Assembly (NCBI RefSeq): GCF_004362715.1
Contig: NZ_SNYC01000005.1
Span: 1,781-65,780, forward strand
DNA: 64,000 bases
Reading direction: 5' to 3'
DNA from: Pedobacter metabolipauper
GTDB lineage: Bacteria; Bacteroidota; Bacteroidia; Sphingobacteriales; Sphingobacteriaceae
Shown piece after piece: positions 1 through 64,000 of this stretch (positions within the stretch are counted from its first letter, which is position 1; every line of letters starts with the position of its first letter). The position numbers and the translations under genes were made by a program. The notes below the pieces were generated by a model that was not told where the DNA came from, did not search any database, and saw only the letters and a list, made by a program, of their open reading frames with translations.

Positions 1-2160
1 TCTCATTGATTGACGAGGCACTTAAGGCAATAGCCGTGGGCACTTCGTTTACATTATTAATCGAAACCGTGAATTCTTTTTCATAGTAAAGGCTGCCCTG
101 ATCAGTACTTCTGATGCGAACCAGATAACTGCTCTTGGTTTCAAAATCAGGACTTGGTGTTAGCTTTAAACTTGTCCCGTCAATCGTAAACGAAGCATTA
201 TCGGTGCTTCCAGTCCCGGTAACCAAAGTGTATGTAAACGTATTTGAAGCATCAGGATCAGTAGTACTTAAAGTCCCAATAGTTGAACCTGACGATTCAT
301 TCTCGTTGATGGACGAGGCACTTAAGGCAATAGCCGTGGGTGCTTCGTTTACATTATTAATTGAAACCGTAAACTCTTTATCATAGTAAAGGTTGCCCTG
401 GTCAGTACTCCTGATGCGAACCAGATAAGTACTTTTGGTTTCAAAATCAGGGCTTGGGGTTAGCTTTAAACTTGTCCCGTCAATCGTAAATGAAGCATTA
501 TCGGTGCTCCCGGTTCCGGTAACCAAAGCATAGGTAAACGTATTTGAAGCATCAGGATCAGTAGTACTCAAAGTTCCAACTGTTGAACCTGCAGCTACAT
601 TCTCGTTGATGGATGAGGCACTTAAGGCGATAGCCGTGGGTGCTTCGTTTACATTATTAATCGAAACCGTGAATTCTTTTTCATAATAAAGGCTGCCCTG
701 GTCAGTGGTTCTGATGCGAACCGAGTAATTGCTCTTGGTTTCATAATCAGGACTTGCTGTTAAGACCAGCTCGTTACCAGATATGCTGAAAGCTGAATTA
801 TCGGTACTTCCGGTCCCGGTAACCAGAGTATAGGTAAACGTATTTGAAGCATCAGGATCGGTAGTACTTAAGGTTCCAACTGTTGAACCTGCAGCTACAT
901 TTTCATTGATGGACGAGGCACTTAAGGCAATAGCAGTGGGTGCTTCATTGACATTGTTAATTGAAACCGTAAATTCTTTTTCATAATAAAGGTTGCCCTG
1001 GTCAGTAGTTCTGATACGAACCAAGTAACTGCTCTTGGTTTCAAAATCAGGACTTGGGGTTAGTTTTAAACTTGTCCCGTCAATCGTAAATGAGGCATTA
1101 TCTGTGCTTCCGGTTCCGGTAACCAGAGTATAGGTAAACGTATTTGAAGCATCAGGATCAGTAGTGCTTAAAGTTCCAACTGTAGAACCTGCGTCGGCAT
1201 TCTCGTTAATCGATGCAGCACCTAAGGCGATAGCGGTGGGTGCTTCGTTCACATTATTAATTGAAACCGTAAACTCTTTTTCATAGTAAAGGCTGCCCTG
1301 GTCAGTACTCCTGATGCGAACCAGATAACTGCTCTTGGTTTCATAATCAGGACTTGGGGTTAGTTTTAAACTTGTCCCGTCAATCGTAAATGAAGTATTA
1401 TCGGTGCTTCCAGTCCCGGTAACCAGAGTATATGTAAAAGTATTTGAAGCATCAGGATCAGTAGTACTTAAGGTTCCAACTGTTGAGCCTGCGGCAACAT
1501 TCTCGTTGATGGACGAGGCACTCAACGCGATAGTGGTGGGTGCTTCGTTCACATTGTTAATTGAAACCGTAAATTCTTTTTCATAGTAAAGGCTGCCCTG
1601 GTCAGTACTTCTGATGCGAACCAGATAACTGCTCTTGGTTTCATAATCAGGACTTGGGGTTAGCTTTAAACTTGTCCCGTCAATCGTAAACGAAGCATTA
1701 TCTGTACTTCCGGTCCCGGTAACCAAAGTGTATGTAAACGTATTTGAAGCATCAGGATCAGTAGTACTTAAAGTTCCAACTGTAGAACCTGCTGCTACAT
1801 TCTCATTGATTGACGAGGCACTCAAAGCGATAGCTGTAGGTGTTTCATTGACATTAGTAACTGAAACCGTAAACTCTTTTTCGAAATAAAGACTGCCCTG
1901 GTCAGTACTTCTGATACGAACTGAGTAGCTACTTTTTGTTTCAAAATTTGGACTTGGGGTTAGCTTTAAACTTGTCCCGTCAATCGTAAATGAAGCATTA
2001 TCGGTGCTTCCAGTCCCGCTAACCAGAGTATAGGTAAACGTATTTGAGGCATCAGGATCAGTGGTGCTTAAAGTTCCAACTGTTGAACCTGCGGCAGCAT
2101 TCTCATTAATGGACGCAGCACTTAAGGCTATAGCTGTAGGGGCTTGATTGGCACTACTAA
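1..2160 (-). repeat. Tandem 300-bp coding repeats (seven full units plus the start of an eighth)
   Basis: Unit boundaries, marked by the stretch encoding SxINEN, fall at 1, 301, 601, 901, 1201, 1501, 1801 and 2101, an exact 300-bp period with no indel. Units are nearly identical at DNA level. The unit at 601-900 carries a divergent patch around 765-815, where the usual SFTIDGTSLKLTPSP peptide is replaced by a SISGNELVLTASP-like version. Such near-identity points to recent expansion or ongoing conversion between units. Confidence 0.95.
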
Positions 2161-2524
2161 CTGTCCCTGTGCCACCTAAATCAATCAAGCTGCAACTATT
2201 TGTAGGTCCTCTTTGCCAACCACCATTTGTTAATCCTGCGTAACTTTTAGAAGGCGGATTAACTGACGTTACATTAGTGTTAAAAAACCAAAGTTCGTTA
2301 TCACTATCCAACATCTCCCAGCGGTTATTTGTGGCATTAAATCTTAAATAAACCGAATAACTAGGGTTATCAACATACCTATAGCTATTTTTCCCATCTA
2401 CCGTACCATTCAGGCTAAGTGTAAATTGATTTCCACAGTTATCATTAAATTGGATATCCTGAGCATACAGACTGGCACCGCCGATTACAAAAAAGAAGAG
2501 AAAAAAAAGTAAAGATTTACCCAT
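1..2524 (-). CDS. Secreted cadherin-like tandem-repeat adhesin (3' end outside window)
   Basis: The frame is open from an ATG at 2524 to the left edge, so at least 841 residues are present and the C-terminus is missing. Residues 1-22 form a Sec signal peptide (MGKSLLFFLFFFVIGGASLYAQ). Residues 23 to about 120 form a unique N-terminal domain with cysteines (DNCGNQF, PTNSCSLID). From about residue 121 the protein is a chain of 100-residue units with cadherin-like features (DPDASNTFTYTL, NEAPTAIALS, a VRIRSTDQGSLYYEKEFTV strand). The family role is cell-surface adhesion or calcium-stiffened stalks; the surface location and any T9SS tail cannot be checked here. It lies 23 bp after the last tail-collar gene and is probably in that operon. 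The exact function is not known. Confidence 0.85.
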   Translation of the reverse strand, partial: MGKSLLFFLFFFVIGGASLYAQDIQFNDNCGNQFTLSLNGTVDGKNSYRYVDNPSYSVYLRFNATNNRWEMLDSDNELWFFNTNVTSVNPPSKSYAGLTNGGWQRGPTNSCSLIDLGGTGTVSSANQAPTAIALSAASINENAAAGSTVGTLSTTDPDASNTFTYTLVSGTGSTDNASFTIDGTSLKLTPSPNFETKSSYSVRIRSTDQGSLYFEKEFTVSVTNVNETPTAIALSASSINENVAAGSTVGTLSTTDPDASNTFTYTLVTGTGSTDNASFTIDGTSLKLTPSPDYETKSSYLVRIRSTDQGSLYYEKEFTVSINNVNEAPTTIALSASSINENVAAGSTVGTLSTTDPDASNTFTYTLVTGTGSTDNTSFTIDGTSLKLTPSPDYETKSSYLVRIRSTDQGSLYYEKEFTVSINNVNEAPTAIALGAASINENADAGSTVGTLSTTDPDASNTFTYTLVTGTGSTDNASFTIDGTSLKLTPSPDFETKSSYLVRIRTTDQGNLYYEKEFTVSINNVNEAPTAIALSASSINENVAAGSTVGTLSTTDPDASNTFTYTLVTGTGSTDNSAFSISGNELVLTASPDYETKSNYSVRIRTTDQGSLYYEKEFTVSINNVNEAPTAIALSASSINENVAAGSTVGTLSTTDPDASNTFTYALVTGTGSTDNASFTIDGTSLKLTPSPDFETKSTYLVRIRSTDQGNLYYDKEFTVSINNVNEAPTAIALSASSINENESSGSTIGTLSTTDPDASNTFTYTLVTGTGSTDNASFTIDGTSLKLTPSPDFETKSSYLVRIRSTDQGSLYYEKEFTVSINNVNEVPTAIALSASSINE

Positions 2525-2547
2525 GTTTTTAAAAAAAATAAATTTTA

Positions 2548-3093
2548 TTATCCAGGAGAGGGATAATTCCCATATGCACAAATGATGAAATTGAGTCCCA
2601 GGCTAGGTTGAATATTTGAAATGAGATCGGGATCCGCTGTACCTTCTGGCTGAATACAATCACTGTTCATCTTTGTATTAATTGCTGTGGGATTCACAAT
2701 CATATTCACATAATCCCTATCTGCATTTGCACGGTTTGCAAAAATACGATCCGTAGGATCCGAACTGGTACCAGCCACAGTTGATGCTTTTAACAAATGG
2801 CTATGGCCCGGCAATTGGTGATAATCTAACTTATTAGATACCGATCCGCCTGCATCAGGGAATTTTCGTGGTGTCAGATTTGGGCCATCTCCCTTACCCA
2901 TAGGTATTAACCCGCCAGTAAAATCAGGGAGTTTAAACGTGCGCTTAACGGGGTCACCTCCATAGGTCATCCCTAATACGCCAAATAACGGTTGATAAAC
3001 TGATGAAGATAATTCCTGTCCCTGACAGAAAAACCAGTTCAATGGTGCAAAAGTTCCAGTAAATATTCTTATTTCTCCTACGTATGCTTCCAT
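2548..3093 (-). CDS. Phage tail collar domain protein (MdpB-like), copy 3
   Basis: 181 residues. It opens with MEAYVGEIRIFTG, then the collar signature FAPLNWFFCQGQ (residues ~16-27), then LPDFTGG at ~55-61, and ends in a conserved NFIICAYGNYPSPG tail. This matches the tail-collar family (PF07484) often annotated as microcystin-dependent protein in bacteria. No signal peptide is visible. It is the third of three tandem paralogues and sits directly upstream of the cadherin-repeat adhesin. In phages this domain forms trimeric fibre or collar parts; the role of chromosomal copies is not established. Confidence 0.85.
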   Translation of the reverse strand: MEAYVGEIRIFTGTFAPLNWFFCQGQELSSSVYQPLFGVLGMTYGGDPVKRTFKLPDFTGGLIPMGKGDGPNLTPRKFPDAGGSVSNKLDYHQLPGHSHLLKASTVAGTSSDPTDRIFANRANADRDYVNMIVNPTAINTKMNSDCIQPEGTADPDLISNIQPSLGLNFIICAYGNYPSPG

Positions 3094-3135
3094 ATGCTTT
3101 TAATTTTAATAGTTAATTATTGATAATTGTGTTGA

Positions 3136-3666
3136 TTAAGGTTTTTGTGGGTAAATGCCAGATGTAGCAATGATAAAATTTATCCCCAAATAAGGCATTA
3201 GATTAGCTATTGGATCTGAAATACCAGCTTCAGCTATTGTTTTCAGACTCATAGTCACTAGCGCAGGACTTTGACCCTGGGGATAGGTAAAATAATCTTT
3301 ATCTGCATCACCGGTATCTCCAAAAATATTATTGTCGGGGTTACCTGATCCAAGCGAACCCGGTAATGTTGAAGCATTCAATTGATGGTTATGCAAAGGC
3401 ATTTGTTTATATGTAAGTTTAATGGATGCCGAACCTATTGATTGGCCTTGTTTGATGTTTACATTATCATTAACCATAGGTACGCGTCCCCTTAGGTCGG
3501 GTAAAGCAAAGTTGTTGACCCCATCGCCGCCAAACTGTATACCGATCAGAGAAAAAAGATCTTTTGTGTCTTTATTAAGAGTTAACACCTGCCCGTTGCA
3601 AAAGGCCCAGCCTTTAGGAGCGTAATGAAAAGAGATCATTTTGATCTCTGCAAGAAATGGTTCCAT
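3136..3666 (-). CDS. Phage tail collar domain protein (MdpB-like), copy 2
   Basis: 176 residues with the family layout: MEPFLAEIKMISF start, the YAPKGWAFCNGQ motif near residues 15-26, a GGDGVNNFALPDLRGRVP block near 46-63, and the NFIIATSGIYPQKP tail. It is spaced 42 bp from copy 3 and 18 bp from copy 1, so the three are almost certainly co-transcribed. It is the paralogue most similar in layout to copy 1. There is no signal sequence, so it is predicted cytoplasmic or exported by a non-Sec route. No phage structural genes (terminase, capsid, tape measure) are nearby. Confidence 0.85.
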   Translation of the reverse strand: MEPFLAEIKMISFHYAPKGWAFCNGQVLTLNKDTKDLFSLIGIQFGGDGVNNFALPDLRGRVPMVNDNVNIKQGQSIGSASIKLTYKQMPLHNHQLNASTLPGSLGSGNPDNNIFGDTGDADKDYFTYPQGQSPALVTMSLKTIAEAGISDPIANLMPYLGINFIIATSGIYPQKP

Positions 3667-3684
3667 AAAATTAAGTTTATTTGG

Positions 3685-4218
3685 TTAAGGCATTGAAGGA
3701 TATATACCTTTCAGAGCAATGATAAATCCCATTGTAAAAAAAGGCTGTACATTGTTTACGGGTAAGTTTTTGGAATCATTGGAACTGATGGCACCTCTAT
3801 TTATAGCCGCATTAATTAAAGTATCTTCAACGTATTCTTTATCAGGTTCGGTTTCTGTTCCAGTATTTGCAAAAATGGCATTGGTCGGAATGTTTGCATT
3901 ACCAGCCGCATTGGTTGCATACATCTTATGACCATGGGGAGGCAGATTACTTTCTTTCAACACGTTCGTTTCTGTTCCTCCACGCTGCCCCAGATTGATA
4001 TTTGGCAAAGTCGCACTACCGACTGCATGTATCGGAACCCGGCCACGCAGGTCGGGCAATGCAAAAGTAGTCTGACCATCACCACCATAATTGGTACCGA
4101 TTACATTAAAGAGCATATCATATTCATAAGTTTTCAACAACTGTCCTTCACAAAAGTCCCAGTTTTCTGGTGGTCTCTGACCGGTAAACATTCTTATTTC
4201 TCCTATATAATTATCCAT
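3685..4218 (-). CDS. Phage tail collar domain protein (MdpB-like), copy 1
   Basis: 177 residues and first gene of the operon. The N-terminus MDNYIGEIRMFTG is followed by RPPENWDFCEGQLL (residues ~15-28), then YGGDGQTTFALPDLRGRVP (~44-62), and a NVQPFFTMGFIIALKGIYPSMP tail. All three paralogues share the FCxGQ, LPDxxG and FIIAxxGxYP motifs, which suggests a hetero-oligomer built from three related subunits rather than redundant copies. Transcription should start in the gap 4219-4534. The link to the downstream adhesin is inferred from spacing only. Confidence 0.85.
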   Translation of the reverse strand: MDNYIGEIRMFTGQRPPENWDFCEGQLLKTYEYDMLFNVIGTNYGGDGQTTFALPDLRGRVPIHAVGSATLPNINLGQRGGTETNVLKESNLPPHGHKMYATNAAGNANIPTNAIFANTGTETEPDKEYVEDTLINAAINRGAISSNDSKNLPVNNVQPFFTMGFIIALKGIYPSMP

Positions 4219-4534
4219 ATATTATTTATTTTAATTGTTATACGTTCGCGTGATTATAAGACAGCACCTCTTATGAGTACAATGATTTTCATTACAATTG
4301 GTTGGTTTGCTGATCTATTAAAAGCCTGTGTTTTTACTGGTTAAACAGAATTACATGCAGCTAAAAAATATTCCTAAAAGTAGTAACAGATACGCGCTAA
4401 GTAGCAAGTCGCATCATATGCGGATGTCCTGTTTTGATGAAACAGGACATTAAACTAAATTACCGGCCCTTTAGAGACCGGCAAGCAGGTATTATTTTAA
4501 AGAAATATAAAAATCCAGAATCTTATTGCACAGA
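4219..4534. other. Intergenic region between the AraC gene and the tail-collar operon
   Basis: About 316 bp with no credible gene; short plus-strand frames here have no family features. It should hold the terminator of the upstream araC-like gene and the promoter of the collar/adhesin operon. Two inverted repeats lie side by side: a perfect 5-bp palindrome around 4410-4422 and the perfect 11-bp hairpin at 4424-4450. No clear TAnnTTTG box was seen on the minus strand. Confidence 0.6.
4424..4450 (-). terminator. Perfect 11-bp inverted repeat, probable terminator hairpin
   Basis: The arms 4424-4434 (ATGTCCTGTTT) and 4440-4450 (AAACAGGACAT) are perfectly complementary around a 5-nt loop. It lies about 85 bp past the stop of the araC-like gene. 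No long U-run follows on either strand, so a protein-binding operator for the downstream operon is an alternative. Confidence 0.45.
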
Positions 4535-5047
4535 TTATTGCTGTTGTCTCAAATATTCAGATGGAGATAAACCAGTGCATTTTTTGAATGCATTGAAAAA
4601 GTTACTTCTGGAGGTGAATCCTGCTTCAGTGGCAAGGCCCTCAAAAGTATACTCTTTCCAATTCTCACTTTTTAATCGCCTTTTAATAAAGTCTATCCGG
4701 TGGTCATTGATAAAGTCAGAAAAACGTTTATTGTAGGAGTGGTTAAGCAAATAAGAAAGGTGATACAATGGCATATCTAATTGTCTGGCTAAATCGCTAA
4801 TGGTAAGTCCTTGTATTTTAAATGGCTCATACGTGCTAACATATTCGTCAAGCCTGGTAGTGTATTCCACAATCAATTCCTTACTAAATGGAACTTCCCG
4901 GACCAATGTCTCCGGACTAAGAGTTGCATCATTTTCAATGCCCTTCTGGTTTACATGATCAGAATATTTTCGCTTTTTAAAAAGAAATATTGCAGTTATA
5001 AAGAAGGTAAAAACACCTACTATTATGAGCAGATCATAAAACTCCAT
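4535..5047 (-). CDS. AraC-family regulator with a single N-terminal membrane segment
   Basis: 170 residues. Residues ~5-25 (LLIIVGVFTFFITAIFLF) form one hydrophobic segment followed by KKRK, which predicts a membrane anchor with the rest in the cytoplasm. Residues ~75-168 form an AraC DNA-binding domain with both helix-turn-helix units (SDLARQLDMPLYHLSYLLN and the ATEAGFTSRSNFFNAFKKCTGLSPSEYL signature). It is much shorter than usual Bacteroidota membrane AraC proteins, which have several transmembrane helices, so it may be a minimal or truncated form. Its target is unknown; the collar operon just downstream is a candidate. Confidence 0.8.
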   Translation of the reverse strand: MEFYDLLIIVGVFTFFITAIFLFKKRKYSDHVNQKGIENDATLSPETLVREVPFSKELIVEYTTRLDEYVSTYEPFKIQGLTISDLARQLDMPLYHLSYLLNHSYNKRFSDFINDHRIDFIKRRLKSENWKEYTFEGLATEAGFTSRSNFFNAFKKCTGLSPSEYLRQQQ

Positions 5048-5403
5048 ACCTGATTTCCATTATTTGAGACGTATTAATTTAATCTTATTATGTCATAAGA
5101 ATAATTTCTTATCCAACATTAATAATACAGATGCAAATTAATAAATAATTAACAGAAACTAAAGATTATGCAGTTATATTTTCAACGAATTATTATATCA
5201 TGAAACATAAAGAATTCTCTTGAATAATCATTATCTCTAAATCAGAATTGTTATTGATTCTATTCCATTTACTTTCCAAGATATTGTGGTTCGTTAAGTT
5301 AGATCTGTGTTCGACAACTGTAATACTAGATTACTTACTACAAGTCGTGATTCATAACTTTTTTTTGTGTCTGCTATTGCTTTGTATTTCTATATCAAAA
5401 TAG
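5048..5403. other. AT-rich intergenic region without a recognisable gene
   Basis: About 356 bp, very AT-rich. It separates the 3' end of the propeller gene at 5404 from the start of the araC-like gene at 5047, so it must hold the terminator of the first and the promoter of the second. No ORF, RNA or clear promoter box could be supported. Confidence 0.5.
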
Positions 5404-6312
5404 CTAATCAAAGGGAATATTAATTTCTTTGAGATCTGTTCCATCTAAATTTATGGATTGAATAGTATATTCATCATCGGATTTCATGAAAAATATTCTG
5501 TTCAATTTCTTATTATAACGACGCGCAGTAAACTGTCTGCCATTAGATGGCAGAATTAACTTTTCATACTTTGAAAGCAAATCTATTGTGACTAACTCAT
5601 AATACGAACTACATATAATATGATTTTGATCTATGAAAGCAGGGTCGAAATATCCAGTGGAATTTGTCAGAGTGTCGTTTTTTGTAACTAATCTATTTAA
5701 TACCCCCGACCTTTTTCCATAAAAGAATATTCCTCCTTCTTTATCTCCCATATTAAATACCATAGTAAGACTATCAACATCCGTTATATGATAGATAGAA
5801 TAGGCTTTCAAATTAGTCACTTTTGCTATTTTATTGTTGTGAAGATCCAGGCTATAGACATCAAATTTATGTGGTGCAGCTCTGGCAATTGGAGAATAAG
5901 CTTTAAATTCATCAGCTAGTGTATAATATATATTCTTTTTATCATTAGAAAAGATTGCTTCCATTTTTAAGCTATTGGTATCTGTCAATTGCTTTAAATT
6001 GTCACCATTTATACTAACTCTCCAAATGGAACTTTTAAAACTTTTACCCGCATACCCAATAAATACAATTTCCTCACCATCTGGCGAAAACCTTGGAGAT
6101 TTACAATCTAGATCTATAGTAGTGTCTACCAGTAATTTGATATCTGTACCATCAATATTAGCTTTGTAGAGCATTATTTTTCCATTAAAAAATCTTGAAA
6201 AAACGATATGCTTTCCATCTGCAGTTATATCGAATGAATCTAATCTATTTTCTTTAGCATGTTTTTCGCTGCTATTGATACACATTGAAAAAAGTAAACA
6301 GATAATAAACAA
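5404..6312 (-). CDS. TolB/PD40-type beta-propeller lipoprotein (paralogue A)
   Basis: 302 residues from a TTG at 6312. The start is weak: the in-frame codons before it read like a normal KILTLFIIC lipoprotein start, but TTA stands where an ATG would be expected and is preceded by TAG. The next ATG is residue 10. LLFSMC near residues 6-11 resembles a lipobox. Propeller blades are marked by PRFSPDGEEIVFIG (~72-85), the DGTDIKLL and NGDNLKQLTD loops, and repeated YSxDLHxNKI strands. PD40 proteins usually scaffold or sense in the periplasm; no function is assigned. A second copy lies at 7327-8103. The start codon may be decayed, making this a possible pseudogene. Confidence 0.6.
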   Translation of the reverse strand: MFIICLLFSMCINSSEKHAKENRLDSFDITADGKHIVFSRFFNGKIMLYKANIDGTDIKLLVDTTIDLDCKSPRFSPDGEEIVFIGYAGKSFKSSIWRVSINGDNLKQLTDTNSLKMEAIFSNDKKNIYYTLADEFKAYSPIARAAPHKFDVYSLDLHNNKIAKVTNLKAYSIYHITDVDSLTMVFNMGDKEGGIFFYGKRSGVLNRLVTKNDTLTNSTGYFDPAFIDQNHIICSSYYELVTIDLLSKYEKLILPSNGRQFTARRYNKKLNRIFFMKSDDEYTIQSINLDGTDLKEINIPFD

Positions 6313-6477
6313 AGTAAGTATTTTTAACTATATTCTACTTAAGAACATATATCTATCATTAATGCCTTCCAGGTAAATTTAATTTAAAGCTACTATAAGA
6401 AGATCCAATTTTCATGATTAAATTAATAGACAATTAATTACACCAGCTCATATTAATTTAATAATCAAAGCCTAATT

Positions 6478-7242
6478 TTAATTAGCTATTAACTCACTAA
6501 CTAATTCCGCCAGATTTCCAAGTAGCATAGCCTCTTCACTCATCGGATTGTCTCCAAATGAATTTAAAAATTCATTTACTTCATTAAAATGTGGACTTAC
6601 TTCATTTACCAATTTTTTCTTTTGCTTTTCACTCATTGCATCAATAAGTTCGGTTCTTTCATCGTCATCTGAAATGCCCCACTTCTTTATTAAGGGTATC
6701 AAATGCCGCAATTTTTCAGGGATGTTTTTTTTATAAAATCTGGGCTCCATTATCCCTTTAAAAAAAATCTCCTCATTACTTTCAATAGTATTGATAATAT
6801 ACTCCAAATCCCCGACTAAGTTTCGTTCGTAATTTAATCCGAAACAAATCACATTTCTATAAAGAAAAACACTTTCTATATTTGATAACCCTAAGCCGCT
6901 TATTTTATCAAAGAATGAAATTCTAAAATTTTCTATAAAATTTTTAACAGTATACTGTCTAGCCTCTGATATATATACTTTATAAGGATAATTTTTTAAG
7001 GTTATTGGAGTTTTATAATTAAATATTTCGTCAGGATTATTTATAGAAAATGCCCAATCTGACTCTATTTTTATGTTAATTGACAACAAATCATTATATA
7101 TATCAAGTTGAACTTTATAATTTCTATAATTATTAATCACAATTTTCTTTAATGATTTCCCATTAAAATTTGCATTAAAAAGATTTTGTGATGAGACCTT
7201 CCCATTTAATCTCTTTGTAATTTCTTCTAAGCTTGTCTTCAT
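6478..7242 (-). CDS. Hypothetical protein, immunity-like C-terminus
   Basis: 254 residues, ATG start, no signal peptide or membrane segment. The N-terminal ~150 residues are rich in beta-strand and Asn/Ile (IVINNYRNYKVQLDIYNDLL). The C-terminal ~75 residues are helical and acidic, starting RHLIPLIKKWGISDDDERTELI and ending in a helix with SEEAMLLGNLAELVSEL. That C-terminal pattern reminds me of small immunity-like proteins of Bacteroidota, but I cannot name a family. It is lodged between two propeller paralogues, as if it were part of a duplicated cassette. The codon mix is very AT-rich compared with the PULs, suggesting accessory DNA. Confidence 0.6.
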   Translation of the reverse strand: MKTSLEEITKRLNGKVSSQNLFNANFNGKSLKKIVINNYRNYKVQLDIYNDLLSINIKIESDWAFSINNPDEIFNYKTPITLKNYPYKVYISEARQYTVKNFIENFRISFFDKISGLGLSNIESVFLYRNVICFGLNYERNLVGDLEYIINTIESNEEIFFKGIMEPRFYKKNIPEKLRHLIPLIKKWGISDDDERTELIDAMSEKQKKKLVNEVSPHFNEVNEFLNSFGDNPMSEEAMLLGNLAELVSELIAN

Positions 7243-7326
7243 ATTTTTTTAACCGTCATACCAATAAGCCATTATATACATGACCATTAACATAGTAAGA
7301 TAATTTAAACATTAATCATTTAAAAG

Positions 7327-8103
7327 TTAGTCAAATGGAACATTAATCTCTTTAAGGCCTGTTCCATCTACATTGATGGATCGAATAAGAAATTCGTTAT
7401 CTTCTTTCATGAAAAATATTCTATTCAATTTCTTATTAAATCGAAGTGCGATAAACTGACCTCCATCAGATGACAGAATTGACTTCTCGTACTTTGAAAG
7501 CAAATGTATAGTGACTAATTTATAATTCGAATTGCATATGATATGATTTCGATCTATAAAAGCAGGTTCTGAGTATAAAGTTGAGTTTGCTAAAGTATCA
7601 TTTTTAGTGACAAGTCTATTTAAAACTTCTGATCTTTTTTCATAAAAGTATATTCCTCGTTCTTTATCTCCCATATTAAAAGCCATAGTAAGGCTATCGA
7701 TATCCGTTAAATAGTAGATAGAATATGCTTTCAGATTGGTAATTTTTGTTATTTTATTGCTATTAAGTTCCAGTTTATAAATATCAAATTTATGCGGAGC
7801 TGCTACACCAATTGGAGAATAAGCGGCGTATTCATCAGCTCGTGTATAATAAATATTCTTTTTATCGTTAGAAAAAATTGCTTCCATTTTTAAGCTATTG
7901 GTATCCGTTACCTGCTTTAAATTGCCGCCATCAGATTCTATTTTAATTGTTCCCTGAGAAAAAAGGAGTGGCTCATTTCTCTTTGGTAAAAAATGTGCTA
8001 AATCTTCTGCAAGCATTTTATAGTACATAAAATCATTCAATGCTCCTATCAGAAGATAGCTGACAAAACCAGATGAAAACAAAATAAAAAAACAGTAATC
8101 CAA
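7327..8103 (-). CDS. TolB/PD40-type propeller protein with replaced N-terminus (paralogue B)
   Basis: 258 residues from a TTG at 8103; the first ATG in frame is residue 26, so the start is uncertain. From residue ~58 (GGNLKQVTDTNSLKMEAI) to the end it is very similar to paralogue A from its residue ~105 on, including the last residues KEIN(V/I)PFD. Before that point it has no propeller blades: residues ~3-22 form a hydrophobic segment and residues 24-55 are unrelated to A. The first two or three blades are therefore missing, which should break a closed propeller. Likely a recombined partial duplicate and possibly non-functional. Confidence 0.55.
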   Translation of the reverse strand: MDYCFFILFSSGFVSYLLIGALNDFMYYKMLAEDLAHFLPKRNEPLLFSQGTIKIESDGGNLKQVTDTNSLKMEAIFSNDKKNIYYTRADEYAAYSPIGVAAPHKFDIYKLELNSNKITKITNLKAYSIYYLTDIDSLTMAFNMGDKERGIYFYEKRSEVLNRLVTKNDTLANSTLYSEPAFIDRNHIICNSNYKLVTIHLLSKYEKSILSSDGGQFIALRFNKKLNRIFFMKEDNEFLIRSINVDGTGLKEINVPFD

Positions 8104-8127
8104 ACAGTAAATGGACTTAGACGAGAT

Positions 8128-8165
8128 TAAATTAATAGAAGAATTAACTATCTTCTATTAATTTA
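8128..8165. terminator. Perfect 15-bp inverted repeat downstream of the azoreductase gene
   Basis: Arms 8128-8142 and 8151-8165 are perfectly complementary over 15 bp with an 8-nt loop (ATTAACTA). It sits 27 bp past the azoR stop (8192, minus strand) and just upstream of paralogue B. It is AT-rich with short T stretches, fitting a transcription terminator. The left arm sequence GATTAAATTAATAGA also occurs near 6417-6431, upstream of paralogue A. Confidence 0.6.
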
Positions 8166-8191
8166 TCTTTGGGTAAATGGAACATTTGCCC

Positions 8192-8803
8192 TTAGAATTC
8201 AGAAGAGTTCTCAACTGATAAAATGGCTTTGTCCATTGCTTCTTCTTTTATTCCTGGAATATTAACCCCTTCAACGCGAAAGAGGGTTATGTCGGTCATT
8301 CCTATAAAGCCCAGCATAGCCTTTAGGTAGGTACTTACAAAATCATAAGGCTGATAAGGTCCTTCGGAGTATACCGCACCTGATGACATGGCAATATAAA
8401 CCTTCTTTCCATTAACCAATCCTTGAACTCCCTGTTCATTGTAACTAAATGTCTTTCCTGCCCTTGCAATATGGTCAATCCATGCTTTAAGAGATGAATG
8501 AATACCAAAGTTATAAAGCGGTGCCCCGATCACAATGATATCTGCAGCCATCAATTGACTAATTGCCCCATCAGAATAGCGTATAGCATCCTGATCTTCA
8601 GCCGTTAATTGCTCTTGTGGCGTAAAGAAAGAACGCAGGTGTGCTGTATCAAGGTGCGGAACATTGCTTTCAATCAGGTTTGCAACCTCAACGCTACTGT
8701 TTGGATATTGATCCTGAAGTTTCGCAATAATAGCATTGGCCAGTTTTATGCTGAAAGACTCATCTCCGCGGGGACTTGAAATTAAATGAAGAATACGTTT
8801 CAT
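8192..8803 (-). CDS. azoR: FMN-dependent NADH-azoreductase
   Basis: 203 residues, full length for the AzoR family (about 200). The flavodoxin-like fold starts with KRILHLISSPRGDESFS, whose Ser/Arg loop binds FMN phosphate, and contains the diagnostic APLYNFGIHSSLKAWIDHIARAGKTF region (residues ~94-119) and MSSGAVYS (~139-146). The enzyme reduces quinones and azo compounds with NADH in the cytosol. It is divergent from an HxlR regulator; this pairing is a common detoxification switch, and the regulator probably represses azoR until an electrophile or quinone is sensed. Confidence 0.93.
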   Translation of the reverse strand: MKRILHLISSPRGDESFSIKLANAIIAKLQDQYPNSSVEVANLIESNVPHLDTAHLRSFFTPQEQLTAEDQDAIRYSDGAISQLMAADIIVIGAPLYNFGIHSSLKAWIDHIARAGKTFSYNEQGVQGLVNGKKVYIAMSSGAVYSEGPYQPYDFVSTYLKAMLGFIGMTDITLFRVEGVNIPGIKEEAMDKAILSVENSSEF

Positions 8804-8851
8804 AATTTTAAATGATTTAGTTGTTATGGGTTCTTAATATTTATGTACCAG

Positions 8852-8859
8852 CAAAACTA
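8852..8859 (-). promoter_or_regulatory. Candidate -7 box for azoR
   Basis: On the minus strand this reads TAGTTTTG, matching the Bacteroidota primary sigma -7 consensus TAnnTTTG. It is 48 bp upstream of the azoR ATG. No convincing -33 TTG lies at the usual distance. The first repeat of the hxlR-type operator set (8858-8870) abuts this box, which would suit repression. Confidence 0.45.
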
Positions 8860-8920
8860 CCTTATGGAAGTATAGAAAAGATACTAGTTACCTAAAGGAA
8901 AGCGGTATCTTAGAGGAAAG
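8858..8920. promoter_or_regulatory. Three imperfect repeats, candidate HxlR operators
   Basis: Three related sites, TACCTTATGGAAG (8858-8870), TACCTAAAGGAAAG (8889-8902) and TATCTTAGAGGAAAG (8906-8920), lie in the divergent azoR/hxlR intergenic region. Each is a weak dyad of a pyrimidine-rich and a purine-rich half. HxlR-family dimers bind such short dyads, so autoregulation together with azoR control is plausible. This is inferred from position and repetition only. Confidence 0.4.
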
Positions 8921-8937
8921 TGAGTACCTTTACGTTC

Positions 8938-9330
8938 ATGAAATCGATTGTGGATGAGGATATTCCTACAAAGGAGGAATGCGTTTCAAAGGTTAGCTAC
9001 ATTAGCGATGCTTTGTATGTTCTAAATGGCAAATGGAAGCTCCCGCTGATCTTTACGCTTAGGGAAAACCCAAGACGTTTTAATGAAATGCTAAAATTAA
9101 TTGAAGGCATTACACCTAAGGTGCTGGCCAAAGAACTCCGTGATCTGGAACTTAATGAATTTATTGTTAGAAAGGTCTATCCTACTACCCCGGTTACTGT
9201 CATTTATGAAACTACTGCTTATAGTGATACGCTGAAAAATGTTTTACATGAGTTGGGCGATTGGGGCGAACAGCACCGCGAGAAGATCAAGCAAAGTATT
9301 CGAGATAAGAATTCTATATCACCTATATAA
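8938..9330 (+). CDS. HxlR-family winged-helix regulator
   Basis: 130 residues from the ATG at 8938; a GTG at 8920 would add six residues, but the purine-rich stretch directly before it leaves no spacing. The family core is clear: DALYVLNGKWKLPLIFTLRENPRRFNEMLKLI (residues ~23-54) and ITPKVLAKELRDLELNEFIVRKVYP, a winged helix with the beta hairpin after the recognition helix. The conserved Cys in KEECVSK near the N-terminus could be a redox sensor as in HypR/YodB relatives. Divergent from azoR, its likely target. Confidence 0.9.
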   Translation: MKSIVDEDIPTKEECVSKVSYISDALYVLNGKWKLPLIFTLRENPRRFNEMLKLIEGITPKVLAKELRDLELNEFIVRKVYPTTPVTVIYETTAYSDTLKNVLHELGDWGEQHREKIKQSIRDKNSISPI

Positions 9331-9645
9331 ATGTTGATTATTTACTACACCTCAGCTAAATTGGCACAAAGCTAGTTTAAAACTGGAAGTATCCAGTCTG
9401 CCTTTAACTTAAGGAAGAATAATTCAGAGTGGATTCCCGATGACTTCGCAATCTATTTGCGGTCTAAGACCGCAAATCCACCGGAAATAAAGCGCGAATA
9501 GGTCTTACACTTGCAATTAACAATAAGGCAACTACACAAACAGTCAAGCTTCGTTTCTGCTACATCATTCTCCGTTTTGGCTACAACAGGCCTCTGTATG
9601 GTGCTGATATTTGTATCAATCCTAACAGCATTAAAAACATAGACA
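9331..9645. other. Intergenic region with palindrome, upstream of the SDR gene
   Basis: 315 bp without a credible gene. It holds the end of the hxlR transcript, the perfect palindrome at 9455-9477 and presumably the promoter of the SDR gene at 9646. A minus-strand frame across 9453-9716 overlaps the SDR start and has no family features. Confidence 0.5.
9455..9477. promoter_or_regulatory. Perfect 10-bp palindrome, candidate operator
   Basis: ATTTGCGGTC (9455-9464), a 3-nt spacer TAA, then GACCGCAAAT (9468-9477). It is GC-rich for its surroundings, has no T-run on either side and lies about 170 bp upstream of the SDR start, so an operator for a dimeric regulator fits better than a terminator. 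The binding protein is unknown. Confidence 0.45.
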
Positions 9646-10470
9646 ATGAAAACAATTTTTATTACCGGTGCTTCAGCCGGACTCGGTAAATCCACTGCAA
9701 AATTATTCCAGGCCAATGGCTGGAAAGTTATCGCAACTATGCGTACTCCTGAAAAAGAAATAGAACTTAATCAACTTGAAAACGTAACCCTGTTACCGCT
9801 CGATGTAACCAATATCGCGCAGATCAATACAACTGTACAAGCAGCAATCAACATGGGAAACATTGATGTCGTGTTTAACAATGCAGGCTACGGGTTAATT
9901 GGTCCGCTTGAATCCTATACCGAGGCAGAAATCAGAAGTCAGTTTGAAACGAACTTTTTCGGCGTCATTTGGGTTACCCAGGCATTTATTCCCTACTTCA
10001 AAGAAAAACGAGCCGGACTGTTCATTACCACTACATCCCTATGCGGATTAACCAGCTATCCGCTTTCTTCTATATACAATGCAAGCAAGTGGGCTTTAGA
10101 GGGCTGGAGCGAGAGTATGTCATATGATTTGGCACAACATCACATCGGCATTAAGACAGTGGCTCCTGGAGGCATCAAAAGCAATTACATGAATGTGATG
10201 GAAGTAGCACAGGATAAATCGTATGATACACTGATGCAGCGGCTAACGGAAGGATTTACAGATGGGACCTTGATGGAATTCTCTGAACCAGAAACCATCG
10301 CTGATGTGGTATACCGGGCAGCTACAGACGAAAAAGACCAGGTTCGTTACCCTGCCGGAAATGATGCCGTAAGAATCTATGCCAATAGACTTGAAGTTGG
10401 TCCTGAAGCACAGCGAATTGCGACAACAAAATACCTGAACCTGCAAAGTCCGTATAGTCCGTCCATTTAA
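9646..10470 (+). CDS. Short-chain dehydrogenase/reductase (SDR)
   Basis: 274 residues. The cofactor motif TGASAGLGKSTA is at residues 7-18, DVT at ~48-50 and NNAG at ~78-81. The catalytic set is Ser in SIYNASK with Tyr and Lys (Y-x-x-x-K, ~145-149). This is a classical NAD(P)H-dependent SDR acting on an unknown carbonyl or alcohol in the cytosol. An AraC-family gene follows 22 bp later on the same strand, a pairing very frequent in Bacteroidota, so that regulator probably controls it. Confidence 0.9.
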   Translation: MKTIFITGASAGLGKSTAKLFQANGWKVIATMRTPEKEIELNQLENVTLLPLDVTNIAQINTTVQAAINMGNIDVVFNNAGYGLIGPLESYTEAEIRSQFETNFFGVIWVTQAFIPYFKEKRAGLFITTTSLCGLTSYPLSSIYNASKWALEGWSESMSYDLAQHHIGIKTVAPGGIKSNYMNVMEVAQDKSYDTLMQRLTEGFTDGTLMEFSEPETIADVVYRAATDEKDQVRYPAGNDAVRIYANRLEVGPEAQRIATTKYLNLQSPYSPSI

Positions 10471-10492
10471 AATTGATAATTTGCATGAAAAT

Positions 10493-11410
10493 ATGAAGAC
10501 AGAGGAAAAAGGCCCGTATCTATTCAACTCTATATCTGAACTGCACCAGGCATTGGGTTTACCCAAACCACTGCATCCGCTAGTGAGCCTTGTAGACTAT
10601 AGCACCATCACGGTGGATACAGCTGACCTTGAAAAGGGAATGGTCTTTAATTTTTATAAGGTCTCCTATAAAAAGAACTTTAAGGGCAAGGTTAAATATG
10701 GGCAAAGCCATTACGACTTTGATGAAGGCGGATTATCCTTTGTTTCGCCAAATCAACTGATCTCTGCAGGCGATGATGAGGCCGATTATGGCGGCTTTAC
10801 CCTGCTCTTTCATCCCGATTTTATCAGAAGCTATCCGTTGGGCAAGAACATAGCAAATTATGGTTTCTTCTCTTACTCGGTTTCTGAGGCATTATATCTT
10901 TCAGAAAAAGAGAAAAACATCATTACAGGTATCTTCAAAAATATAGAGATGGAACTGGAAAGTGCGATAGATCATTCCAGCCAGGATGTGATGATCTCGC
11001 AGATCGAACTGCTGTTAAATTACAGCAAGCGTTTTTACGGCAGACAGTTCATTACCCGTAAGTCGGCCAATAGCGATCTGTTAACGAAGTTTGAAGATTT
11101 ACTTTCTGCATCTGTTAACTCTGAAAAAGCATTGCTAACCGGTCTGCCAACCGTCCAGGAGTTTGCAGACCAGCTTAATGTAACCCCGCATTACCTCAGT
11201 GACATGCTCCGCTCCCTTACCGGACAAAATACCAGGCAGCACATTCATAACCGGATCATCGAAAAAGCGAAAGTCATGTTGAGTACCACGAATCTTTCTA
11301 TTGCGGAAGTGGCTTATCAACTCGGGTTCGAACATCCGCAATCATTCAACAAGCTCTTTAAACTCAAAACTAAATTGTCGCCAGTCGCATTCAGACAATC
11401 TTTTAATTAA
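10493..11410 (+). CDS. AraC-family transcriptional regulator
   Basis: 305 residues from ATG 10493; an in-frame TTG at 10481 is less likely. The N-terminal ~190 residues form a cupin-like AraC sensor domain (FVSPNQLISAGDDE; GGFTLLFHPDF). The C-terminal AraC domain (~205-303) has TVQEFADQLNVTPHYLSDMLRSLTGQNTRQHIHNRII and the second HTH signature SIAEVAYQLGFEHPQSFNKLFK. It follows the SDR gene by 22 bp and most likely regulates it. The ligand is unknown. Confidence 0.9.
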   Translation: MKTEEKGPYLFNSISELHQALGLPKPLHPLVSLVDYSTITVDTADLEKGMVFNFYKVSYKKNFKGKVKYGQSHYDFDEGGLSFVSPNQLISAGDDEADYGGFTLLFHPDFIRSYPLGKNIANYGFFSYSVSEALYLSEKEKNIITGIFKNIEMELESAIDHSSQDVMISQIELLLNYSKRFYGRQFITRKSANSDLLTKFEDLLSASVNSEKALLTGLPTVQEFADQLNVTPHYLSDMLRSLTGQNTRQHIHNRIIEKAKVMLSTTNLSIAEVAYQLGFEHPQSFNKLFKLKTKLSPVAFRQSFN

Positions 11411-11439
11411 TTACCTTTAATACTTCTTAACTTTACTAT

Positions 11440-11988
11440 ATGTCCTATTGCAGCGCTATTGAATTCATGCCCCAAGAAAGAAAGGCTTTACATAAATCGT
11501 ATCACGACAACTATTACGGATTTCCTATACATAACGACAATGAGCTATTTTGCAGGCTGGTTTTGGAAATTAACCAGGCCGGACTGAGCTGGGAAACCAT
11601 TTTAAAAAAGGAAGCTACATTTAGAAAAGCGTACGACAATTTCGACATTCAAACCGTAGCTGTATATACTGAAGCCGACCGGGAACGGTTACTTGCTGAT
11701 CCTGGCATTATCCGCAACCGTCTTAAGGTAAATGCAGCAATAGAAAATGCGAAGACAATCATCCAGCTGCAGAAAGAATATGGTTCTTTTGAGAAGTGGC
11801 TGGAGCTGAATCATCCTAAGACCATTGCAGAATGGGTTAAATTGTTTAAAAAGACATTTAAATTTACCGGCGGCGAGATTGTCAATGAGTTTTTAATGAG
11901 TATAGGTTATCTGAATGGTGCCCATGATGCAAGTTGTGCGGTCTATAAAAAGATACTTGATGCAGATCCGCTTTGGAACAGGAAATAG
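11440..11988 (+). CDS. tag: DNA-3-methyladenine glycosylase I
   Basis: 182 residues, close to E. coli Tag (187). Conserved stretches: Cys4 near the start, YHDNYYGFP (~20-28), QAGLSWETILKKE (~47-59), GIIRNRLKV (~90-98) and FKFTGGEIVNEFLMSIGYLNGAHDASC with the C-terminal His and Cys. In E. coli Tag, one N-terminal Cys, one N-terminal His and a C-terminal His/Cys bind structural zinc; equivalents are present here. The enzyme excises 3-methyladenine from alkylated DNA. It is convergent with the esterase gene: its stop codon touches that gene's stop with no gap. Confidence 0.93.
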   Translation: MSYCSAIEFMPQERKALHKSYHDNYYGFPIHNDNELFCRLVLEINQAGLSWETILKKEATFRKAYDNFDIQTVAVYTEADRERLLADPGIIRNRLKVNAAIENAKTIIQLQKEYGSFEKWLELNHPKTIAEWVKLFKKTFKFTGGEIVNEFLMSIGYLNGAHDASCAVYKKILDADPLWNRK

Positions 11989-12843
11989 TTATTTCCTAAC
12001 TTGCTTAAATAGCCATTCAGGCAATGCTTCACCAATGTATAATCCGGGAAATATTTCATGTTCAAGTTTATCGATTTCCCAATAGCGGATTTGTACAACC
12101 TTTTTAGATCTAAGTTTTTCAAAGAGCAACGAATCACTGCCAATTGGATTTTCAGGATCTTTATTTCCATGAATAAACCAGGTTGGAGTCTTAGATAAAG
12201 CATCAATATGATTAAAGTCAGGGATCCCAGATACAGAAACAGCGGCAGCAAATAGATCAGGCCGCAACCCAATTGAGTTGATCGTACTGGATGCTCCCAT
12301 AGAATGACCGATCACATAGATTTTTCGGCCATTTACCGGCAGCACTTTTTTTAATGAATCGATAAGTTCAAGCGCAGTATTTAGGCATTCATCTGGTGAA
12401 GAGCTAAGCACCTTATGACCGGCGTCCGCGATATAATTGGATGATCGTACCGGAAATTGCGGAACAACAATATAGGCAGGATATTTTTCCCGGATATTAT
12501 CCTTTGCCCAAAGCTTGGCCAGGATACCCAACTGGGTTACATTGTCAGTACCCACCGCATGGGATCCATGTAATACCAATACCAAAGGATAGCTGGAATT
12601 TGTGCTAACATCAACAGGGGCTAATAAGCGGTAATTTATTGCTGTATGATTAGCTCCTGTAAATTGGAAAGGCTTAAATACGTCATTACTAATATCATTG
12701 ATTTGTTTTCTGTAGCTATTGATTGAATCTCTGGTAAGCTTGGTTTCTGTTTTAAAATAGGTTGATCCCTTTTCTAAATTTGCACAGCCTATAATCAGAG
12801 ATGTAAAAAGAGACAGGAATAACAGCGGGATAATACTTTTCAT
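11989..12843 (-). CDS. Alpha/beta-hydrolase lipoprotein, dienelactone hydrolase/feruloyl esterase-like
   Basis: 284 residues from the ATG at 12843, chosen because it gives a clean lipoprotein signal (MKSIIPLLFLSLFTSLIIGC, lipobox LIIGC, Cys20); an upstream in-frame ATG at 12915 would bury it. The hydrolase core shows the oxyanion strand LVLVLHGS, the nucleophile elbow GHSMGA, an acid region WFIHGNKDPENP and a late His in DKLEHEIFPG. This layout fits the peptidase-like/PHB-depolymerase esterases of Bacteroidota. Likely periplasmic or surface ester hydrolysis; the substrate is unknown. Confidence 0.82.
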   Translation of the reverse strand: MKSIIPLLFLSLFTSLIIGCANLEKGSTYFKTETKLTRDSINSYRKQINDISNDVFKPFQFTGANHTAINYRLLAPVDVSTNSSYPLVLVLHGSHAVGTDNVTQLGILAKLWAKDNIREKYPAYIVVPQFPVRSSNYIADAGHKVLSSSPDECLNTALELIDSLKKVLPVNGRKIYVIGHSMGASSTINSIGLRPDLFAAAVSVSGIPDFNHIDALSKTPTWFIHGNKDPENPIGSDSLLFEKLRSKKVVQIRYWEIDKLEHEIFPGLYIGEALPEWLFKQVRK

Positions 12844-12891
12844 TTTGAATGTATACGGATTATATAGATAAAGTGTAAGGATATACTTATT

Positions 12892-12939
12892 GCAAAAGTC
12901 AGCAAAAGTCAGCAAAATTTAACCGGATATAACCGGATA
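12892..12939. repeat. Two adjacent sets of 10-bp tandem direct repeats
   Basis: GCAAAAGTCA is repeated 2.6 times (12892-12917), followed by AACCGGATAT twice (12921-12939). The 10-bp period keeps each copy on one face of the helix. They lie between the divergent esterase gene (start 12843) and the symE-like gene (start 13016). On the minus strand the first set reads GACTTTTG, one base from the TAnnTTTG -7 consensus, in more than one copy. Confidence 0.7.
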
Positions 12940-13015
12940 ACATCAAATACTTCTAGAATATTATCCTCATATTTATAGTGCGAGACCTTTCTGGGGGAAA
13001 CCATATTCAGAAAAC

Positions 13016-13318
13016 ATGCAGCATTTAAAATTACAAAATACGATTTCAACCCACAAGATTGAAGCCGTTCAAACCAGAATTCCAACAAAGCATTGCACAT
13101 GCGGTTCTTGTGATCTTCCAAAGCCTAAACTTCCAATAGGTACCCGGCGTATTAAAATACAGCCAAAATATATAGCTGGTGCTAAAGGTGGCAAGCTTGT
13201 ACCTGTTATTAGGTTGCAGGGCGCATGGTTACGAAAAACTGGTTTTGAATGTGATAGTTATGTGATTATTTCTAAAAAGAAAGGTCAGTTGATTATACAG
13301 ATGGATAACCCCAGGTGA
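13016..13318 (+). CDS. SymE-like type I toxin
   Basis: 100 residues. The region RRIKIQPKYI...LVPVIRLQGAWLRKTGFECDSYVIISKKKGQLII (residues ~43-95) matches the SymE family pattern: a short AbrB-like core with VPxIxLxGxWLxxAGF. E. coli SymE is an SOS-induced toxin restrained by the antisense RNA SymR; the Bacteroidota relatives are shorter. The N-terminal 40 residues are unusual, with HCTCGSC, a possible small metal site. No antitoxin protein lies beside it; an antisense RNA would be expected on the minus strand over the start, but no promoter for it could be proved. Confidence 0.72.
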   Translation: MQHLKLQNTISTHKIEAVQTRIPTKHCTCGSCDLPKPKLPIGTRRIKIQPKYIAGAKGGKLVPVIRLQGAWLRKTGFECDSYVIISKKKGQLIIQMDNPR

Positions 13319-13358
13319 TTTTAATCAAACAATAACATTTGCTGTTGGTTTAGATTAC

Positions 13359-13853
13359 ATGATCAATATTACTGCAATGATCGAATGCCCTAAAGGCAGC
13401 AATCATAAATATGACTATGACCCTGAGAAAAGGCAATTCACCTTAAGCAAAATTTTGCCTGCTGGATTGTCATTTCCCTTTGATTTTGGTTCTATACCAG
13501 GAACCGTTGGCGGTGATGGCGACCCCCTGGATATTATCGTTATTTCAGAGATCACCGGATTTCCCGGCTGCCTGATCAATTGCAGGATTATTGGTGTTTT
13601 GCAAGTAGAGCAAACGGAACGTGACGGTGAGACCATGCGAAACGACCGCTATATTGGTATACCAGACGTAAGCCAGTTATTTTCCGAAACCAATGATTTG
13701 TCTGATCTGCCTGAGGCGATATTAAATCAACTAGAAGCATTCTTTAAAAATTACAATGAGCAGGCCGGAAAAGAATTCAGAGTAATCAAACGATTAAATG
13801 CTAAAGAAGCAGCATCAGTAATAAAACCTTTATTGGCCAATCATAAAGTTTAA
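13359..13853 (+). CDS. ppa: Inorganic pyrophosphatase, family I, divergent
   Basis: 164 residues, near the usual 170-176. The signature GDGDPLDIIV with three metal-binding Asp residues is intact, as is the IECPKGSNHKYDYD region. By eye alignment to E. coli PPase several active-site positions differ: the usual YPxNYG is FPFDFG (both Tyr to Phe), the Arg of DR is Lys, and the Lys after the late Tyr (HYK) is Asn (NYN). It may be a second, specialised or slower PPase. It follows symE by 40 bp and precedes the cupin gene by 59 bp. Confidence 0.85.
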   Translation: MINITAMIECPKGSNHKYDYDPEKRQFTLSKILPAGLSFPFDFGSIPGTVGGDGDPLDIIVISEITGFPGCLINCRIIGVLQVEQTERDGETMRNDRYIGIPDVSQLFSETNDLSDLPEAILNQLEAFFKNYNEQAGKEFRVIKRLNAKEAASVIKPLLANHKV

Positions 13854-13912
13854 ACAGCAATATTTTATCTGGAATTTTGTACCGACTTTTGAATCCTATA
13901 TTCAGATACCCT

Positions 13913-14431
13913 ATGGAAAATTCAAAACCTGCTCCACTGGTAACCGGAGTTACGGAAGGACAGCGCATTTCAATGGCAGGCAATACTTACCGGATGCTGG
14001 TAACAGGTAAAGAAACCAATGGCGAATTCGCTATAATGGAATTTTTAATCCCTCCTGGCGGCGGCCCTGGCCCTCATGCCCATCCAGATTTTCAGGAATC
14101 CTTTTATGTTACAGAAGGTGAGATCGAATTGAAATCGGAAGCTGGAACCTATATTGCAAAGAAAGGTTCAATTGTTACCATCCCTAAAGGAGGAATTGTT
14201 CATCAGTTTAAAAACAAAACAGATAAGTTCGCACAAATAATTTGTACTGTTGTACCATCTGGCCTGGAAGAATTCTTTATGGAAGCTGGTCAACCTGTCG
14301 AAAATGATGTCTTGTTTTCGCCATCTGCACCTGACGAAGAAACCATAAAAAAGATGGAAATGCTCGCAAATAAGTATGGCCAGCAATTATTTCCACCTGA
14401 TTACCTTGAAAACAAATTAAGTACTCGGTAA
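13913..14431 (+). CDS. Cupin-domain protein
   Basis: 172 residues from ATG 13913 (an upstream in-frame TTG at 13877 is less likely). Cupin motif 1 is GPGPHAHPDFQESFYVTEGEIEL and motif 2 is IPKGGIVHQFKNKTDKFAQI, giving two His in HAH, a Gln/Glu pair and a late His as metal ligands. Single-domain cupins of this sort include dioxygenases and small sugar-binding proteins; the exact reaction is not known. Probably co-transcribed with the pyrophosphatase. Confidence 0.85.
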   Translation: MENSKPAPLVTGVTEGQRISMAGNTYRMLVTGKETNGEFAIMEFLIPPGGGPGPHAHPDFQESFYVTEGEIELKSEAGTYIAKKGSIVTIPKGGIVHQFKNKTDKFAQIICTVVPSGLEEFFMEAGQPVENDVLFSPSAPDEETIKKMEMLANKYGQQLFPPDYLENKLSTR

Positions 14432-14447
14432 AGCAAAAGACACGCCC

Positions 14448-14477
14448 TGGCACGCTGTTCTTAAGGGTAGCGTGGCA
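14448..14477 (+). terminator. Hairpin after the cupin gene
   Basis: TGGCACGCT (14448-14456) and AGCGTGGCA (14469-14477) pair over 8 of 9 positions across a 12-nt loop, 17 bp past the cupin stop. There is no strong U-run, so it is a modest terminator candidate for the PPase-cupin transcript. Confidence 0.45.
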
Positions 14478-14698
14478 TGTACTGTCATTACAAATATAGG
14501 TATTTTATTAATTAATGAAATAATTAGCACCAATCTTACTAAATAATGGCCCAGAATAAGCTCAAATATAGAACTCGAATTTTTGGAACAATAGAGTTAC
14601 CAAATTATTAACTGGTAGATATTTCAGTAAATAAAATTAGATCTTTATCATTCGAAAAGAAGTAATGATACTTATATTGCTACCATAACCCAAATCAA

Positions 14699-15103
14699 AT
14701 GGAGATCATTCCAGTCAACAGTATTAAATCAGTTTTACCAACGGATAATAATGACGAAAAACTCATGATTATTGAAGTTATCCTTATTAAAAACTATGAG
14801 GACAATAAGTCAAATCATGACGAAATTGGTAGTCATACATTATGGTTGGTGCAAAGTAACAGGGCGGAAATTTATATTTGTAACTATTACAAGCTACCTG
14901 AAAAAATGCATTATGATAGCAACCGGACCACCATGGATGATAGTCTTAAAATTTTTAGTGAAAAAAATAGGATATTATCTTATGGCTACAGAAATGGTAC
15001 ACTCATTGATAAACGTGTATTTATTAATGGGGAATCTGAAGAAAAAGAAAACTTAAGCATTGAAGTCACTATGACAGCGCCTCCTCCTCTTGATGCTGAT
15101 TAA
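14699..15103 (+). CDS. Hypothetical protein
   Basis: 134 residues from an ATG at 14699. No signal peptide or membrane segment; the composition is that of a soluble protein with alternating strands (LMIIEVILIKNY, HTLWLVQSNRAEIYICNYY) and an acidic, proline-tipped C-terminus (TAPPPLDAD). A second frame (14772-15056) overlaps it but has a shadow-like composition. I do not recognise a family. It is preceded by a 267-bp AT-rich gap and faces the PUL1 end convergently. Confidence 0.55.
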   Translation: MEIIPVNSIKSVLPTDNNDEKLMIIEVILIKNYEDNKSNHDEIGSHTLWLVQSNRAEIYICNYYKLPEKMHYDSNRTTMDDSLKIFSEKNRILSYGYRNGTLIDKRVFINGESEEKENLSIEVTMTAPPPLDAD

Positions 15104-15435
15104 TATAAATACTATTATTAATACAAAATTAGACTTTCATATACCCCCACTACCAAACTCCTTATATATTCTTTACAACGAAGTTATAATGACCTTATAT
15201 ACGCAGGCCTAATCATGGCCTGCTTAAAGTGTTAGCAGGGATGTATGCCCTCCAACCCCTAACTAATACTTAACCGATGCCCCATAGATACCGAATAAAT
15301 TAACTTGTTTCTAACCGGATTGTAAGGTCGTTGAGGCACCTTTATAAGAAGGGATGCTGAAAGGTATCAATTTAAAACTTATCGGAATACGATAGTTCTT
15401 TTAAATTTAAAAATAACATTTTATTTTTGTTCTGA

Positions 15436-15501
15436 GGGATTAAATAAAACAGTGTAAAAACTGTTTAAACCCGCACTGTGGGAGGTGCGGGTATTTTTTT
15501 T
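15436..15501 (+). ncRNA. Candidate small RNA ending in an intrinsic terminator
   Basis: TATTTTTG at 15422-15429 matches the TAnnTTTG -7 consensus. It is followed by a short region with hairpin AAACAGT/ACTGTTT (15447-15466, loop GTAAAA) and then the GC-rich terminator, giving a predicted transcript of about 65 nt. No clear -33 element is present and AT-rich DNA can produce the box by chance, so the alternative is simply a convergent terminator region. Confidence 0.3.
15469..15501 (+). terminator. Strong intrinsic terminator, probably bidirectional
   Basis: ACCCGCAC (15469-15476) pairs perfectly with GTGCGGGT (15485-15492) over an 8-nt loop and is followed by A and eight T on the plus strand. 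On the minus strand the stem lies 18 bp after the GH35 stop and is followed by TTTAAACAGTTTTT, so it can also end the PUL1 transcript. Confidence 0.85.
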
Positions 15502-15510
15502 GTCCAAAAA

Positions 15511-17337
15511 CTATTTGATGGTATTTAATATCGGTGTACCGATTGCCTCTAAAGAATTGTGCTGAGGTTTAATCAGTTCCAGCACTGTTATCTCATTCTT
15601 ACCTTTTTTAAGCCATTCCTTTGGAACATATAAGGTCTGCTGCGGACCAATAGACCAATATTTACCAAGATTATGTCCGTTAAGCCACACCACTCCTTTA
15701 CCCCAATTGCTCATATCCAGGTAGGTATCTCCTACCGTGCTGATTGTAAATGATCCCTTTTGAATAACAGGACCTTCTCCTGTTGCTGTGCCAGGTATCT
15801 TGTTGGCAATAACCTTAGCAATTGAATTAAAGGGCAAGCTGTACATCTGCCAATTTTTAACTTCTACACCTGCAAATAAAACGCGTTCTGTAATTCCCTT
15901 CTTATTTTCAAGCAGGTACTTACCAAAGTTTACCCTGCCCATATTTTCTACAAAGATATCAAGTTCCACCTCTCCTTCAGGTAATTGGATTTCCAAACTG
16001 TCCTGGTTAAGTCTCCGGTCTAAAATGCCTGCCCTTTTTTGATTGATAAATATCAGCGCATAATCACGCAGCTGCTTAATTTGAAGCATCCCCCTTTTTC
16101 CACCTTTAATTTTAGTGCGGTATAGCATGTATCCATAATCCTGCTTTAGATCTTCAAAGGTTAATGGATTCTCACTCTTAACAGCATCAGGCAGGCAATT
16201 GAATACTGCAAATTTCTCAACTAACCGGAACGGCTTGATCGTAATGGTAGGCTTATCTGCTGGAATTGCCGGTAGCTGTGTTCCTTTTGGAAGGTTTTTT
16301 TGAATGACTGATCTAAACTGCCTGAATTTTTCTGTTGCATTTCCCGCTTCATTTAAAGGCGCATCGTAATCATAACTGCTCGTTTGTGGCTCATATGGCG
16401 AGATATCCTTGTAGTTTGCCCCATTCATAAAGTCGCGGGTGCTGCCGCCATGAAACATGTACATATTGATAGAGATTCCCGCAGCCAATACAGAATCCAA
16501 CCTTTTCGTATACTTTTCTGCCGGAACCGTATGGTGCGGTGTTCCCCACCAATCAAACCATGCCGGGTACCATTCTGCAATAAAATAAGGGCCTTTTCCA
16601 TTATGGTATTTTCCGATCAGCTGTTTAACCTTTTCCGGATTATCCTGTCCATTTATAGCCGGCAACAGTCCTTCTAAATATCCTTTTTGGAGATCGTTCT
16701 CCGGATCGCAGGTATACAGCAGCCCATCAAAACCGGCCTCAATGAACATCTCTTTGTTGATGTTTAAATACTCCTTATCTGCGGCATACGATCCATACTC
16801 GTTCTCTACCTGCACCATCAGGATATTCCCTCCATGGTTAATCTGTAATGGTGCCAGCTGTTTACCCACCTCGTTGATGTATTTCCGGTACTCTTCCAGG
16901 TACTGCTTTTCTTTACTCCTTACAATGAGCCCTTTTTCATTTTGAAGCCAGTATGGATAGCCACCAAATTCCCATTCCGCACAAACGTATGGACTTGGCC
17001 TTAAAATTACCCACAACCCTTCTTCCTGGGCTATGCGGACAAACCCGGCTATATCGTTGTTACCTGAAAAGTCGAACGTTCCTTTTTGTGGTTCATGTAA
17101 ATTCCAAAACACATACGTTCCGATGGTATTCAATCCCATAGCTTTCGCCATTTTCATGCGGTCACGCCAGGCTTCTTTAGGTACTCTTGGATAATGGATC
17201 TCGCCAGATATGATCTGAAAAGGTTTTCCATCGAGCAAAAAATCTGATTCTCCCAATTTGAAGGTATGCTTTACCTGTCTGCTAAAGGCATTTAGTGAAA
17301 TACACAAACACAACAGCACCATTAATTTCTTTTTCAT
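15511..17337 (-). CDS. Beta-galactosidase, glycoside hydrolase family 35
   Basis: 608 residues with signal peptide (residues 1-20, ...LCLCISLNAFS). The GH35 TIM barrel spans ~28-345: ISGEIHYPRVP, GTYVFWNLHEPQKG, RPSPYVCAEWEFGG. The acid/base is Glu180 in QVENEYG and the nucleophile Glu255 in FIAEWYPAW. C-terminal beta domains (~400-600) include the jelly-roll GVVWLNGHNLGKYWSIGPQQTLYVP. It would cut terminal beta-linked galactose in the periplasm. Last gene of PUL1, 112 bp after the GH43 gene; together they suggest a beta-galactan or arabinogalactan target. Confidence 0.93.
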   Translation of the reverse strand: MKKKLMVLLCLCISLNAFSRQVKHTFKLGESDFLLDGKPFQIISGEIHYPRVPKEAWRDRMKMAKAMGLNTIGTYVFWNLHEPQKGTFDFSGNNDIAGFVRIAQEEGLWVILRPSPYVCAEWEFGGYPYWLQNEKGLIVRSKEKQYLEEYRKYINEVGKQLAPLQINHGGNILMVQVENEYGSYAADKEYLNINKEMFIEAGFDGLLYTCDPENDLQKGYLEGLLPAINGQDNPEKVKQLIGKYHNGKGPYFIAEWYPAWFDWWGTPHHTVPAEKYTKRLDSVLAAGISINMYMFHGGSTRDFMNGANYKDISPYEPQTSSYDYDAPLNEAGNATEKFRQFRSVIQKNLPKGTQLPAIPADKPTITIKPFRLVEKFAVFNCLPDAVKSENPLTFEDLKQDYGYMLYRTKIKGGKRGMLQIKQLRDYALIFINQKRAGILDRRLNQDSLEIQLPEGEVELDIFVENMGRVNFGKYLLENKKGITERVLFAGVEVKNWQMYSLPFNSIAKVIANKIPGTATGEGPVIQKGSFTISTVGDTYLDMSNWGKGVVWLNGHNLGKYWSIGPQQTLYVPKEWLKKGKNEITVLELIKPQHNSLEAIGTPILNTIK

Positions 17338-17449
17338 GTTTCTTTTTTAATTATTGATCAACGGCTTTTCTAGCAAAAGGAATCCATAGTGCGTCATTTT
17401 CACGCAGTTCATCAATTCAGTTAGGTATAAAAATTTAGTTCTCTTTTTT

Positions 17450-18565
17450 TTATTTGAACACGCTGAGATCCCATTGGTCATGCCAGGGAATTTTTACTAT
17501 ATCGTCTTCAAACTGGATGGGCAGCCATAAGTACCTGCCATCTATCGCATTTTTGGGCTCCCACTTATCGGCCATAAAAATAAAGCTTCCTTTTTTCCCC
17601 GAAGCGGGAAGTACGTGTGTACTTTGTCCGCCATAGGTTAGGTCTGCTCCCGGACTTGTGCATGGATTACCCATATATTTCCAGGCCCCGAAGAGGGATG
17701 CTGCTTTAAACCAGCGGGCAGCATTGGGTGCCCATCCGGTACATCCGGAACCGATCATATAGTAAGTGCCGTCCTTTTTAAATAATGCTGGCGCTTCTGT
17801 TTGCTGCCCCACATAGATCCGTATAAACTTCCCGGTGTGATTTAAATAATCCGGACTCAACTCTGCAAGGTGCAGGGTGAAGTTTTCTTCTGATGAGAAG
17901 ATGTGATATGCTTTTCCATCATCATCCACAAAAACCGTCATGTCTCTCGCCATTTGTCCGCCAGGCAGATCACGACAAAAAAAGCCATCGCTTTTATTGG
18001 CTGGCTTATCGCAGTTTACCTTTTCTTGCCCTGGTGTTCCTTCCGGGTAATAAGGCATCTTTTCCGGGTTTGGCCGATAGCTTTTAATAAATGTGTAGGG
18101 TCCGCCTGGTTTATCTGCTACTGCTACGCCTGCACGTGCTGCTGCATATCCCTTGCCTAGAAGTTCGAGGTGAAACCACATCACAAACTTCTTCGTCTTT
18201 TTATTATATACTACTTTCGGCCGTTCTAAAATACAGCCTTTGGCGATGTCACTTTTCAAATCTTCAGAAACAGACAGTGCTATGCCTTCATCTTTCCAAT
18301 TGTACAGATCTTTAGAAGCGTAAACGTGTACGCCAACCTGTGCCGAGTTTCCCTTTGGCCCGGCAATTTTATGCTCACCAAACCAGTAGTAAACCCCTTT
18401 GTGTTCCATTATTCCACCACCGTGGGCATTGATGTGAACCCCATTATTGTCGTTCCATATTTTTCCGGGTGTAAAATTTGCGTATCGCTGCTGTGAAAAA
18501 ACCGGGCTGACGACCAGAAAACTCAGAACAATTAAACTGCTGATAAAATGGCATTGTCTGTTCAT
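17450..18565 (-). CDS. Glycoside hydrolase family 43, exo-galactanase-like
   Basis: 371 residues from ATG 18565, which gives a Sec signal (MNRQCHFISSLIVLSFLVVSPVFS); the longer start at 18616 would put charged sequence before it. Five-bladed GH43 features: HINAHGGGIMEHKGVYYWFGEH near the start, CILERPKVVYNKKTKKFVMW, ARDMTVFVDDDGKAYHIFSSE and TEAPALFKKDGTYYMIGSGCTGWAPN. The INAHGGG block replaces the usual Asp general base of GH43, as known for subfamilies acting on galactans (GH43_24/34). The subfamily is inferred by eye. Likely acts on beta-1,3-galactan or galactofuranose with the GH35. Confidence 0.85.
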   Translation of the reverse strand: MNRQCHFISSLIVLSFLVVSPVFSQQRYANFTPGKIWNDNNGVHINAHGGGIMEHKGVYYWFGEHKIAGPKGNSAQVGVHVYASKDLYNWKDEGIALSVSEDLKSDIAKGCILERPKVVYNKKTKKFVMWFHLELLGKGYAAARAGVAVADKPGGPYTFIKSYRPNPEKMPYYPEGTPGQEKVNCDKPANKSDGFFCRDLPGGQMARDMTVFVDDDGKAYHIFSSEENFTLHLAELSPDYLNHTGKFIRIYVGQQTEAPALFKKDGTYYMIGSGCTGWAPNAARWFKAASLFGAWKYMGNPCTSPGADLTYGGQSTHVLPASGKKGSFIFMADKWEPKNAIDGRYLWLPIQFEDDIVKIPWHDQWDLSVFK

Positions 18566-18633
18566 AGGGCTGTTGAAGATATTAATGGAGAATATAGTGA
18601 TTATTTTTATGACCATCTGTTTTAAGGTACAAA

Positions 18634-18657
18634 CCGGGCCATCCGAAGACAGCCCGG
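18634..18657 (-). promoter_or_regulatory. Intercistronic UUCG-loop hairpin between susD and GH43
   Basis: On the minus strand a 10-bp stem (CCGGGCTGTC / GATGGCCCGG, two G-U pairs) closes a TTCG tetraloop with the C(UUCG)G closing pair, an unusually stable RNA hairpin. It lies 18 bp past the susD stop and 69 bp before the GH43 start. No U-run follows. Such hairpins usually protect the upstream susCD mRNA or reduce read-through into the enzyme genes. Confidence 0.6.
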
Positions 18658-18675
18658 CAGACTAACCAAAAGTTT

Positions 18676-20304
18676 TTAATTGTAGCCGGGATTTTGTGTG
18701 AGCACGGCATCTTTGTTGAGTTGGATCTCGTTTAACGGAATCGGCAGCAGCAGGTGCGTATTGGTCAACCCCGTGATCGGTTTTACCGCATCATTAGAAT
18801 TCAGACGAATGGCACGTTCTACCAATGTTCCTGTACGCATGAGCGTCATGCGCCGGTTCTCTTCTCCAATCAGTTCCCTTACGCGTTCATCCAGGATAAA
18901 GTCCAACGTCATTTGCCCGGATACCACCTGATCGGCGTTGGCCCTTGTTCTAAGTGCGTTGATGGTTATTGCGGCCTCTCCCGTTTTTCCTTGCTTCACT
19001 TGTGCTTCGGCAAGCAGCAAATACGTTTCACCCAATCTCATGAGGATAAAATCTTTGATCATGGCATAGCCAAAGGTATCGTTCGGATCAAAAGCAGCCC
19101 ATTTGGTGGTACTTGGGCAGATGTTCTGCAAGGTATCCGGACCTGTAAAGGGCACTGGTTTTCCATAGCGACTGGCATATGCCGGCGCCGGATCGTTATA
19201 ATAGTACCTTCTGCGGATGTTGTATTTTGAATTTCGGACATCTGTTCCGCTGTACAACCGGTAAAGCACCCAATTGCTTAACCGCAGTCTGCCTATAGAC
19301 CTTCCGCCTAATGAATCGGCCAATGCCATACCAGCGATATTATAATATGCTGCGCCCCATACCCTGCGTTGTTGGGGGTTGTCGGTAATCCCTCCTACTA
19401 CACTGGCTGGGTTTTCCTGCTCCAGTACCCAGATGGCTTCAGTATTGCCCTGAATTCTGCGCTGGTTACCGTATTGGAACATATCGGAATAGTAATCTCC
19501 AGGCAGACTGGTTTTTACGCCATACCTGTTGCGGACCAGGCTAAATTTACCACTGTTTATAATGGCCTGTGCCTGCTGTTCGGCAAGATCGGGCTTATTC
19601 ATACGCAGGTATACTTCGGCAAGCAGCTGCATCGCCATAAACTTGTTTGCCCGGCCATACATCTTTCCTTTGGTATTGGTTTTTACAGCCTCTATATCAG
19701 GAAGGTTCTCTACGGCATACTGCAGATCTGCCACAATAAAATTGTTTACATCGGCTATTGGTGCCCGGACAAAATCCGTTTTAGGACCAGTTAACGCGTG
19801 GGTAATCAGCGGTACACCGCCAAAACAGGTAGACAGGTTATTATAGGCATAAGCCCTGAAAAACTTGGCTTCTGCATTGATCAGGCTTTTTCCTTTTGCA
19901 CTTAAACTGGTTACAGAAGGACTCTCAATACCGTCTACAATGATATTGGTAAGGTTTATCAGGATGTAATTCCGGTTCCAGGTTCTGGACGCGCCATTAT
20001 CAGTTGGTGTTAGGGTGGCATAATTGTAATACGGTATTTCTACACCCTGCTGGTTGTTTGTAGCGTTGGCCACATCTGTTCCTACCTGCCAAACGCTTGG
20101 CCAGCCTTGCTGATCAGACCAGGAAAATATGGTGCTGACATGGTTGTACAATCCAATTAAAGACGCTTCAAAGCCAAGGGAGTCTGTTAATGTTAGCGGG
20201 GTATAGGAAGAATAGGGCTTTTCATCCAGAAAGGCCTTCTTACACGATGAAACGGAGCAGAACATTACGGAAAGCACTGCGATTATGATGGAATATTTTT
20301 TCAT
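18676..20304 (-). CDS. SusD/RagB-family glycan-binding lipoprotein (PUL1)
   Basis: 542 residues from ATG 20304 (an ATG four codons earlier at 20316 abuts the susC stop). The lipobox SVSSC puts an acylated Cys near residue 21, so it sits on the outer membrane. SusD features: the N-terminal KKAFLDEKPYSSYTP, TPR-like helices (AEAKFFRAYAYNNL, LLAEVYLRMNKPDLAEQQA) and the C-terminal RELIGEENRRMTLMRTG and LLPIPLNEIQLNKDAVLTQNPGY ending typical of the family. It caps the SusC pore and captures oligosaccharide. Confidence 0.95.
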   Translation of the reverse strand: MKKYSIIIAVLSVMFCSVSSCKKAFLDEKPYSSYTPLTLTDSLGFEASLIGLYNHVSTIFSWSDQQGWPSVWQVGTDVANATNNQQGVEIPYYNYATLTPTDNGASRTWNRNYILINLTNIIVDGIESPSVTSLSAKGKSLINAEAKFFRAYAYNNLSTCFGGVPLITHALTGPKTDFVRAPIADVNNFIVADLQYAVENLPDIEAVKTNTKGKMYGRANKFMAMQLLAEVYLRMNKPDLAEQQAQAIINSGKFSLVRNRYGVKTSLPGDYYSDMFQYGNQRRIQGNTEAIWVLEQENPASVVGGITDNPQQRRVWGAAYYNIAGMALADSLGGRSIGRLRLSNWVLYRLYSGTDVRNSKYNIRRRYYYNDPAPAYASRYGKPVPFTGPDTLQNICPSTTKWAAFDPNDTFGYAMIKDFILMRLGETYLLLAEAQVKQGKTGEAAITINALRTRANADQVVSGQMTLDFILDERVRELIGEENRRMTLMRTGTLVERAIRLNSNDAVKPITGLTNTHLLLPIPLNEIQLNKDAVLTQNPGYN

Positions 20305-20316
20305 GATGATGATCAT

Positions 20317-23313
20317 TTAACGTAATGAAATGTTTAAACCCAATATGAATGTGCGCGTTAAGGGATAATTATTTGTCCAGTCGCCGGAGCCCCTTGGCGA
20401 ATAATTATTTTCAGGATCCCAACCCACCCAATCCGTAAACGTATGGAGGTTACGTCCGCTTGCATAAACGGTTAGGCTGCCCAGATGAAGTTTATCCAGC
20501 ATGGTCTGTGAAAATACATAGCTTAAGGTCACGTCCTTGATCCGCGTATAACTTGCATTGGATGCATAGCCGTAACCCAGCGTATTGTTGTATGATAATG
20601 CCGGCCTGGTATTGCTGCTGTTTTCCGGTGTCCAATATCCAATTTCTGCTGGTGTATTCCTTCTGCCGGTTTCATCTCCATAGGTCAGATCCACATTGTT
20701 CTTTGTCATTCCCTGTGCAGTTTGGATAAAAACGCTTAGGTTCAGGTTTTTATAGTGAACTGTATTGGTTATCCCTCCCGTCCACTTAGGGGTGGTCTGT
20801 CCGAGGATCATGCGGTCGCCATCTCCGGTAATTTTTTGATCACCGTTTAGATCGGCAAACTTTAAACTTCCTGGTCTTGCCGTTGGATCTTGTGTAGATA
20901 CATCTTCACCTGTTTGCCAAATTCCGGTCATTTTGTAATCATAGATGACACTGATCGGGCGACCCAAAAACCACCGGTTTCCTAAATCATCACGTCCGTC
21001 GCCATACAGATCGGTGATCTTGTTTCTATTGGTTGCAAAGACGATCATGGTTTCCCAGCGAAAATCTGTTCCATCTACATTCCGTGTGTTTAAGGTCACT
21101 TCCAACCCGCGGTTAGATGTTTTGCCAATATTGTCGTATACATTGTTGTAACCTGTTATGATTGGCAAGCTTCTTAGTAAAAGTAATCCGCTTGTTTTAT
21201 TCTGGTACGCCTCTACGCTACCGCTAATCCTGCTGTTAAGTACAGCAAAGTCGAGCCCAATATTGGTTGTTTTGGTTGTTTCCCATTGTAAGGATGTATT
21301 TCCGAGGTTACCGGCAAGAACGCCGATGGTACTGATGCCGTTAAACGGAGAACGTGCTGTTCCATCTGTGGTGATGGTGCGGTACACCGGAATGGCCTCA
21401 TTACCGGTTTTACCATAGGACACCCTTAGTTTTAAGTTGTTGACCAGGGAAACATTTTTCATGAAGCTTTCATTGCTGATGTTCCAGCCGATGGCTGCTG
21501 AGGGAAATACCCCATATTTAGAAGTATTGGCCCCAAAAACAGATGATCCATCCCGACGTGCAGTTAAGGTTAATAAGTAACGGCTGTCATACGAGTAGAA
21601 CAACCTGCCCATTTGCGAGTTCAGGCCATAGCGGTCGCGGTAAGAACCGCTGGTTTGTGTTGCTCCGGCACCGATGTTATCGCTGCCCAGCTCATCATTG
21701 ATAAAGCCACTTGCTCCTGCTGTTGTTGAACTGTATTTACGTTCCTGCGCACTATACAAAGCGGTAAAATCAAAATGATGTTTCTCTATGTCTTTAGAAT
21801 ACGTTAAGATATTTTCAAGTGTATAGCTGTTTGTAGATGCATTGAAATTGCTGGCTGTACCGATCATATCGTTGGCCAGCCTTCCAGTATAGCTTGCCCT
21901 TCGTTCTGGAAAAAAGGTGTATCCAGCATTGAGGCGGTATTTTAACCCGGTAAGTACACCCGGAAATTTGATCTCTGCATAACCATTGCCGTTGATGTTT
22001 GTGGTTCTGCTCAGCTGGTTTGTTGTTAAACCTAAAAGTGGGTTTACGTACAGCTGTTCCGGGTTCATGGGGTAAATGGTATAGGTTCCGTTTGCATTGT
22101 ACAACTGTCCGTACGGACTCATCGCGGTTGCAAGCAATAGGTTGGCCCTGCCACCGTCATAATTGTTGCTCGTTAAAAATAAGGAGGTCCCTAAGGTTAA
22201 AAAGCTGGTTACATTTACGTCCAGGTTAGAGCGCAGACCGATCCGTTTAAACTGATAGCCTTTAATCACACCTTTTTGATCCAGGTAATCTCCGGAAATG
22301 AAATAGTTTACGTCTGGCGATCCGCCGGATACACTGAGATTATGGTCCTGAATGATGCCCTGCTGGGTGGCTTCTTTTACCCAGTCGGTCGTTGTGCCGG
22401 CTGTGTACGCTGGCAGCTCACCGATATTTGGTACCGGCCGGGTTTGCGTCTGACCAGTTTGCTTGAGGTAATCGGCATATTTCTGCACATAGGCCTCACC
22501 GTTTCGCGGTTCTAAGATATGCGCCAGTTCATCCGTACCGGCATAACCGCTGTACCGGATTACTGGTTTTCCGGAAGTTCCTCTTTTTGTGGTGATCAGG
22601 ATTACCCCATTTGATCCGTTGGTACCGTAAATGGCGGTTGCACTTGCATCTTTAAGGATCTCGACCGATGCAATGTCATTGGGATTGATGTCGTTTAACG
22701 AACCACCTGTTTTACTTAAGGGCACACCATCCACAACCACATAAGGTCCAGAATTTGCATTGATTGAATTTTGTCCGCGGATCAAGGCTGCCGGCTGGCT
22801 TCCGGGAACGGAAGAAGTAGTGGTAATGTTTACCCCTGCTACTGCACCTTCAATAGATTGCAGCACATTGGTAACCGGAAGTTGTGATAACCTGGATTTG
22901 GGTACAGATACAACCGACCCTGTTACATCAGATCTTTTTTGTGATCCATACCCTACAACGACTACCTCGTTGAGGTTTTTGTCTGCATCTTCAGCCAGCA
23001 TGATGTTTAACTGAGTTTGTGTACCAACAGTAATGGTTTTTGTGGTATAGCCTACAAAGCTAAAGACCAGTTTTTCTCCATTGGATGCAGCGATGCGGTA
23101 TCTTCCGTTGCCATCAGAAACGGTCACTTTAGCGGTCGACTCGTTCTTTACTGTAGCGCCTGGGATGGGGATATTTTTAGCATCCAGAATAACCCCTGTC
23201 AAATCTGCTTTGTTGGTTTGTGCGTAAAGCTGGCCCGTGCTTGCGGCAGCAAACAGAAATAGAATCAATAGTGCCAACACACACCGGAGTGCTGAAAGTA
23301 ATTTTTTGTTCAT
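20317..23313 (-). CDS. SusC/RagA-family TonB-dependent glycan transporter (PUL1)
   Basis: 998 residues, signal peptide 1-31 (ending QLYAQ), then a carboxypeptidase-regulatory-like domain (~36-110, LTGVILDAKNIPIPGATVK), the TonB-box region and the plug (SDVTGSVVSVP...NVLQSIEGAVAGVNI, VEILKDASATAIYGTNGSNGVILITTKRG), then the beta barrel ending in a terminal aromatic-type strand. It imports oligosaccharides through the outer membrane with TonB energy. Its stop codon abuts susD. The hybrid two-component gene upstream (103 bp) should control it. On the minus strand TTAATTTG at 23337-23344 is one base off the -7 consensus. Confidence 0.95.
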   Translation of the reverse strand: MNKKLLSALRCVLALLILFLFAAASTGQLYAQTNKADLTGVILDAKNIPIPGATVKNESTAKVTVSDGNGRYRIAASNGEKLVFSFVGYTTKTITVGTQTQLNIMLAEDADKNLNEVVVVGYGSQKRSDVTGSVVSVPKSRLSQLPVTNVLQSIEGAVAGVNITTTSSVPGSQPAALIRGQNSINANSGPYVVVDGVPLSKTGGSLNDINPNDIASVEILKDASATAIYGTNGSNGVILITTKRGTSGKPVIRYSGYAGTDELAHILEPRNGEAYVQKYADYLKQTGQTQTRPVPNIGELPAYTAGTTTDWVKEATQQGIIQDHNLSVSGGSPDVNYFISGDYLDQKGVIKGYQFKRIGLRSNLDVNVTSFLTLGTSLFLTSNNYDGGRANLLLATAMSPYGQLYNANGTYTIYPMNPEQLYVNPLLGLTTNQLSRTTNINGNGYAEIKFPGVLTGLKYRLNAGYTFFPERRASYTGRLANDMIGTASNFNASTNSYTLENILTYSKDIEKHHFDFTALYSAQERKYSSTTAGASGFINDELGSDNIGAGATQTSGSYRDRYGLNSQMGRLFYSYDSRYLLTLTARRDGSSVFGANTSKYGVFPSAAIGWNISNESFMKNVSLVNNLKLRVSYGKTGNEAIPVYRTITTDGTARSPFNGISTIGVLAGNLGNTSLQWETTKTTNIGLDFAVLNSRISGSVEAYQNKTSGLLLLRSLPIITGYNNVYDNIGKTSNRGLEVTLNTRNVDGTDFRWETMIVFATNRNKITDLYGDGRDDLGNRWFLGRPISVIYDYKMTGIWQTGEDVSTQDPTARPGSLKFADLNGDQKITGDGDRMILGQTTPKWTGGITNTVHYKNLNLSVFIQTAQGMTKNNVDLTYGDETGRRNTPAEIGYWTPENSSNTRPALSYNNTLGYGYASNASYTRIKDVTLSYVFSQTMLDKLHLGSLTVYASGRNLHTFTDWVGWDPENNYSPRGSGDWTNNYPLTRTFILGLNISLR

Positions 23314-23415
23314 ACGTTTTTTGTTATTTGGTTGAACAAATTAACCACAAAATTGAGGGTGACCGTGAGGGGTAATTTGGTAAATAAAGGGGGGCGAAAT
23401 CGTTTTCTGGTCTAT

Positions 23416-26400
23416 TTAATACCTGTTGTAGTATTTATGAAACGTTTTACGGTGTTTTTTTACAAAGTCTGACGGTGTTAGCCTGAAGAGCTTTTGAAAT
23501 TGTTCTCTAAAATACTTGATGTCGTTCATACCTACCCTGAATGCAGCTTCGTTTATATTCAGATTGGTATTGATCAGCAGTTCTGCTGCCTTTCTTAAGC
23601 GGATAAAACGCACGAAGCCATTTACAGATTGTCCGGATGTTGATTTTATTCTTTTGTATAAATTGGAATGGCTCATTCCCAGATCAGAGGCAAGTGTTTT
23701 TACACTAAATCCATCTACCAGCAGATTGTCTTCAATGCGTGCAATGCATTTTTGTAAAAAGCCTTTATCCTCCTGTGACACCTTATGTGCGCCAGATTTC
23801 AACGTAATCTCATTATAGAAATAGGTTTGGAGGTTGGTCCGGTTCTTAATGATGCCGTTAATTTTGGCAGTGAACAACTCGCGGTCGAACGGCTTACTGA
23901 TAAAATCATAGGCACCTGCTTCAATTCCCATTAAGCGCAATTCCGGACTTGGATCGGCAGTGAGCAGGATTACCGGGATGTGGTTTAATGAGGTATCCTC
24001 TTTAACTGCAATGCACAGTTCAATGCCATTGAGTCCTTCCATATTGATATCTGAGATCACAATATCAGGAAGGAGTTCTTTGCATAAGGCTAAGCCTTCG
24101 AGGCCATTTTCTGCTTTATAAATTTTAAAATGATCTTGAAAGATCTGCCGGATATAGTCGGTGATCTCTGTATTGTCGTCGATTACGAGAATAGAATTGA
24201 TATCGGAAATAAGCAGTTCGAGGTTACCAAAATTATCGGTTTCCGGCACCTCTTCTTCCTGCCCTTCATAGGTCATCAGTTCATTTACATACGTGAGTTC
24301 ATTCTGAGCGGGTTCATTTAAAGCAACATTGTTTTCTTCTTGTTCCAGTGGTTCCCCAACAGGCATTTCTATGAAGAAAGTAGTTCCATTGCCATTATTG
24401 GATAAGAAATTGATCTTGCCTTTATGCAGTTCTACAAAGCTTTTAACGAGATAAAGCCCTATTCCGAAACCCATTTTTAAAGACTTCTTGTTCATCACCT
24501 TATAAAACTTATCAAAAAGCTTTTCTCCAATGCCATCCGGAATACCCGGGCCACTGTCACTGACCTCAATTTTCACATCATGATCTATTATAGAGATACT
24601 AAATTTCACAAAACCACCTTTCGGCGTAAATTTTAGCGCATTTGACAGAAGGTTAAATAAAACAATCTCCAGTTTATCCTTATCTCCATAGATGATCAGT
24701 TCAACCTGTCCACATTCAAAGGTGTAGTCGATATTGTTGTTTTTAGCGAGGTAGGAGAAGCATAAAAAGATGTCCATGGCAAATTTAACAAGATCAATTT
24801 TAACAAGGTTCAGCACGTCGTTCTCACTTTCTGTTTTTCTAAACAACAGCAGCTGGTCTACCAGGCTAAGTAACCGTCTTGAGTTGCGGTATACCACATT
24901 TAAGTCGTTCTTTTCCTGCCCGGGTTCTTTATAATTTAAAATGTCTTTAATTGGATTTACGATCAGCGTTAACGGGGTCCGGAGTTCGTGTGAAATGTTG
25001 GTAAAGAAGTTCAGCTTCTTTTCATTCAGATCTTTTTCCCGTTCCATTTTAAGGTTAGCGATCTCTACTTCATGTTTTAGGTTCCTTTGGCGATTCCTAT
25101 AGGTTTGAAATATGTAGAAGGCTGCAGAAAAAAGGGCTGCATAAATAACGTATGCCCACCACGTTCTGTACCATGGAGGCAATATTTCAATCAGGAGAAT
25201 CCGTTCATTCTTACTCCATGCCCCTTCAGTGTCTGTACTTTTAATGTGCAGTTTATAGTGGCCTTCATTCAGCCTGGAATAATAGGCGGTACTGAGTTTA
25301 TTTACATCATTCCAATCGCGGTCCCAACCTTCCAGGTAATAAGCATAGGAGATCTGATCCTGAAAGGAAAACTCTATGGCTGCATAGTTAACCGATATAA
25401 CTGCTGAATTGAAGGGTATGGAAATTTTCTCCAGGTTGACTACTGACAGGTCTTTGTACCTTGGATCCTGATCAAGCGAAACGTTATTGATCCTGAAATC
25501 CGTTAATACGATCTTTGGGATGCGTTTATTTTCCTGTATGCGATCGGGATCGAACAGGTTGAAGCCATTTATACCACCAAATAAGAAGGCTCCATCTTTC
25601 AGCTTTAAGGCTGCATTGTAATTGAACTGGTTGCTTTGTAAACCATCTGAAGTGTAGTAATTTTTGATTTTTCCGGTTTTGGTATTAAATTTTGACAAAC
25701 CGTTATAGGTGCTGCACCACAGGTTATCTTTTTCATCCATCAGAATATTCAGGATCGAGTTGCTGGGCAGTCCGTCACTCTGGAGATATCTTTTAATCTT
25801 ATAAGTTTCCGGATCAAATTTTAATAGCCCGCCTCCTTCTGTTCCGATCCAGATCTGCTGATTTGAATCTTCATTGATTGCCCGGATGGCGTAATTGATT
25901 ATAATGGACCGATGTTGTTTTTTAGTGCGGTCTATCTGAATCAATTCGGTATAATTACCGGCCCAAAGCCTGCCCTTTGAATCCTGGAACAGGGTATGAA
26001 TGTCCTTGAGGTTTGCATCAAACAGTTCGAATTTATCTGTCGCTTTATTGTATTTGTAGAGTGCACCTCCTCTTGTGGTTCCGGCCCAAAGGTTTTTATC
26101 TTTATCCTGATACAGTTTCCAAAGGTTTACTTCTTCTATCTTTTTTACGGTATTGTAACAGCTGTAATGAATAAACCGCTGACTTTTCTTGTTAAAACAA
26201 TCAATACCGCCGCTAAAGCTGGCAATCCAGGTGTTGTGATCCGTATCGTTTAAGATGCTGGTTATAAAATTGCTTTGGAGTGAACCGGGACCATTGGTTT
26301 TGATGTAATTGGTAAACGCATTTGTTTTGCGGTTCCATACGCTCAATCCGCCACCGTCTGTTCCGATCCATATGTTGTTATTTTCATCCTCACTAAAAGA

Positions 26401-27471
26401 AAGGACAAAATTATTAATGAGGGAATTGTATTTTAAAGGGTCTTTACGGATGGTTTCGAATTGGGCACTTTGCTGGTCTATAATATTAACGCCGCCTCTT
26501 AGCGTGGCTATCCATTTTCGGGATTCATGGTCTTCATAAACCTGCGCAACGGAATTACTGCTCAGCAAGCCTTTTTCTTTGCCTGCAGGCAGATAATTTA
26601 CTGCTTTAGTTTTTGTATCGTAAATGACAATACCACCTCCATCTGTTGAGATCCACAGTTTTTGCTGTTTATCGAGCATGAGACCCATGATATTTTCTGT
26701 GTCTTTGTATTTTTCCAGATTAGACAGGTTGCCGGCTTTTTTATCGTATTGATAGAGGCCGCGTTCAGTACCAATCCAAAGGATGTTGTTTTGCCCGCTA
26801 ATGATGCTGGTTACGTTTTTTATTTCGGACTTAACCAGGCTTACCTTTCTTTTTAGCGGATCATACCGGCAAAGACCTGCATCTTTTATAAACAGCCAAA
26901 GGATTCCGTCTTGATCGGCACATAAAGCCTTGATGGTAGCGCTCTTATATTTTTGGGGAAGAATTCTTTCAGCTATAGTTCTTCCTTTTTGGAGTTCAAA
27001 AAGTCCCTTCTCGTCGGTTGCAATAAATACAGATGATGATTTACTGACGGCAATGGAAGTAACCGAAGCCATTAAGCTGATTTGCATTCCGTTGTCAGTA
27101 TAGATGAACTGGTGGAATTTAGAATCGGCATAACTGTAGTAAGACGCACCCTTTTGCGTACCGATCCAGATCCTGTTTTGGCTGTCGCCGTTTAAAACGG
27201 TGATGTGGTTGTTGACCAGGGAATGTTCTGTTCCCCAATTGTTTCTAAAAACCCTAAAATTATAGCCATCGTACCGGTTTAGGCCGTCGTATGTCCCCAT
27301 CCACATAAAGCCAAAATGGTCAAGATATAAGGAGTTGACGATGTTGTTAGAAAGGCCTTTTTCTACGCCGAGATATTTAATGGAGAATGATGGCGTTTGG
27401 GCAATGCAGGGATGTACAGCAAGTAATATACAGGTGATAAAATAGGTAAAGATCTTATGAAAGGCGTACAT
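23416..27471 (-). CDS. Hybrid two-component system regulator (PUL1)
   Basis: 1351 residues, a complete HTCS. Signal peptide 1-24; about a dozen two-component propeller repeats (~30-650) forming the periplasmic sensor; a Y_Y_Y domain (~690-760); one membrane helix ~771-790 (WWAYVIYAALFSAAFYIF); HisKA with His828 in FFTNISHELRTPL; HATPase (~900-1050, GDKDKLEIVLFNLLSNALKFTPKGG, DSGPGIP); receiver with Asp1141 in PDIVISDINMEG; and an AraC output domain (~1240-1345). It should bind a periplasmic oligosaccharide and activate the susCD-GH43-GH35 transcript downstream. All catalytic residues are present. Confidence 0.96.
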   Translation of the reverse strand: MYAFHKIFTYFITCILLAVHPCIAQTPSFSIKYLGVEKGLSNNIVNSLYLDHFGFMWMGTYDGLNRYDGYNFRVFRNNWGTEHSLVNNHITVLNGDSQNRIWIGTQKGASYYSYADSKFHQFIYTDNGMQISLMASVTSIAVSKSSSVFIATDEKGLFELQKGRTIAERILPQKYKSATIKALCADQDGILWLFIKDAGLCRYDPLKRKVSLVKSEIKNVTSIISGQNNILWIGTERGLYQYDKKAGNLSNLEKYKDTENIMGLMLDKQQKLWISTDGGGIVIYDTKTKAVNYLPAGKEKGLLSSNSVAQVYEDHESRKWIATLRGGVNIIDQQSAQFETIRKDPLKYNSLINNFVLSFSEDENNNIWIGTDGGGLSVWNRKTNAFTNYIKTNGPGSLQSNFITSILNDTDHNTWIASFSGGIDCFNKKSQRFIHYSCYNTVKKIEEVNLWKLYQDKDKNLWAGTTRGGALYKYNKATDKFELFDANLKDIHTLFQDSKGRLWAGNYTELIQIDRTKKQHRSIIINYAIRAINEDSNQQIWIGTEGGGLLKFDPETYKIKRYLQSDGLPSNSILNILMDEKDNLWCSTYNGLSKFNTKTGKIKNYYTSDGLQSNQFNYNAALKLKDGAFLFGGINGFNLFDPDRIQENKRIPKIVLTDFRINNVSLDQDPRYKDLSVVNLEKISIPFNSAVISVNYAAIEFSFQDQISYAYYLEGWDRDWNDVNKLSTAYYSRLNEGHYKLHIKSTDTEGAWSKNERILLIEILPPWYRTWWAYVIYAALFSAAFYIFQTYRNRQRNLKHEVEIANLKMEREKDLNEKKLNFFTNISHELRTPLTLIVNPIKDILNYKEPGQEKNDLNVVYRNSRRLLSLVDQLLLFRKTESENDVLNLVKIDLVKFAMDIFLCFSYLAKNNNIDYTFECGQVELIIYGDKDKLEIVLFNLLSNALKFTPKGGFVKFSISIIDHDVKIEVSDSGPGIPDGIGEKLFDKFYKVMNKKSLKMGFGIGLYLVKSFVELHKGKINFLSNNGNGTTFFIEMPVGEPLEQEENNVALNEPAQNELTYVNELMTYEGQEEEVPETDNFGNLELLISDINSILVIDDNTEITDYIRQIFQDHFKIYKAENGLEGLALCKELLPDIVISDINMEGLNGIELCIAVKEDTSLNHIPVILLTADPSPELRLMGIEAGAYDFISKPFDRELFTAKINGIIKNRTNLQTYFYNEITLKSGAHKVSQEDKGFLQKCIARIEDNLLVDGFSVKTLASDLGMSHSNLYKRIKSTSGQSVNGFVRFIRLRKAAELLINTNLNINEAAFRVGMNDIKYFREQFQKLFRLTPSDFVKKHRKTFHKYYNRY

Positions 27472-27572
27472 AAAAAATCAGCTGGAAATATTTGGTCTAA
27501 ACGAATATACATCTTTTTAGCCAATGATAATTGCCGATCATTTAGATACCAGAATAGGTCTAAATTAAATTT

Positions 27573-28151
27573 TTAGTGATTAGGTGGAGCGGCTATACCT
27601 TGTAATTTTACATAATCATCGGACAAATGATCTGTTCCAATTTCTGAATCCGTTCTTTTTACAAATCCCATTCTACCATTTTTCGAACTGTAAAGATAAA
27701 CCAGTTTTTCAGATGGAAAATGGTAGTCGTATTTTTTAATGGTGATGGTGATCCCTCCGGTACCGGTTAAGAGAAATTTAAATTCACCTTCGGACTTGAT
27801 CTTATTGCGGTTGTCTATTATTTTTTTAGGAAAAATGAGTTCTACCATTTTTTTGCCTTTACTGTTAAGGCGATAGAGTACATATTCTTCACCTGAAGCT
27901 CCAGAACCATAATCCATTAATATTTTCCTGTCGCTTACTACGATAGGAAAATCCGGATTTTCTGCAGGTAGTTCAGCTTCTTTAATATGTTCATTAATGC
28001 CTTTTATGTAAAGCTGGTAGGTAACCCCTTTAATTTTATCTGTTCGTAACATTCGATAGGATGATCCTTCACTGGCTGCAGTTTTGGTTTGCTGTGCCAT
28101 AGCAGCATTTATATAAAATATGGTGATCAGCAGCGTAATGTATTTTTTCAT
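27573..28151 (-). CDS. Hypothetical secreted protein
   Basis: 192 residues from ATG 28151 (MKKYITLLITIFYINAAMA signal, cleaved before QQ). An ATG at 28169 would add six residues and spoil the signal. The mature part has short strands (VTYQLYIKGINEHIKEAEL, GEEYVLYRLNSKGKKMVELIFPKK) and a central GTGGITITIKKYDY. I do not recognise a family. It lies 125 bp after the GH105 pseudogene on the same strand, at the far end of PUL2, and may be read with it or on its own. Confidence 0.65.
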   Translation of the reverse strand: MKKYITLLITIFYINAAMAQQTKTAASEGSSYRMLRTDKIKGVTYQLYIKGINEHIKEAELPAENPDFPIVVSDRKILMDYGSGASGEEYVLYRLNSKGKKMVELIFPKKIIDNRNKIKSEGEFKFLLTGTGGITITIKKYDYHFPSEKLVYLYSSKNGRMGFVKRTDSEIGTDHLSDDYVKLQGIAAPPNH

Positions 28152-28275
28152 GTGTAGGGATCTTAGCATTTGAGATAATCAATATTTCCCAATCAAAATT
28201 TAGACCATTAATAAATCATATAATTACTTCATTAAAAAAGGTTCTTACTGATGTCCTATAAAAGGTATGCTGAAA

Positions 28276-28894
28276 TTAATTTAGTAATGCAACCACACAC
28301 CATAAAACTGGTGCTTGTCCATGCATATCTCCCGTGAGTTTCTTCCTGTCCAGGTAATATTGGCGGCTGTTTTCTTTGTTGGTACCCTGACAGACGTCCC
28401 GGACATCTCCATTCTTCCCGATATATTTGGTAAGCGCGATCCAGCCTTTTCTCGCTACTGGTCCAAATTCCTTTTCATCCAGCCAGCCATTTTTTACGCC
28501 GGAGATCATTGCAAAGGTAAACATGCCCGTTCCGGAAGTTTCCGGCCATGAGGCTTTGTCATCCACCAGCTGCAGCCACATGCCTTCTTCGTTTTGGTAT
28601 TGCTTTAGACTGGTCATCATGGTTTGAAAGGCTTTCAGTATCCTTGGCCTGTCTTTATTGTCTTTCGGAAGGGAAATCAACATTTCAGTCATTCCAGCAG
28701 CCATCCAGCCATTGCCCCTGCCCCAGAAGTATGGAACATCGGGAGCATGATAGAACAGTCCGTTTGGTTGTTCCAACTTCCTTCGGATCGCTACCCGCCG
28801 GCCAGTTCTTCAATTGACCAGATACATTAAAGCTCATGGCACTTGCAATTACCATAGCGACTAAAGTGATTATGGGGTTGTTCTTAATGCTCAT
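28276..28894 (-). pseudogene. GH105 unsaturated-glucuronyl hydrolase, internally deleted and frameshifted
   Basis: A signal peptide and the usual GH105 N-terminus (MSIKNNPIITL... then QLKNWPAGSDPKEVG) read in one frame from 28894. At about 28776 the sequence jumps to the C-terminal half in another frame: EQPNGLFYHAPDVPYFWGRGNGWMAAGM, LQLVDDKASWPETSGTGMFTFAM, HGQAPVLWCVVALL. Full GH105 proteins are about 370 residues; here roughly 170 central residues are gone, including the stretch that usually carries catalytic Asp. The two halves meet in one deletion point and do not share a frame, so no active enzyme can be made. The upstream FAD gene's stop codon overlaps or abuts its start. Confidence 0.8.
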
Positions 28895-28898
28895 TATT

Positions 28899-30554
28899 TT
28901 ATAGATCAAGGGTTAAACGCTGTTTCTGTTTTAACAATAGTTTCTGCAATTCCGTATAGTTCACCTTTTGCACGGTAGTACGGTGGTCTATGGCTAGTGA
29001 TGCCGCTGTAGCTGCTGATTCGCCCAGTATCATAAAAACGGGTTCCATACGTACTGAGCCATAGGCTATATGAGAAATAGAAAGACAAACTGGAACCAAT
29101 AAATTTGTACACTCCCCAGGCTTTGGGACTATTGTATGATAAGAGATCCCGTAAGGCTTTGGTGCTTTTACACCGATGTCTCCTTCATTCTGTACAAATC
29201 CATCTGTTGTAATATAGCGCTGTGTATTGTGAGAATCCAGGGCATAAGAACCCATGCCAATGGAATGCGCTACCTTTTTTTTACCCAACACCTCATTTTC
29301 AGACATGACATAGTCACTCACCATCCTCCTGGCTTCCCGTACATAGATCTGATGCGGCCATCCCCCGTTGTCTTTAAACTCGTCTTTCGCTAATCCCCAG
29401 GTACCCATTCTTTTGCGTACGTCTTCGGGTACTTTCGGATCATTGGCCATATAGTACATCAATCCTTTCTGATAATCTTCATGCTGTTTGATAATCACCC
29501 GGCGCTCTTCATAGGATGCCTCTGGATAACCATAATTCATACCAATGAAATCGGTACTGAACGGGCCATGATTATTGGTGTCTGTTTTCCGGTTGGGTAC
29601 CGGATCAAACTTATTGAATACTTCCTTCCAGCCTGCAGCGAAAACCCGGGCAAGCAACTCGTAATTTGCAGGATTATAGTTGTCAGGCTTAGGAAAAGTG
29701 ATCTTATTATCAGGATGGCTGGACAAGCACATCCTAAAGCAATAGGCCTGCAGTTTATTGTCGCCAGCTCCTTTTTTTCCCGGATCTGCAGAAGAAATAC
29801 CTGCAAGCAGGCCGCTGCTTTTGTCGCCGGGAATGACATATGGATCTATTGCGCTGGTAAAATGATGCCCGTGTTGAAATACTTCCGTCTGGATCCCATT
29901 CCATTGTTCTCCATATTGTGTGTTAGGTTCGCGCCCAACATGGTAACTGACCTTAGCTGCCGCCATCAGGTCTCCCTCATATGTTGCATCTATAAATACC
30001 TTGCCTTTAAATACTTTTCCGCTTAGCATAGTGATGCTTATGATTTTGCCAGACTTCATTTTTACACCTTTCTTTCGGTCGAGCCATTCTTTCCGGTACA
30101 CCGGGATCTGATGTTCTTTCACAAAATCTTCCATGATGCGTTCTGCAACATGCGGTTCGAAGATCCACATTGTCCGGTCAGTACCATCTATGGCGGGCGT
30201 TCCCTGTCCTTTATTGCCATATTCGGCCTGTCTTTGCCACTTCCAGGCAGTATCGGCCTGGTAGTGAACATATACCCTGTGGTAAAACTCCCTGGCCAGG
30301 CCACCGATCACTTCTTTGTTTCCAGTATCGGTAAAGCCCAAACCGCCTGAAGATAGTCCGCCAAGGTGAACATCCGGCGAAACCACAATCACTTTCTTAC
30401 CGAGTTTAGCAGACTGTACAGCGGCAGTGATGGCCGCTGATGTGCCCCCGTAAATGACAATATCGGCTTCATGTACTCCGGAAACATCCTGTGCCCTAGC
30501 CGCTGCTGTAAACAGGATCAGTACTGTTAAAAAAAAGATATACAGTCTCTTCAT
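28899..30554 (-). CDS. Secreted FAD-dependent oxidoreductase (FAD_oxidored family)
   Basis: 551 residues from ATG 30554 (MKRLYIFFLTVLILFTAAARA signal); an ATG five codons earlier is also possible. The dinucleotide fold DIVIYGGTSAAITAAVQSAKLGKKVIVV lies at ~30-57, a conserved HLGGLSSGGLGFTDTGN just after it, FIDATYEGDLMAAA in the middle and ILGESAATAASLA near the end. This PF12831-type family is widespread in PULs, often annotated as xanthan-lyase-associated, with substrate unknown. It starts 12 bp after the SGNH gene stop, so it is translated in the same operon. Confidence 0.85.
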   Translation of the reverse strand: MKRLYIFFLTVLILFTAAARAQDVSGVHEADIVIYGGTSAAITAAVQSAKLGKKVIVVSPDVHLGGLSSGGLGFTDTGNKEVIGGLAREFYHRVYVHYQADTAWKWQRQAEYGNKGQGTPAIDGTDRTMWIFEPHVAERIMEDFVKEHQIPVYRKEWLDRKKGVKMKSGKIISITMLSGKVFKGKVFIDATYEGDLMAAAKVSYHVGREPNTQYGEQWNGIQTEVFQHGHHFTSAIDPYVIPGDKSSGLLAGISSADPGKKGAGDNKLQAYCFRMCLSSHPDNKITFPKPDNYNPANYELLARVFAAGWKEVFNKFDPVPNRKTDTNNHGPFSTDFIGMNYGYPEASYEERRVIIKQHEDYQKGLMYYMANDPKVPEDVRKRMGTWGLAKDEFKDNGGWPHQIYVREARRMVSDYVMSENEVLGKKKVAHSIGMGSYALDSHNTQRYITTDGFVQNEGDIGVKAPKPYGISYHTIVPKPGECTNLLVPVCLSISHIAYGSVRMEPVFMILGESAATAASLAIDHRTTVQKVNYTELQKLLLKQKQRLTLDL

Positions 30555-30565
30555 ATTTTGATAGA

Positions 30566-31324
30566 TCATGATGTTGATAATAATTTTTTCAGGTAAGCCG
30601 GATAACTGTCGCGCTCAATGCTTCCATCGCCCTTGGTAATGCTATCTCCAAAACAAACGATTCCAGATTGAGGTAGTTTGTGCGAGGTAATGTGATCATA
30701 TACCGACAGTCCAATAAAACGATATCCATTAGCTGTTGGATGGATGCCGTCCCGCTTATTACTGTTGGCTTCATTTTGGATCAGGGAATCTTTACCTGCG
30801 CCTATTTTTCCTATGGCCTCAAAACGGAGCCCCAGATCCAGAAGCCCGGCCTTATGTCTTTTAGCTACCCGCTTAATGGCATCGTTTACCTGCTTTCTTC
30901 TGCCAGAAACTCCATCTGGCTCATAAAAAGCAGCAGGATGCCTCGTCAGCAGATCTGGCTCATAAGCAGGAAGGATGGTCATCATCAGCAATTTACTCCG
31001 GCTGCGTATGATCATCTGTGCCATGGTATCTAAATTCTTTTCATAGTCGCCTAATGGAATATGCTTTACACTGTTCATGTCATTTGTACCTGCCATAAGT
31101 ATCGTCAATTTCGGTTTTAACGACAAACAATCTTTTTCGATCCGGCCGAGCAGATCTGCTGTATTGTTTCCGCCCACTCCGGCATTAGATACAGTTATCT
31201 TTTCTTCATCAGGCTGCAGCACTGAATTGTCTTCCGCTGAGCTGGCAAGCAAATCCTTTGAGCCGAGTATAACTGCCGATGCCAGCAAACCGAGCCTTAA
31301 AAATCCTCTTCTGTGCGTGTTCAT
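30566..31324 (-). CDS. Tat-exported SGNH/GDSL hydrolase with permuted motif order
   Basis: 252 residues. The N-terminus MNTHRRGFLRLGLLASAVILG is a twin-arginine signal (RRGFLRLG). SGNH blocks are all present but rotated: block II SNAGVGGNN with Gly52, block III AGTNDMN with Asn81, block V DGIHP with Asp192 and His195, and only then block I FGDSITKG with Ser228, followed by the usual first helix SYPAYLKKLL at the C-terminus. Normal SGNH esterases begin with block I. Likely a carbohydrate O-acetylesterase acting in the periplasm on the PUL2 glycan. It follows the DUF4998-type gene by 94 bp. Confidence 0.85.
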   Translation of the reverse strand: MNTHRRGFLRLGLLASAVILGSKDLLASSAEDNSVLQPDEEKITVSNAGVGGNNTADLLGRIEKDCLSLKPKLTILMAGTNDMNSVKHIPLGDYEKNLDTMAQMIIRSRSKLLMMTILPAYEPDLLTRHPAAFYEPDGVSGRRKQVNDAIKRVAKRHKAGLLDLGLRFEAIGKIGAGKDSLIQNEANSNKRDGIHPTANGYRFIGLSVYDHITSHKLPQSGIVCFGDSITKGDGSIERDSYPAYLKKLLSTS

Positions 31325-31418
31325 GTGTTTTCATTTAAAAAACTCCATATGGCACCCTGCTCAAACCTAACTTTGAAGCAAAGCACCAAAGGAGTAATAA
31401 AAAATAATTATTAACTAC

Positions 31419-32108
31419 TTAATAAGCCAGAACCTCTGGTTTGGAATAAAAAGTATCAATTGCATTTTTTGGAAGATAGGCCGTTTTAATGGTCATATTT
31501 CCTCCTGTTAACGCATTTGTTAATATGGTAGTGTCTCTGAGCCGCCTGGTAAAGATCACCCCGGTGCCGCCCGTCTTTAATGGATAACTAACCCTTACAC
31601 CGGCCATAGCAGACGCCGTATCAGTTTCCGAATACCAGGAAACTGCTTTTTCTGTACCTACGGTGATCTTTGCTTTCAGTACCCTGTTGAACAAGGTACT
31701 CAGGTAATTGTCGCCCAGAATAGAACCTGTCTTCGCCAGTACAACGGAACGTCGTCCGCTTGCATCGAAAGTAACGGCTTCAAAAGTATAAACTCCTTCC
31801 GGGACAGCTGCAAGATCAACCAGCTTGCTCTTTGCCAGATCTGCCGGGGTAATGTCTGTGTCAATGGAGTCCCGCCGGTTATTCCAGTAGAGGCGCATTC
31901 TTACTACCCTTGGATCCGGACTCATCAGTGCACTGATCTGCGCCCTGTTGTATCCCTGAAAAACGGTGAGCGATTTTGGTTTACCAGGAAATACCTTTTC
32001 TGCCTGATCGAGATATTTATCATAGTCGCCGGCATTCTTTTCACATCCGCTAATGGCCATTCCTAAAATGCAGCAACTGAATATAAATGTCAATATGTTC
32101 TTTTTCAT
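31419..32108 (-). CDS. DUF4998-type surface lipoprotein (PUL2)
   Basis: 229 residues with lipobox AISGC (Cys22) and an EKNAGDYDKYLDQAEKVFPGKP start. It has Ig/Fn3-like strands (PKSLTVFQGYNRAQISALMSPDPRVVRMRLYWNNRRDS) typical of DUF4998 proteins that accompany SusCD. It probably sits on the cell surface and helps bind glycan. The PUL3 counterpart at 56101-57219 shares the first domain but continues into an F5/8 type C domain that is missing here. Confidence 0.8.
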   Translation of the reverse strand: MKKNILTFIFSCCILGMAISGCEKNAGDYDKYLDQAEKVFPGKPKSLTVFQGYNRAQISALMSPDPRVVRMRLYWNNRRDSIDTDITPADLAKSKLVDLAAVPEGVYTFEAVTFDASGRRSVVLAKTGSILGDNYLSTLFNRVLKAKITVGTEKAVSWYSETDTASAMAGVRVSYPLKTGGTGVIFTRRLRDTTILTNALTGGNMTIKTAYLPKNAIDTFYSKPEVLAY

Positions 32109-32122
32109 CGTTTGATTTTTAA

Positions 32123-33334
32123 TTATAAAGCGCCATAAAAAGTCAGTTCTGAAAGCTGCAGGTATGGCACGCTACCCCAGGTAGAAACGGTTTTAAACCT
32201 CCAGTATCTAAAATTACCGGCATTACCTTCAACTTCAAACTCTTCCCCATTCTTTGCCTGTGCAATGTCTTCTGCGGTGACTACGCCCAGCGGACTTCCT
32301 GAAGGTTTTACAGATTTGAATGAGCCTACCAGTGTCCAGCTATCGAAACTTGCTGCAGGACTGTTACTTCCCCACAATTCAAATTCCAAAGGTTGTCCGC
32401 CAATAAAGACATTCCGGTCTGATATTGGAACATCGGCATAGAGGATAAAGCGGCTCAATCTAAATGGTTGGATCATGTCAAATGTAAACCACTGCGGCAT
32501 TACCGACGAAGGCTTGGTCTGGAAGATGGTACTGTTTTGTGCATGGAGACCGTCAAACAGGATTACCAAAGGTCTTGCCCTACCCTGACCGGTATGGTAC
32601 TCCCAGGTATCGTTGGACAGCGTAAGTGCCGCAAACTTTGTGGTGATCAGGGCTTCTTTAAATGGTGTTAAGGTTAGGGAGGCTGTATCACTTCTGTTGT
32701 TCCAGCGATCGGTTACATATACTGCAAAGTCCCGTGCAACAGGTTCCAGTCCGCGGGTACGGATGCGGCCGATCTTTGCACTTGAATAGGCCGTTTGAAT
32801 TTCCTGCCATTTATCTGCTGCATCTTTGGCCAGTACATGAAAGACCACGCTGCTTCCTGTATAATTCTTGAAATCAACATTTAAACCACCAAAGGCTGCA
32901 TACATGGAACCGTTTAGTTTAACGCTGTCGATCAGCAATTTATGTGATGGACGGAGTGCTTTGATCTTAGCCATGATCGGTTCAGACTCTACGTCGCCGA
33001 GCCCAACCGCTCTGAGCTGAATGTCATATTCTCCCTCGCTTGCAAACCCATCTACCTGGATGGTATTTTTATAGACCGTAGATTTTGATTCCCGTACTTG
33101 TCCGGAATTTAGGGTATAAGTGGCTTTCACATATCTAAGATCACTACCTTCTGGCAGGTCATAAGTAATGATGGCTCCCCCTGGAATGGACTCGTAAGTA
33201 TAATTTTTAACTGGCCCCGGAGTTTCTCCGGTCTTTAGTGCTTTTGGAACCAGATCTTTTTCGCAAGATGCTGCTGCCATAAGCACTACGGCCAACAATG
33301 CGATATGTATTTTCTGTATGATTTTCATATCCAT
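32123..33334 (-). CDS. DUF4959/DUF5126/DUF5000-type surface glycan-binding lipoprotein (PUL2)
   Basis: 403 residues from ATG 33334; the lipobox AAASC lies near residue 24. Order: two Ig-like domains (PGPVKNYTYESIPGGAIITYDLPEGSDLRYVKATY, then SMYAAFGGLNVDFKNYTGSSVVF), followed by a discoidin-like C-terminal domain (WFTFDMIQPFRLSRFILYAD, FELWGSNSP, YWRFKTVSTWGSVPYLQLSELTFYG). These three-domain lipoproteins are typical SusCD partners (SGBP role). An ATG seven codons upstream at 33355 overlaps the susD stop by 7 bp. Confidence 0.85.
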   Translation of the reverse strand: MDMKIIQKIHIALLAVVLMAAASCEKDLVPKALKTGETPGPVKNYTYESIPGGAIITYDLPEGSDLRYVKATYTLNSGQVRESKSTVYKNTIQVDGFASEGEYDIQLRAVGLGDVESEPIMAKIKALRPSHKLLIDSVKLNGSMYAAFGGLNVDFKNYTGSSVVFHVLAKDAADKWQEIQTAYSSAKIGRIRTRGLEPVARDFAVYVTDRWNNRSDTASLTLTPFKEALITTKFAALTLSNDTWEYHTGQGRARPLVILFDGLHAQNSTIFQTKPSSVMPQWFTFDMIQPFRLSRFILYADVPISDRNVFIGGQPLEFELWGSNSPAASFDSWTLVGSFKSVKPSGSPLGVVTAEDIAQAKNGEEFEVEGNAGNFRYWRFKTVSTWGSVPYLQLSELTFYGAL

Positions 33335-33348
33335 ATTTTTAAATGATT

Positions 33349-35268
33349 TTACCAACCTGGATTTTGAGTTAATTTTGAGTTACGCCGCATTTCTCCTAAA
33401 CTGAGCGGCCACAGGTAGTCACGGGTACTAAAGGTGCGGCTGAACAAGTTTACCTGCCTGTAGAACAGCTGTGGATCTTTTTCTTTTACGCTCCAGCCGG
33501 TAATATTGGTATTTAATGCCTGCTGCGCCGTTTTCCAGCGGCGAAGGTCCCAGAATCTCTTTCCTTCAAACATCAATTCTATTGCACGCTCCCTGCGGAT
33601 GATCTCCTGGAGGCCTAAATAGTTTGCCGGCTTGGCTGGGTTACGGGAATACTGCGACCAGGAAGCTACAACGCCCCCTAAACCACTACGCTGGCGCACG
33701 AGGTCTACCAGCCGGTACACATCTGTTCCCGGACCGTTAGCTTCATTTAATGCCTCTGCATAGAGCAGATAAAGATCTGCCAGGCGCATCATCGGATAGG
33801 CATACTCATATACAGAATATGAACTTGAAGCTCCTGCCACATTGCGGTAACTTACCAGCTTTTTGGGCGTATAGCCTGTAGCTGAAAATCCAGATACGCT
33901 TACCGGAGCTGCATTGCCTCCCGGTTTATAATTGGTACTAAAAGCAAGATCATCATTGGTCTGTGAACTCATAAAATACCGGCCGCCATCAAATGAAAGC
34001 GATGCATAAAAGCGGTCTTCCCTATCAAAGTGCAGACCGATCGTGGTATAATTGGCGGTCAGTTTGTATTTATACTCATTGGTATTGGGTACAACCTTCA
34101 ATATAAACCTGTTGCCGTATTCATAACCCAGGTCTTCTTCAATCGGCACCCCATTTTTACTGTAAAAAAGCAATGCCATATTCAAGGTCGGTGCCAGATA
34201 ACCGCCCAGTGAACTATTGTCTACAAAAGCCGGGTCATAGCTCCTTACCGTAGCTGCTGCCTGAAGTGCGTTAGTGGCTCTTGAGGTATTGTTTACCCAA
34301 ATCTGTTCCGGATTATTCTGACGTTCGGCCAATGCTTCGCGATAGCTCATTTGATTGATTGTAGTAGTCTGTGGTACTACGGTCATATTAGCTGGTGCCT
34401 GCCACTTGTATAAAGAACGACCTGTCATTTCTGCGAGTTCTACAGCAGTTTTACATGCGGCGGCGGCGGCTATCCATTTCTCTTTACTTACTGTTGGATT
34501 AAAGAATGGCTGATTCCTGGAATTGACAAAGCCTGAATAGTCTGCGTTGCCATTAAATAGCGGACTTGCCGCAGTGACCAATATTTCTGCCTTCATTGAA
34601 TAGGCTACCAATTTGCTGATCCGTCCATTTTCGGTGATCACTGTAATGTCATCCGGCAGATCCGGAATTGCGCTATCGATCAAATTAACGATGTAAGTTA
34701 CACACTCATCAACTGGTGAGCGTTCCTGCTGTGTTTCCAGCGGATCTATAGTAACCGGAAGGTTTACATCCTGGATCAGGATAGGCCCATACATACGCAT
34801 GAGGTAATAGTGGTAGTAAGCTTTGAGGAACTTTACTTCTGCTGCCCACCTTTTGATCTCAAATTCGTCCATATCGGGTACTTTTCCAATATTTTCAAGG
34901 AATACGTTGCAGTCGCGGATACCCCTCCAAAGGTTTTTTGCCTGGTTGGCACCGTCCCAATAGTTGTTTAGCGGGCTATTTGAATTCTGGTTGCCCTTGG
35001 CAATCTTCCAGTTGTTATAGCCCGTATTTTGATCATAGGTGGAGTTTAGCCACATTTCATCGCCTGCAAACAATGCAGGATTGGATTCCAGATCGAACCC
35101 TCCGGGCAGCCAGCTGTAACAGGTTACCAGATAACGCTCTGCCATCACCCTGGATGCAAAAGCATTGGACAGCTCAGGCACATTGTCCGGTACAATATCC
35201 ATGTACTTATTACAGGAATAGAAACTGCCTGCAACGAATAGTAATACGATTATGATATATCTTTTCAT
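33349..35268 (-). CDS. SusD/RagB-family lipoprotein (PUL2)
   Basis: 639 residues. Signal with lipobox SFYSC (Cys19), N-terminal NKYMDIVPDNVPELSNAFASRVMAERYLVTCYSW, TPR-like helices (AEVKFLKAYYHYYLMRMYGP), and C-terminal RRERAIELMFEGKRFWDLRRWK plus LWPLSLGEMRRNSKLTQNPGW. It is larger than PUL1 SusD and close in motifs to PUL3 SusD (58466-60352: EVKFLKAFYHFSLVRMYGP, ELSFESQRFWDLRRWK). It binds oligosaccharide at the cell surface. The spacer to susC is 6 bp. Confidence 0.95.
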   Translation of the reverse strand: MKRYIIIVLLFVAGSFYSCNKYMDIVPDNVPELSNAFASRVMAERYLVTCYSWLPGGFDLESNPALFAGDEMWLNSTYDQNTGYNNWKIAKGNQNSNSPLNNYWDGANQAKNLWRGIRDCNVFLENIGKVPDMDEFEIKRWAAEVKFLKAYYHYYLMRMYGPILIQDVNLPVTIDPLETQQERSPVDECVTYIVNLIDSAIPDLPDDITVITENGRISKLVAYSMKAEILVTAASPLFNGNADYSGFVNSRNQPFFNPTVSKEKWIAAAAACKTAVELAEMTGRSLYKWQAPANMTVVPQTTTINQMSYREALAERQNNPEQIWVNNTSRATNALQAAATVRSYDPAFVDNSSLGGYLAPTLNMALLFYSKNGVPIEEDLGYEYGNRFILKVVPNTNEYKYKLTANYTTIGLHFDREDRFYASLSFDGGRYFMSSQTNDDLAFSTNYKPGGNAAPVSVSGFSATGYTPKKLVSYRNVAGASSSYSVYEYAYPMMRLADLYLLYAEALNEANGPGTDVYRLVDLVRQRSGLGGVVASWSQYSRNPAKPANYLGLQEIIRRERAIELMFEGKRFWDLRRWKTAQQALNTNITGWSVKEKDPQLFYRQVNLFSRTFSTRDYLWPLSLGEMRRNSKLTQNPGW

Positions 35269-35274
35269 CTTCTG

Positions 35275-38200
35275 TTATAGATCTAGTTTTAACCCAAAAT
35301 TGAATACACGCTGAAGCGGATAAGCCAGTCCGTTGCCACCCATTTCCGGGTCCCATAGGTTGAAGGAACTGACCTTAAATAAGTTGGTACCACTCACATA
35401 CAATCTAAGCGCGTCCACTTTGATCCTCCTGGTAAAACTTTTGTTGAGGGTGTAACCCAGTTCTACCTGCTTTAAACGCAGGAATGAACCATTCCTTAAC
35501 CAATAGGTACTGGTCTGGGTGTTGTTATTCATTGCTGTTGTGCTTAAACGGGGCCAAAGGGCGTATACATTCTGGTTTTCTTCGGTCCAGTGACTATCGG
35601 CAATGGCCTGAAGCACTGCCTTTGGCGTTGTAATGTTACCAAATGGGGCGATCCCCTGGGTAGCATCGCCGGGCTGAGACGAAACCGGCGAAATGAACAG
35701 TGAAGTATTGGCTACACCGGAGAAAAAGAAAGAGAAGTCAAAATTTTTAAAGCCGGTAGATAAGCCGAACCCATAATTGATTTCTGGGGTGGTAGGATAA
35801 CCGATAGGCACCATATCATCTGCATTCACTTTTCCATCTCCGTTAACATCTACATACTTAATGTCTCCACCTCTTACTATAGATCCGAAGGACTGTTCCG
35901 GGCTGTTGGCAACTTCATCATCGTCTACAAACAATCGCTCTGCAATATAGCCGCGCTGCTGACTGGAGGCAAGTCCGATCCTGCTCAGGTATGGATACGT
36001 GTAATAAGGTTCTTCATATTCAATATATTTACCCTGGGCAATGGTAAATGTACCTCTTCCCTGAAACCAAAGATCGCCGTTCACGATCTTGTTGAAGGAA
36101 GCTTCCATATCCAGACCCTGACTTCTGTATTTACCAAGGTTTACCAATGGTGAATTGACCAGCCCCAGTGAAGATGGCAGTGATGCCCGCGACTGTACAA
36201 TGTCTTTACGGTCCTGACGATAAACATCAGCAGTAACGGTTAGTGCACCTTTGAACATTCCAAGATCTACACCTAAGTTTGTCTGTCTGGAGCGCTCCCA
36301 GCGCACTGTAGGATTCTCATAGCGGTTGGTAGAGATCCCGTTAACCGTTGTCAGGTTTCCAGGTGTACCGAACGAGAAACCGAAGTTGGGATTGTTCAGG
36401 TTAACATCTGACAGGTAGAAAAAACGTTCATCGGAGATGGCATCGTTTCCGACCATACCATGGGTTAGCCTTAACCTTAAGGTATTGATCAGGTCTTTAA
36501 CCGGCTCCATGAACTTCTCATTGTTGATGGTCCAGGCCAGGCCTCCTGAGGGGAAGAAACCCCATCTGTATTTATCTGAGAAGCGTTCAGAGCCATTGTA
36601 ACCAAATGCAAACTGCGCATGGAAACGGTTATCATAAGCGTAGGTAAAGCTTCCGGAAAAACTAACGTTCCTGAACGGCAGGGTATTTAACAGGGTGAAA
36701 TTATCATCACTCGGCTGGGTAATGTTGTTTCTAAGGGTATTGATGACCATACCGGTTACACCATGTTTGTTGAAGGTACGGTTATAAGAAAAGGCATTTT
36801 CCATGTAGAACAACGCAACCAGTCCTCTTCCGCTTGGCTCAAAATTCAGGGTTTCTGTTCCTGTATTCGGGTTAAGGTTGGTATAGGTATATGCTCCCGT
36901 ATTTGGATCTATCGCACCGGGGGTATAGTAAAAAGGATTGTACTGTCTTACAATACGGTATTCTGATTTGCGTGTTAGGTTGGCCAGACTCCGGAAGCTG
37001 AATCCTTCGGTAATAAAGGAAGACAGGTCCTGTCTTAGTTCTACCTGGGCCTGCATGTTGTTTGAATTGCGTTCCTGGTAACCCCTTACGACATTGGCAT
37101 AAGGATTCCTGAAGGTTCCATTGCTGAAATTACCAAACATCGGATGATCGATATAACTTTGCTGGGGACCAGGGGTATACACGGGCTGAAACATAACCGG
37201 GTTAGATGTTAGTGCCTGTGCATAGGCTTCACTGCCAGTTACCGGCGGACCAGAATAGATTTGGAAGTTACCGATGGTCCTTACCATTAGCTGTGTAGAC
37301 TTAGTCAGGTTAAAGTTGATGTTGCTTCTTAAGTTATAAGTTTTAAAATCTACATTGGTGTTGAAGTTATTGATCGGATTTACCTTTAAAAGTCCATTGT
37401 CCTGGGTTAGGCTACCGCTTACGGCGTAGGTAGCCAGATTCCCTCCCCCGCTGATGCTGAGGCTATAATTTTGTGTAGTGGTATGATCTTTAGTCAGCAT
37501 ATCCAGCCAGTTTACTGCTGGATACAGGAGTGGATTGGCACCGGCTGCTGTCATCGCGATCTTCTCATCCGAATAAAAGGGAACATCTGGCTGACGCGTC
37601 ATGATCGCTTCATTGCTCATTTTCATAAAGGTTACCGGATCTGCGATCTGTAAGTCTTGTGTAGCCACCGAAAGCCTTTGTTCAGCACGAAAGCTTAGCC
37701 TTGCCGGACCGGAAGTTCCTTGTTTTGTGGTGACTACGATCACTCCATTTGCGCCCCTTGATCCGTATACGGCCGATGAGGTTGCATCTTTCAGAATAGA
37801 AAAACTTGCGATATCATCTGGCGGGATCCTTGCCAGTTCATCTGTGGTGACCTCCATATTATCGATCAGGATCAATGGTTTCTTGTTGACCCCAAAAGAA
37901 CCTACTCCACGGATAAAGAAATCGGCATTGTCCAATCCTGGCTCCCCGCTTCTCTGAAATGAAACGAGTCCGCCAATCCTGCCCTGCAATGCAGCGGTAA
38001 GGTTACTGGATGGGATCTTGAGGTCTTTTGGAGAAATGCTGCTTACGGCCCCGATTAAGTCACTCTTCCTTTGAAGATTTCCAAAGGCGGTTACCACAAC
38101 CTCATCCAGAACGTCATCAGATTCCCTCAAGGTAACATTGATGATCCTGTTCTTGCCTACCGGGACTTCCTGTACCTTAAAACTAATCATGGAAAAGACC

Positions 38201-38748
38201 AGTGTGGAACCATCGGGAACGCTCAGGATATAGCGGCCGTTTAAATCCGTTGCTGTTCCAATACTGGGTTTACTCTTTACGGTAACCGATACCCCCGGTA
38301 AGATCGCTCCGGTGGTATCTTTCACGATTCCGGAAACCTGAATGTCCTGCTGCACTACGGGTGCCGGTACCGGAACTGCGGGTGCTGTTCCTTTTTTTAT
38401 GACAATTATATTTTCATTTAGTGTCCAGCTGAGGTTTTGTCCTTTAAAGAACTTATCCAGCACCGCTTTAATATCGGCCTGCTTAAAATTTACATCCAGC
38501 ACGGGTGCATGATCTATCAGATCGCCATCGCAAACTACCTGGTAAGAAGTTTGCCTGGTTATTTCTTTAAATACGGTCTTAATGGATGCGCTTTTTTGGT
38601 TAAATGTAATTTTCTGAGCAAAACCGGCTGCACTGATCTTAAGACAGAGCACAACGATTAGAAAAAAAGTTACTTTCATTATACGCGAGATTTGATAATT
38701 AGGCATAAAGAGGACAAAGTCCTGCCTAATAAATTCGTGAAAATTCAT
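35275..38748 (-). CDS. SusC-type TonB-dependent transporter with N-terminal STN signalling domain (PUL2)
   Basis: 1157 residues. The true start may be the ATG at 38679 (MKVTFFLIVVLCLKISAAGFA signal); upstream residues look non-coding. An STN secretin/TonB N-terminal domain follows (~45-120 of the long form: KITFNQKSASIKTVFKEITRQTSYQVV...FKGQNLSWTLNENIIVIKKG), which in FecA-like systems contacts FecR. Then the carboxypeptidase-like domain, plug (RGVGSFGVNKKPLILIDNMEV, SFSILKDATSSAVYGSRGANGVIVVTTKQG) and barrel. It fits signalling through FecR and the ECF sigma factor, and couples import to transcription. Confidence 0.94.
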   Translation of the reverse strand: MNFHEFIRQDFVLFMPNYQISRIMKVTFFLIVVLCLKISAAGFAQKITFNQKSASIKTVFKEITRQTSYQVVCDGDLIDHAPVLDVNFKQADIKAVLDKFFKGQNLSWTLNENIIVIKKGTAPAVPVPAPVVQQDIQVSGIVKDTTGAILPGVSVTVKSKPSIGTATDLNGRYILSVPDGSTLVFSMISFKVQEVPVGKNRIINVTLRESDDVLDEVVVTAFGNLQRKSDLIGAVSSISPKDLKIPSSNLTAALQGRIGGLVSFQRSGEPGLDNADFFIRGVGSFGVNKKPLILIDNMEVTTDELARIPPDDIASFSILKDATSSAVYGSRGANGVIVVTTKQGTSGPARLSFRAEQRLSVATQDLQIADPVTFMKMSNEAIMTRQPDVPFYSDEKIAMTAAGANPLLYPAVNWLDMLTKDHTTTQNYSLSISGGGNLATYAVSGSLTQDNGLLKVNPINNFNTNVDFKTYNLRSNINFNLTKSTQLMVRTIGNFQIYSGPPVTGSEAYAQALTSNPVMFQPVYTPGPQQSYIDHPMFGNFSNGTFRNPYANVVRGYQERNSNNMQAQVELRQDLSSFITEGFSFRSLANLTRKSEYRIVRQYNPFYYTPGAIDPNTGAYTYTNLNPNTGTETLNFEPSGRGLVALFYMENAFSYNRTFNKHGVTGMVINTLRNNITQPSDDNFTLLNTLPFRNVSFSGSFTYAYDNRFHAQFAFGYNGSERFSDKYRWGFFPSGGLAWTINNEKFMEPVKDLINTLRLRLTHGMVGNDAISDERFFYLSDVNLNNPNFGFSFGTPGNLTTVNGISTNRYENPTVRWERSRQTNLGVDLGMFKGALTVTADVYRQDRKDIVQSRASLPSSLGLVNSPLVNLGKYRSQGLDMEASFNKIVNGDLWFQGRGTFTIAQGKYIEYEEPYYTYPYLSRIGLASSQQRGYIAERLFVDDDEVANSPEQSFGSIVRGGDIKYVDVNGDGKVNADDMVPIGYPTTPEINYGFGLSTGFKNFDFSFFFSGVANTSLFISPVSSQPGDATQGIAPFGNITTPKAVLQAIADSHWTEENQNVYALWPRLSTTAMNNNTQTSTYWLRNGSFLRLKQVELGYTLNKSFTRRIKVDALRLYVSGTNLFKVSSFNLWDPEMGGNGLAYPLQRVFNFGLKLDL

Positions 38749-38813
38749 ACATTTGGTTATTTGGTTTATTTCTCTGTTGTAACTGGAGTTATTTCGTTTG
38801 GTAAACTGATGTA

Positions 38814-38846
38814 AATACCGGGGGTGTTTCGAGCACCTCTGGTATT
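38814..38846. terminator. Hairpin between fecR and susC
   Basis: AATACC (38814-38819) pairs with GGTATT (38841-38846), and GGTG pairs with CACC inside, with two mismatched positions; loop about TTTCGAG. It sits 21 bp past the fecR stop and 66 bp before susC. T-rich sequence follows only on the plus strand. It may attenuate or process the fecR-susCD mRNA. Confidence 0.5.
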
Positions 38847-38866
38847 ATTTTTATTTTGAAGTAGCA

Positions 38867-39973
38867 CTATTTCATCACAATGATCCTCCTTCCTGCTACT
38901 TTAAAGTGTATATCGCCGGTTAGCTCCAGTATTTCCAGTACTTTAGAGATTTCACTAAACCTGGTCATTGAGCCCCATACTTTTTTATCACTTACATTAT
39001 CTTCATATACAATTTCTACGTTGTACCATCTGGCCACTTGTCTCATGCAATTCTCAATGGGTTCATTTTCAAAAAAGAACAGGTTATTTTTCCAGGCCAC
39101 TTCGGTCTGTACGTCAACATTTGCTACGCGAAAGTTCTCTGCGCGATGTCCTGTAATGGCCTGCTCTCCAGGTTTCAGCAATACTTGCGTGGCGCCTTTT
39201 AACAGTATGCTCCCCTCTAACAGCGTTGTACGGATCTGTGGCTCATCTTCATAACTATTGACGTTAAAACGTGTTCCCAATACCTGTACGGTCTGCTTGC
39301 CAGAGACTACGCGAAATGGTTTTTTTGCATCTTTGGCCACTTCAAAATAGGCTTCACCCTCCAATTCAACCCTGCGTTCGGTTTCGGAAAAGATAATGGG
39401 AAATTTAATTTTAGAGGCGGCGTTTAGGGTTACCAATGTTCCGTCTGGCAGTGCGATATCATACCGACCGCCATTGGGGGTCTTTATGGTATTGTAGGCA
39501 TCTACGGATTTACCGGTTGCCGTATTGACATAGACCAGTTTACCATCGGCAGTTTTGCTGACCTTTACCCCATGCTGGTTGATGGTACCCATCTTTGTGG
39601 CTGTATCCAGCAGCACAGTGGTTCCATCTGAGAGTGTAAGCGTTGCCTGATTTCTTCCAGGTACGATCTTGGCAGCCGCAAGCTCAATGGCATTCCCTTC
39701 TGATGAGTTTTTTTTTATGAAATAAAACGAAATTCCCATCGCTAAAACCAATATGGCGGCGGTACAGATGCGAATAAATAATTTACCAGACTGAGGCCGC
39801 CCGGGCAGTGCTGACCTGATCAGCGACAGATCTTCCAGAAATTCCTTCTCCGAAAGATCAAAAGCACCTGGTTTCCAGTTAAGGTACCAGCGCTCTATAT
39901 ACGCCTGCTCCTTTTCTGTGCATTCACCCCGTTCGTACCTTTCCAATAATTCCTGTAATTCCCTTTTTTCCAT
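38867..39973 (-). CDS. FecR-family anti-sigma factor (PUL2)
   Basis: 368 residues. The cytoplasmic N-terminus (1-60, including ELQELLERYERGECTEKEQAYIERW) should bind the sigma factor; a membrane helix lies at ~66-86 (LFIRICTAAILVLAMGISFYFIKK); the periplasmic FecR domain is ~165-265 (VKTPNGGRYDIALPDGTLVTLNAAS... EGEAYFEVAKDAKKPFRVVSGKQTVQVLGTRFNVNSY); the C-terminal DUF4974-like domain (~295-365) should touch the STN domain of SusC. It is separated from its sigma gene by a GH2 gene. The ECF-type motif at 40008-40037 lies just upstream. Confidence 0.94.
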   Translation of the reverse strand: MEKRELQELLERYERGECTEKEQAYIERWYLNWKPGAFDLSEKEFLEDLSLIRSALPGRPQSGKLFIRICTAAILVLAMGISFYFIKKNSSEGNAIELAAAKIVPGRNQATLTLSDGTTVLLDTATKMGTINQHGVKVSKTADGKLVYVNTATGKSVDAYNTIKTPNGGRYDIALPDGTLVTLNAASKIKFPIIFSETERRVELEGEAYFEVAKDAKKPFRVVSGKQTVQVLGTRFNVNSYEDEPQIRTTLLEGSILLKGATQVLLKPGEQAITGHRAENFRVANVDVQTEVAWKNNLFFFENEPIENCMRQVARWYNVEIVYEDNVSDKKVWGSMTRFSEISKVLEILELTGDIHFKVAGRRIIVMK

Positions 39974-40007
39974 AATTACCTGACGATATGAATTCGCTTA
40001 CGATAGA

Positions 40008-40037
40008 AAGACGAGCAACTGCCGCCGATAGAGTAGA
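40008..40037 (-). promoter_or_regulatory. Candidate ECF promoter, copy A (fecR)
   Basis: On the minus strand: TCTACTCTAT (40037-40028), a 13-bp spacer, TCGTCTT (40014-40008). It is one of three copies with identical spacing in this window. The last base of the TCGTCTT part lies 35 bp upstream of the fecR start, which fits a -10 element followed by a leader of about 25 nt. The CGTC core is common in ECF -10 elements. The link to the sigma factor at 42838-43428 is inferred. Confidence 0.6.
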
Positions 40038-40053
40038 TAAATATTCAATTATT

Positions 40054-42774
40054 TTATTTTTGCAGGATCACCTCCTGATCTGCACCATTAAATCCTCCGG
40101 TAAACAACCTGATCACCTTGTTTTGGATCAGATCTGCAGGAATCTCGATTTGTACCATTTTCTGTTCGCCCGGCAGCAGATTAAAAAAGTTATCGCTGTA
40201 AAATGCAGGCTTAATACTTTTCCCATCCTGGTCTGCCAGCCTGAGCTGGGTAAAGAACGACAGGGAAGTGCCGGTATTTTTCACATTGGCTTTGATGGTT
40301 ATTTTTTCTGCTGACCTGGTTTGACTGGCCTGTGTATTAAGGGTTGTTTTATTTAACTGGTTGATTTCCTGGAATCCGGATACTGCAGGACCTGTCATGG
40401 TCCATGCCCCTTTGTATTCGTCATTTGAGCGCCAATAGAATGCATCAGCAACGAACTTGCCTGAATTATCTGTAAGCACCAGCTTGATGAAATGTACCTG
40501 TGTGATATTTTTTGGAAAGGTTATTTTAAATACATCCTTATTCAGTCCGTCAGCGGGGATGTTGATGGTACTGTCCATGGTTAGCATTTCCTTACTATCC
40601 ATGTTATACACGGTCGCCTTCAGTTTATATCCTTTAAAGGCACGTCTGTAATCGTTATATACTGAAACGGTATTTTTGAAGTAATCGAATTGCGGATGCA
40701 GCGGGGCCAGGCCGTTTTGAGTGTAATACAAGCCTGCAGTGGGTTCTAAAAACCAGTCGTAAAACCTTGCTGAAGTTTGTGGAACAGGGCTGTTGTGGTA
40801 CCAAAATAAAAGGCCGGAGGCAAACCTGTCCCCATAGCCAAATTTATTATAATTCCATACTTCCCAGATCGCCCTGAAGTTCATAGCCCCAACAAACTGT
40901 GCCTTTTTAGCATAATCGTCAAGCGATCCGGGCTTTCCAAATTGCTCCACGGCTTCTCTGTATTTGGTTGTCATTTGATGAAAACCACCTCCATCCAGAT
41001 AGCTCCATACGGCATTATTAGCGGGCCAAAGATCCTTCTCCGGCATCAGTTCCTTTAATGAAGATAGTATGGGCAGTATTGGTGCCCCATATTCTGGATT
41101 AAAACCATCGACCCTGCTTCCTCTCTTAGATGCGGTATTTTCGAAATACTGCATTGGATTTTCATATTTATATGGACTACCATCATGAATTCCGCAGCAT
41201 TCGGATTGTGGTTGATACCCTTTTGTGGGATCCAGCCTGTGAATGAGTTCGGCTGCCCCCTTTATTTCTGTTGATTCATTTGCTGATACATAATACGCAG
41301 AGGAAGCATGGTTTCTGATCCTTTTCACCGTACTTTCCAGGTTTGCAAAGTACAATGCAGTATCTGTAGGGAAACGGGTATCTCCAGTTATCCAGAATTC
41401 ACTCCAAACCAATATTCCGAATTCATCACACAACTGGTAAAAATAATCAGACTCTGCGATGCCCCCACCCCACAACCTTAAAAAATTAATACCTGCCTGC
41501 CGGGTGTATCTCAATTCTGCGTAAGTACGGCTCACTGAATTCCTTAGCATCGCTTCCGGCACCCAGTTGGATCCGCGGATGAAAACCGGATGCCCGTTTA
41601 CGAGGAACCTTCTTGATCGGTCAGGGGTTTGTTGATCTGTGCTGATTTCGCGGATACCAAAGCGCGTGGAAGCTACTGTACCCGCACTCGACGCGCCATC
41701 TGCAGTAAATTTCAAATCCAGGCGATAGAGGTGCTGGTTGCCTTTATTAAGGGGCCACCAAAGTTTCGGTACCCTGATGCGAAGCTGTTTAAACTCGTTT
41801 GGCGTTAGTGTAATTGATCTTCTTTCACCGGCCTTTAAGGTAACTGCTTTGCTAAAACTGATTCCAGCATCTTTAACCTGAACAGACAAAACCCCTCTTT
41901 GCTGCCTGTTGGTGCTGTTAACCAGATCCAACTTTATTGTTTCTTCGGCAGAGGTGGTGTCTGGCAAGGGGAGCTTGGACATTACAAAAACATGCTCGAT
42001 TAAAACCGGGCCGCTGGCAAAAAGTTCTACCTCTCTCCAGATACCGGTGTTTCTATCGCGGATGCCATCGGGAGCGGTAAAGTCCCAGCCAACAGACATC
42101 AGCATGCTCACATTTTTACCCATCTCTCCATCACCACCGTTGGCATTTTCACCAACTGCACCTGCCCTCACGTTTTTAGAGCGGTTGCTTGAGCCTGGTA
42201 TATCTACAGGTTTTACTTTAACGGCCAGGATGTTCTTGCCCTTACGGTTTGCCAATTCTGTAATATCAAACTGCCGGGAATTGAACATGCCAGCCATGGT
42301 GCCAATATTTTTACCATTGAGCCATATTTCAGACCTATAATTGATGCCGTTAAATTTCAACCATATTTTCTTATCGCGAAAGTTGGCCGGGATATCAAAT
42401 TCTGTTCTAAACCAATAATGGTAAAATTCTACACCTGCATCATTCAGATCCGGTATGATTCCCCGCTCCTTTCTATTGTTATCGCCGAAATACGGATCTG
42501 GGTAGACCTTATTGGCGACCAGGCTATTTAAAACAGTTCCTGGCACAACAGCGGGCATCCAGTCTGCTGCAGTATATCCGGCAGATGATAACTTTTCCGG
42601 GCTCACTTGTATTTCACTTACTTTCTTAAATTTCCAGGAGTAATTTGTTTTGGAGATATGATCCGCACTCAGAAATACAGATTGGCTGGATGATCTTGTA
42701 CTTAAAGATCCGTGTTGTGCGAAAACAAATGCTGTGCAGCAAATAAAAAAAAGAGAAAAGTATACAAATTTCAT
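40054..42774 (-). CDS. Secreted glycoside hydrolase family 2 (beta-mannosidase/exo-glucosaminidase-like)
   Basis: 906 residues from ATG 42774 (signal MKFVYFSLFFICCTAFVFAQ). GH2 jelly-roll at ~50-235 (FRTEFDIPANFRDKKIWLKFNGINYRSEIWLNGKNIG), Ig domain, then the TIM barrel (FIRGSNWVPEAML, INFLRLWGGGIAESDYFYQLCDEFGILVWSEFW). Acid/base Glu500 in SANES and nucleophile Glu561 in NPEYG. C-terminal Ig domains follow. The layout matches exo-beta-mannosidase or exo-glucosaminidase (CsxA-like) GH2, specificity uncertain. Copy B of the ECF-type motif lies just upstream. Confidence 0.87.
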   Translation of the reverse strand: MKFVYFSLFFICCTAFVFAQHGSLSTRSSSQSVFLSADHISKTNYSWKFKKVSEIQVSPEKLSSAGYTAADWMPAVVPGTVLNSLVANKVYPDPYFGDNNRKERGIIPDLNDAGVEFYHYWFRTEFDIPANFRDKKIWLKFNGINYRSEIWLNGKNIGTMAGMFNSRQFDITELANRKGKNILAVKVKPVDIPGSSNRSKNVRAGAVGENANGGDGEMGKNVSMLMSVGWDFTAPDGIRDRNTGIWREVELFASGPVLIEHVFVMSKLPLPDTTSAEETIKLDLVNSTNRQQRGVLSVQVKDAGISFSKAVTLKAGERRSITLTPNEFKQLRIRVPKLWWPLNKGNQHLYRLDLKFTADGASSAGTVASTRFGIREISTDQQTPDRSRRFLVNGHPVFIRGSNWVPEAMLRNSVSRTYAELRYTRQAGINFLRLWGGGIAESDYFYQLCDEFGILVWSEFWITGDTRFPTDTALYFANLESTVKRIRNHASSAYYVSANESTEIKGAAELIHRLDPTKGYQPQSECCGIHDGSPYKYENPMQYFENTASKRGSRVDGFNPEYGAPILPILSSLKELMPEKDLWPANNAVWSYLDGGGFHQMTTKYREAVEQFGKPGSLDDYAKKAQFVGAMNFRAIWEVWNYNKFGYGDRFASGLLFWYHNSPVPQTSARFYDWFLEPTAGLYYTQNGLAPLHPQFDYFKNTVSVYNDYRRAFKGYKLKATVYNMDSKEMLTMDSTINIPADGLNKDVFKITFPKNITQVHFIKLVLTDNSGKFVADAFYWRSNDEYKGAWTMTGPAVSGFQEINQLNKTTLNTQASQTRSAEKITIKANVKNTGTSLSFFTQLRLADQDGKSIKPAFYSDNFFNLLPGEQKMVQIEIPADLIQNKVIRLFTGGFNGADQEVILQK

Positions 42775-42800
42775 ATCGTTGGTTATTGTCAATCATCATC

Positions 42801-42830
42801 AAGACGATTAACACGAACGTATAGAGTAGA
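42801..42830 (-). promoter_or_regulatory. Candidate ECF promoter, copy B (GH2)
   Basis: Minus strand TCTACTCTAT (42830-42821), 13-bp spacer, TCGTCTT (42807-42801). It lies between the sigma gene stop (42838) and the GH2 start (42774), so the leader would be about 20 nt. The 30-bp architecture is the same as copies A and C, while the spacer sequences are unrelated, which argues for functional conservation rather than recent copying. Confidence 0.62.
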
Positions 42831-42837
42831 AGAATAG

Positions 42838-43428
42838 TTAAAATATCAGCATTAAAAACCTGGATAGTTTAGGTTTTAATATTTTTAATGCGTTATTGAT
42901 CTGTTTTCTGACGGTTAGCTCAGAGATCTCTAGTTTATCAGAAATTTCCTTGTGGCTGAGGTAGCCTTTCCTGCTGAGGTTAAAAACAATTTTCATCTTT
43001 TCGGGCAGGGCTTCTATCTCTTTATTGATCAGCCTGTGGAGGTCACTTTGTCTCACTGCATGGTCTGTATTACCTGTAGCGGATTCCCAATCTTCATCTA
43101 AAGAATTTGCATACATGATTTCGCGTTTTTTACGCATCACCAGATCGATTATGCGGTTTCTAACTGCCTTATACAAATAAGAAGAAAGCGCAGTTTTTAT
43201 GGTCATCTGGTCCCGCTTAACCCACAAGGTGGTAAACAATTCATGAATGAGGTCTCTTGCTTCGTCCCTGTCCTTTAAACGACGGTAAGCATGAATATAC
43301 AACAGCCCGCTATACCTGTTATATATTTCAGTATAGGCACCGTGGTCACCGTTACAGAGTAACGCAAACAATTCATCGTCTGAGTACAGTTGATAGCTAG
43401 GCATATTTGGATGAACTAAGATATACAT
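42838..43428 (-). CDS. ECF RNA polymerase sigma factor (PUL2)
   Basis: 196 residues from ATG 43428; ATG 43404 (MPSYQLYSDDELFALL) is also plausible. Region 2: FALLCNGDHGAYTEIYNRYSGLLYIHAYRRLKDRDEARDLIHELFTTLWVKRD and SYLYKAVRNRIID. Region 4: IEALPEKMKIVFNLSRKGYLSHKEISDKLEISELTVRKQINNALKILK. This is the Bacteroidota FecI-like ECF group that pairs with FecR and an STN-type SusC. Its likely promoter motif occurs three times nearby. It may also be reached by transcription from the dehydrogenase/isomerase genes upstream. Confidence 0.93.
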   Translation of the reverse strand: MYILVHPNMPSYQLYSDDELFALLCNGDHGAYTEIYNRYSGLLYIHAYRRLKDRDEARDLIHELFTTLWVKRDQMTIKTALSSYLYKAVRNRIIDLVMRKKREIMYANSLDEDWESATGNTDHAVRQSDLHRLINKEIEALPEKMKIVFNLSRKGYLSHKEISDKLEISELTVRKQINNALKILKPKLSRFLMLIF

Positions 43429-43481
43429 TTTTAGCAAACCCAATTATATCATTGTTGTAATTTATTATTATATATGTTTAC

Positions 43482-43530
43482 GTAGCTAAATAATTACGCA
43501 ATGAATTTAAGAAGCGGCATATTTCAGGCT
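43482..43530 (+). pseudogene. Relic of an arsR start with its operator
   Basis: GTAGCTAAATAATTAC (43482-43497) resembles the two operators of the arsR gene at 47416, and it stands exactly 3 bp before an ATG at 43501, as there. The next codons give MNLRSGIFQA against [10 protein letters not shown] of the intact ArsR, with ATGAATTTAAGAAG identical in DNA. Similarity ends near 43530, just before the isomerase stop codon on the other strand. It is a truncated 5' end with no remaining domain. Confidence 0.65.
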
Positions 43531-43537
43531 TTCCATT

Positions 43538-44461
43538 TTATTTTTTGTACTGTTCCAGAATTTTCTCAAGCAAAGCCCTGGTCTTTCTAATGCCTTCTTC
43601 TTCCGAAAAACCATTTCCCTCCCATTCAATTCCTACTATCCCCCTGAATTTTGCGTCATGAATGATCTTGAACATACGTGTATAGTCGATATCCGGCTCA
43701 TTGCCCTGCTCATCAAACCTGAAGGTCTTTGCGCTGATGCCTTTAGCAAAAGGCATCAGTTCTTTTACACCCTGATAAATGTCATATTGCTGAGTATCGC
43801 TGATCTTAAAATTTCCAAAATCTGGCAGGGTACCGCAATACGGACTGTTTACACCTTTCATCACATCAGATAACCATTTACCATTGGACGAGTAACTGCC
43901 ATGGTTTTCTACAACGATGTTGATCTTATTCTTCTTCCCGTATTCTGTTAGCCGGCCGAGTCCGTCAATCACTGCCGTTTTCACATCACTTTCCGGGCCT
44001 TTCCCTAAAGCATTAACCCTTAACGTAAGGCAGCCCAGTGTTTTTGCTGCATCTACCCATTTATAATGGTTCTCCACCGCTTTGATCCGCTCCTTTTCAT
44101 CCAGGTTACCTAAATCACCTTCATGATCTACCATGATCAGGTGGTTCTGTATCCCTTCATTTTTGGTTATGGTCAGCAATTCCCTGAGATAGGCCTGATC
44201 GGTTTCTTTGTTGTTGAAAAAACGACTTACATATTCTACGATATCAATTCCAAAGTCCTTTTTGGCTTTTAGCGGAAATTCCAAATTGGTCATCTTTCCA
44301 GCAAATAATGCCTTGTGGAAAGAATACTGTGCGAGGGAGATTCGGAAGAAGTCTTTTTTTTCCATTGCCAATACATCTAATGGTAATATAGTGCTCATAC
44401 TTGTTGCTGCAGTGATTAAGCTCATATCCCTGATAAAGCTTCTGCGGTCCTGTATTTTCAT
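43538..44461 (-). CDS. Tat-exported sugar phosphate isomerase/epimerase (xylose isomerase-like TIM barrel)
   Basis: 307 residues. A twin-arginine signal at the N-terminus (DRRSFIRDMSLITAATSM). The TIM barrel (AP endonuclease 2 superfamily) shows ISLAQYSFHKALF, GIDIVEYVSRFF, NIVVENHGSYSS with a metal Glu, GTLPDFGNF, KGISAKTFRFD and IVGIEWEGNG; these Glu, Asp and His positions fit a divalent metal site. The likely job is isomerising or epimerising a (keto)sugar in the periplasm. It lies 13 bp after the PQQ dehydrogenase fusion gene, pointing to a two-step periplasmic sugar oxidation. Confidence 0.85.
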   Translation of the reverse strand: MKIQDRRSFIRDMSLITAATSMSTILPLDVLAMEKKDFFRISLAQYSFHKALFAGKMTNLEFPLKAKKDFGIDIVEYVSRFFNNKETDQAYLRELLTITKNEGIQNHLIMVDHEGDLGNLDEKERIKAVENHYKWVDAAKTLGCLTLRVNALGKGPESDVKTAVIDGLGRLTEYGKKNKINIVVENHGSYSSNGKWLSDVMKGVNSPYCGTLPDFGNFKISDTQQYDIYQGVKELMPFAKGISAKTFRFDEQGNEPDIDYTRMFKIIHDAKFRGIVGIEWEGNGFSEEEGIRKTRALLEKILEQYKK

Positions 44462-44474
44462 AATTTTAATATTA

Positions 44475-47144
44475 TTATATGCCCAGCATGTTGATGAATG
44501 ATATTTTTTGGTCTTTTTCTGTAAAGACCAGCCAAAGGTTATGCTTGCCTTTTGTTTCCTTCAAGCCGGCAATAGAAGAACCGTTTGTAGTCTTTCCGAT
44601 TATTGGTCCTGCTGGCGAATCCAGATGGACCTCTATGGCACTGGTGCTATTTCCTGCCATCACAAACTCCATCCCTTTCAATTCTGTCAGGTCAATTTCC
44701 TTTAGCTGAAGAAAAGCTCCAGCTATTTTAGCACTGGCAACGGTCCTATCTTTGTTAAAGTTCATTTGATTGGAACCATCGGTATTATTTACCGGGATAT
44801 TCGGGTTTTTCAGCACCACAATATGTTCTCCAAATTGCGCCGGGGCGAATTTTGTTCCCCGGTCTTTATATGCTGCGCGGAAGATGAAGGTACCTTTATT
44901 GGTTTGTCCTTGTTTTACATTTGTTGTATACGTTCCCTTAACCGGAAGGTTTTTCCCTACAGGGTTCTTTTTACTGAGGCTCAGGATATACTTAATGATA
45001 GAATTGACTTCAGTTTGCGACATGGAAGAATGCGCAGGCATCATGGCATCACCCCACACTCCCGAGCCTCCGCTGATCACTTTTTTAGCCAATACTGCTT
45101 CCGCAGTTTTGCTGCCCTGGTATTTTAAGGCTACCTGTTTGAAGGATGGCCCGAGTGATTTGGTATCCAGCGCATGACAAGCATTGCAGTCGCTTTTCTT
45201 AATCAGACCCTTTGCAGACGCAAATTGTGCGCTGACATCAAATGTTTTTTGCTGTTGGGCGATCACGGTCATGTCATATCCTTCTGAAAGGTAATTTATG
45301 GATACGGCGACCTGTGGAGAAAGGATCCGCTTGCTGGCCAGACTTCCATCCTCTTTATCGGTTACACTTACCGCATATCTGATGGTCTTGCCTGGGAAAT
45401 AAAAGCTGGAATTTCCACTGATAAAATCAAACTTCACAACCGGAACCGCATTTCCTGCTGCAATCTCTACTGTTTTACTATTTTTTGCTCCGCCAGGATC
45501 CGTTACGGTAAGCACGGCTTTATAGATACCTGGTGTATTGAGCAAGAGTTCTGGATTGGCTAACTGGCTCCTGTAGCGTACTACGCCTGCCCTGCTGATC
45601 TTCCAATCATATTTTAATGAATCTCCATCGGCATCTGCAGTACCTGCGGAGGATAGGTTCACTTTCAAGGGTAAGGCTCCGGCAGTTTTACTGGCTGCTA
45701 CCTGTACCGCTGGTTTCCGGTTGCCGCCATTGAATTCTATGCGGATCAGTTCAGCCTCGGGATTGTCTTTGAAATAACCATTTCCATATTCCAATACATA
45801 CAGGCTGCCATCCGGGCCGAATTTCATGTCTATGGCCCCGTATAGTTTGAGATCAGGGAGAAAACGCTCCATTGATTTATAATTACCCAATTCATCGAGT
45901 GTTACAGACAGGATCCAGCCCCGTACCCAATCGGTGATCAGCCATTTGCCTTCATAGTAGGCAGGAAAAACCCTGGCCCCATTTTTAAAATCAGACTTGT
46001 GAAAGACCGGACCGCCAACTGCACTTCTTCCGCCGCTCCCCATTTCAGGAAATTCCGGGCTGATCACATATGGATACCAGATCATTGCGCCTATTGCCGG
46101 CGGCAGCATTTGCTGCCCTGTATTGTTCGGTGATTTGTTCAATGGTTTAAGCGGATCATACAGCTCACCTGATTTTTTTGTAGCAAAATCATAGTTCCGA
46201 TAGGCCTGGTTATCCCCTACAAAATATGGCCAGCCATAATTACCTGCCTTTTTAGCCATGTTAAACTCATCATAGGACCTTGGACCTCTACTTTCCGATC
46301 CATTTGAACCATCAGGACCTACTTCTCCCCAGTAAAGCCAGTTCGTTTTACTGTCAACCGTTAGCCGCCACGGATTTCTGTTGCCCATGGTATAGATCTC
46401 TGGTCTTGTGTTCGGTGTTCCTTCAGGGAAAAGATTGCCCGCGGGTATGGTATAGGTGCCATCCGCTTCGGGATGGATCCTCAGGATCTTACCCCGCAGG
46501 TCGTTGGTATTACCTGATGATTTCTGTGCATCCCTGGGGGCTGCTCCCGGGCGTTCATCTATTGGTGTGAAGCCATCTGAGGATTTGGAGTAAGTATTGT
46601 CTCCCGTGCTTAACAGCAAGTTCTTGTCTTTATCGAATACCATACCGCCACCGACATGACAGCATTCTTCGCGCTGCACGATCACATCGAGGACTTTTTT
46701 TTCAGTTGACAGGTTCAGCCTTCCACCTTTCCAGGTAAAGCGCGACAGCCGGTTGACCGATTCATTTTTAGGTGAATAGAAGATGTATATCCAGTGGTTG
46801 ATGGCATAGTCAGGATCGAGGATCACTCCCTGAAGTCCATCTTCCCCTTCGCTGCTTTCACCGCTTTTTTTCAGGTATTCCCGGCTTACCTGTAAATCGG
46901 CTATGACTTCCATCTTATTGGTTGCCGGGTCATAAAGTTTTAGCTTACCCTTCCGTTCTGCATACAACACCTTTCCGCCATCCATAATCTGGAACTGCAT
47001 CGGTTCTTCCAGCTTTTGAGCCAGTACAACCTTCGTAAACCTGTTGGTTTCAGGTTTACCTTCTTGTGCAACAACAGGCAACTGCAACAAAAGCAGTAAC
47101 AAAAGGCTAAGCCCTTTAAGACCAATAATTTGATTCATTCTCAT
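44475..47144 (-). CDS. PQQ-type sugar dehydrogenase fused to PKD, cytochrome c and a carbohydrate-binding-like domain
   Basis: 889 residues from ATG 47144. Signal peptide 1-27. The glucose/sorbosone dehydrogenase propeller spans ~30-480 (GLQGVILDPDYAINHWIYIFYSP, HVGGGMVFDKDKNLLLSTGDN, GKILRIHPEADG, PEIYTMGNRNPWRLTVD, KFGPDGSLYVLEYG). A PKD domain follows (~490-580, ADADGDSLKYDW), then a class I cytochrome c with C653-x-x-C656-H657 (DCNACHALD) and a distal Met (AMMPAHSSM), and a CBM6-like end domain. Electrons could pass from the sugar through PQQ to the haem inside one polypeptide. Copy C of the ECF motif is upstream. Confidence 0.87.
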   Translation of the reverse strand: MRMNQIIGLKGLSLLLLLLLQLPVVAQEGKPETNRFTKVVLAQKLEEPMQFQIMDGGKVLYAERKGKLKLYDPATNKMEVIADLQVSREYLKKSGESSEGEDGLQGVILDPDYAINHWIYIFYSPKNESVNRLSRFTWKGGRLNLSTEKKVLDVIVQREECCHVGGGMVFDKDKNLLLSTGDNTYSKSSDGFTPIDERPGAAPRDAQKSSGNTNDLRGKILRIHPEADGTYTIPAGNLFPEGTPNTRPEIYTMGNRNPWRLTVDSKTNWLYWGEVGPDGSNGSESRGPRSYDEFNMAKKAGNYGWPYFVGDNQAYRNYDFATKKSGELYDPLKPLNKSPNNTGQQMLPPAIGAMIWYPYVISPEFPEMGSGGRSAVGGPVFHKSDFKNGARVFPAYYEGKWLITDWVRGWILSVTLDELGNYKSMERFLPDLKLYGAIDMKFGPDGSLYVLEYGNGYFKDNPEAELIRIEFNGGNRKPAVQVAASKTAGALPLKVNLSSAGTADADGDSLKYDWKISRAGVVRYRSQLANPELLLNTPGIYKAVLTVTDPGGAKNSKTVEIAAGNAVPVVKFDFISGNSSFYFPGKTIRYAVSVTDKEDGSLASKRILSPQVAVSINYLSEGYDMTVIAQQQKTFDVSAQFASAKGLIKKSDCNACHALDTKSLGPSFKQVALKYQGSKTAEAVLAKKVISGGSGVWGDAMMPAHSSMSQTEVNSIIKYILSLSKKNPVGKNLPVKGTYTTNVKQGQTNKGTFIFRAAYKDRGTKFAPAQFGEHIVVLKNPNIPVNNTDGSNQMNFNKDRTVASAKIAGAFLQLKEIDLTELKGMEFVMAGNSTSAIEVHLDSPAGPIIGKTTNGSSIAGLKETKGKHNLWLVFTEKDQKISFINMLGI

Positions 47145-47320
47145 TTTTAACTTACTATTTATGCTGTAATTTACTTCTAAAAGTTTAGATGTACACCAGA
47201 GACAGAGAGCTTGCACATGCTGGTTGCCTTTACACGTGGTCGCCCATCACTCAATTGGTTCTCTTAAATGCTTTTATTTCATAATTTCCAGGCAGCAGCA
47301 TAGATCTGCTTATCCTGAAC

Positions 47321-47350
47321 AAGACGATTGGCTTTCCTTCATAGAGTAGA
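47321..47350 (-). promoter_or_regulatory. Candidate ECF promoter, copy C (dehydrogenase module)
   Basis: Minus strand TCTACTCTAT (47350-47341), 13-bp spacer, TCGTCTT (47327-47321). The predicted leader to the dehydrogenase start at 47144 is about 170 nt, longer than for copies A and B. It also lies only 21 bp before the first arsR operator, so the ArsR protein and the sigma factor may affect the same divergent region. Confidence 0.55.
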
Positions 47351-47370
47351 TAAAATTAAGAATTATTTGC

Positions 47371-47412
47371 GTAGTTAAATAACTACACGTATACTTGTAG
47401 TCAAATAGCTAC
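47371..47412 (+). promoter_or_regulatory. Two tandem ArsR-type operators
   Basis: GTAGTTAAATAACTAC (47371-47386) has perfect 7-bp arms around AA; GTAGTCAAATAGCTAC (47397-47412) is a less perfect copy 26 bp further on, ending 3 bp before the arsR ATG. The second would block translation start or promoter clearance, so negative autoregulation is likely. A third related site is at 43482-43497. Confidence 0.6.
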
Positions 47413-47415
47413 ATA

Positions 47416-47739
47416 ATGAATTTAAGAAGAGATGTATTTCAGGCCATAGCAGATCCCACCAGGAGGGCGATACTCCTGCTGGTTGCTTCGCAATCAATGA
47501 CTGCTGGTGCCATTGCCGCCAACTTTGACACGGCCAGACCAACTGTTTCCAAGCATCTGCAGATCCTTACCGAATGTGAATTGCTGAAGCAGGAGCAAAA
47601 TGGCAGGGAGATCCATTACTATATCAACGCTAAAAAAATGAAAGCGGTAGCTGAATTTATTGAACCCTTCCGTCAGATGTGGGACGACAGATTCAATAAA
47701 CTGGAAGCCATTATGAAAAATTACAAACCTGACCAATAG
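47416..47739 (+). CDS. ArsR-family metalloregulator-like repressor
   Basis: 107 residues. Winged helix with [62 protein letters not shown], the classic ArsR layout. No CxC metal motif in the recognition helix region, so it is probably a non-metal sensor of the type that controls SRPBCC genes. It starts a three-gene operon (7 bp to SRPBCC, 6 bp to DoxX) and probably represses it through the two operators upstream. Confidence 0.93.
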
Positions 47740-47746
47740 AAAACCT

Positions 47747-48211
47747 ATGGAAAACAAGACCAAGATCAATGCTGAAGATGGTAAACAAGACCTGGTGATT
47801 ACCAGGGAATTTGACCTGCCTCTGGAATTGCTGTTTAAAGCCTATGTAGAGCCCGAAATTGTGGAACAATGGATGGGAACGAAAGTGCTGCTGCTTGAAA
47901 GTAAAAAATACGGCAGTTATCAATTTGAAACAACCGATCCCACTGGAAACAAACATGGTTTTAATGGGGTGATCCATGATTTTATTCTGAATGAAAAGAT
48001 CACGCGGACATTTGAAATGGAGAACACCCCATTTCCAGTATGGCTGGAATATCTCGAATTTGAAAGACTAAGTTCGGATACCAGCAAACTTACCATGCAT
48101 GTGGTATATAAATCGGCTGCGCTGAGAGATCAGCTGCTGCAGCTGCCTTTTGCCCAGGGCATAAACTGGGCACATAACCGACTGCAAGAAATTGTAACCA
48201 AACTAAAATAA
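47747..48211 (+). CDS. SRPBCC (AHSA1-type) ligand-binding protein
   Basis: 154 residues with the START/Bet v1-like pattern: DLVITREFDLPLELLFKAYVEPEIVEQWMG, YGSYQFETTDPTGNKHGFNGVIHDF, ITRTFEMENTPFPVWLEYLEFERL and a long C-terminal helix (FAQGINWAHNRLQEIVTKL). The family binds hydrophobic ligands or stabilises partners; the ligand is unknown. Standard partner of an ArsR regulator in Bacteroidota. Confidence 0.9.
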   Translation: MENKTKINAEDGKQDLVITREFDLPLELLFKAYVEPEIVEQWMGTKVLLLESKKYGSYQFETTDPTGNKHGFNGVIHDFILNEKITRTFEMENTPFPVWLEYLEFERLSSDTSKLTMHVVYKSAALRDQLLQLPFAQGINWAHNRLQEIVTKLK

Positions 48212-48217
48212 CCAACC

Positions 48218-48604
48218 ATGACCACAAAGACTATCAAAATTATCTATTGGATTGCCACCATCTGGCTCGCGCTGGGCATGACCTCAACTGGAATTGTGCA
48301 ATTGTTAAAGTTGAAAGACGAAGCCGACATGATGAAAAGCCTGGGTTATCCGCTCTATTTTCTAACCCTGCTGGGTGCTTGGAAAATTCTGGGCGTTGTA
48401 GCGGTGTTAATCCCCAGGTTTCCATTGCTGAAAGAATGGGCCTATGCAGGCTTTTTCTTTACGATGACTGGTGCGATCTTTTCTCACTTTGCTATTGGTG
48501 ATGATGCCATATCATTTTTTGGACCCGTGCTGTTATTAGTGCTGACTGTTGTATCATGGTATTTCAGGCCGGAGGGTAGAAAAATTGGCTGCCCCATTAT
48601 TTGA
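48218..48604 (+). CDS. DoxX-like integral membrane protein
   Basis: 128 residues with four predicted helices (IKIIYWIATIWLALGMTSTGIVQLL; YFLTLLGAWKILGVVAVLIP; WAYAGFFFTMTGAIFSHFAIG; FGPVLLLVLTVVSWYF). The GAWKILGVVAVLIPRFPLLKEWAYAGF loop is typical of DoxX-type proteins. Role not proven; related proteins take part in oxidative-stress membrane complexes. Last gene of the arsR operon, convergent with the GntR gene. Confidence 0.88.
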   Translation: MTTKTIKIIYWIATIWLALGMTSTGIVQLLKLKDEADMMKSLGYPLYFLTLLGAWKILGVVAVLIPRFPLLKEWAYAGFFFTMTGAIFSHFAIGDDAISFFGPVLLLVLTVVSWYFRPEGRKIGCPII

Positions 48605-48648
48605 TCCACTCTTCGAACTTGAATCAGAAATAGATCAAACTTATCATA

Positions 48649-49659
48649 CTACAATGATTGACGGCTATAAAAAATAAACTTATTTTTAACGGTGCTCCTG
48701 TCTTTTTTCAGGAGCAACTCAGCCGCTGTCCTTCCCATGGCTGCGAAGTCTGTGCTTACCACCGTGATTCCTAAAAGTTCCTTCCAGGCTGTTTCATTAA
48801 AAGACAGCAGCCCAATATCGTGTCCCATGATCAGTTTTGATGTTTTGATCTTTTTGACTGCTATTCCAAGTTCATCGTCTGTAAGCACAATATAAGCGGT
48901 TCCCTCTTTCATTACAACATCGCTTATATCTTCTGTTAGTATAAATTCTTTATTCTGGCTATGACAGAAAGCCCTGATCCCGGACACAATTTCTATGGAT
49001 TGGTTACTTTGTTCAGCTAAAATGAGATTGACGGCATCATATTTATCGAATGCATCTTTTCCGTTCATCAGTGCATCAAAGATATCGTGTTCAAAATCCT
49101 GATAAACATTGATTACCTCCCTTTCCAATTGGACCTGTTCGTCCAGAACAACTAGCTTAGAAGCGGTAACTGTATTCAACAAGTGGACATAAGCCGAACT
49201 TTGATTGCCTTTTAAGCCTTGTGGCATCACTACAAAGTAGTGGTATAGGTCTCTGTTTGCTTCAATGATATCCTTAAATATCTCGATACTGTTATGAAAG
49301 ATCTGAATGTCTACTTTCGAATTTTGACCCAAACCATGAACAAATGATTCGTACACCTCCTTTTTATAATCATTAAGCTCGTTCAAGATCATTAAAACCC
49401 TGATTTCCTTCAGGGCTCCCCTGACTACATAAAACCCTTTTCCCGCTACACTGACTATATACCCCTGACTACGCAGCAAATTATAGCCATTTTCAACCGT
49501 CTCCTTAGCAATCTTATGATTTTTGCTGAATTCCCTGATCGATGGCAAACAAGAATTGACTGGCAGAATTCCCGCTTCTATATCAATCATGATTGACCTG
49601 GCCATCTGTTGATGCTTAGCAACCTTTGAATGCTTATCTATAAAAATTTCGTATGGCAT
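48649..49659 (-). CDS. GntR-family regulator with LacI-like effector domain (PUL3)
   Basis: 336 residues. GntR winged helix at 1-75 (KHQQMARSIMIDIEAGILPVNSCLPSIREFSKNHKIAKETVENGYNLLRSQGYIVSVAGKGFYV), then a periplasmic-binding-protein-like effector domain (~85-330, including GHDIGLLSFNETAWKELLGITVVSTDFAAMGRTAAELLL), the same layout as LacI-type sugar sensors. The gene is 9 bp after the second GH127-type gene and closes the PUL3 transcript, so it probably senses a released sugar or an intermediate and adjusts PUL3. Confidence 0.88.
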   Translation of the reverse strand: MPYEIFIDKHSKVAKHQQMARSIMIDIEAGILPVNSCLPSIREFSKNHKIAKETVENGYNLLRSQGYIVSVAGKGFYVVRGALKEIRVLMILNELNDYKKEVYESFVHGLGQNSKVDIQIFHNSIEIFKDIIEANRDLYHYFVVMPQGLKGNQSSAYVHLLNTVTASKLVVLDEQVQLEREVINVYQDFEHDIFDALMNGKDAFDKYDAVNLILAEQSNQSIEIVSGIRAFCHSQNKEFILTEDISDVVMKEGTAYIVLTDDELGIAVKKIKTSKLIMGHDIGLLSFNETAWKELLGITVVSTDFAAMGRTAAELLLKKDRSTVKNKFIFYSRQSL

Positions 49660-49668
49660 AATTATGCG

Positions 49669-51666
49669 TTATTTTCTTCCTACTAAAGGAAATTGAGAGA
49701 TCCGAAGCGTAGTACAGCCGTAAGGCACTAAGGTAACTTCTTCCTCTTCTCTTTCACTTTCCAGACCATAGATGTGGCTATATGGAATTGGTCCGGCCAT
49801 TTCATTGTACAGGTTCCAGGAAGGAATTCGCTTTGCCTTTGTCTTAATCTGTATGGGTGCATTTTCGAGGTTCCATGGATAATTGGTGTTCTTACCGGTA
49901 ATTTCTATTTTAAAATTATCCTTTAGTTTGTCCTCGCTCATGTCAAACAATCCATAATTCCATGGTGTAGTTGGGCGGACCTCGGTATAAGATGTACCAT
50001 ATTCAAGCGGATCTTTGGTGTTCTCTACAACTTTCACGTCCTCTCCTATTTTTAAAGCGTAGGTAATTGGCCCGCGTTCTACAGACATAGAATTCTCATA
50101 CCATTTACTTTTGAAAATGTGCATGGGCAACTGAAGTTCAATCACATCGCCAGACTTCCATAACCGGTTAACTTTAACGATCTGGTTGCCTTTTGATTCG
50201 AGAATGGTCTCTCCATTTACTTTTATTACCCCTTTTTTGCACCACTCTGGTATGCGCAGGTGCATAGGAAATTCAACTGATTTTTTTGTTTTCAATGTGA
50301 ATCTGATGCTTTCTTCGAAGGGATAATTGGTCTCCTCTAAAATGGTAACCTCTATTCCGCCGGCAACTTTGGTGGTTACTTCACTTGGTGAATATACGAG
50401 TGCTGCTATTCCCTTATCGGCTGTGGTATAAAATAGATTTTGCGCAAACTTTGGCCAGCCCTGGTGCATGTTCGATGCACAACAAGGATAGCCGGTGAGT
50501 AATCCATAACAAACATCTGTACCGCCGTGATTGTCTCCGAAATTATGCATCTGCCTGGTCAGCATCACCTGGTTGGCCTGTTGAAAGTATTGATGGGTTT
50601 GAAAGTCATCAGAAATCTGCGTGGGCAGTGCATTAAAAGCAATTTTCTCCAGCTGATCTGCATAGTTGACATCGCCTGTGATCTCTAATCCTGATTCCAG
50701 TGTGAACATCATTTCTACAGCAGTACAAAGTTCAGATCCTTGTGTTGGATTGTTACCATGTAAGGCTTCATCTCCTCCGTATAATCCATGAGCCATGCCA
50801 TTATACTTTCTAAGATCCTGGAAGCCCTTTTTCATCGCATCAAGATAGTTTTGTTCGGGATGATGCTGATAATAAATAAATGGGGCTTTCATTCCCTGTG
50901 CCAGATTTACAGTATGAATACTGCCCATTTTGCTGAGCATATCTGTATTTAAAAAGGCATTGGAAAAGTCAAAACTCTGCTTGTAAATTAAGTCGCCCAG
51001 TTCCAGTAAAAATTGATCCCCGGTGATGTTGTAAAGCCAGTAAACCACCATCAGGTTATCCCCTGCCCGGTACTTAGCCCAATAGGTCCAGTTGTCTAAA
51101 GGCTTCGACGGCAATTCTTTCAATTGGTATTTGAAATAATTAGTCATCAATGTGATCACCCTTTTATCGCTTGTAGCTGAATAATATTGCTTCAGGATCT
51201 TTAGCATCACCATTTTAGGCCACCAATCCCTGCTGTTGTCCCTTTGAATACCTCTTTCACCAGGATAGTCTTTTGAGGGGCCAAAATATCCGTCAGCGGT
51301 CTGGCTTTTAATAGACCATTCTACCCAGGGCTTTACTTTTGCAATCAGTTCCTTGTCTTTTAACAGGTAAGCCAATGGCAACAGTCCATCAACCCAGTAT
51401 GGTCCACGCTCCCATTGGTCACCATCACCGCCGAGCCATCCGTTCCGTTCGTTCATTACCGCAGGGTACAATTTATCGAGCTGGCCTGTAGATCCATTCT
51501 TTTGTCGCACCAACATTTCCAGAAGCCAGCCCTGAGGTTTTATTGCACCTAATGGCAATTCCTTATAAGGTGTTTCTATAAGTCCCGGTCTCGGGTTTGT
51601 TTGTTGCGAAAAAGCAGTAGCGGCAAGTAAAAGAGCTGGTAGTAAAAGGCTAAATTTTATTTTCAT
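49669..51666 (-). CDS. GH127-type (DUF1680) beta-L-arabinofuranosidase-like protein, copy 2
   Basis: 665 residues from ATG 51666 (an ATG one codon upstream exists). Signal peptide ~1-20 (LLLPALLLAATAFSQ). Alpha/alpha barrel ~40-430 plus beta domains. Metal/catalytic set, numbered from the ATG at 51669: Glu313 and Cys315 in SELCTAVE and Cys396/Cys397 in YPCCASN, equal in spacing to Glu, Cys and the Cys pair of HypBA1. It would release terminal L-arabinofuranose or a related residue; substrate uncertain. Paralogue of the gene just upstream, with only moderate similarity. Confidence 0.85.
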   Translation of the reverse strand: MKIKFSLLLPALLLAATAFSQQTNPRPGLIETPYKELPLGAIKPQGWLLEMLVRQKNGSTGQLDKLYPAVMNERNGWLGGDGDQWERGPYWVDGLLPLAYLLKDKELIAKVKPWVEWSIKSQTADGYFGPSKDYPGERGIQRDNSRDWWPKMVMLKILKQYYSATSDKRVITLMTNYFKYQLKELPSKPLDNWTYWAKYRAGDNLMVVYWLYNITGDQFLLELGDLIYKQSFDFSNAFLNTDMLSKMGSIHTVNLAQGMKAPFIYYQHHPEQNYLDAMKKGFQDLRKYNGMAHGLYGGDEALHGNNPTQGSELCTAVEMMFTLESGLEITGDVNYADQLEKIAFNALPTQISDDFQTHQYFQQANQVMLTRQMHNFGDNHGGTDVCYGLLTGYPCCASNMHQGWPKFAQNLFYTTADKGIAALVYSPSEVTTKVAGGIEVTILEETNYPFEESIRFTLKTKKSVEFPMHLRIPEWCKKGVIKVNGETILESKGNQIVKVNRLWKSGDVIELQLPMHIFKSKWYENSMSVERGPITYALKIGEDVKVVENTKDPLEYGTSYTEVRPTTPWNYGLFDMSEDKLKDNFKIEITGKNTNYPWNLENAPIQIKTKAKRIPSWNLYNEMAGPIPYSHIYGLESEREEEEVTLVPYGCTTLRISQFPLVGRK

Positions 51667-51693
51667 CATGTATATCTATCTTGGCAGACCGTG

Positions 51694-53652
51694 TTATTTT
51701 ATTGCATTTTGATCATATCTTTTAAGCAGGTCCGGGAACACAGTGAGCCGCAATTCCGTTGTACCCATTGGCACAAGCGTCATTTTCTGCTCCTTACCCA
51801 GATCAATTACTGAAGGCAGCTGAGGCGTATATGTTTCCCGGTATAATGACCAGTTCTTTATAGCTACGGCATCTAAAGTTAATTTTACCGGTGTTGTGTC
51901 AGGATTCCAGGGATCAGAAAAATCTGAGGTCTGTACAACTTCCACGTTGCTTTTTCCCAGCGGTGCTAAATTCCATGCCGATACCGGCGTTTTAAAAGTT
52001 GAATTAAACACCACATTCTCATTGGTTTTGCTGCCTTTAATTTCAGTTTTAGCATCAATTGACAGTGAATATACCAATGGGCCTCTTTCAAATGCAATCC
52101 CGTTTTCAGGCAAATATACTGGTTTAACTGTCATTGGCAGCAATAAGTCTATCACATCTCCATTGTTAAATAACCGGTCTAGCTTAGCAAAAGTACCTGC
52201 ATCACATTTAAGATCTGACGGCTTGCCATTAATGAGCACTTTTGCGCTGTCACACCAGGATGGGATTCTAAAAGACAGCGTAAAGTTTGCCTTTTTATCC
52301 AACGCAATACGGAAGCGTACATTCTGATCAAAAGGATAATTGGTTTCTTCCTTAATGGTAACCTCACCTTTTACACCTTTCAGTTTGGTGTTATAAACCG
52401 ATGCGGAGTAGAGCGCAGCCACGATACCTGTATCGCCACTTTTCATCCACATGCGTGAACAAAAAACAGGCAGCATCCGGTTCACATTTCCTCCGCAGCA
52501 AGACGGACGGTGGTTTATTTTAAACGCGGATCGGTCACGACTGGTCATATACCAGGGTTCATGATCATTCCAGTGACTGGACAGCCCATCTGCGATAACC
52601 TGATTTGGACCTGAGTAGTACTGGTACGACTTGAAGTCTTTTGTTACCGATCCCATTCCGGCATTGAAGCATATTTTTTCAATTAAGTCGCCCCATTGCG
52701 CATCACCGGTAGCCTGCAGCAAATAGCCGAGTGCCCATTGCATATCGCTCACTGTACAGGTTTCATGTACCTCGTTGCTGAAATTACCATCATGTAATTC
52801 ATTTCCAGAGGTTAAGCCATCTACCAAACCGTGATATTTATATAACTTATGAACGCCTTTTAGCGCCGCGTCCAGATATTCCTTTTTACCAGTACTGATG
52901 TAAAGGATGATTGGGATTTTAAGATTTTCACTATAGCTTACTGAATGTGAACGGGGAACATCATCGGCATTCATGGCTTGTATTGAATACTGACCGCCTG
53001 AAGCGTTGAATGCTTTATAGGCATCTTCAGATTTCTGAATAAAGAAGCTTTCGCCTGTTTGCTGATAGATCCAGCATAGCATTTCAATATGCAGAATAAG
53101 ACGGTCTTTAAAAAAGTCGTCCTGACCTGGTGCGCCGCTCAGGCTTACATATTTAGGAGAATGGTAATTGCGTTTTAGTGCATTGATGATTTTTTTATCT
53201 CCTGTTGCCTCATATTCTGCCATCACAGCCCGGAAGAAAACGACTTCCGGCCACAAGAAGCTGATATCTTTAGGTCCGATAAAGCCGGTACTATCCGGGT
53301 TATTGATTTGAAAGCGGATCCATTCTCTCACTTTTTCCTGAAGTGCTTTATCGCCTATCAGATACCCGCAACGAAGGGCACCGTCTGCCCAGTATCCTGT
53401 CTGCTCATATTGTGCCCAGTCGTTCATTTTCTTATTTTCGGCGTATCCCCAGCCTTCTTTATCAAATGGGTCTCCGGCAACCGCAATGTGACCGGTTAGT
53501 CCATCCCGTTGTCTCTCAAGCATATTTCGCATCCAGCCCTTGGGCGTCAGCGAATTTACCGGCGTTTCCTGAAAAACTGCGAAATTATTCTGCGCACCGG
53601 CACTTAAACATCCAAGTGACAGGCATAGCAACGTTGTAATTATTCTTTGCAT
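51694..53652 (-). CDS. GH127-type (DUF1680) beta-L-arabinofuranosidase-like protein, copy 1
   Basis: 652 residues from ATG 53652 (MQRIITTLLCLSLGCLSAGA signal). The longer ATG at 53742 overlaps the upstream gene and destroys the signal. Metal/catalytic residues Glu297 and Cys299 (HETCTVSDM) and Cys385/Cys386 (PSCCGGN) are present. Surrounding stretches include GYWADGALRCGYLIGD and FNAGMGSVTKDFKSYQYYSGPNQV. Same family as copy 2, but differing around the active site, so the two may act on different linkages of one glycan. Confidence 0.85.
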   Translation of the reverse strand: MQRIITTLLCLSLGCLSAGAQNNFAVFQETPVNSLTPKGWMRNMLERQRDGLTGHIAVAGDPFDKEGWGYAENKKMNDWAQYEQTGYWADGALRCGYLIGDKALQEKVREWIRFQINNPDSTGFIGPKDISFLWPEVVFFRAVMAEYEATGDKKIINALKRNYHSPKYVSLSGAPGQDDFFKDRLILHIEMLCWIYQQTGESFFIQKSEDAYKAFNASGGQYSIQAMNADDVPRSHSVSYSENLKIPIILYISTGKKEYLDAALKGVHKLYKYHGLVDGLTSGNELHDGNFSNEVHETCTVSDMQWALGYLLQATGDAQWGDLIEKICFNAGMGSVTKDFKSYQYYSGPNQVIADGLSSHWNDHEPWYMTSRDRSAFKINHRPSCCGGNVNRMLPVFCSRMWMKSGDTGIVAALYSASVYNTKLKGVKGEVTIKEETNYPFDQNVRFRIALDKKANFTLSFRIPSWCDSAKVLINGKPSDLKCDAGTFAKLDRLFNNGDVIDLLLPMTVKPVYLPENGIAFERGPLVYSLSIDAKTEIKGSKTNENVVFNSTFKTPVSAWNLAPLGKSNVEVVQTSDFSDPWNPDTTPVKLTLDAVAIKNWSLYRETYTPQLPSVIDLGKEQKMTLVPMGTTELRLTVFPDLLKRYDQNAIK

Positions 53653-53716
53653 ATTCTTATTGAAAAATGGCGTCGCAAGCACATGCAAGCGACACCAATG
53701 AAATATATTAATTGAA

Positions 53717-55870
53717 TTAAAGGGCAGGTTTAAGTTCTTCATACTTTACCGTCCAGGAACCATCCTTAGGAAAGCCGGGTGCTGATCCGTTTGAACCATC
53801 CCATCCGGCAGCCATCATGGCTACTGCGTAAAGCAATCCGCCATTACTTGGAAAATAAGGGTATGGTGATACACCTCCGCCAGAAAGGCCATGCTCATCC
53901 CAGGTAAAGCTTGGGTAGTTCAGCAGGTAATCAAGCGCTTTATCCGGATGTCCCAAACGTGCTTCCGTCATGGCCAGCATTGGAAAGTCCCATCCCCAGG
54001 TATGCTCAAATTTCCATTTCTGTCCAACCGCAGCCATTGTTCTTTCCATAGTTGGTATATCTACACCATCTCCGGGAAGCACTCCAAAAGCACCGATAAG
54101 GGCAGGGTGTTCAAAGTTGTACACGGTCCACATTTTATGGATATTTTCCCAGGATTCGTACATACCATCTTTTTGTGGCAGGTCTGATAACTTTGCGAGC
54201 ACATCTTTATATTTTTTGTTCTCAGCAAGTCCCATGCGTTTTCTCCATTCTTGTGCTAAACGCAGTCCTGTTCTCCAGTAACTTAATTCGAATACCGGGT
54301 TGATGGTTGAACGCTGGTCTGCATTTTCAGACACTACCTGTAATGGATAACCCAGGATGTACCGGTTTTCACGCCTGTTATAAACAGGAAATGAAGCCAT
54401 AAAGTCGGCAGTCTTCAAAACCACATCTTTCCATTTATCAATTGTTGCCTGTGTTGGGTTGCTGCGGTATTCCAGCTCTGCAAAGAAGATCGGGTGCGGT
54501 TGCTGCCAGATAAGCAGCGGGTTGGTTTCATTCGGCCATTCCCAGCGTTCGCGGTCTCCCAGTGTTTTTGGCCAGCGTACTCCGTCATAACCTTGTTCTT
54601 TTGCTTTTGGTATGTAGTAGGACAGATCAGTACGGTAAATACTGGTTAATCCATCCATTTTCGACATACGTCCCCACAATGCGTAATGCGCAGCATGCCA
54701 CCATAACATTTCCATATGGTATTTGCCATACCATCCGTTATTTACCAAACCACTTTCTTGCGGAGGCAGTTGTCCGGCTTCGTTCACTTCCATCAGGTAT
54801 TGAGATAATACCACACGACGTTCCAGTTCTTTCCAGCGCGGATCTTTACTTTGCGAAAGATCGATAGCGCCTCCGGTGTTCCAGAAAGTCTTCCATTTTT
54901 GTACACTGGCTTGTCTTGTTACTGCGAATCCAGGCAACTGTAAGGTTGTGCCCTGATCGCGGAACCCTAATGCGACTTCAATAGATGATCCACCTGTTGG
55001 TGAGAGCTGATAGGTGTGCATATCTTTGCTTTCCAGTTTCCCACCGCCTTTCCATTCCAGCAATACATCAAAACGTGTGGAATCGAGTTTACGCTCAAAA
55101 ACAGCTTTATCATTTCCAATAGTTGCCGTAGTGATGTGCTTGTTTGGATAACGCCAGTCGCCCGCATTACTGAATTCGTCATTTGATGCATACGGGAATT
55201 CTAACTGCAAAATGATCTTACCGTCATTTAGCTTCGGGGCCTCTACTTTTACCGAGATCGCGTCCTTTTCAGGATGGCATATGGTAGTTACTGTTACTTT
55301 TTTTCCGGCAACTTCATAGCTGCTTACGGAGATGCCCGTCCAGAGGTCGAGATCCTGTACCGGTGATTTTATATCCTGTAGTGTAAGTATCTTTCCATCA
55401 TTGCCTTTAAAGACAAATTTTAATCTGCCCAGGTTAAGACGTTGTGGGTTGGCCCGCATCCAGTAGTACAGATCACGTTCCTTTTCATTGTGAACGTCAT
55501 AGCGAATTGTTTTGTCCTGGGTATTCCATTCGCTTCCTTTATATTTATAGGGGTCTTTTCCACCAGGTACGGGAAATTTGTGCCAGCCCCAGTCTGACAG
55601 GGTATTGGCATCGTTGTTAAAGGTTTGCAGCCCCGTAGCATCAAAGCCGAAGGCGAAATGTCCGTTACCTACCTGTGTTGGCCCTCTCAGATCATTTTTT
55701 GTGAGGTGAAGGTTGTGACGGCTCACCACTGCCTTACGGTCAATTTTCTGGGCATTGACAGTTTCCGTGCAACTGAGTATCACAACTGCAATCAGACTGC
55801 ATTTAAACAGCTTAAAAAGCCTTCTGTTCCTGATACCTCTAATTTTTTTTAATGAATTCTCAATTCTCAT
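53717..55870 (-). CDS. Six-hairpin glycosidase-like protein (GH65/GH95-like)
   Basis: 717 residues. N-terminal signal region (KLFKCSLIAVVILSCTETVNAQ, ending ~40). N-terminal beta-sandwich (~45-320, LRGPTQVGNGHFAFGFDATGLQTF, LDLWTGISVSSYEVAGKKVTV). Alpha/alpha toroid from ~370 with NNGWYGKYHMEMLWWHAAHYALWGR, WEWPNETNPLLIWQQPHP and a FEHTWGWDFPMLAMTEARLG end block, which resemble clan GH-L enzymes. Family number not certain: GH65-, GH95- or a newer group-like. Likely a periplasmic exo-acting glycosidase or phosphorylase. A 230-bp gap and a stable hairpin lie upstream. Confidence 0.7.
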   Translation of the reverse strand: MRIENSLKKIRGIRNRRLFKLFKCSLIAVVILSCTETVNAQKIDRKAVVSRHNLHLTKNDLRGPTQVGNGHFAFGFDATGLQTFNNDANTLSDWGWHKFPVPGGKDPYKYKGSEWNTQDKTIRYDVHNEKERDLYYWMRANPQRLNLGRLKFVFKGNDGKILTLQDIKSPVQDLDLWTGISVSSYEVAGKKVTVTTICHPEKDAISVKVEAPKLNDGKIILQLEFPYASNDEFSNAGDWRYPNKHITTATIGNDKAVFERKLDSTRFDVLLEWKGGGKLESKDMHTYQLSPTGGSSIEVALGFRDQGTTLQLPGFAVTRQASVQKWKTFWNTGGAIDLSQSKDPRWKELERRVVLSQYLMEVNEAGQLPPQESGLVNNGWYGKYHMEMLWWHAAHYALWGRMSKMDGLTSIYRTDLSYYIPKAKEQGYDGVRWPKTLGDRERWEWPNETNPLLIWQQPHPIFFAELEYRSNPTQATIDKWKDVVLKTADFMASFPVYNRRENRYILGYPLQVVSENADQRSTINPVFELSYWRTGLRLAQEWRKRMGLAENKKYKDVLAKLSDLPQKDGMYESWENIHKMWTVYNFEHPALIGAFGVLPGDGVDIPTMERTMAAVGQKWKFEHTWGWDFPMLAMTEARLGHPDKALDYLLNYPSFTWDEHGLSGGGVSPYPYFPSNGGLLYAVAMMAAGWDGSNGSAPGFPKDGSWTVKYEELKPAL

Positions 55871-56100
55871 TGTGTGTATGTGTAGTTTGTTTTTATATTC
55901 AAAAGATGCCAGTGGGAAACTACCCCACTGGCAAAACCAAATTAACCTTTATTAAATTAAGCAAGCCAAACAGCTATGAGGCCTATTACAAATTTACTTT
56001 TGGCATTAGTTTCCAGGTTGTAAAAAAACCTGAATTTGTAGTATTTTTTGGCATATTAACCCTGTATGTAATACTGATCTTCAGGCTAAGCTGACTTTGG
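55871..56100. other. Gap inside PUL3 with hairpin
   Basis: 230 bp, the only long gap in the PUL3 transcript. Small plus-strand frames here have no family features. It contains the hairpin at 55908-55932 and separates the transport/binding genes from the enzymes, a natural place for differential expression. Confidence 0.5.
55908..55932 (-). promoter_or_regulatory. Perfect 9-bp intercistronic hairpin in PUL3
   Basis: GCCAGTGGG (55908-55916) and CCCACTGGC (55924-55932) pair perfectly over a 7-nt loop (AAACTAC). On the minus strand it is followed by ATCTTTTGAATA, a weak U-rich stretch. It could partially terminate or stabilise the upstream susCD mRNA before the enzyme genes. Confidence 0.55.
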
Positions 56101-57219
56101 TTAGAAGCCATATGCACTAATTTCACCAAGGGTCATGAACTGGGCGTTACCCGTTGCAGGTGTAAGTCCAACCAACCTGAAATACCTGCCCCTGGGCAGA
56201 TTTGGAATCTGGATAGCCTGCTCACCGTTAAGCTCATTGTTAAACGGATAAGTACCGGCGTCAGTCCAGGTTACGTTGTCTTTACTGACCAGGAACTGAA
56301 TCCTGATTGGTGCGCGGTTATCGCCGTTCGCTGTGGCGTAAGTGGTTCGCCAAACGCCAAATTTCACAATAGACCGTTCTACTCCCATATCAATGGTTAC
56401 AAAATGCGGATAGGCCGCTCCACTGGTATGCCAGCGGTCACCAGCCGTTCCGGTGATCACATTTGCAGCAGCATTGTCGGCTCCGGAGTATTGGTCAGAA
56501 AAAGCGGTTACTTTCCAGTCCTTTTTATCAAAGGTGTAGAAGTCGCCATTGCTGTAACCGGTATAAAAATTATCAATGCTCAGGGAATCTGGCTTGAACA
56601 GTGTTCTGAACTGATAATTGGTGTTTGCTTTCATATCGGTAATTACTGAGGTAGGCGATGTTGCCGGAAAGGTGACTACCTTCACCGCACCATTTACATC
56701 GGTGTATTTAACTTCCGAACCGATGGCACCGTTAGAAATATCTGCACTTCCCCACTCAATTGTGATTTTCCCCTGGGCATCCAGAAGGGTTGAGTTAATC
56801 GGTCTGGTTAACAATTGTGCCTGATATTTTTCTCCATATGCGGCACCAAAAACTTCAGCTGGTATAGACGCGTTTCCTTTTACATCAAATGTTTTAATCA
56901 CAAACGAGTAGCTTTTCTCCACAAGATTGTCAATAACCACGCTAATGGTGTCCTGACCTGCCGGGACTGGTACGGCTACCGAGTCTGCGTAATTGTTCCA
57001 GTAAACGGTGGCCTTAATTACGCTGGGATCAGATCCGCGCAGCCATGCTATTTTTACCCGGTTAAGTCCTGGATAAACCGCAGGTGATGTCGCTTTCCCT
57101 GCGTAAGTTAAACCGCCAGGCACAACGAACTCGTCGTACACACTTTCCATTTTGGTACAGGCTGTCAGGATACCTGTTAACAGGAAAAGATATATTTTGT
57201 ATTGATTTATTTTCTTCAT
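56101..57219 (-). CDS. DUF4998 plus F5/8 type C domain surface lipoprotein (PUL3)
   Basis: 372 residues with lipobox ILTAC (Cys21). N-terminal ~200 residues are the DUF4998 type (YPGLNRVKIAWLRGSDPSVIKATVYWNNYADSV, two Ig-like strands sets). The C-terminal ~140 residues are a discoidin/CBM32-like domain (WHTSGAAYPHFVTIDMGVERSIVKFGVWR, RIQFLVSKDNVTWTDAGTYPF, RGRYFRLVGLTP...LGEISAYGF). It probably binds glycan at the cell surface. Its PUL2 counterpart lacks the discoidin part. Confidence 0.85.
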   Translation of the reverse strand: MKKINQYKIYLFLLTGILTACTKMESVYDEFVVPGGLTYAGKATSPAVYPGLNRVKIAWLRGSDPSVIKATVYWNNYADSVAVPVPAGQDTISVVIDNLVEKSYSFVIKTFDVKGNASIPAEVFGAAYGEKYQAQLLTRPINSTLLDAQGKITIEWGSADISNGAIGSEVKYTDVNGAVKVVTFPATSPTSVITDMKANTNYQFRTLFKPDSLSIDNFYTGYSNGDFYTFDKKDWKVTAFSDQYSGADNAAANVITGTAGDRWHTSGAAYPHFVTIDMGVERSIVKFGVWRTTYATANGDNRAPIRIQFLVSKDNVTWTDAGTYPFNNELNGEQAIQIPNLPRGRYFRLVGLTPATGNAQFMTLGEISAYGF

Positions 57220-57248
57220 GGTGTTTTAATTTTTAATAATCAATAAAC

Positions 57249-58433
57249 TTATGGTATGATCTGTCCCCAAAATGACAGTTCCCTGATCACTACCTGCCCT
57301 GTACTACTGTACGTTTCAAGCGACTTTAAGCGTAAGTAACGTACAGGTTCAGGATCAACGTCGAAAGTGAAATCGGCGCCAAGAATTGCACCATAATTAA
57401 TATCTTCAGCGGTGGTTTGACCTAACGGCAAGCCGGAAGGCTTTAGTGTGTTAAACCTTCCAAGCAATGTCCACCGTGTCCAGCCGCCATCTGCATCGGG
57501 GTTATTAGAACCCCAAAGTTCGAAGGTTTTTAAACCAGATGCTGTATAACAGTGACTGTATTGTTCCATGTATTGTTTAAATCTGCTCAGCAGGACTTTT
57601 TTGCCAAGATCGATTGTAATCCACTGTGGCAAAGAAGAAGCATTTGATGACGCATAAATTTCATTGCCTGCCGTTCCGTTCCAAAGGCTTTGAATGGTAA
57701 ATCCAGATCCTGCCAATGCAGTTTGATCCGTTGGAAGCACCAATGGCTGAAAGGTATTCTTAGGAATCTCTATTTCGAATTTTGGGGTTAGCGCTAGTTC
57801 TAAGGTGTCTGATTTATTGCTCCATCGGTCTCTGATAAACATCGCAAATTTCTGTTCCCGTGATTCCAGACCGCGCGCAGCAAAGTTTCCGCTAACAGCA
57901 GCGGTATAAAATGTAGTTAACGGCGCCCAGGTACCGTTGCCTGTCGTGTCCCGCATGACAATTATTGCAAGATCAGCCCTGTCTGGATTTTTAAATGATA
58001 CATTTACGCCTCCAAATGTAGCGGCCATCACTGCCGTTTTATATACAGACAGTACAGGCGGAGTTTTTGGGATCACAGTAACCAGTGTAGCTTCTGAACT
58101 TTTCTCATTCTTACCTATACTGTATATTTTAACTTCGTGCGACAGCGTATCGCCAAAACCTACCAACTTTAGGGTATCGGTAAAACGCGATGATTTAGCT
58201 TCCCTGAATACGCCTGGCTGTATTTCATATACCGCCTTAACATAGGACATATTTTCATCAACCGGAAGCTTGTAGGTAAGTATTGCACCTCCTGGCGTTG
58301 AAGTAGATTTTACAGAGTTAACCTGGGCTGGTGCCGGCAAGTTTTCATCCACAAAATCAAGCCTTCCCTGCTTCGAACATCCATATAAACAAAGGATGGT
58401 GAAAATTACAGCTATTGAATATATTCTTTTCAT
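57249..58433 (-). CDS. DUF4959/DUF5126/DUF5000-type surface lipoprotein (PUL3)
   Basis: 394 residues with lipobox CLYGC (Cys19). Two Ig-like domains (PAPAQVNSVKSTSTPGGAILTYKLPVDENMSYVKAVYEI; AATFGGVNVSFKNPDRADLAIIVMRD) then a discoidin-like end domain (PQWITIDLGKKVLLSRFKQYMEQYSHCYTASGLKTFELWGSNNP; VRYLRLKSLETYSSTGQVVIRELSFWGQ). Same architecture as 32123-33334 in PUL2. An SGBP-type partner of SusCD. The gap to the upstream susD stop is 32 bp. Confidence 0.86.
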   Translation of the reverse strand: MKRIYSIAVIFTILCLYGCSKQGRLDFVDENLPAPAQVNSVKSTSTPGGAILTYKLPVDENMSYVKAVYEIQPGVFREAKSSRFTDTLKLVGFGDTLSHEVKIYSIGKNEKSSEATLVTVIPKTPPVLSVYKTAVMAATFGGVNVSFKNPDRADLAIIVMRDTTGNGTWAPLTTFYTAAVSGNFAARGLESREQKFAMFIRDRWSNKSDTLELALTPKFEIEIPKNTFQPLVLPTDQTALAGSGFTIQSLWNGTAGNEIYASSNASSLPQWITIDLGKKVLLSRFKQYMEQYSHCYTASGLKTFELWGSNNPDADGGWTRWTLLGRFNTLKPSGLPLGQTTAEDINYGAILGADFTFDVDPEPVRYLRLKSLETYSSTGQVVIRELSFWGQIIP

Positions 58434-58465
58434 GTTTTCTCTAATTTTAAGTCAAAAATTTATGC

Positions 58466-60352
58466 CTACCAACCAAGATTTTGAACCAGGTTTCTGTTAC
58501 CGGTAATGTTATTGTCTGAAATTGGCCAGAAATAGTCTTTAGTTCCAAAGCTCTGGTTGAAAACTACTGTAGTTCTGTAATAGGCCGCATCAGTGGTCTG
58601 TGAAAGATCCCAGCCTTTGATTGGGTTGTTAAGTTCCCTTTCAGAATCCTTCCAGCGACGCAGATCCCAGAATCGTTGCGATTCGAAAGACAGTTCAATT
58701 AACCGTTCTTGTTTGATAATCGCCCGCATACCATCCTGGTTGTTGGGTTTCTCCGGATTGGTTGAATAGGTTGACCATGATGTTTTCAGGTCTTTAAGTC
58801 CGGCACGTGCCCTGATCAGATCTACATATTTGTAAACTTCAGTGCCAGGCCCCTGTGCCTCGTTAAGTGCCTCTGCATATAACAGGTATAGATCAGAAAG
58901 GCGCAATAACGGGTAAGGATAATCTATTACAGAGTAGTCGTTTGAATTATTAACAACATTCTGGAAATTGATCAGCTTTTTAATGTAGTAACCGGTTACG
59001 GTATTAAAGCCGTATTTTCCCTTACCATTTTTTTGCTTGAACTTGCCTTCGATGTAAAATAAGTTTGAAGCGTTTTTGTCATCATAGCGGCCTTGTCCAT
59101 AAAAAACACCGCCGTCAAATCCAAGGTCTGCGTAAAAACGAGGTTCTCTGTCAAAATGCAGTTTTGCAGTTACATACCCGCTGCGGATATATAGTTTATC
59201 TGCGTTAACAGCAGTTCTCACCCCATATCTTCCTGAATAATCCCATGTTTTATCTTCATTAATTGGCACACCATTTTGAGAATAAAACATCTCCGCGATT
59301 TTTAACGTAGGTGAAAGCTCTCCTCTCGTGGTTGTTCCATCCAGATAAAGGCCATCCCACCAGGTAGACACTAATTGTTGTAAACCCACTGTTGTTGACT
59401 GTGTATTGGCCCAGATAATTTCACTGTTCCATTTTTCAGCTACACTGTTTCTAATGCTCAATTGCGTTATGATGGTATCAGTTAGTGCATATTGCTGAAA
59501 CGCCGGGTTGTATTTATAAAGTTTGAGCCCTTGTGCCTCACAGAGGTCTATAGCTTCTTTACAAGCAGCAGCTGCTGCTTCCCATTTAGCCAATGAAGGC
59601 GTAAGGTTAAACAAAGATGCTCCGTCTGCACCTTTTAGGTTGGCCTGATCTGTATTTCCGTTAAAGAGCGGACTTGCAGCAGTTACTAAAACCTTTGCCT
59701 TTAGTGATAACGCAATGGGACGGGTTGTACGGCCCGCTTCTGTCGATGGACTTAATATCGTTAAAGGCAATGCAGGTGCCGCCTCATCAAGCAGCTGGGT
59801 AATGTAGTTGAAACAGGAATCTACAGGCTCACGGAATACTTTTACCTGGTTAACGTCTGCCGATATTGGCAGGTTTGTTTTGATGAGTGGAATTGGCCCG
59901 TACATTCTTACCAGGGAGAAATGGTAAAATGCTTTTAAGAATTTCACTTCTGCAATCCACCGTAACCGCTCTTCTGTTTTCAGATCCGGTACATTGTCAA
60001 TATTTTCCAGGAAAATATTGCAATCCCTGATGCCCTGGTACATTGGTGTCCAGCGATCCCCTAACGGGTCAATTTTCCTTTGAAAGCCCATGGCCATATC
60101 TAAAAATGCGGCACGTTCAGGAATGGACCATAGTTCATCTCCCCCTACCATGGCAGGGTCATCGGCCAATGTCCCGCTTTTTGGCATAAATGAGTAGCAG
60201 GTGAATAAGAATTTCTGTGCCTGCGAACGCATCGTAAAGGCGTTATCTATGGTTGCGATGTTATCAGGAACGACATCCAAAAACTTTTTGCAGGAGCTGA
60301 TGACGGTTAATACAACCAACATGCAGATTCCATGTGTTATAAATCTTTTCAT
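58466..60352 (-). CDS. SusD/RagB-family lipoprotein (PUL3)
   Basis: 628 residues with lipobox VISSC (Cys21). Typical KKFLDVVPDNIATIDNAFTMRSQAQKFLFTCYSF start, TPR-like EVKFLKAFYHFSLVRMYGP, and a C-terminal ELSFESQRFWDLRRWKDSEREL and FWPISDNNITGNRNLVQNLGW end. It lies 1 bp after the susC stop, so translational coupling is likely. Closest in layout to the PUL2 SusD. Confidence 0.95.
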   Translation of the reverse strand: MKRFITHGICMLVVLTVISSCKKFLDVVPDNIATIDNAFTMRSQAQKFLFTCYSFMPKSGTLADDPAMVGGDELWSIPERAAFLDMAMGFQRKIDPLGDRWTPMYQGIRDCNIFLENIDNVPDLKTEERLRWIAEVKFLKAFYHFSLVRMYGPIPLIKTNLPISADVNQVKVFREPVDSCFNYITQLLDEAAPALPLTILSPSTEAGRTTRPIALSLKAKVLVTAASPLFNGNTDQANLKGADGASLFNLTPSLAKWEAAAAACKEAIDLCEAQGLKLYKYNPAFQQYALTDTIITQLSIRNSVAEKWNSEIIWANTQSTTVGLQQLVSTWWDGLYLDGTTTRGELSPTLKIAEMFYSQNGVPINEDKTWDYSGRYGVRTAVNADKLYIRSGYVTAKLHFDREPRFYADLGFDGGVFYGQGRYDDKNASNLFYIEGKFKQKNGKGKYGFNTVTGYYIKKLINFQNVVNNSNDYSVIDYPYPLLRLSDLYLLYAEALNEAQGPGTEVYKYVDLIRARAGLKDLKTSWSTYSTNPEKPNNQDGMRAIIKQERLIELSFESQRFWDLRRWKDSERELNNPIKGWDLSQTTDAAYYRTTVVFNQSFGTKDYFWPISDNNITGNRNLVQNLGW

Positions 60353-60353
60353 A

Positions 60354-63300
60354 TTATTTCATTGATATGTTTAATCCAATATTAAATACGCGCTGTACCG
60401 GATAGCCAAGTCCGCTACCGCCCATTTCAACATCCCACAAATCGAACTTACTGATGTTAAACAGGTTGCTTGCATTCACATATACCCTGAAAGCTGATGT
60501 ATGTAGTCTCTTTTGGATATTCCGTGGAATTTTGAAGCCCAATTCTACCTGCTTTAAACGAAGGAAGGAACCGTCACGCATGAACCAGGTACTTAACTGG
60601 TTGTTGTTATTGTTAAGTGTAGGGCTTAACCTTGGCCAAAGGGCATAAACGTCTCTTGAATCTTCTGACCAGTGACTGTCTGCATAGGCCTTAAGTAATT
60701 GGGTTTGATTATTGAAAGGAGAAGTGCTTGATGGATCGATCCAGAATGACTCATTGGCTAAACCCTGAAAGAATGCAGAGAAGTCAAAGTTTTTGTAACC
60801 TGTTGAGAAACCAAAACCATATACTGTTTCCGGCACTGTTGGATTTCCTATTGGTACCATATCAGCTGTTGTAATCTGCCCGTCACGGTTAACATCAGTA
60901 TATTTGATGTCACCACCTCCATATACCCCGAAGTTTTGTCTCGGAGAGTTTGCCGCTTCGGCATCATCTACAAATAGTCTTTCAGCAATGTAACCAAATT
61001 GCTGGGAAAGTGATTTTCCTACCCGTGTACGATAGTACTCGTCATATACCGGCTCTTCATAAACTTTAAACTTGCTCTTTGCATAGGTAAAGTTAGCGGT
61101 AGCCTGAAACCAGAAGTCCTGGCCAATGCTCTTCTGGTATTCCAGGGAAATATCAGTTCCTTTACTTGATGCTTCACCGACATTAGATCTAACATCTGCG
61201 GTAAGTCCCATGGTAACAGGAATTGACGCCCGGCTCATCAAAATGTTCTTGCGTTGTTCTGAATAGAAATCTGCGGTAATCTTAAACTGGTTAAACAAAC
61301 CCAGCTCAAGCGCAAGATTTGTCTTGGCAGACCGTTCCCAGGTAATCTCATCGTTAGCATACCTGGATATATCTACTCCGTTTAATGCAAAAGGATTACC
61401 CTGGCCGTTACCGAAAATAGCATATCTTGAAGCCGCATTCATATCCACATTTGACAAGTAAAAGAACCTGTCAGCTGCTGATCCTATTGCATCATTTCCA
61501 ACAAGACCATATGTTGCCCGCAAACGGAAGTTGTTTACTACTGGTTTAATGTTCTCAAAGAATTTCTCGTTAGATACACTCCAGGCTACACCATAGGAAG
61601 GAAAAAATCCAAAACGGTTTTTCTCTGCAAACCGTTCTGATCCATTGTAACCAAAGGTGTATTCTACATAATAGCGACTATCATAGTTGTAGGTAGCACG
61701 TCCGGAGAAACCGACATTTCGGAATGGAAGTGATTGCTGAAGATCTCCGGCATTGGCATTGATGTTGTTCTGCATCATATACACAAGCAAACCGCTAAAT
61801 CCATGTTTCCCAATGTTTGTATTATAACTCAGATTGGACTCTACGTAAAAGGTGGTATTGAGTACTTTAGGTCCTTCCGTATATCCAAGATACTCAGTCG
61901 CTGTGTTTTCGTTGATATTTGTGATGCTATAGGTATCATTTGACGGATCATAACCGTTTAAAGTATAGTAGTAAGGATTGTATGACCTTCTTACATCAAA
62001 ATATGAGGTACGGTTGGTGTTCATCATTACCCTGAAATTAAGGCCTTTCGCCAAAGCAGATAAGTTTTGCTTTAACTCCAGTTGTGCCAGCATCAACGAT
62101 CTGGAAGAGTCTTTATAACCACTCGTCAGGTCTGCATAAGGATTAATATAACCACCATTCTCGTAGTTTCCATACATGATGTGCTTCACAAATGCGTGCT
62201 GTGCATCAACGGGATAGTATTGCGGAAATAATACCGGATTGGAACGCATCACTTTTTGATACATGTCAGCTCCTCCATCTACCGGGCCGGTATAATCGTC
62301 AAAATTACCGCTTAACCTCACAATCATCTCTGTTGATTTGGTTAGATTGATGGTGATGTTGGATCGCAGGGAATAACTGTTCAAACGGATATTACTATTA
62401 AAATTGTTCCTTTTATCAACCTTCATCATTCCATTATCCTGGTTCAATGCTCCGGATATAAAGTATTTAGCAACGTCACCACCACCTGTAACATTCAGGT
62501 TATAGCGCTGGTTCATGGTATAATCCTTAAATACCAGATCTCTCCAGTCATTGGCGGGATAAACGATAGGATTAACACCAGCGGCAGTGTTGGCAATCTT
62601 TTCTTCGCTATATAGAATAGTCCCCAATGGATTACGTGTCAAAATGGCTTCATTAGACTGTTGCATATAGGTAATGGGATCTGCAAGTTCAATGTTTCTG
62701 ACTGCTGATGATACAGAATTTTCTGCACGGAAGCTAACTTCTGCCTTACCGGCTGCACCTTGTTTTGTGGTGACCAATATAATACCGTTTGCTGCCCTGG
62801 CACCGTAAACAGCAGTAGAAGTTGCGTCTTTCAGGATGGAAAAGCTGGAGATATCATCAGGCTGCAAACGTGCCAGATCTGTAGTGGTCAGTTCCACACC
62901 ATCAATAAGTATTAACGGCGAATTTTTGTAACCAAATGTAGTTACCCCACGAATAAAAAAGTCGGCATTGTCCATACCCGGCTCACCGCTGCGCTGAAAG
63001 CCGATAATACCGGCTGCTCGTCCCGCAAGAGCTGTGGTTAAGTTACTTGAAGGGATTTTCAGATCGGATACCTTTATAGAAGTTACCGCACCTACTAAAT
63101 CTGCTTTCTTCTGTGTTCCAAATGCGACAACGGCAACTTCTTCGAGTGCATTTTTGGCATCAGGAACTAATTTTACATCGAGTGTTTTACGTTCACCGAT
63201 AACGATCTTCTGGCTTGTATAGCCGATATAAGAGAAGATCAGCACTTCAGTATCCGTATTGACCAGTATGCTGTATTTTCCTTCTTGATTACTCATAACC

Positions 63301-63491
63301 CCGCGTTTTGGCACGGAGCCCTCAACAGAAATTGTTGCATTTGGTATTGGTAAACCTGTCTCATCCAAGACTATCCCGGTTACTGTACGCGGAGGTAAAT
63401 TTTTATTAAATAACTCTATTTTTCCGGAATTAAGTGCGAACACAAGGTTGCAGGTAATTGACAGACATAAGAGGATCAGTATTTTCTTCAT
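60354..63491 (-). CDS. SusC-type TonB-dependent transporter (PUL3)
   Basis: 1045 residues. Signal 1-20 (LILLCLSITCNLVFA). No STN domain, unlike the PUL2 SusC; the carboxypeptidase-like domain (~37-110, RTVTGIVLDETGLPIPNATISVEG) follows directly. Plug: KIPSSNLTTALAGRAAGIIGFQRSGEPGMDNADFFIRGVTTFG and SFSILKDATSTAVYGARAANGIILVTTKQG, very like the PUL2 SusC plug. C-terminal barrel with RLKQVELGFKIPRNIQKRL and DLWDVEMGGSGLGYPVQRVFNIGLNI. It imports the PUL3 oligosaccharide. Without STN, no FecR signalling is expected, consistent with control by GntR. Confidence 0.95.
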   Translation of the reverse strand: MKKILILLCLSITCNLVFALNSGKIELFNKNLPPRTVTGIVLDETGLPIPNATISVEGSVPKRGVMSNQEGKYSILVNTDTEVLIFSYIGYTSQKIVIGERKTLDVKLVPDAKNALEEVAVVAFGTQKKADLVGAVTSIKVSDLKIPSSNLTTALAGRAAGIIGFQRSGEPGMDNADFFIRGVTTFGYKNSPLILIDGVELTTTDLARLQPDDISSFSILKDATSTAVYGARAANGIILVTTKQGAAGKAEVSFRAENSVSSAVRNIELADPITYMQQSNEAILTRNPLGTILYSEEKIANTAAGVNPIVYPANDWRDLVFKDYTMNQRYNLNVTGGGDVAKYFISGALNQDNGMMKVDKRNNFNSNIRLNSYSLRSNITINLTKSTEMIVRLSGNFDDYTGPVDGGADMYQKVMRSNPVLFPQYYPVDAQHAFVKHIMYGNYENGGYINPYADLTSGYKDSSRSLMLAQLELKQNLSALAKGLNFRVMMNTNRTSYFDVRRSYNPYYYTLNGYDPSNDTYSITNINENTATEYLGYTEGPKVLNTTFYVESNLSYNTNIGKHGFSGLLVYMMQNNINANAGDLQQSLPFRNVGFSGRATYNYDSRYYVEYTFGYNGSERFAEKNRFGFFPSYGVAWSVSNEKFFENIKPVVNNFRLRATYGLVGNDAIGSAADRFFYLSNVDMNAASRYAIFGNGQGNPFALNGVDISRYANDEITWERSAKTNLALELGLFNQFKITADFYSEQRKNILMSRASIPVTMGLTADVRSNVGEASSKGTDISLEYQKSIGQDFWFQATANFTYAKSKFKVYEEPVYDEYYRTRVGKSLSQQFGYIAERLFVDDAEAANSPRQNFGVYGGGDIKYTDVNRDGQITTADMVPIGNPTVPETVYGFGFSTGYKNFDFSAFFQGLANESFWIDPSSTSPFNNQTQLLKAYADSHWSEDSRDVYALWPRLSPTLNNNNNQLSTWFMRDGSFLRLKQVELGFKIPRNIQKRLHTSAFRVYVNASNLFNISKFDLWDVEMGGSGLGYPVQRVFNIGLNISMK

Positions 63492-64000
63492 ACTTTGCTC
63501 AGTTTAAATTTTAACATTTTAAAGGAGTTCCTAAATTGATTGATTAGTAGCACATTGAAATAAGGACTGTGATACCTGATGTCGGCTAGCTTCTCCTTAT
63601 CCGGTTCTAAATAAGGAGCGTACTATCGAGATTGCTGGATAAATTTTAGATCATATACGCCTTCCTTTCATTAAAGCAGTTTGTAATTTTTTGGCAATAG
63701 ACAGTCCCTCCAATGAATTTCATTGGTATAACTGTCCTATTAAAATGTGGTTATAAAAAAGGTATCCGGGGTTTACGGATCTGGAAAATCACTTGTTCTC
63801 ATCAGCACTTGGTTTAGTTTGTTTAGTGGTTTAGTATCACAAATATAACTGACAGAGAGAATGTTGATTTTAAATAACAGGGTGATTGTTTGTAATTTTT
63901 GGCATTTATCAATGTCCGTTTGCTTTACCCGGAACAAAATTTTATCATCACTGCTTTTTACGTTACTTTTGTTGGATTGAAAAAGCATTTGGGTTGTTAA
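63492..64000. other. Upstream region of PUL3
   Basis: About 509 bp with no credible gene (a 71-residue minus frame at 63773-63988 has no features). It should carry the PUL3 promoter. Seen here: the inverted repeat at 63593-63618 and a TATATTTG box on the minus strand (63840-63847) that matches TAnnTTTG but would give a leader of over 300 nt. Confidence 0.5.
63593..63618. promoter_or_regulatory. Inverted repeat upstream of PUL3, candidate operator
   Basis: CTCCTTAT (63593-63600) and ATAAGGAG (63611-63618) are perfect 8-bp arms across a 10-nt spacer, about 100-125 bp before the susC start. A further half-like ATAAGGA occurs at 63560-63566. The geometry suits a dimeric regulator such as the GntR-type protein of this PUL; that pairing is not shown by the sequence. 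Confidence 0.4.

Follow-up and report, generated by a model that had tools for sequence, protein, structure and literature searches.

Among the closest described counterparts of the locus considered here is the FecA-FecR-FecI system, known from ferric citrate in E. coli and from glycan counterparts in Bacteroidota, in which, as here, the genes of a sigma factor, of FecR and of a TonB-dependent receptor bearing an STN domain are clustered and a promoter stands upstream of the transport operon. While E. coli FecI is described as controlling a single promoter (PMC9249621), three candidate promoters are found here; a glycoside hydrolase gene also splits sigma from fecR, and the ligand is presumably a glycan. 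ECF sigma promoters generally have two boxes and a CGT in the -10, as at this locus. CGT is named for ECF -10 elements, and AAC in the -35 is given as an early hallmark of ECF promoters, a type of rule dropped from later definitions (PMC8103513); the -35 found here, TCTACTC(T/C)AT, is not of the AAC type. In Bacteroides thetaiotaomicron, the ECF sigma factors SigW-1 and SigH-1 act, as is proposed for the one here, on polysaccharide utilisation genes; their promoters are said to match a non-canonical -30/-10 motif, with TGTT near the -10 where CGTC is found here, and the SigW-1 motif analysis was reported to be non-significant (PMC12596196). The SM6 motif of Flavobacterium psychrophilum has been linked with genes of type IX secretion and with several possible sigma factors, in contrast to the one sigma factor and one glycan cluster considered here. 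No description of the present element was found in the parts consulted of the open-access literature other than surveys of ECF group motifs and of the sigma-promoter code, for which Casas-Pastor 2021 and Todor 2020 are said to be the most likely sources.

Results

The window, i.e., the whole 64,000-nt stretch of Pedobacter metabolipauper DNA that was analysed, carries the two-part element TCTACTCTAT-N13-TCGTCTT in three exact minus-strand matches (40037-40008, 42830-42801 and 47350-47321), hereafter copies A, B and C, which lie among the following genes.

31419..32108, minus strand: DUF4998 protein (family search), the last gene of predicted unit A examined
32123..33355, minus strand: DUF4959/DUF5126/DUF5000 protein (family search)
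33349..35268, minus strand: SusD (family search)
35275..38748, minus strand: SusC-type TonB-dependent receptor with N-terminal STN signalling domain (PF07660, 29.9 bits, cut-off 28.4)
38867..39973, minus strand: FecR anti-sigma/sigma regulator (PF04773 and PF16344 above cut-off)
40008..40037, minus strand: copy A, flanked by the GH2 stop (40054) and by the fecR ATG (39973)
40054..42774, minus strand: glycoside hydrolase family 2 (GH2) with exo-glucosaminidase/mannosidase-like domains (family search)
42801..42830, minus strand: copy B, flanked by the sigma stop (42838) and by the GH2 ATG (42774)
42838..43404, minus strand: ECF sigma factor, FecI-type of Bacteroidota (TIGR02985, 127.1 bits, cut-off 126.4)
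43538..44461, minus strand: xylose-isomerase-like TIM barrel (PF01261)
44475..47144, minus strand: glucose/sorbosone (PQQ-type) dehydrogenase with PKD and cytochrome c domains (family search)
47321..47350, minus strand: copy C, flanked by the divergent arsR (47416, plus strand) and by the dehydrogenase ATG (47144)

All three copies are intergenic and each lies upstream of minus-strand genes: the last box base of copy A is 34 nt from the fecR ATG, copy B is situated directly 3' of the sigma stop codon and 26 nt from the GH2 ATG, and copy C leaves a 176-nt leader ahead of the PQQ-type dehydrogenase and the sugar isomerase-like gene. Their spacers all measure 13 nt and differ in sequence (CGGCGGCAGTTGC, ACGTTCGTGTTAA and GAAGGAAAGCCAA), a GTT being present in A and B and absent in C; ACTCT of the left box stands 16 nt 5' of CGTC, which is the usual ECF promoter spacing. 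With up to three mismatches allowed, no extra match was found in the window, and shuffled windows gave a mean of 0.08 motif matches, none of 100 shuffles reaching three. Over the whole genome of this organism (5,251,143 bases in 11 contigs), with spacers of 11-15 nt, the pattern returned exactly copies A, B and C and the reversed control pattern returned nothing; when up to three mismatches were tolerated, the pattern gave 5+5 matches and the reversed control 15+17, so that mismatched matches elsewhere are to be regarded as noise. The preliminary description had reported a motif with three copies, identical boxes and 13-nt spacers, all lying outside genes and pointing to minus-strand genes: the window scan reproduced the former exactly, the gene coordinates confirmed the latter, the gene names that it used agree with the family searches, and the genome-wide scan that it had proposed found only the three known exact matches.

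Concerning the genes themselves, the start of sigma is better placed at ATG 43404 (MPSYQ..), since two relatives begin MPAYQ and MPGYQ. Its recognition helix reads ISELTVRKQINNALKILK, and a search of solved structures by sequence returned 11 sequences, sigma factors all, with SigW (5wuq) as the best. The GH2 gene sits between sigma and fecR, leaving sigma without a fecR directly 3', and a tblastn of nine relatives' loci gave no match to it. The DUF4959/DUF5126/DUF5000 protein is probably a surface glycan-binding protein, and an ArsR gene and a GntR-like gene adjoin the cluster. No RNA family exceeded its gathering score within 30000-50000. Neither sigma-70-type promoters (16 called, 21.2 in shuffles) nor terminators (13 called, 10.1 with sd 3.8 in shuffles) rose above chance, and the same terminator caller, itself not above chance, called no minus-strand terminator in the interval from isomerase to sigma, and a weak terminator-like stem across copy A (40026-40010).

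The element recurs beside related sigma genes. Among named genomes, the closest sigma relatives (65-66% identity) belong to Pedobacter sp. KBW06, P. steynii and P. hiemivivus, and the interval between sigma and fecR of the three closest relatives holds TCTACTCTAT-N13-TCGTCT in two cases and TCTACTCCAT-N13-TCGTCA in one. Copy B is placed as the relatives' promoter, i.e., after the sigma stop, and its 13-base spacer agrees with that of Pedobacter sp. KBW06 and P. steynii at 8 positions, GTTAA among them. Out of 145 Pedobacter genomes, TCTACTCTAT-N13-TCGTC was found in four, P. metabolipauper included, and these four, which are related to each other, are the same in which a sigma match of at least 65% identity was found (up to 22 sigma candidates being scored per genome). 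A relaxed motif yielded 11 matches in the 145 genomes, namely the three copies of the window, seven just behind relatives of this sigma gene, with starts 22-63 nt beyond where the sigma match ends, and one elsewhere. As the reversed pattern also gave three matches (against the TCTACTCTAT-N13-TCGTC scan) and six (against the relaxed scan), it is placement rather than match count that carries the argument; mismatched matches elsewhere were no commoner than in controls. One exact match on another contig of genome G405 (C45:183508), upstream of a frameshifted LytTR-like frame named by eye, was not counted as support, since it may be due to chance given the three and six reversed-control matches of the two scans. 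The exact TCGTCTT pattern, searched in 399 genomes of the family, returned P. metabolipauper and one single match with a spacer of 11 (G097), taken as chance because 6 of the 399 carry a reversed-control match; this search was too strict, for TCGTCTA or TCGTCA stands in its place in relatives.

None of the 16 relatives' loci tested, which are those of 36 loci (L072-L107) that have both a sigma-fecR pair and a site scoring 8 or more, showed a second local promoter copy, and six of the 16 have doubtful sites (score below 11); the extra copies here are thus without counterpart at an orthologous place. Outside these 16, a related locus of Pedobacter sp. KBW06 has three tandem copies, 168 nt apart, separated by decayed fecR 5' ends, and a GH67 gene in related Pedobacter carries a fecR 5' remnant.

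A de novo EM motif trained on 49 sigma-fecR junctions, P. metabolipauper excluded, yielded a two-part element of the same kind as copies A-C, 46 of the 49 junctions scoring at least 10 (43 when held out) as against 0.4% of shuffled ones. Applied to the window, the resulting PWM ranked copies B (28.2 bits), A (24.8) and C (20.2) first to third, the next position reaching 13.3; the best score in 20 Markov windows was 18.9, to which that of copy C is close. The three ranks were kept when sigmas of at least 60% identity were left out (47 loci; 26.5, 23.0 and 18.5, next 14.5) and when all TVRK-helix sigmas were left out (39 loci; 21.7, 18.2 and 16.3, next 12.9), copy C scoring in both models below 18.9, the best Markov score of the full PWM. 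When only the boxes were scored, copies A-C kept their lead by a narrow margin (15.2 versus 13.2 for the next position).

Each box was then compared with the regions of the sigma factor. The fetched loci, selected for that arrangement, comprise 114 pairs with fecR close behind sigma, of which 50 sigma-promoter pairs were used, the rest being redundant or below the score cut-off; boxes were predicted from neighbours whose overall identity did not exceed 60%. The left box was predicted best by the recognition helix (0.728, as against 0.637 for region 2 and 0.547 for the rest of region 4) and the right box by region 2 (0.776, as against 0.632 for the helix and 0.653 for the rest of region 4), with cluster-bootstrap 95% intervals that exclude zero. 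That the left box follows sigma region 4.2 and the right box region 2 is what would be expected of a -35 and a -10. Taken overall, helix and -35 show a modest partial Mantel correlation (0.21, permutation p 0.0055), and raw Spearman values with the -35 are 0.24 for the helix and 0.19 for region 2. CGT is contained in the TCGTCTT of copies A-C and in 28 of the 50 related sites, GTC in 37 of the 50, and AAC is absent from the left box, both here (TCTACTCTAT) and in relatives (e.g., TCTACYCY, TTTACGCC, TCTGGGCC). Examples of helix-box pairs are TVRKQ with TCTACYCYAT, TVKKH with YTACGCC, TVKNQVNNALKIL with TCTGGGCC, TVK(T/S)T with TTACCCCC and SDKTVKKQI with TCTACTACC. A one-residue code (N in TVKN giving GGG) fits four of five cases in the 50-locus set and was rejected, GGG occurring at none of five TVKN sigma loci read in P. 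metabolipauper (L175, L187, L188, L191 and L193); owing to this failure, the claim is confined to prediction from the helix as a whole.

Discussion

Taken as a sequence-based reading, it is highly probable that the motif is the -35/-10 promoter of the local FecI-type sigma factor (43404-42838), which would switch three units via FecR/SusC signalling. The preliminary description had read the motif as the probable promoter for the ECF sigma encoded locally, with a CGTC-type -10, and had suggested looking for it at orthologous sigma/fecR loci: the junctions and 145-genome scans found it there, which together with genome-wide uniqueness supports the proposal, as do the ranking by a model from other genomes and the tracking of boxes with regions 4.2 and 2, and CGT lies in the right box of all three copies.

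By analogy with FecA-FecR-FecI, inner-membrane FecR would hold or prime the sigma factor in the resting state, and substrate on SusC/SusD would be signalled to FecR by way of the SusC STN domain and so activate sigma. RNA polymerase with the FecI-type sigma would then read TCTACTCTAT as the -35 and TCGTCTT as the -10, and transcription from predicted promoters A, B and C would cover unit A (fecR-susC-susD-DUF4959/5126/5000-DUF4998), unit B (GH2) and unit C (dehydrogenase-isomerase). The transcript of copy C may read on into the sigma gene, which would provide feedback.

Three identical sites ahead of probably co-regulated genes also resemble a regulon operator, and one may ask whether the ArsR or GntR-like gene adjoining the cluster encodes a classical DNA-binding regulator, activator or repressor, for which the element is the operator. 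We regard this as improbable: the element is not palindromic by eye, tracks FecI-type sigma genes across genomes, has two boxes each of which co-varies with a different sigma region (4.2 or 2) and a right box containing the CGT named for ECF -10 elements, while the neighbourhood of the ArsR gene has near-palindromes of its own. It is more doubtful still that the promoter belongs to another ECF sigma of the same genome, the neighbouring sigma being a bystander, although 67 matches to the sigma family model make cross-recognition conceivable; motif and this sigma were found in the same four of 145 genomes, the exact box pair stands at no other locus of this genome, and the TVRKQI helix belongs to this sigma only among the 30 proteins read (the best 30 of the 67, the 37 others being weaker matches). 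That the copies are recent functionless duplications, such as repeat or mobile-element ends, is hardly credible, for even if junctions do get duplicated, as in Pedobacter sp. KBW06, only the boxes are identical here while spacers and flanks differ, which argues for selection on the boxes, and copies A-C lie outside the 20 largest repeat families shown.

With the element read as the promoter of the local sigma, the locus is a specific example of a FecI-type sigma that seems to have recruited additional enzyme genes. A probable cognate promoter of such a sigma was obtained from sequence alone, the on-switch being readable in this way because relatives have retained this signal next to the corresponding sigma gene, and the method (sigma-fecR junction footprint and region-wise co-variation) should transfer to many other sigmas. 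It is tempting to go further and to propose, with belief and doubt evenly balanced, that Sphingobacteriaceae FecI-type sigmas each own a private -35 predictable from the whole recognition helix and that their regulons grow by junction copying. Within this joint proposal, the GH67 gene with its fecR 5' remnant and the tandem triple promoter in related Pedobacter suggest the route, namely that the sigma-fecR junction with its promoter is copied ahead of new enzyme genes. If true, genome sequence could suffice, in place of transcript data, for reading promoters and regulons at hundreds of glycan clusters.

Three exact copies of a predicted ECF promoter

Our analysis confirms that the two-part motif of the preliminary description is real and exact in all three minus-strand copies, with equal spacing, and a scan of the whole genome permitting spacers of 11-15 nt returned three matches in total, each at the sigma/fecR locus. 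The left box is taken as the candidate -35 and the right box, TCGTCTT, as the candidate -10. On the minus strand the genes run in the order dehydrogenase (GSDH, PKD, cytochrome c), isomerase-like, ECF sigma, GH2 and fecR, followed by susC (with an STN domain), susD, DUF4959/5126/5000 and DUF4998:

47350-47321, minus strand, copy C, upstream of the dehydrogenase gene
43404-42838, minus strand, ECF sigma gene
42830-42801, minus strand, copy B, immediately past the sigma stop codon and upstream of GH2
40037-40008, minus strand, copy A, upstream of fecR

The cluster is a FecI-FecR kind of system, and the element is a predicted ECF-type promoter with an unusual -35. Its earlier reading as the promoter of the local sigma factor proves right on the ranking of the motif, its genus-wide co-occurrence with the sigma factor and the tracking of each box by a sigma region. 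One review names AAC and CGT as early hallmarks of ECF promoters and mentions a residue-to-base code for them (PMC8103513), CGT boxes are reported from a flavobacterium (PMC9723704), and another paper describes the ECF promoters of Bacteroidota as hard to predict (PMC3878776).

Evidence from other genomes

Relatives of the sigma factor were gathered from 201 family genomes and 145 genus genomes (about 30 best loci each) and from 37 loci of named genomes, and past the sigma genes of many of them a TCTAC-C-rich ... CGTCT element is visible by eye. The three closest sigmas in named genomes are 65-66% identical; two of their loci carry TCTACTCTAT-ACCCCTGAGTTAA-TCGTCT and one TCTACTCCAT-ACCCCAAGGTTAT-TCGTCA, and their remaining intergenic sequence is unlike that of P. 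metabolipauper. A weight matrix trained on 49 non-redundant sigma-fecR junctions (sigma identity at least 45%, P. metabolipauper sequence excluded) learned the motif TTTTTTCTACSCCCAA...GTTAACCGTCT; 46 of these junctions score at least 10, against 0.4% of shuffled junctions, as do 43/49 when held out in five-fold training. On both strands of the window, copies B (28.2), A (24.8) and C (20.2) took the first three ranks, the next position scoring 13.3; since random Markov windows (20 in all) scored up to 18.9, copy C would be marginal by itself. With the two boxes only, every copy scores 15.2 against 13.2 at the next position. The three copies still ranked first to third after removal of sigmas of at least 60% identity (47 loci remaining; 26.5/23.0/18.5, next 14.5) or of all sigmas with a TVRK helix (39 loci remaining; 21.7/18.2/16.3, next 12.9).

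Across the 145 genus genomes, TCTACTCTAT-N13-TCGTC is present in four, namely P. metabolipauper (three copies) and G382, G405 and G436 (one apiece), and its reversed control gave three matches. These are also the four genomes where a sigma with 65% identity or more was found, none of the others exceeding 56% among the matches listed (up to 22 candidates scored per genome). Assuming independence, we calculate a chance of 1 in about 17.7 million for this coincidence, which is not a clean probability because the genomes are related and the site lies at the sigma locus in three of the four; in G405 that locus holds a one-base variant, and the exact match sits on a different contig. When the pattern was relaxed to TCTACYCYAT-N13-YCGTCT, it matched 11 times in the 145 genus genomes, three of them in P. 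metabolipauper, seven starting 22-63 nt beyond the end of a sigma match (G233, G230, G120, G158, G382, G266, G436) and one elsewhere (G405, contig C45). As the reversed controls, known by count and not by place, gave six matches, it is the location of the matches that carries weight and not their number. Six of the seven adjacent sigma proteins have the TVRKQ helix; the seventh (G436, locus L111) is presumably missing from the helix list as redundant with L109.

At the exact match on the other G405 contig (L165, 9509-9916) the motif stands upstream of a LytTR-like frame, seemingly disrupted by a frameshift close to a T run; this copy may be due to chance.

Sigma regions and the two boxes

Co-variation was examined in 50 non-redundant pairs out of 114 sigma-fecR pairs, loci with strongly divergent left boxes being left out because a matrix score of at least 10 was required; with one-base spacer shifts permitted, spacing was identical in 45/50 and one base longer in 5/50. 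Boxes were predicted from the nearest neighbour per protein region, with candidates limited to proteins no more than 60% identical overall. The recognition-helix neighbour gave identities of 0.728 for the left box and 0.632 for the right, the region 2 neighbour 0.637 and 0.776, and the neighbour by the rest of region 4 0.547 and 0.653. Bootstrapping over 28 clusters placed the advantage of the helix over region 2 for the left box at 0.025-0.151 (95% interval) and that of region 2 over the helix for the right box at 0.028-0.227, a pattern unchanged at identity cut-offs of 0.65 and 0.70. Such a split would be expected if region 4.2 recognises the -35 element and region 2 the -10 element. Taken over all pairs, the correlations were modest, with Spearman coefficients of 0.24 (helix) and 0.19 (region 2) for the left box, 0.27 (region 2) and 0.14 (helix) for the right box, and 0.01 and 0.07 for the spacer with either; a partial Mantel test gave 0.21 (p 0.0055).

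Left boxes by recognition-helix class (groups are kin sequences, not independent events)
TVRKQ: TCTACYCYAT in 8/9, the ninth being TCTACCCCCT
TVKKH: YTACGCC in 7/7
TVKNQVN: TCTGGGCC in 3/3
TVK(T/S)T: TTACCCCC in 5/5
SDKTVKKQI: TCTACTACC in 4/4, including the P. metabolipauper locus L040

A single-residue rule was rejected, GGG occurring in 0/5 of the P. metabolipauper TVKN sigma loci examined. In this 5.25-Mb genome, where 32 FecR domains were counted and the Bacteroidota sigma model matches 67 times (20 above its cut-off), TVKN-helix sigmas show by eye GTAC in the apparent left box of the fecR junction at 6/6 loci (L026, L175, L187, L188, L191, L193), apparently a second promoter family.

Origin of the three promoters

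Copy B occupies the place of the promoter in relatives, behind the sigma gene, and shares 8/13 spacer bases with the two closest of them; GH2 therefore seems to have entered between sigma and fecR, with copy A then serving fecR. Related genomes show that such junctions are copied. Behind a second sigma of G382 (61%), three promoter copies lie exactly 168 nt apart before fecR (L166, C1:838408-838771), and the stretches between them look like decayed fecR 5' ends. In G405 (L144, C1:583936) a one-mismatch promoter copy and a fecR 5' remnant stand upstream of a gene of GH67, the alpha-glucuronidase family; the sequence examined there contains no complete fecR. The same process may have acted at the present locus.

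On the arsR side, through a 48-nt repeat (79%; 43482-43529 and 47397-47444), the sigma gene is preceded by a decayed version of a palindrome resembling an arsR operator, together with the first arsR codons. This suggests either insertion of the dehydrogenase and isomerase genes between arsR and sigma or duplication of the region. Near-palindromes beside the divergent arsR (47361-47422; GTAGTTAAATAACTAC and a weaker second) are perhaps its operator, near copy C. AHSA1 and DoxX-like genes lie downstream of arsR.

Predicted working of the locus

By likeness to FecA-FecR-FecI, substrate at SusC/SusD would most likely act through the STN domain to signal to FecR, which would free or prime the sigma factor, and the sigma holoenzyme would then initiate at copies A, B and C. 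A review gives FecI a single promoter (PMC9249621). Since the sigma gene sits behind the isomerase gene and no minus-strand terminator was called between them, transcripts from copy C may raise the level of sigma; this feedback, if present, would have been added locally, as a second nearby promoter copy was seen in none of 16 relatives' loci.
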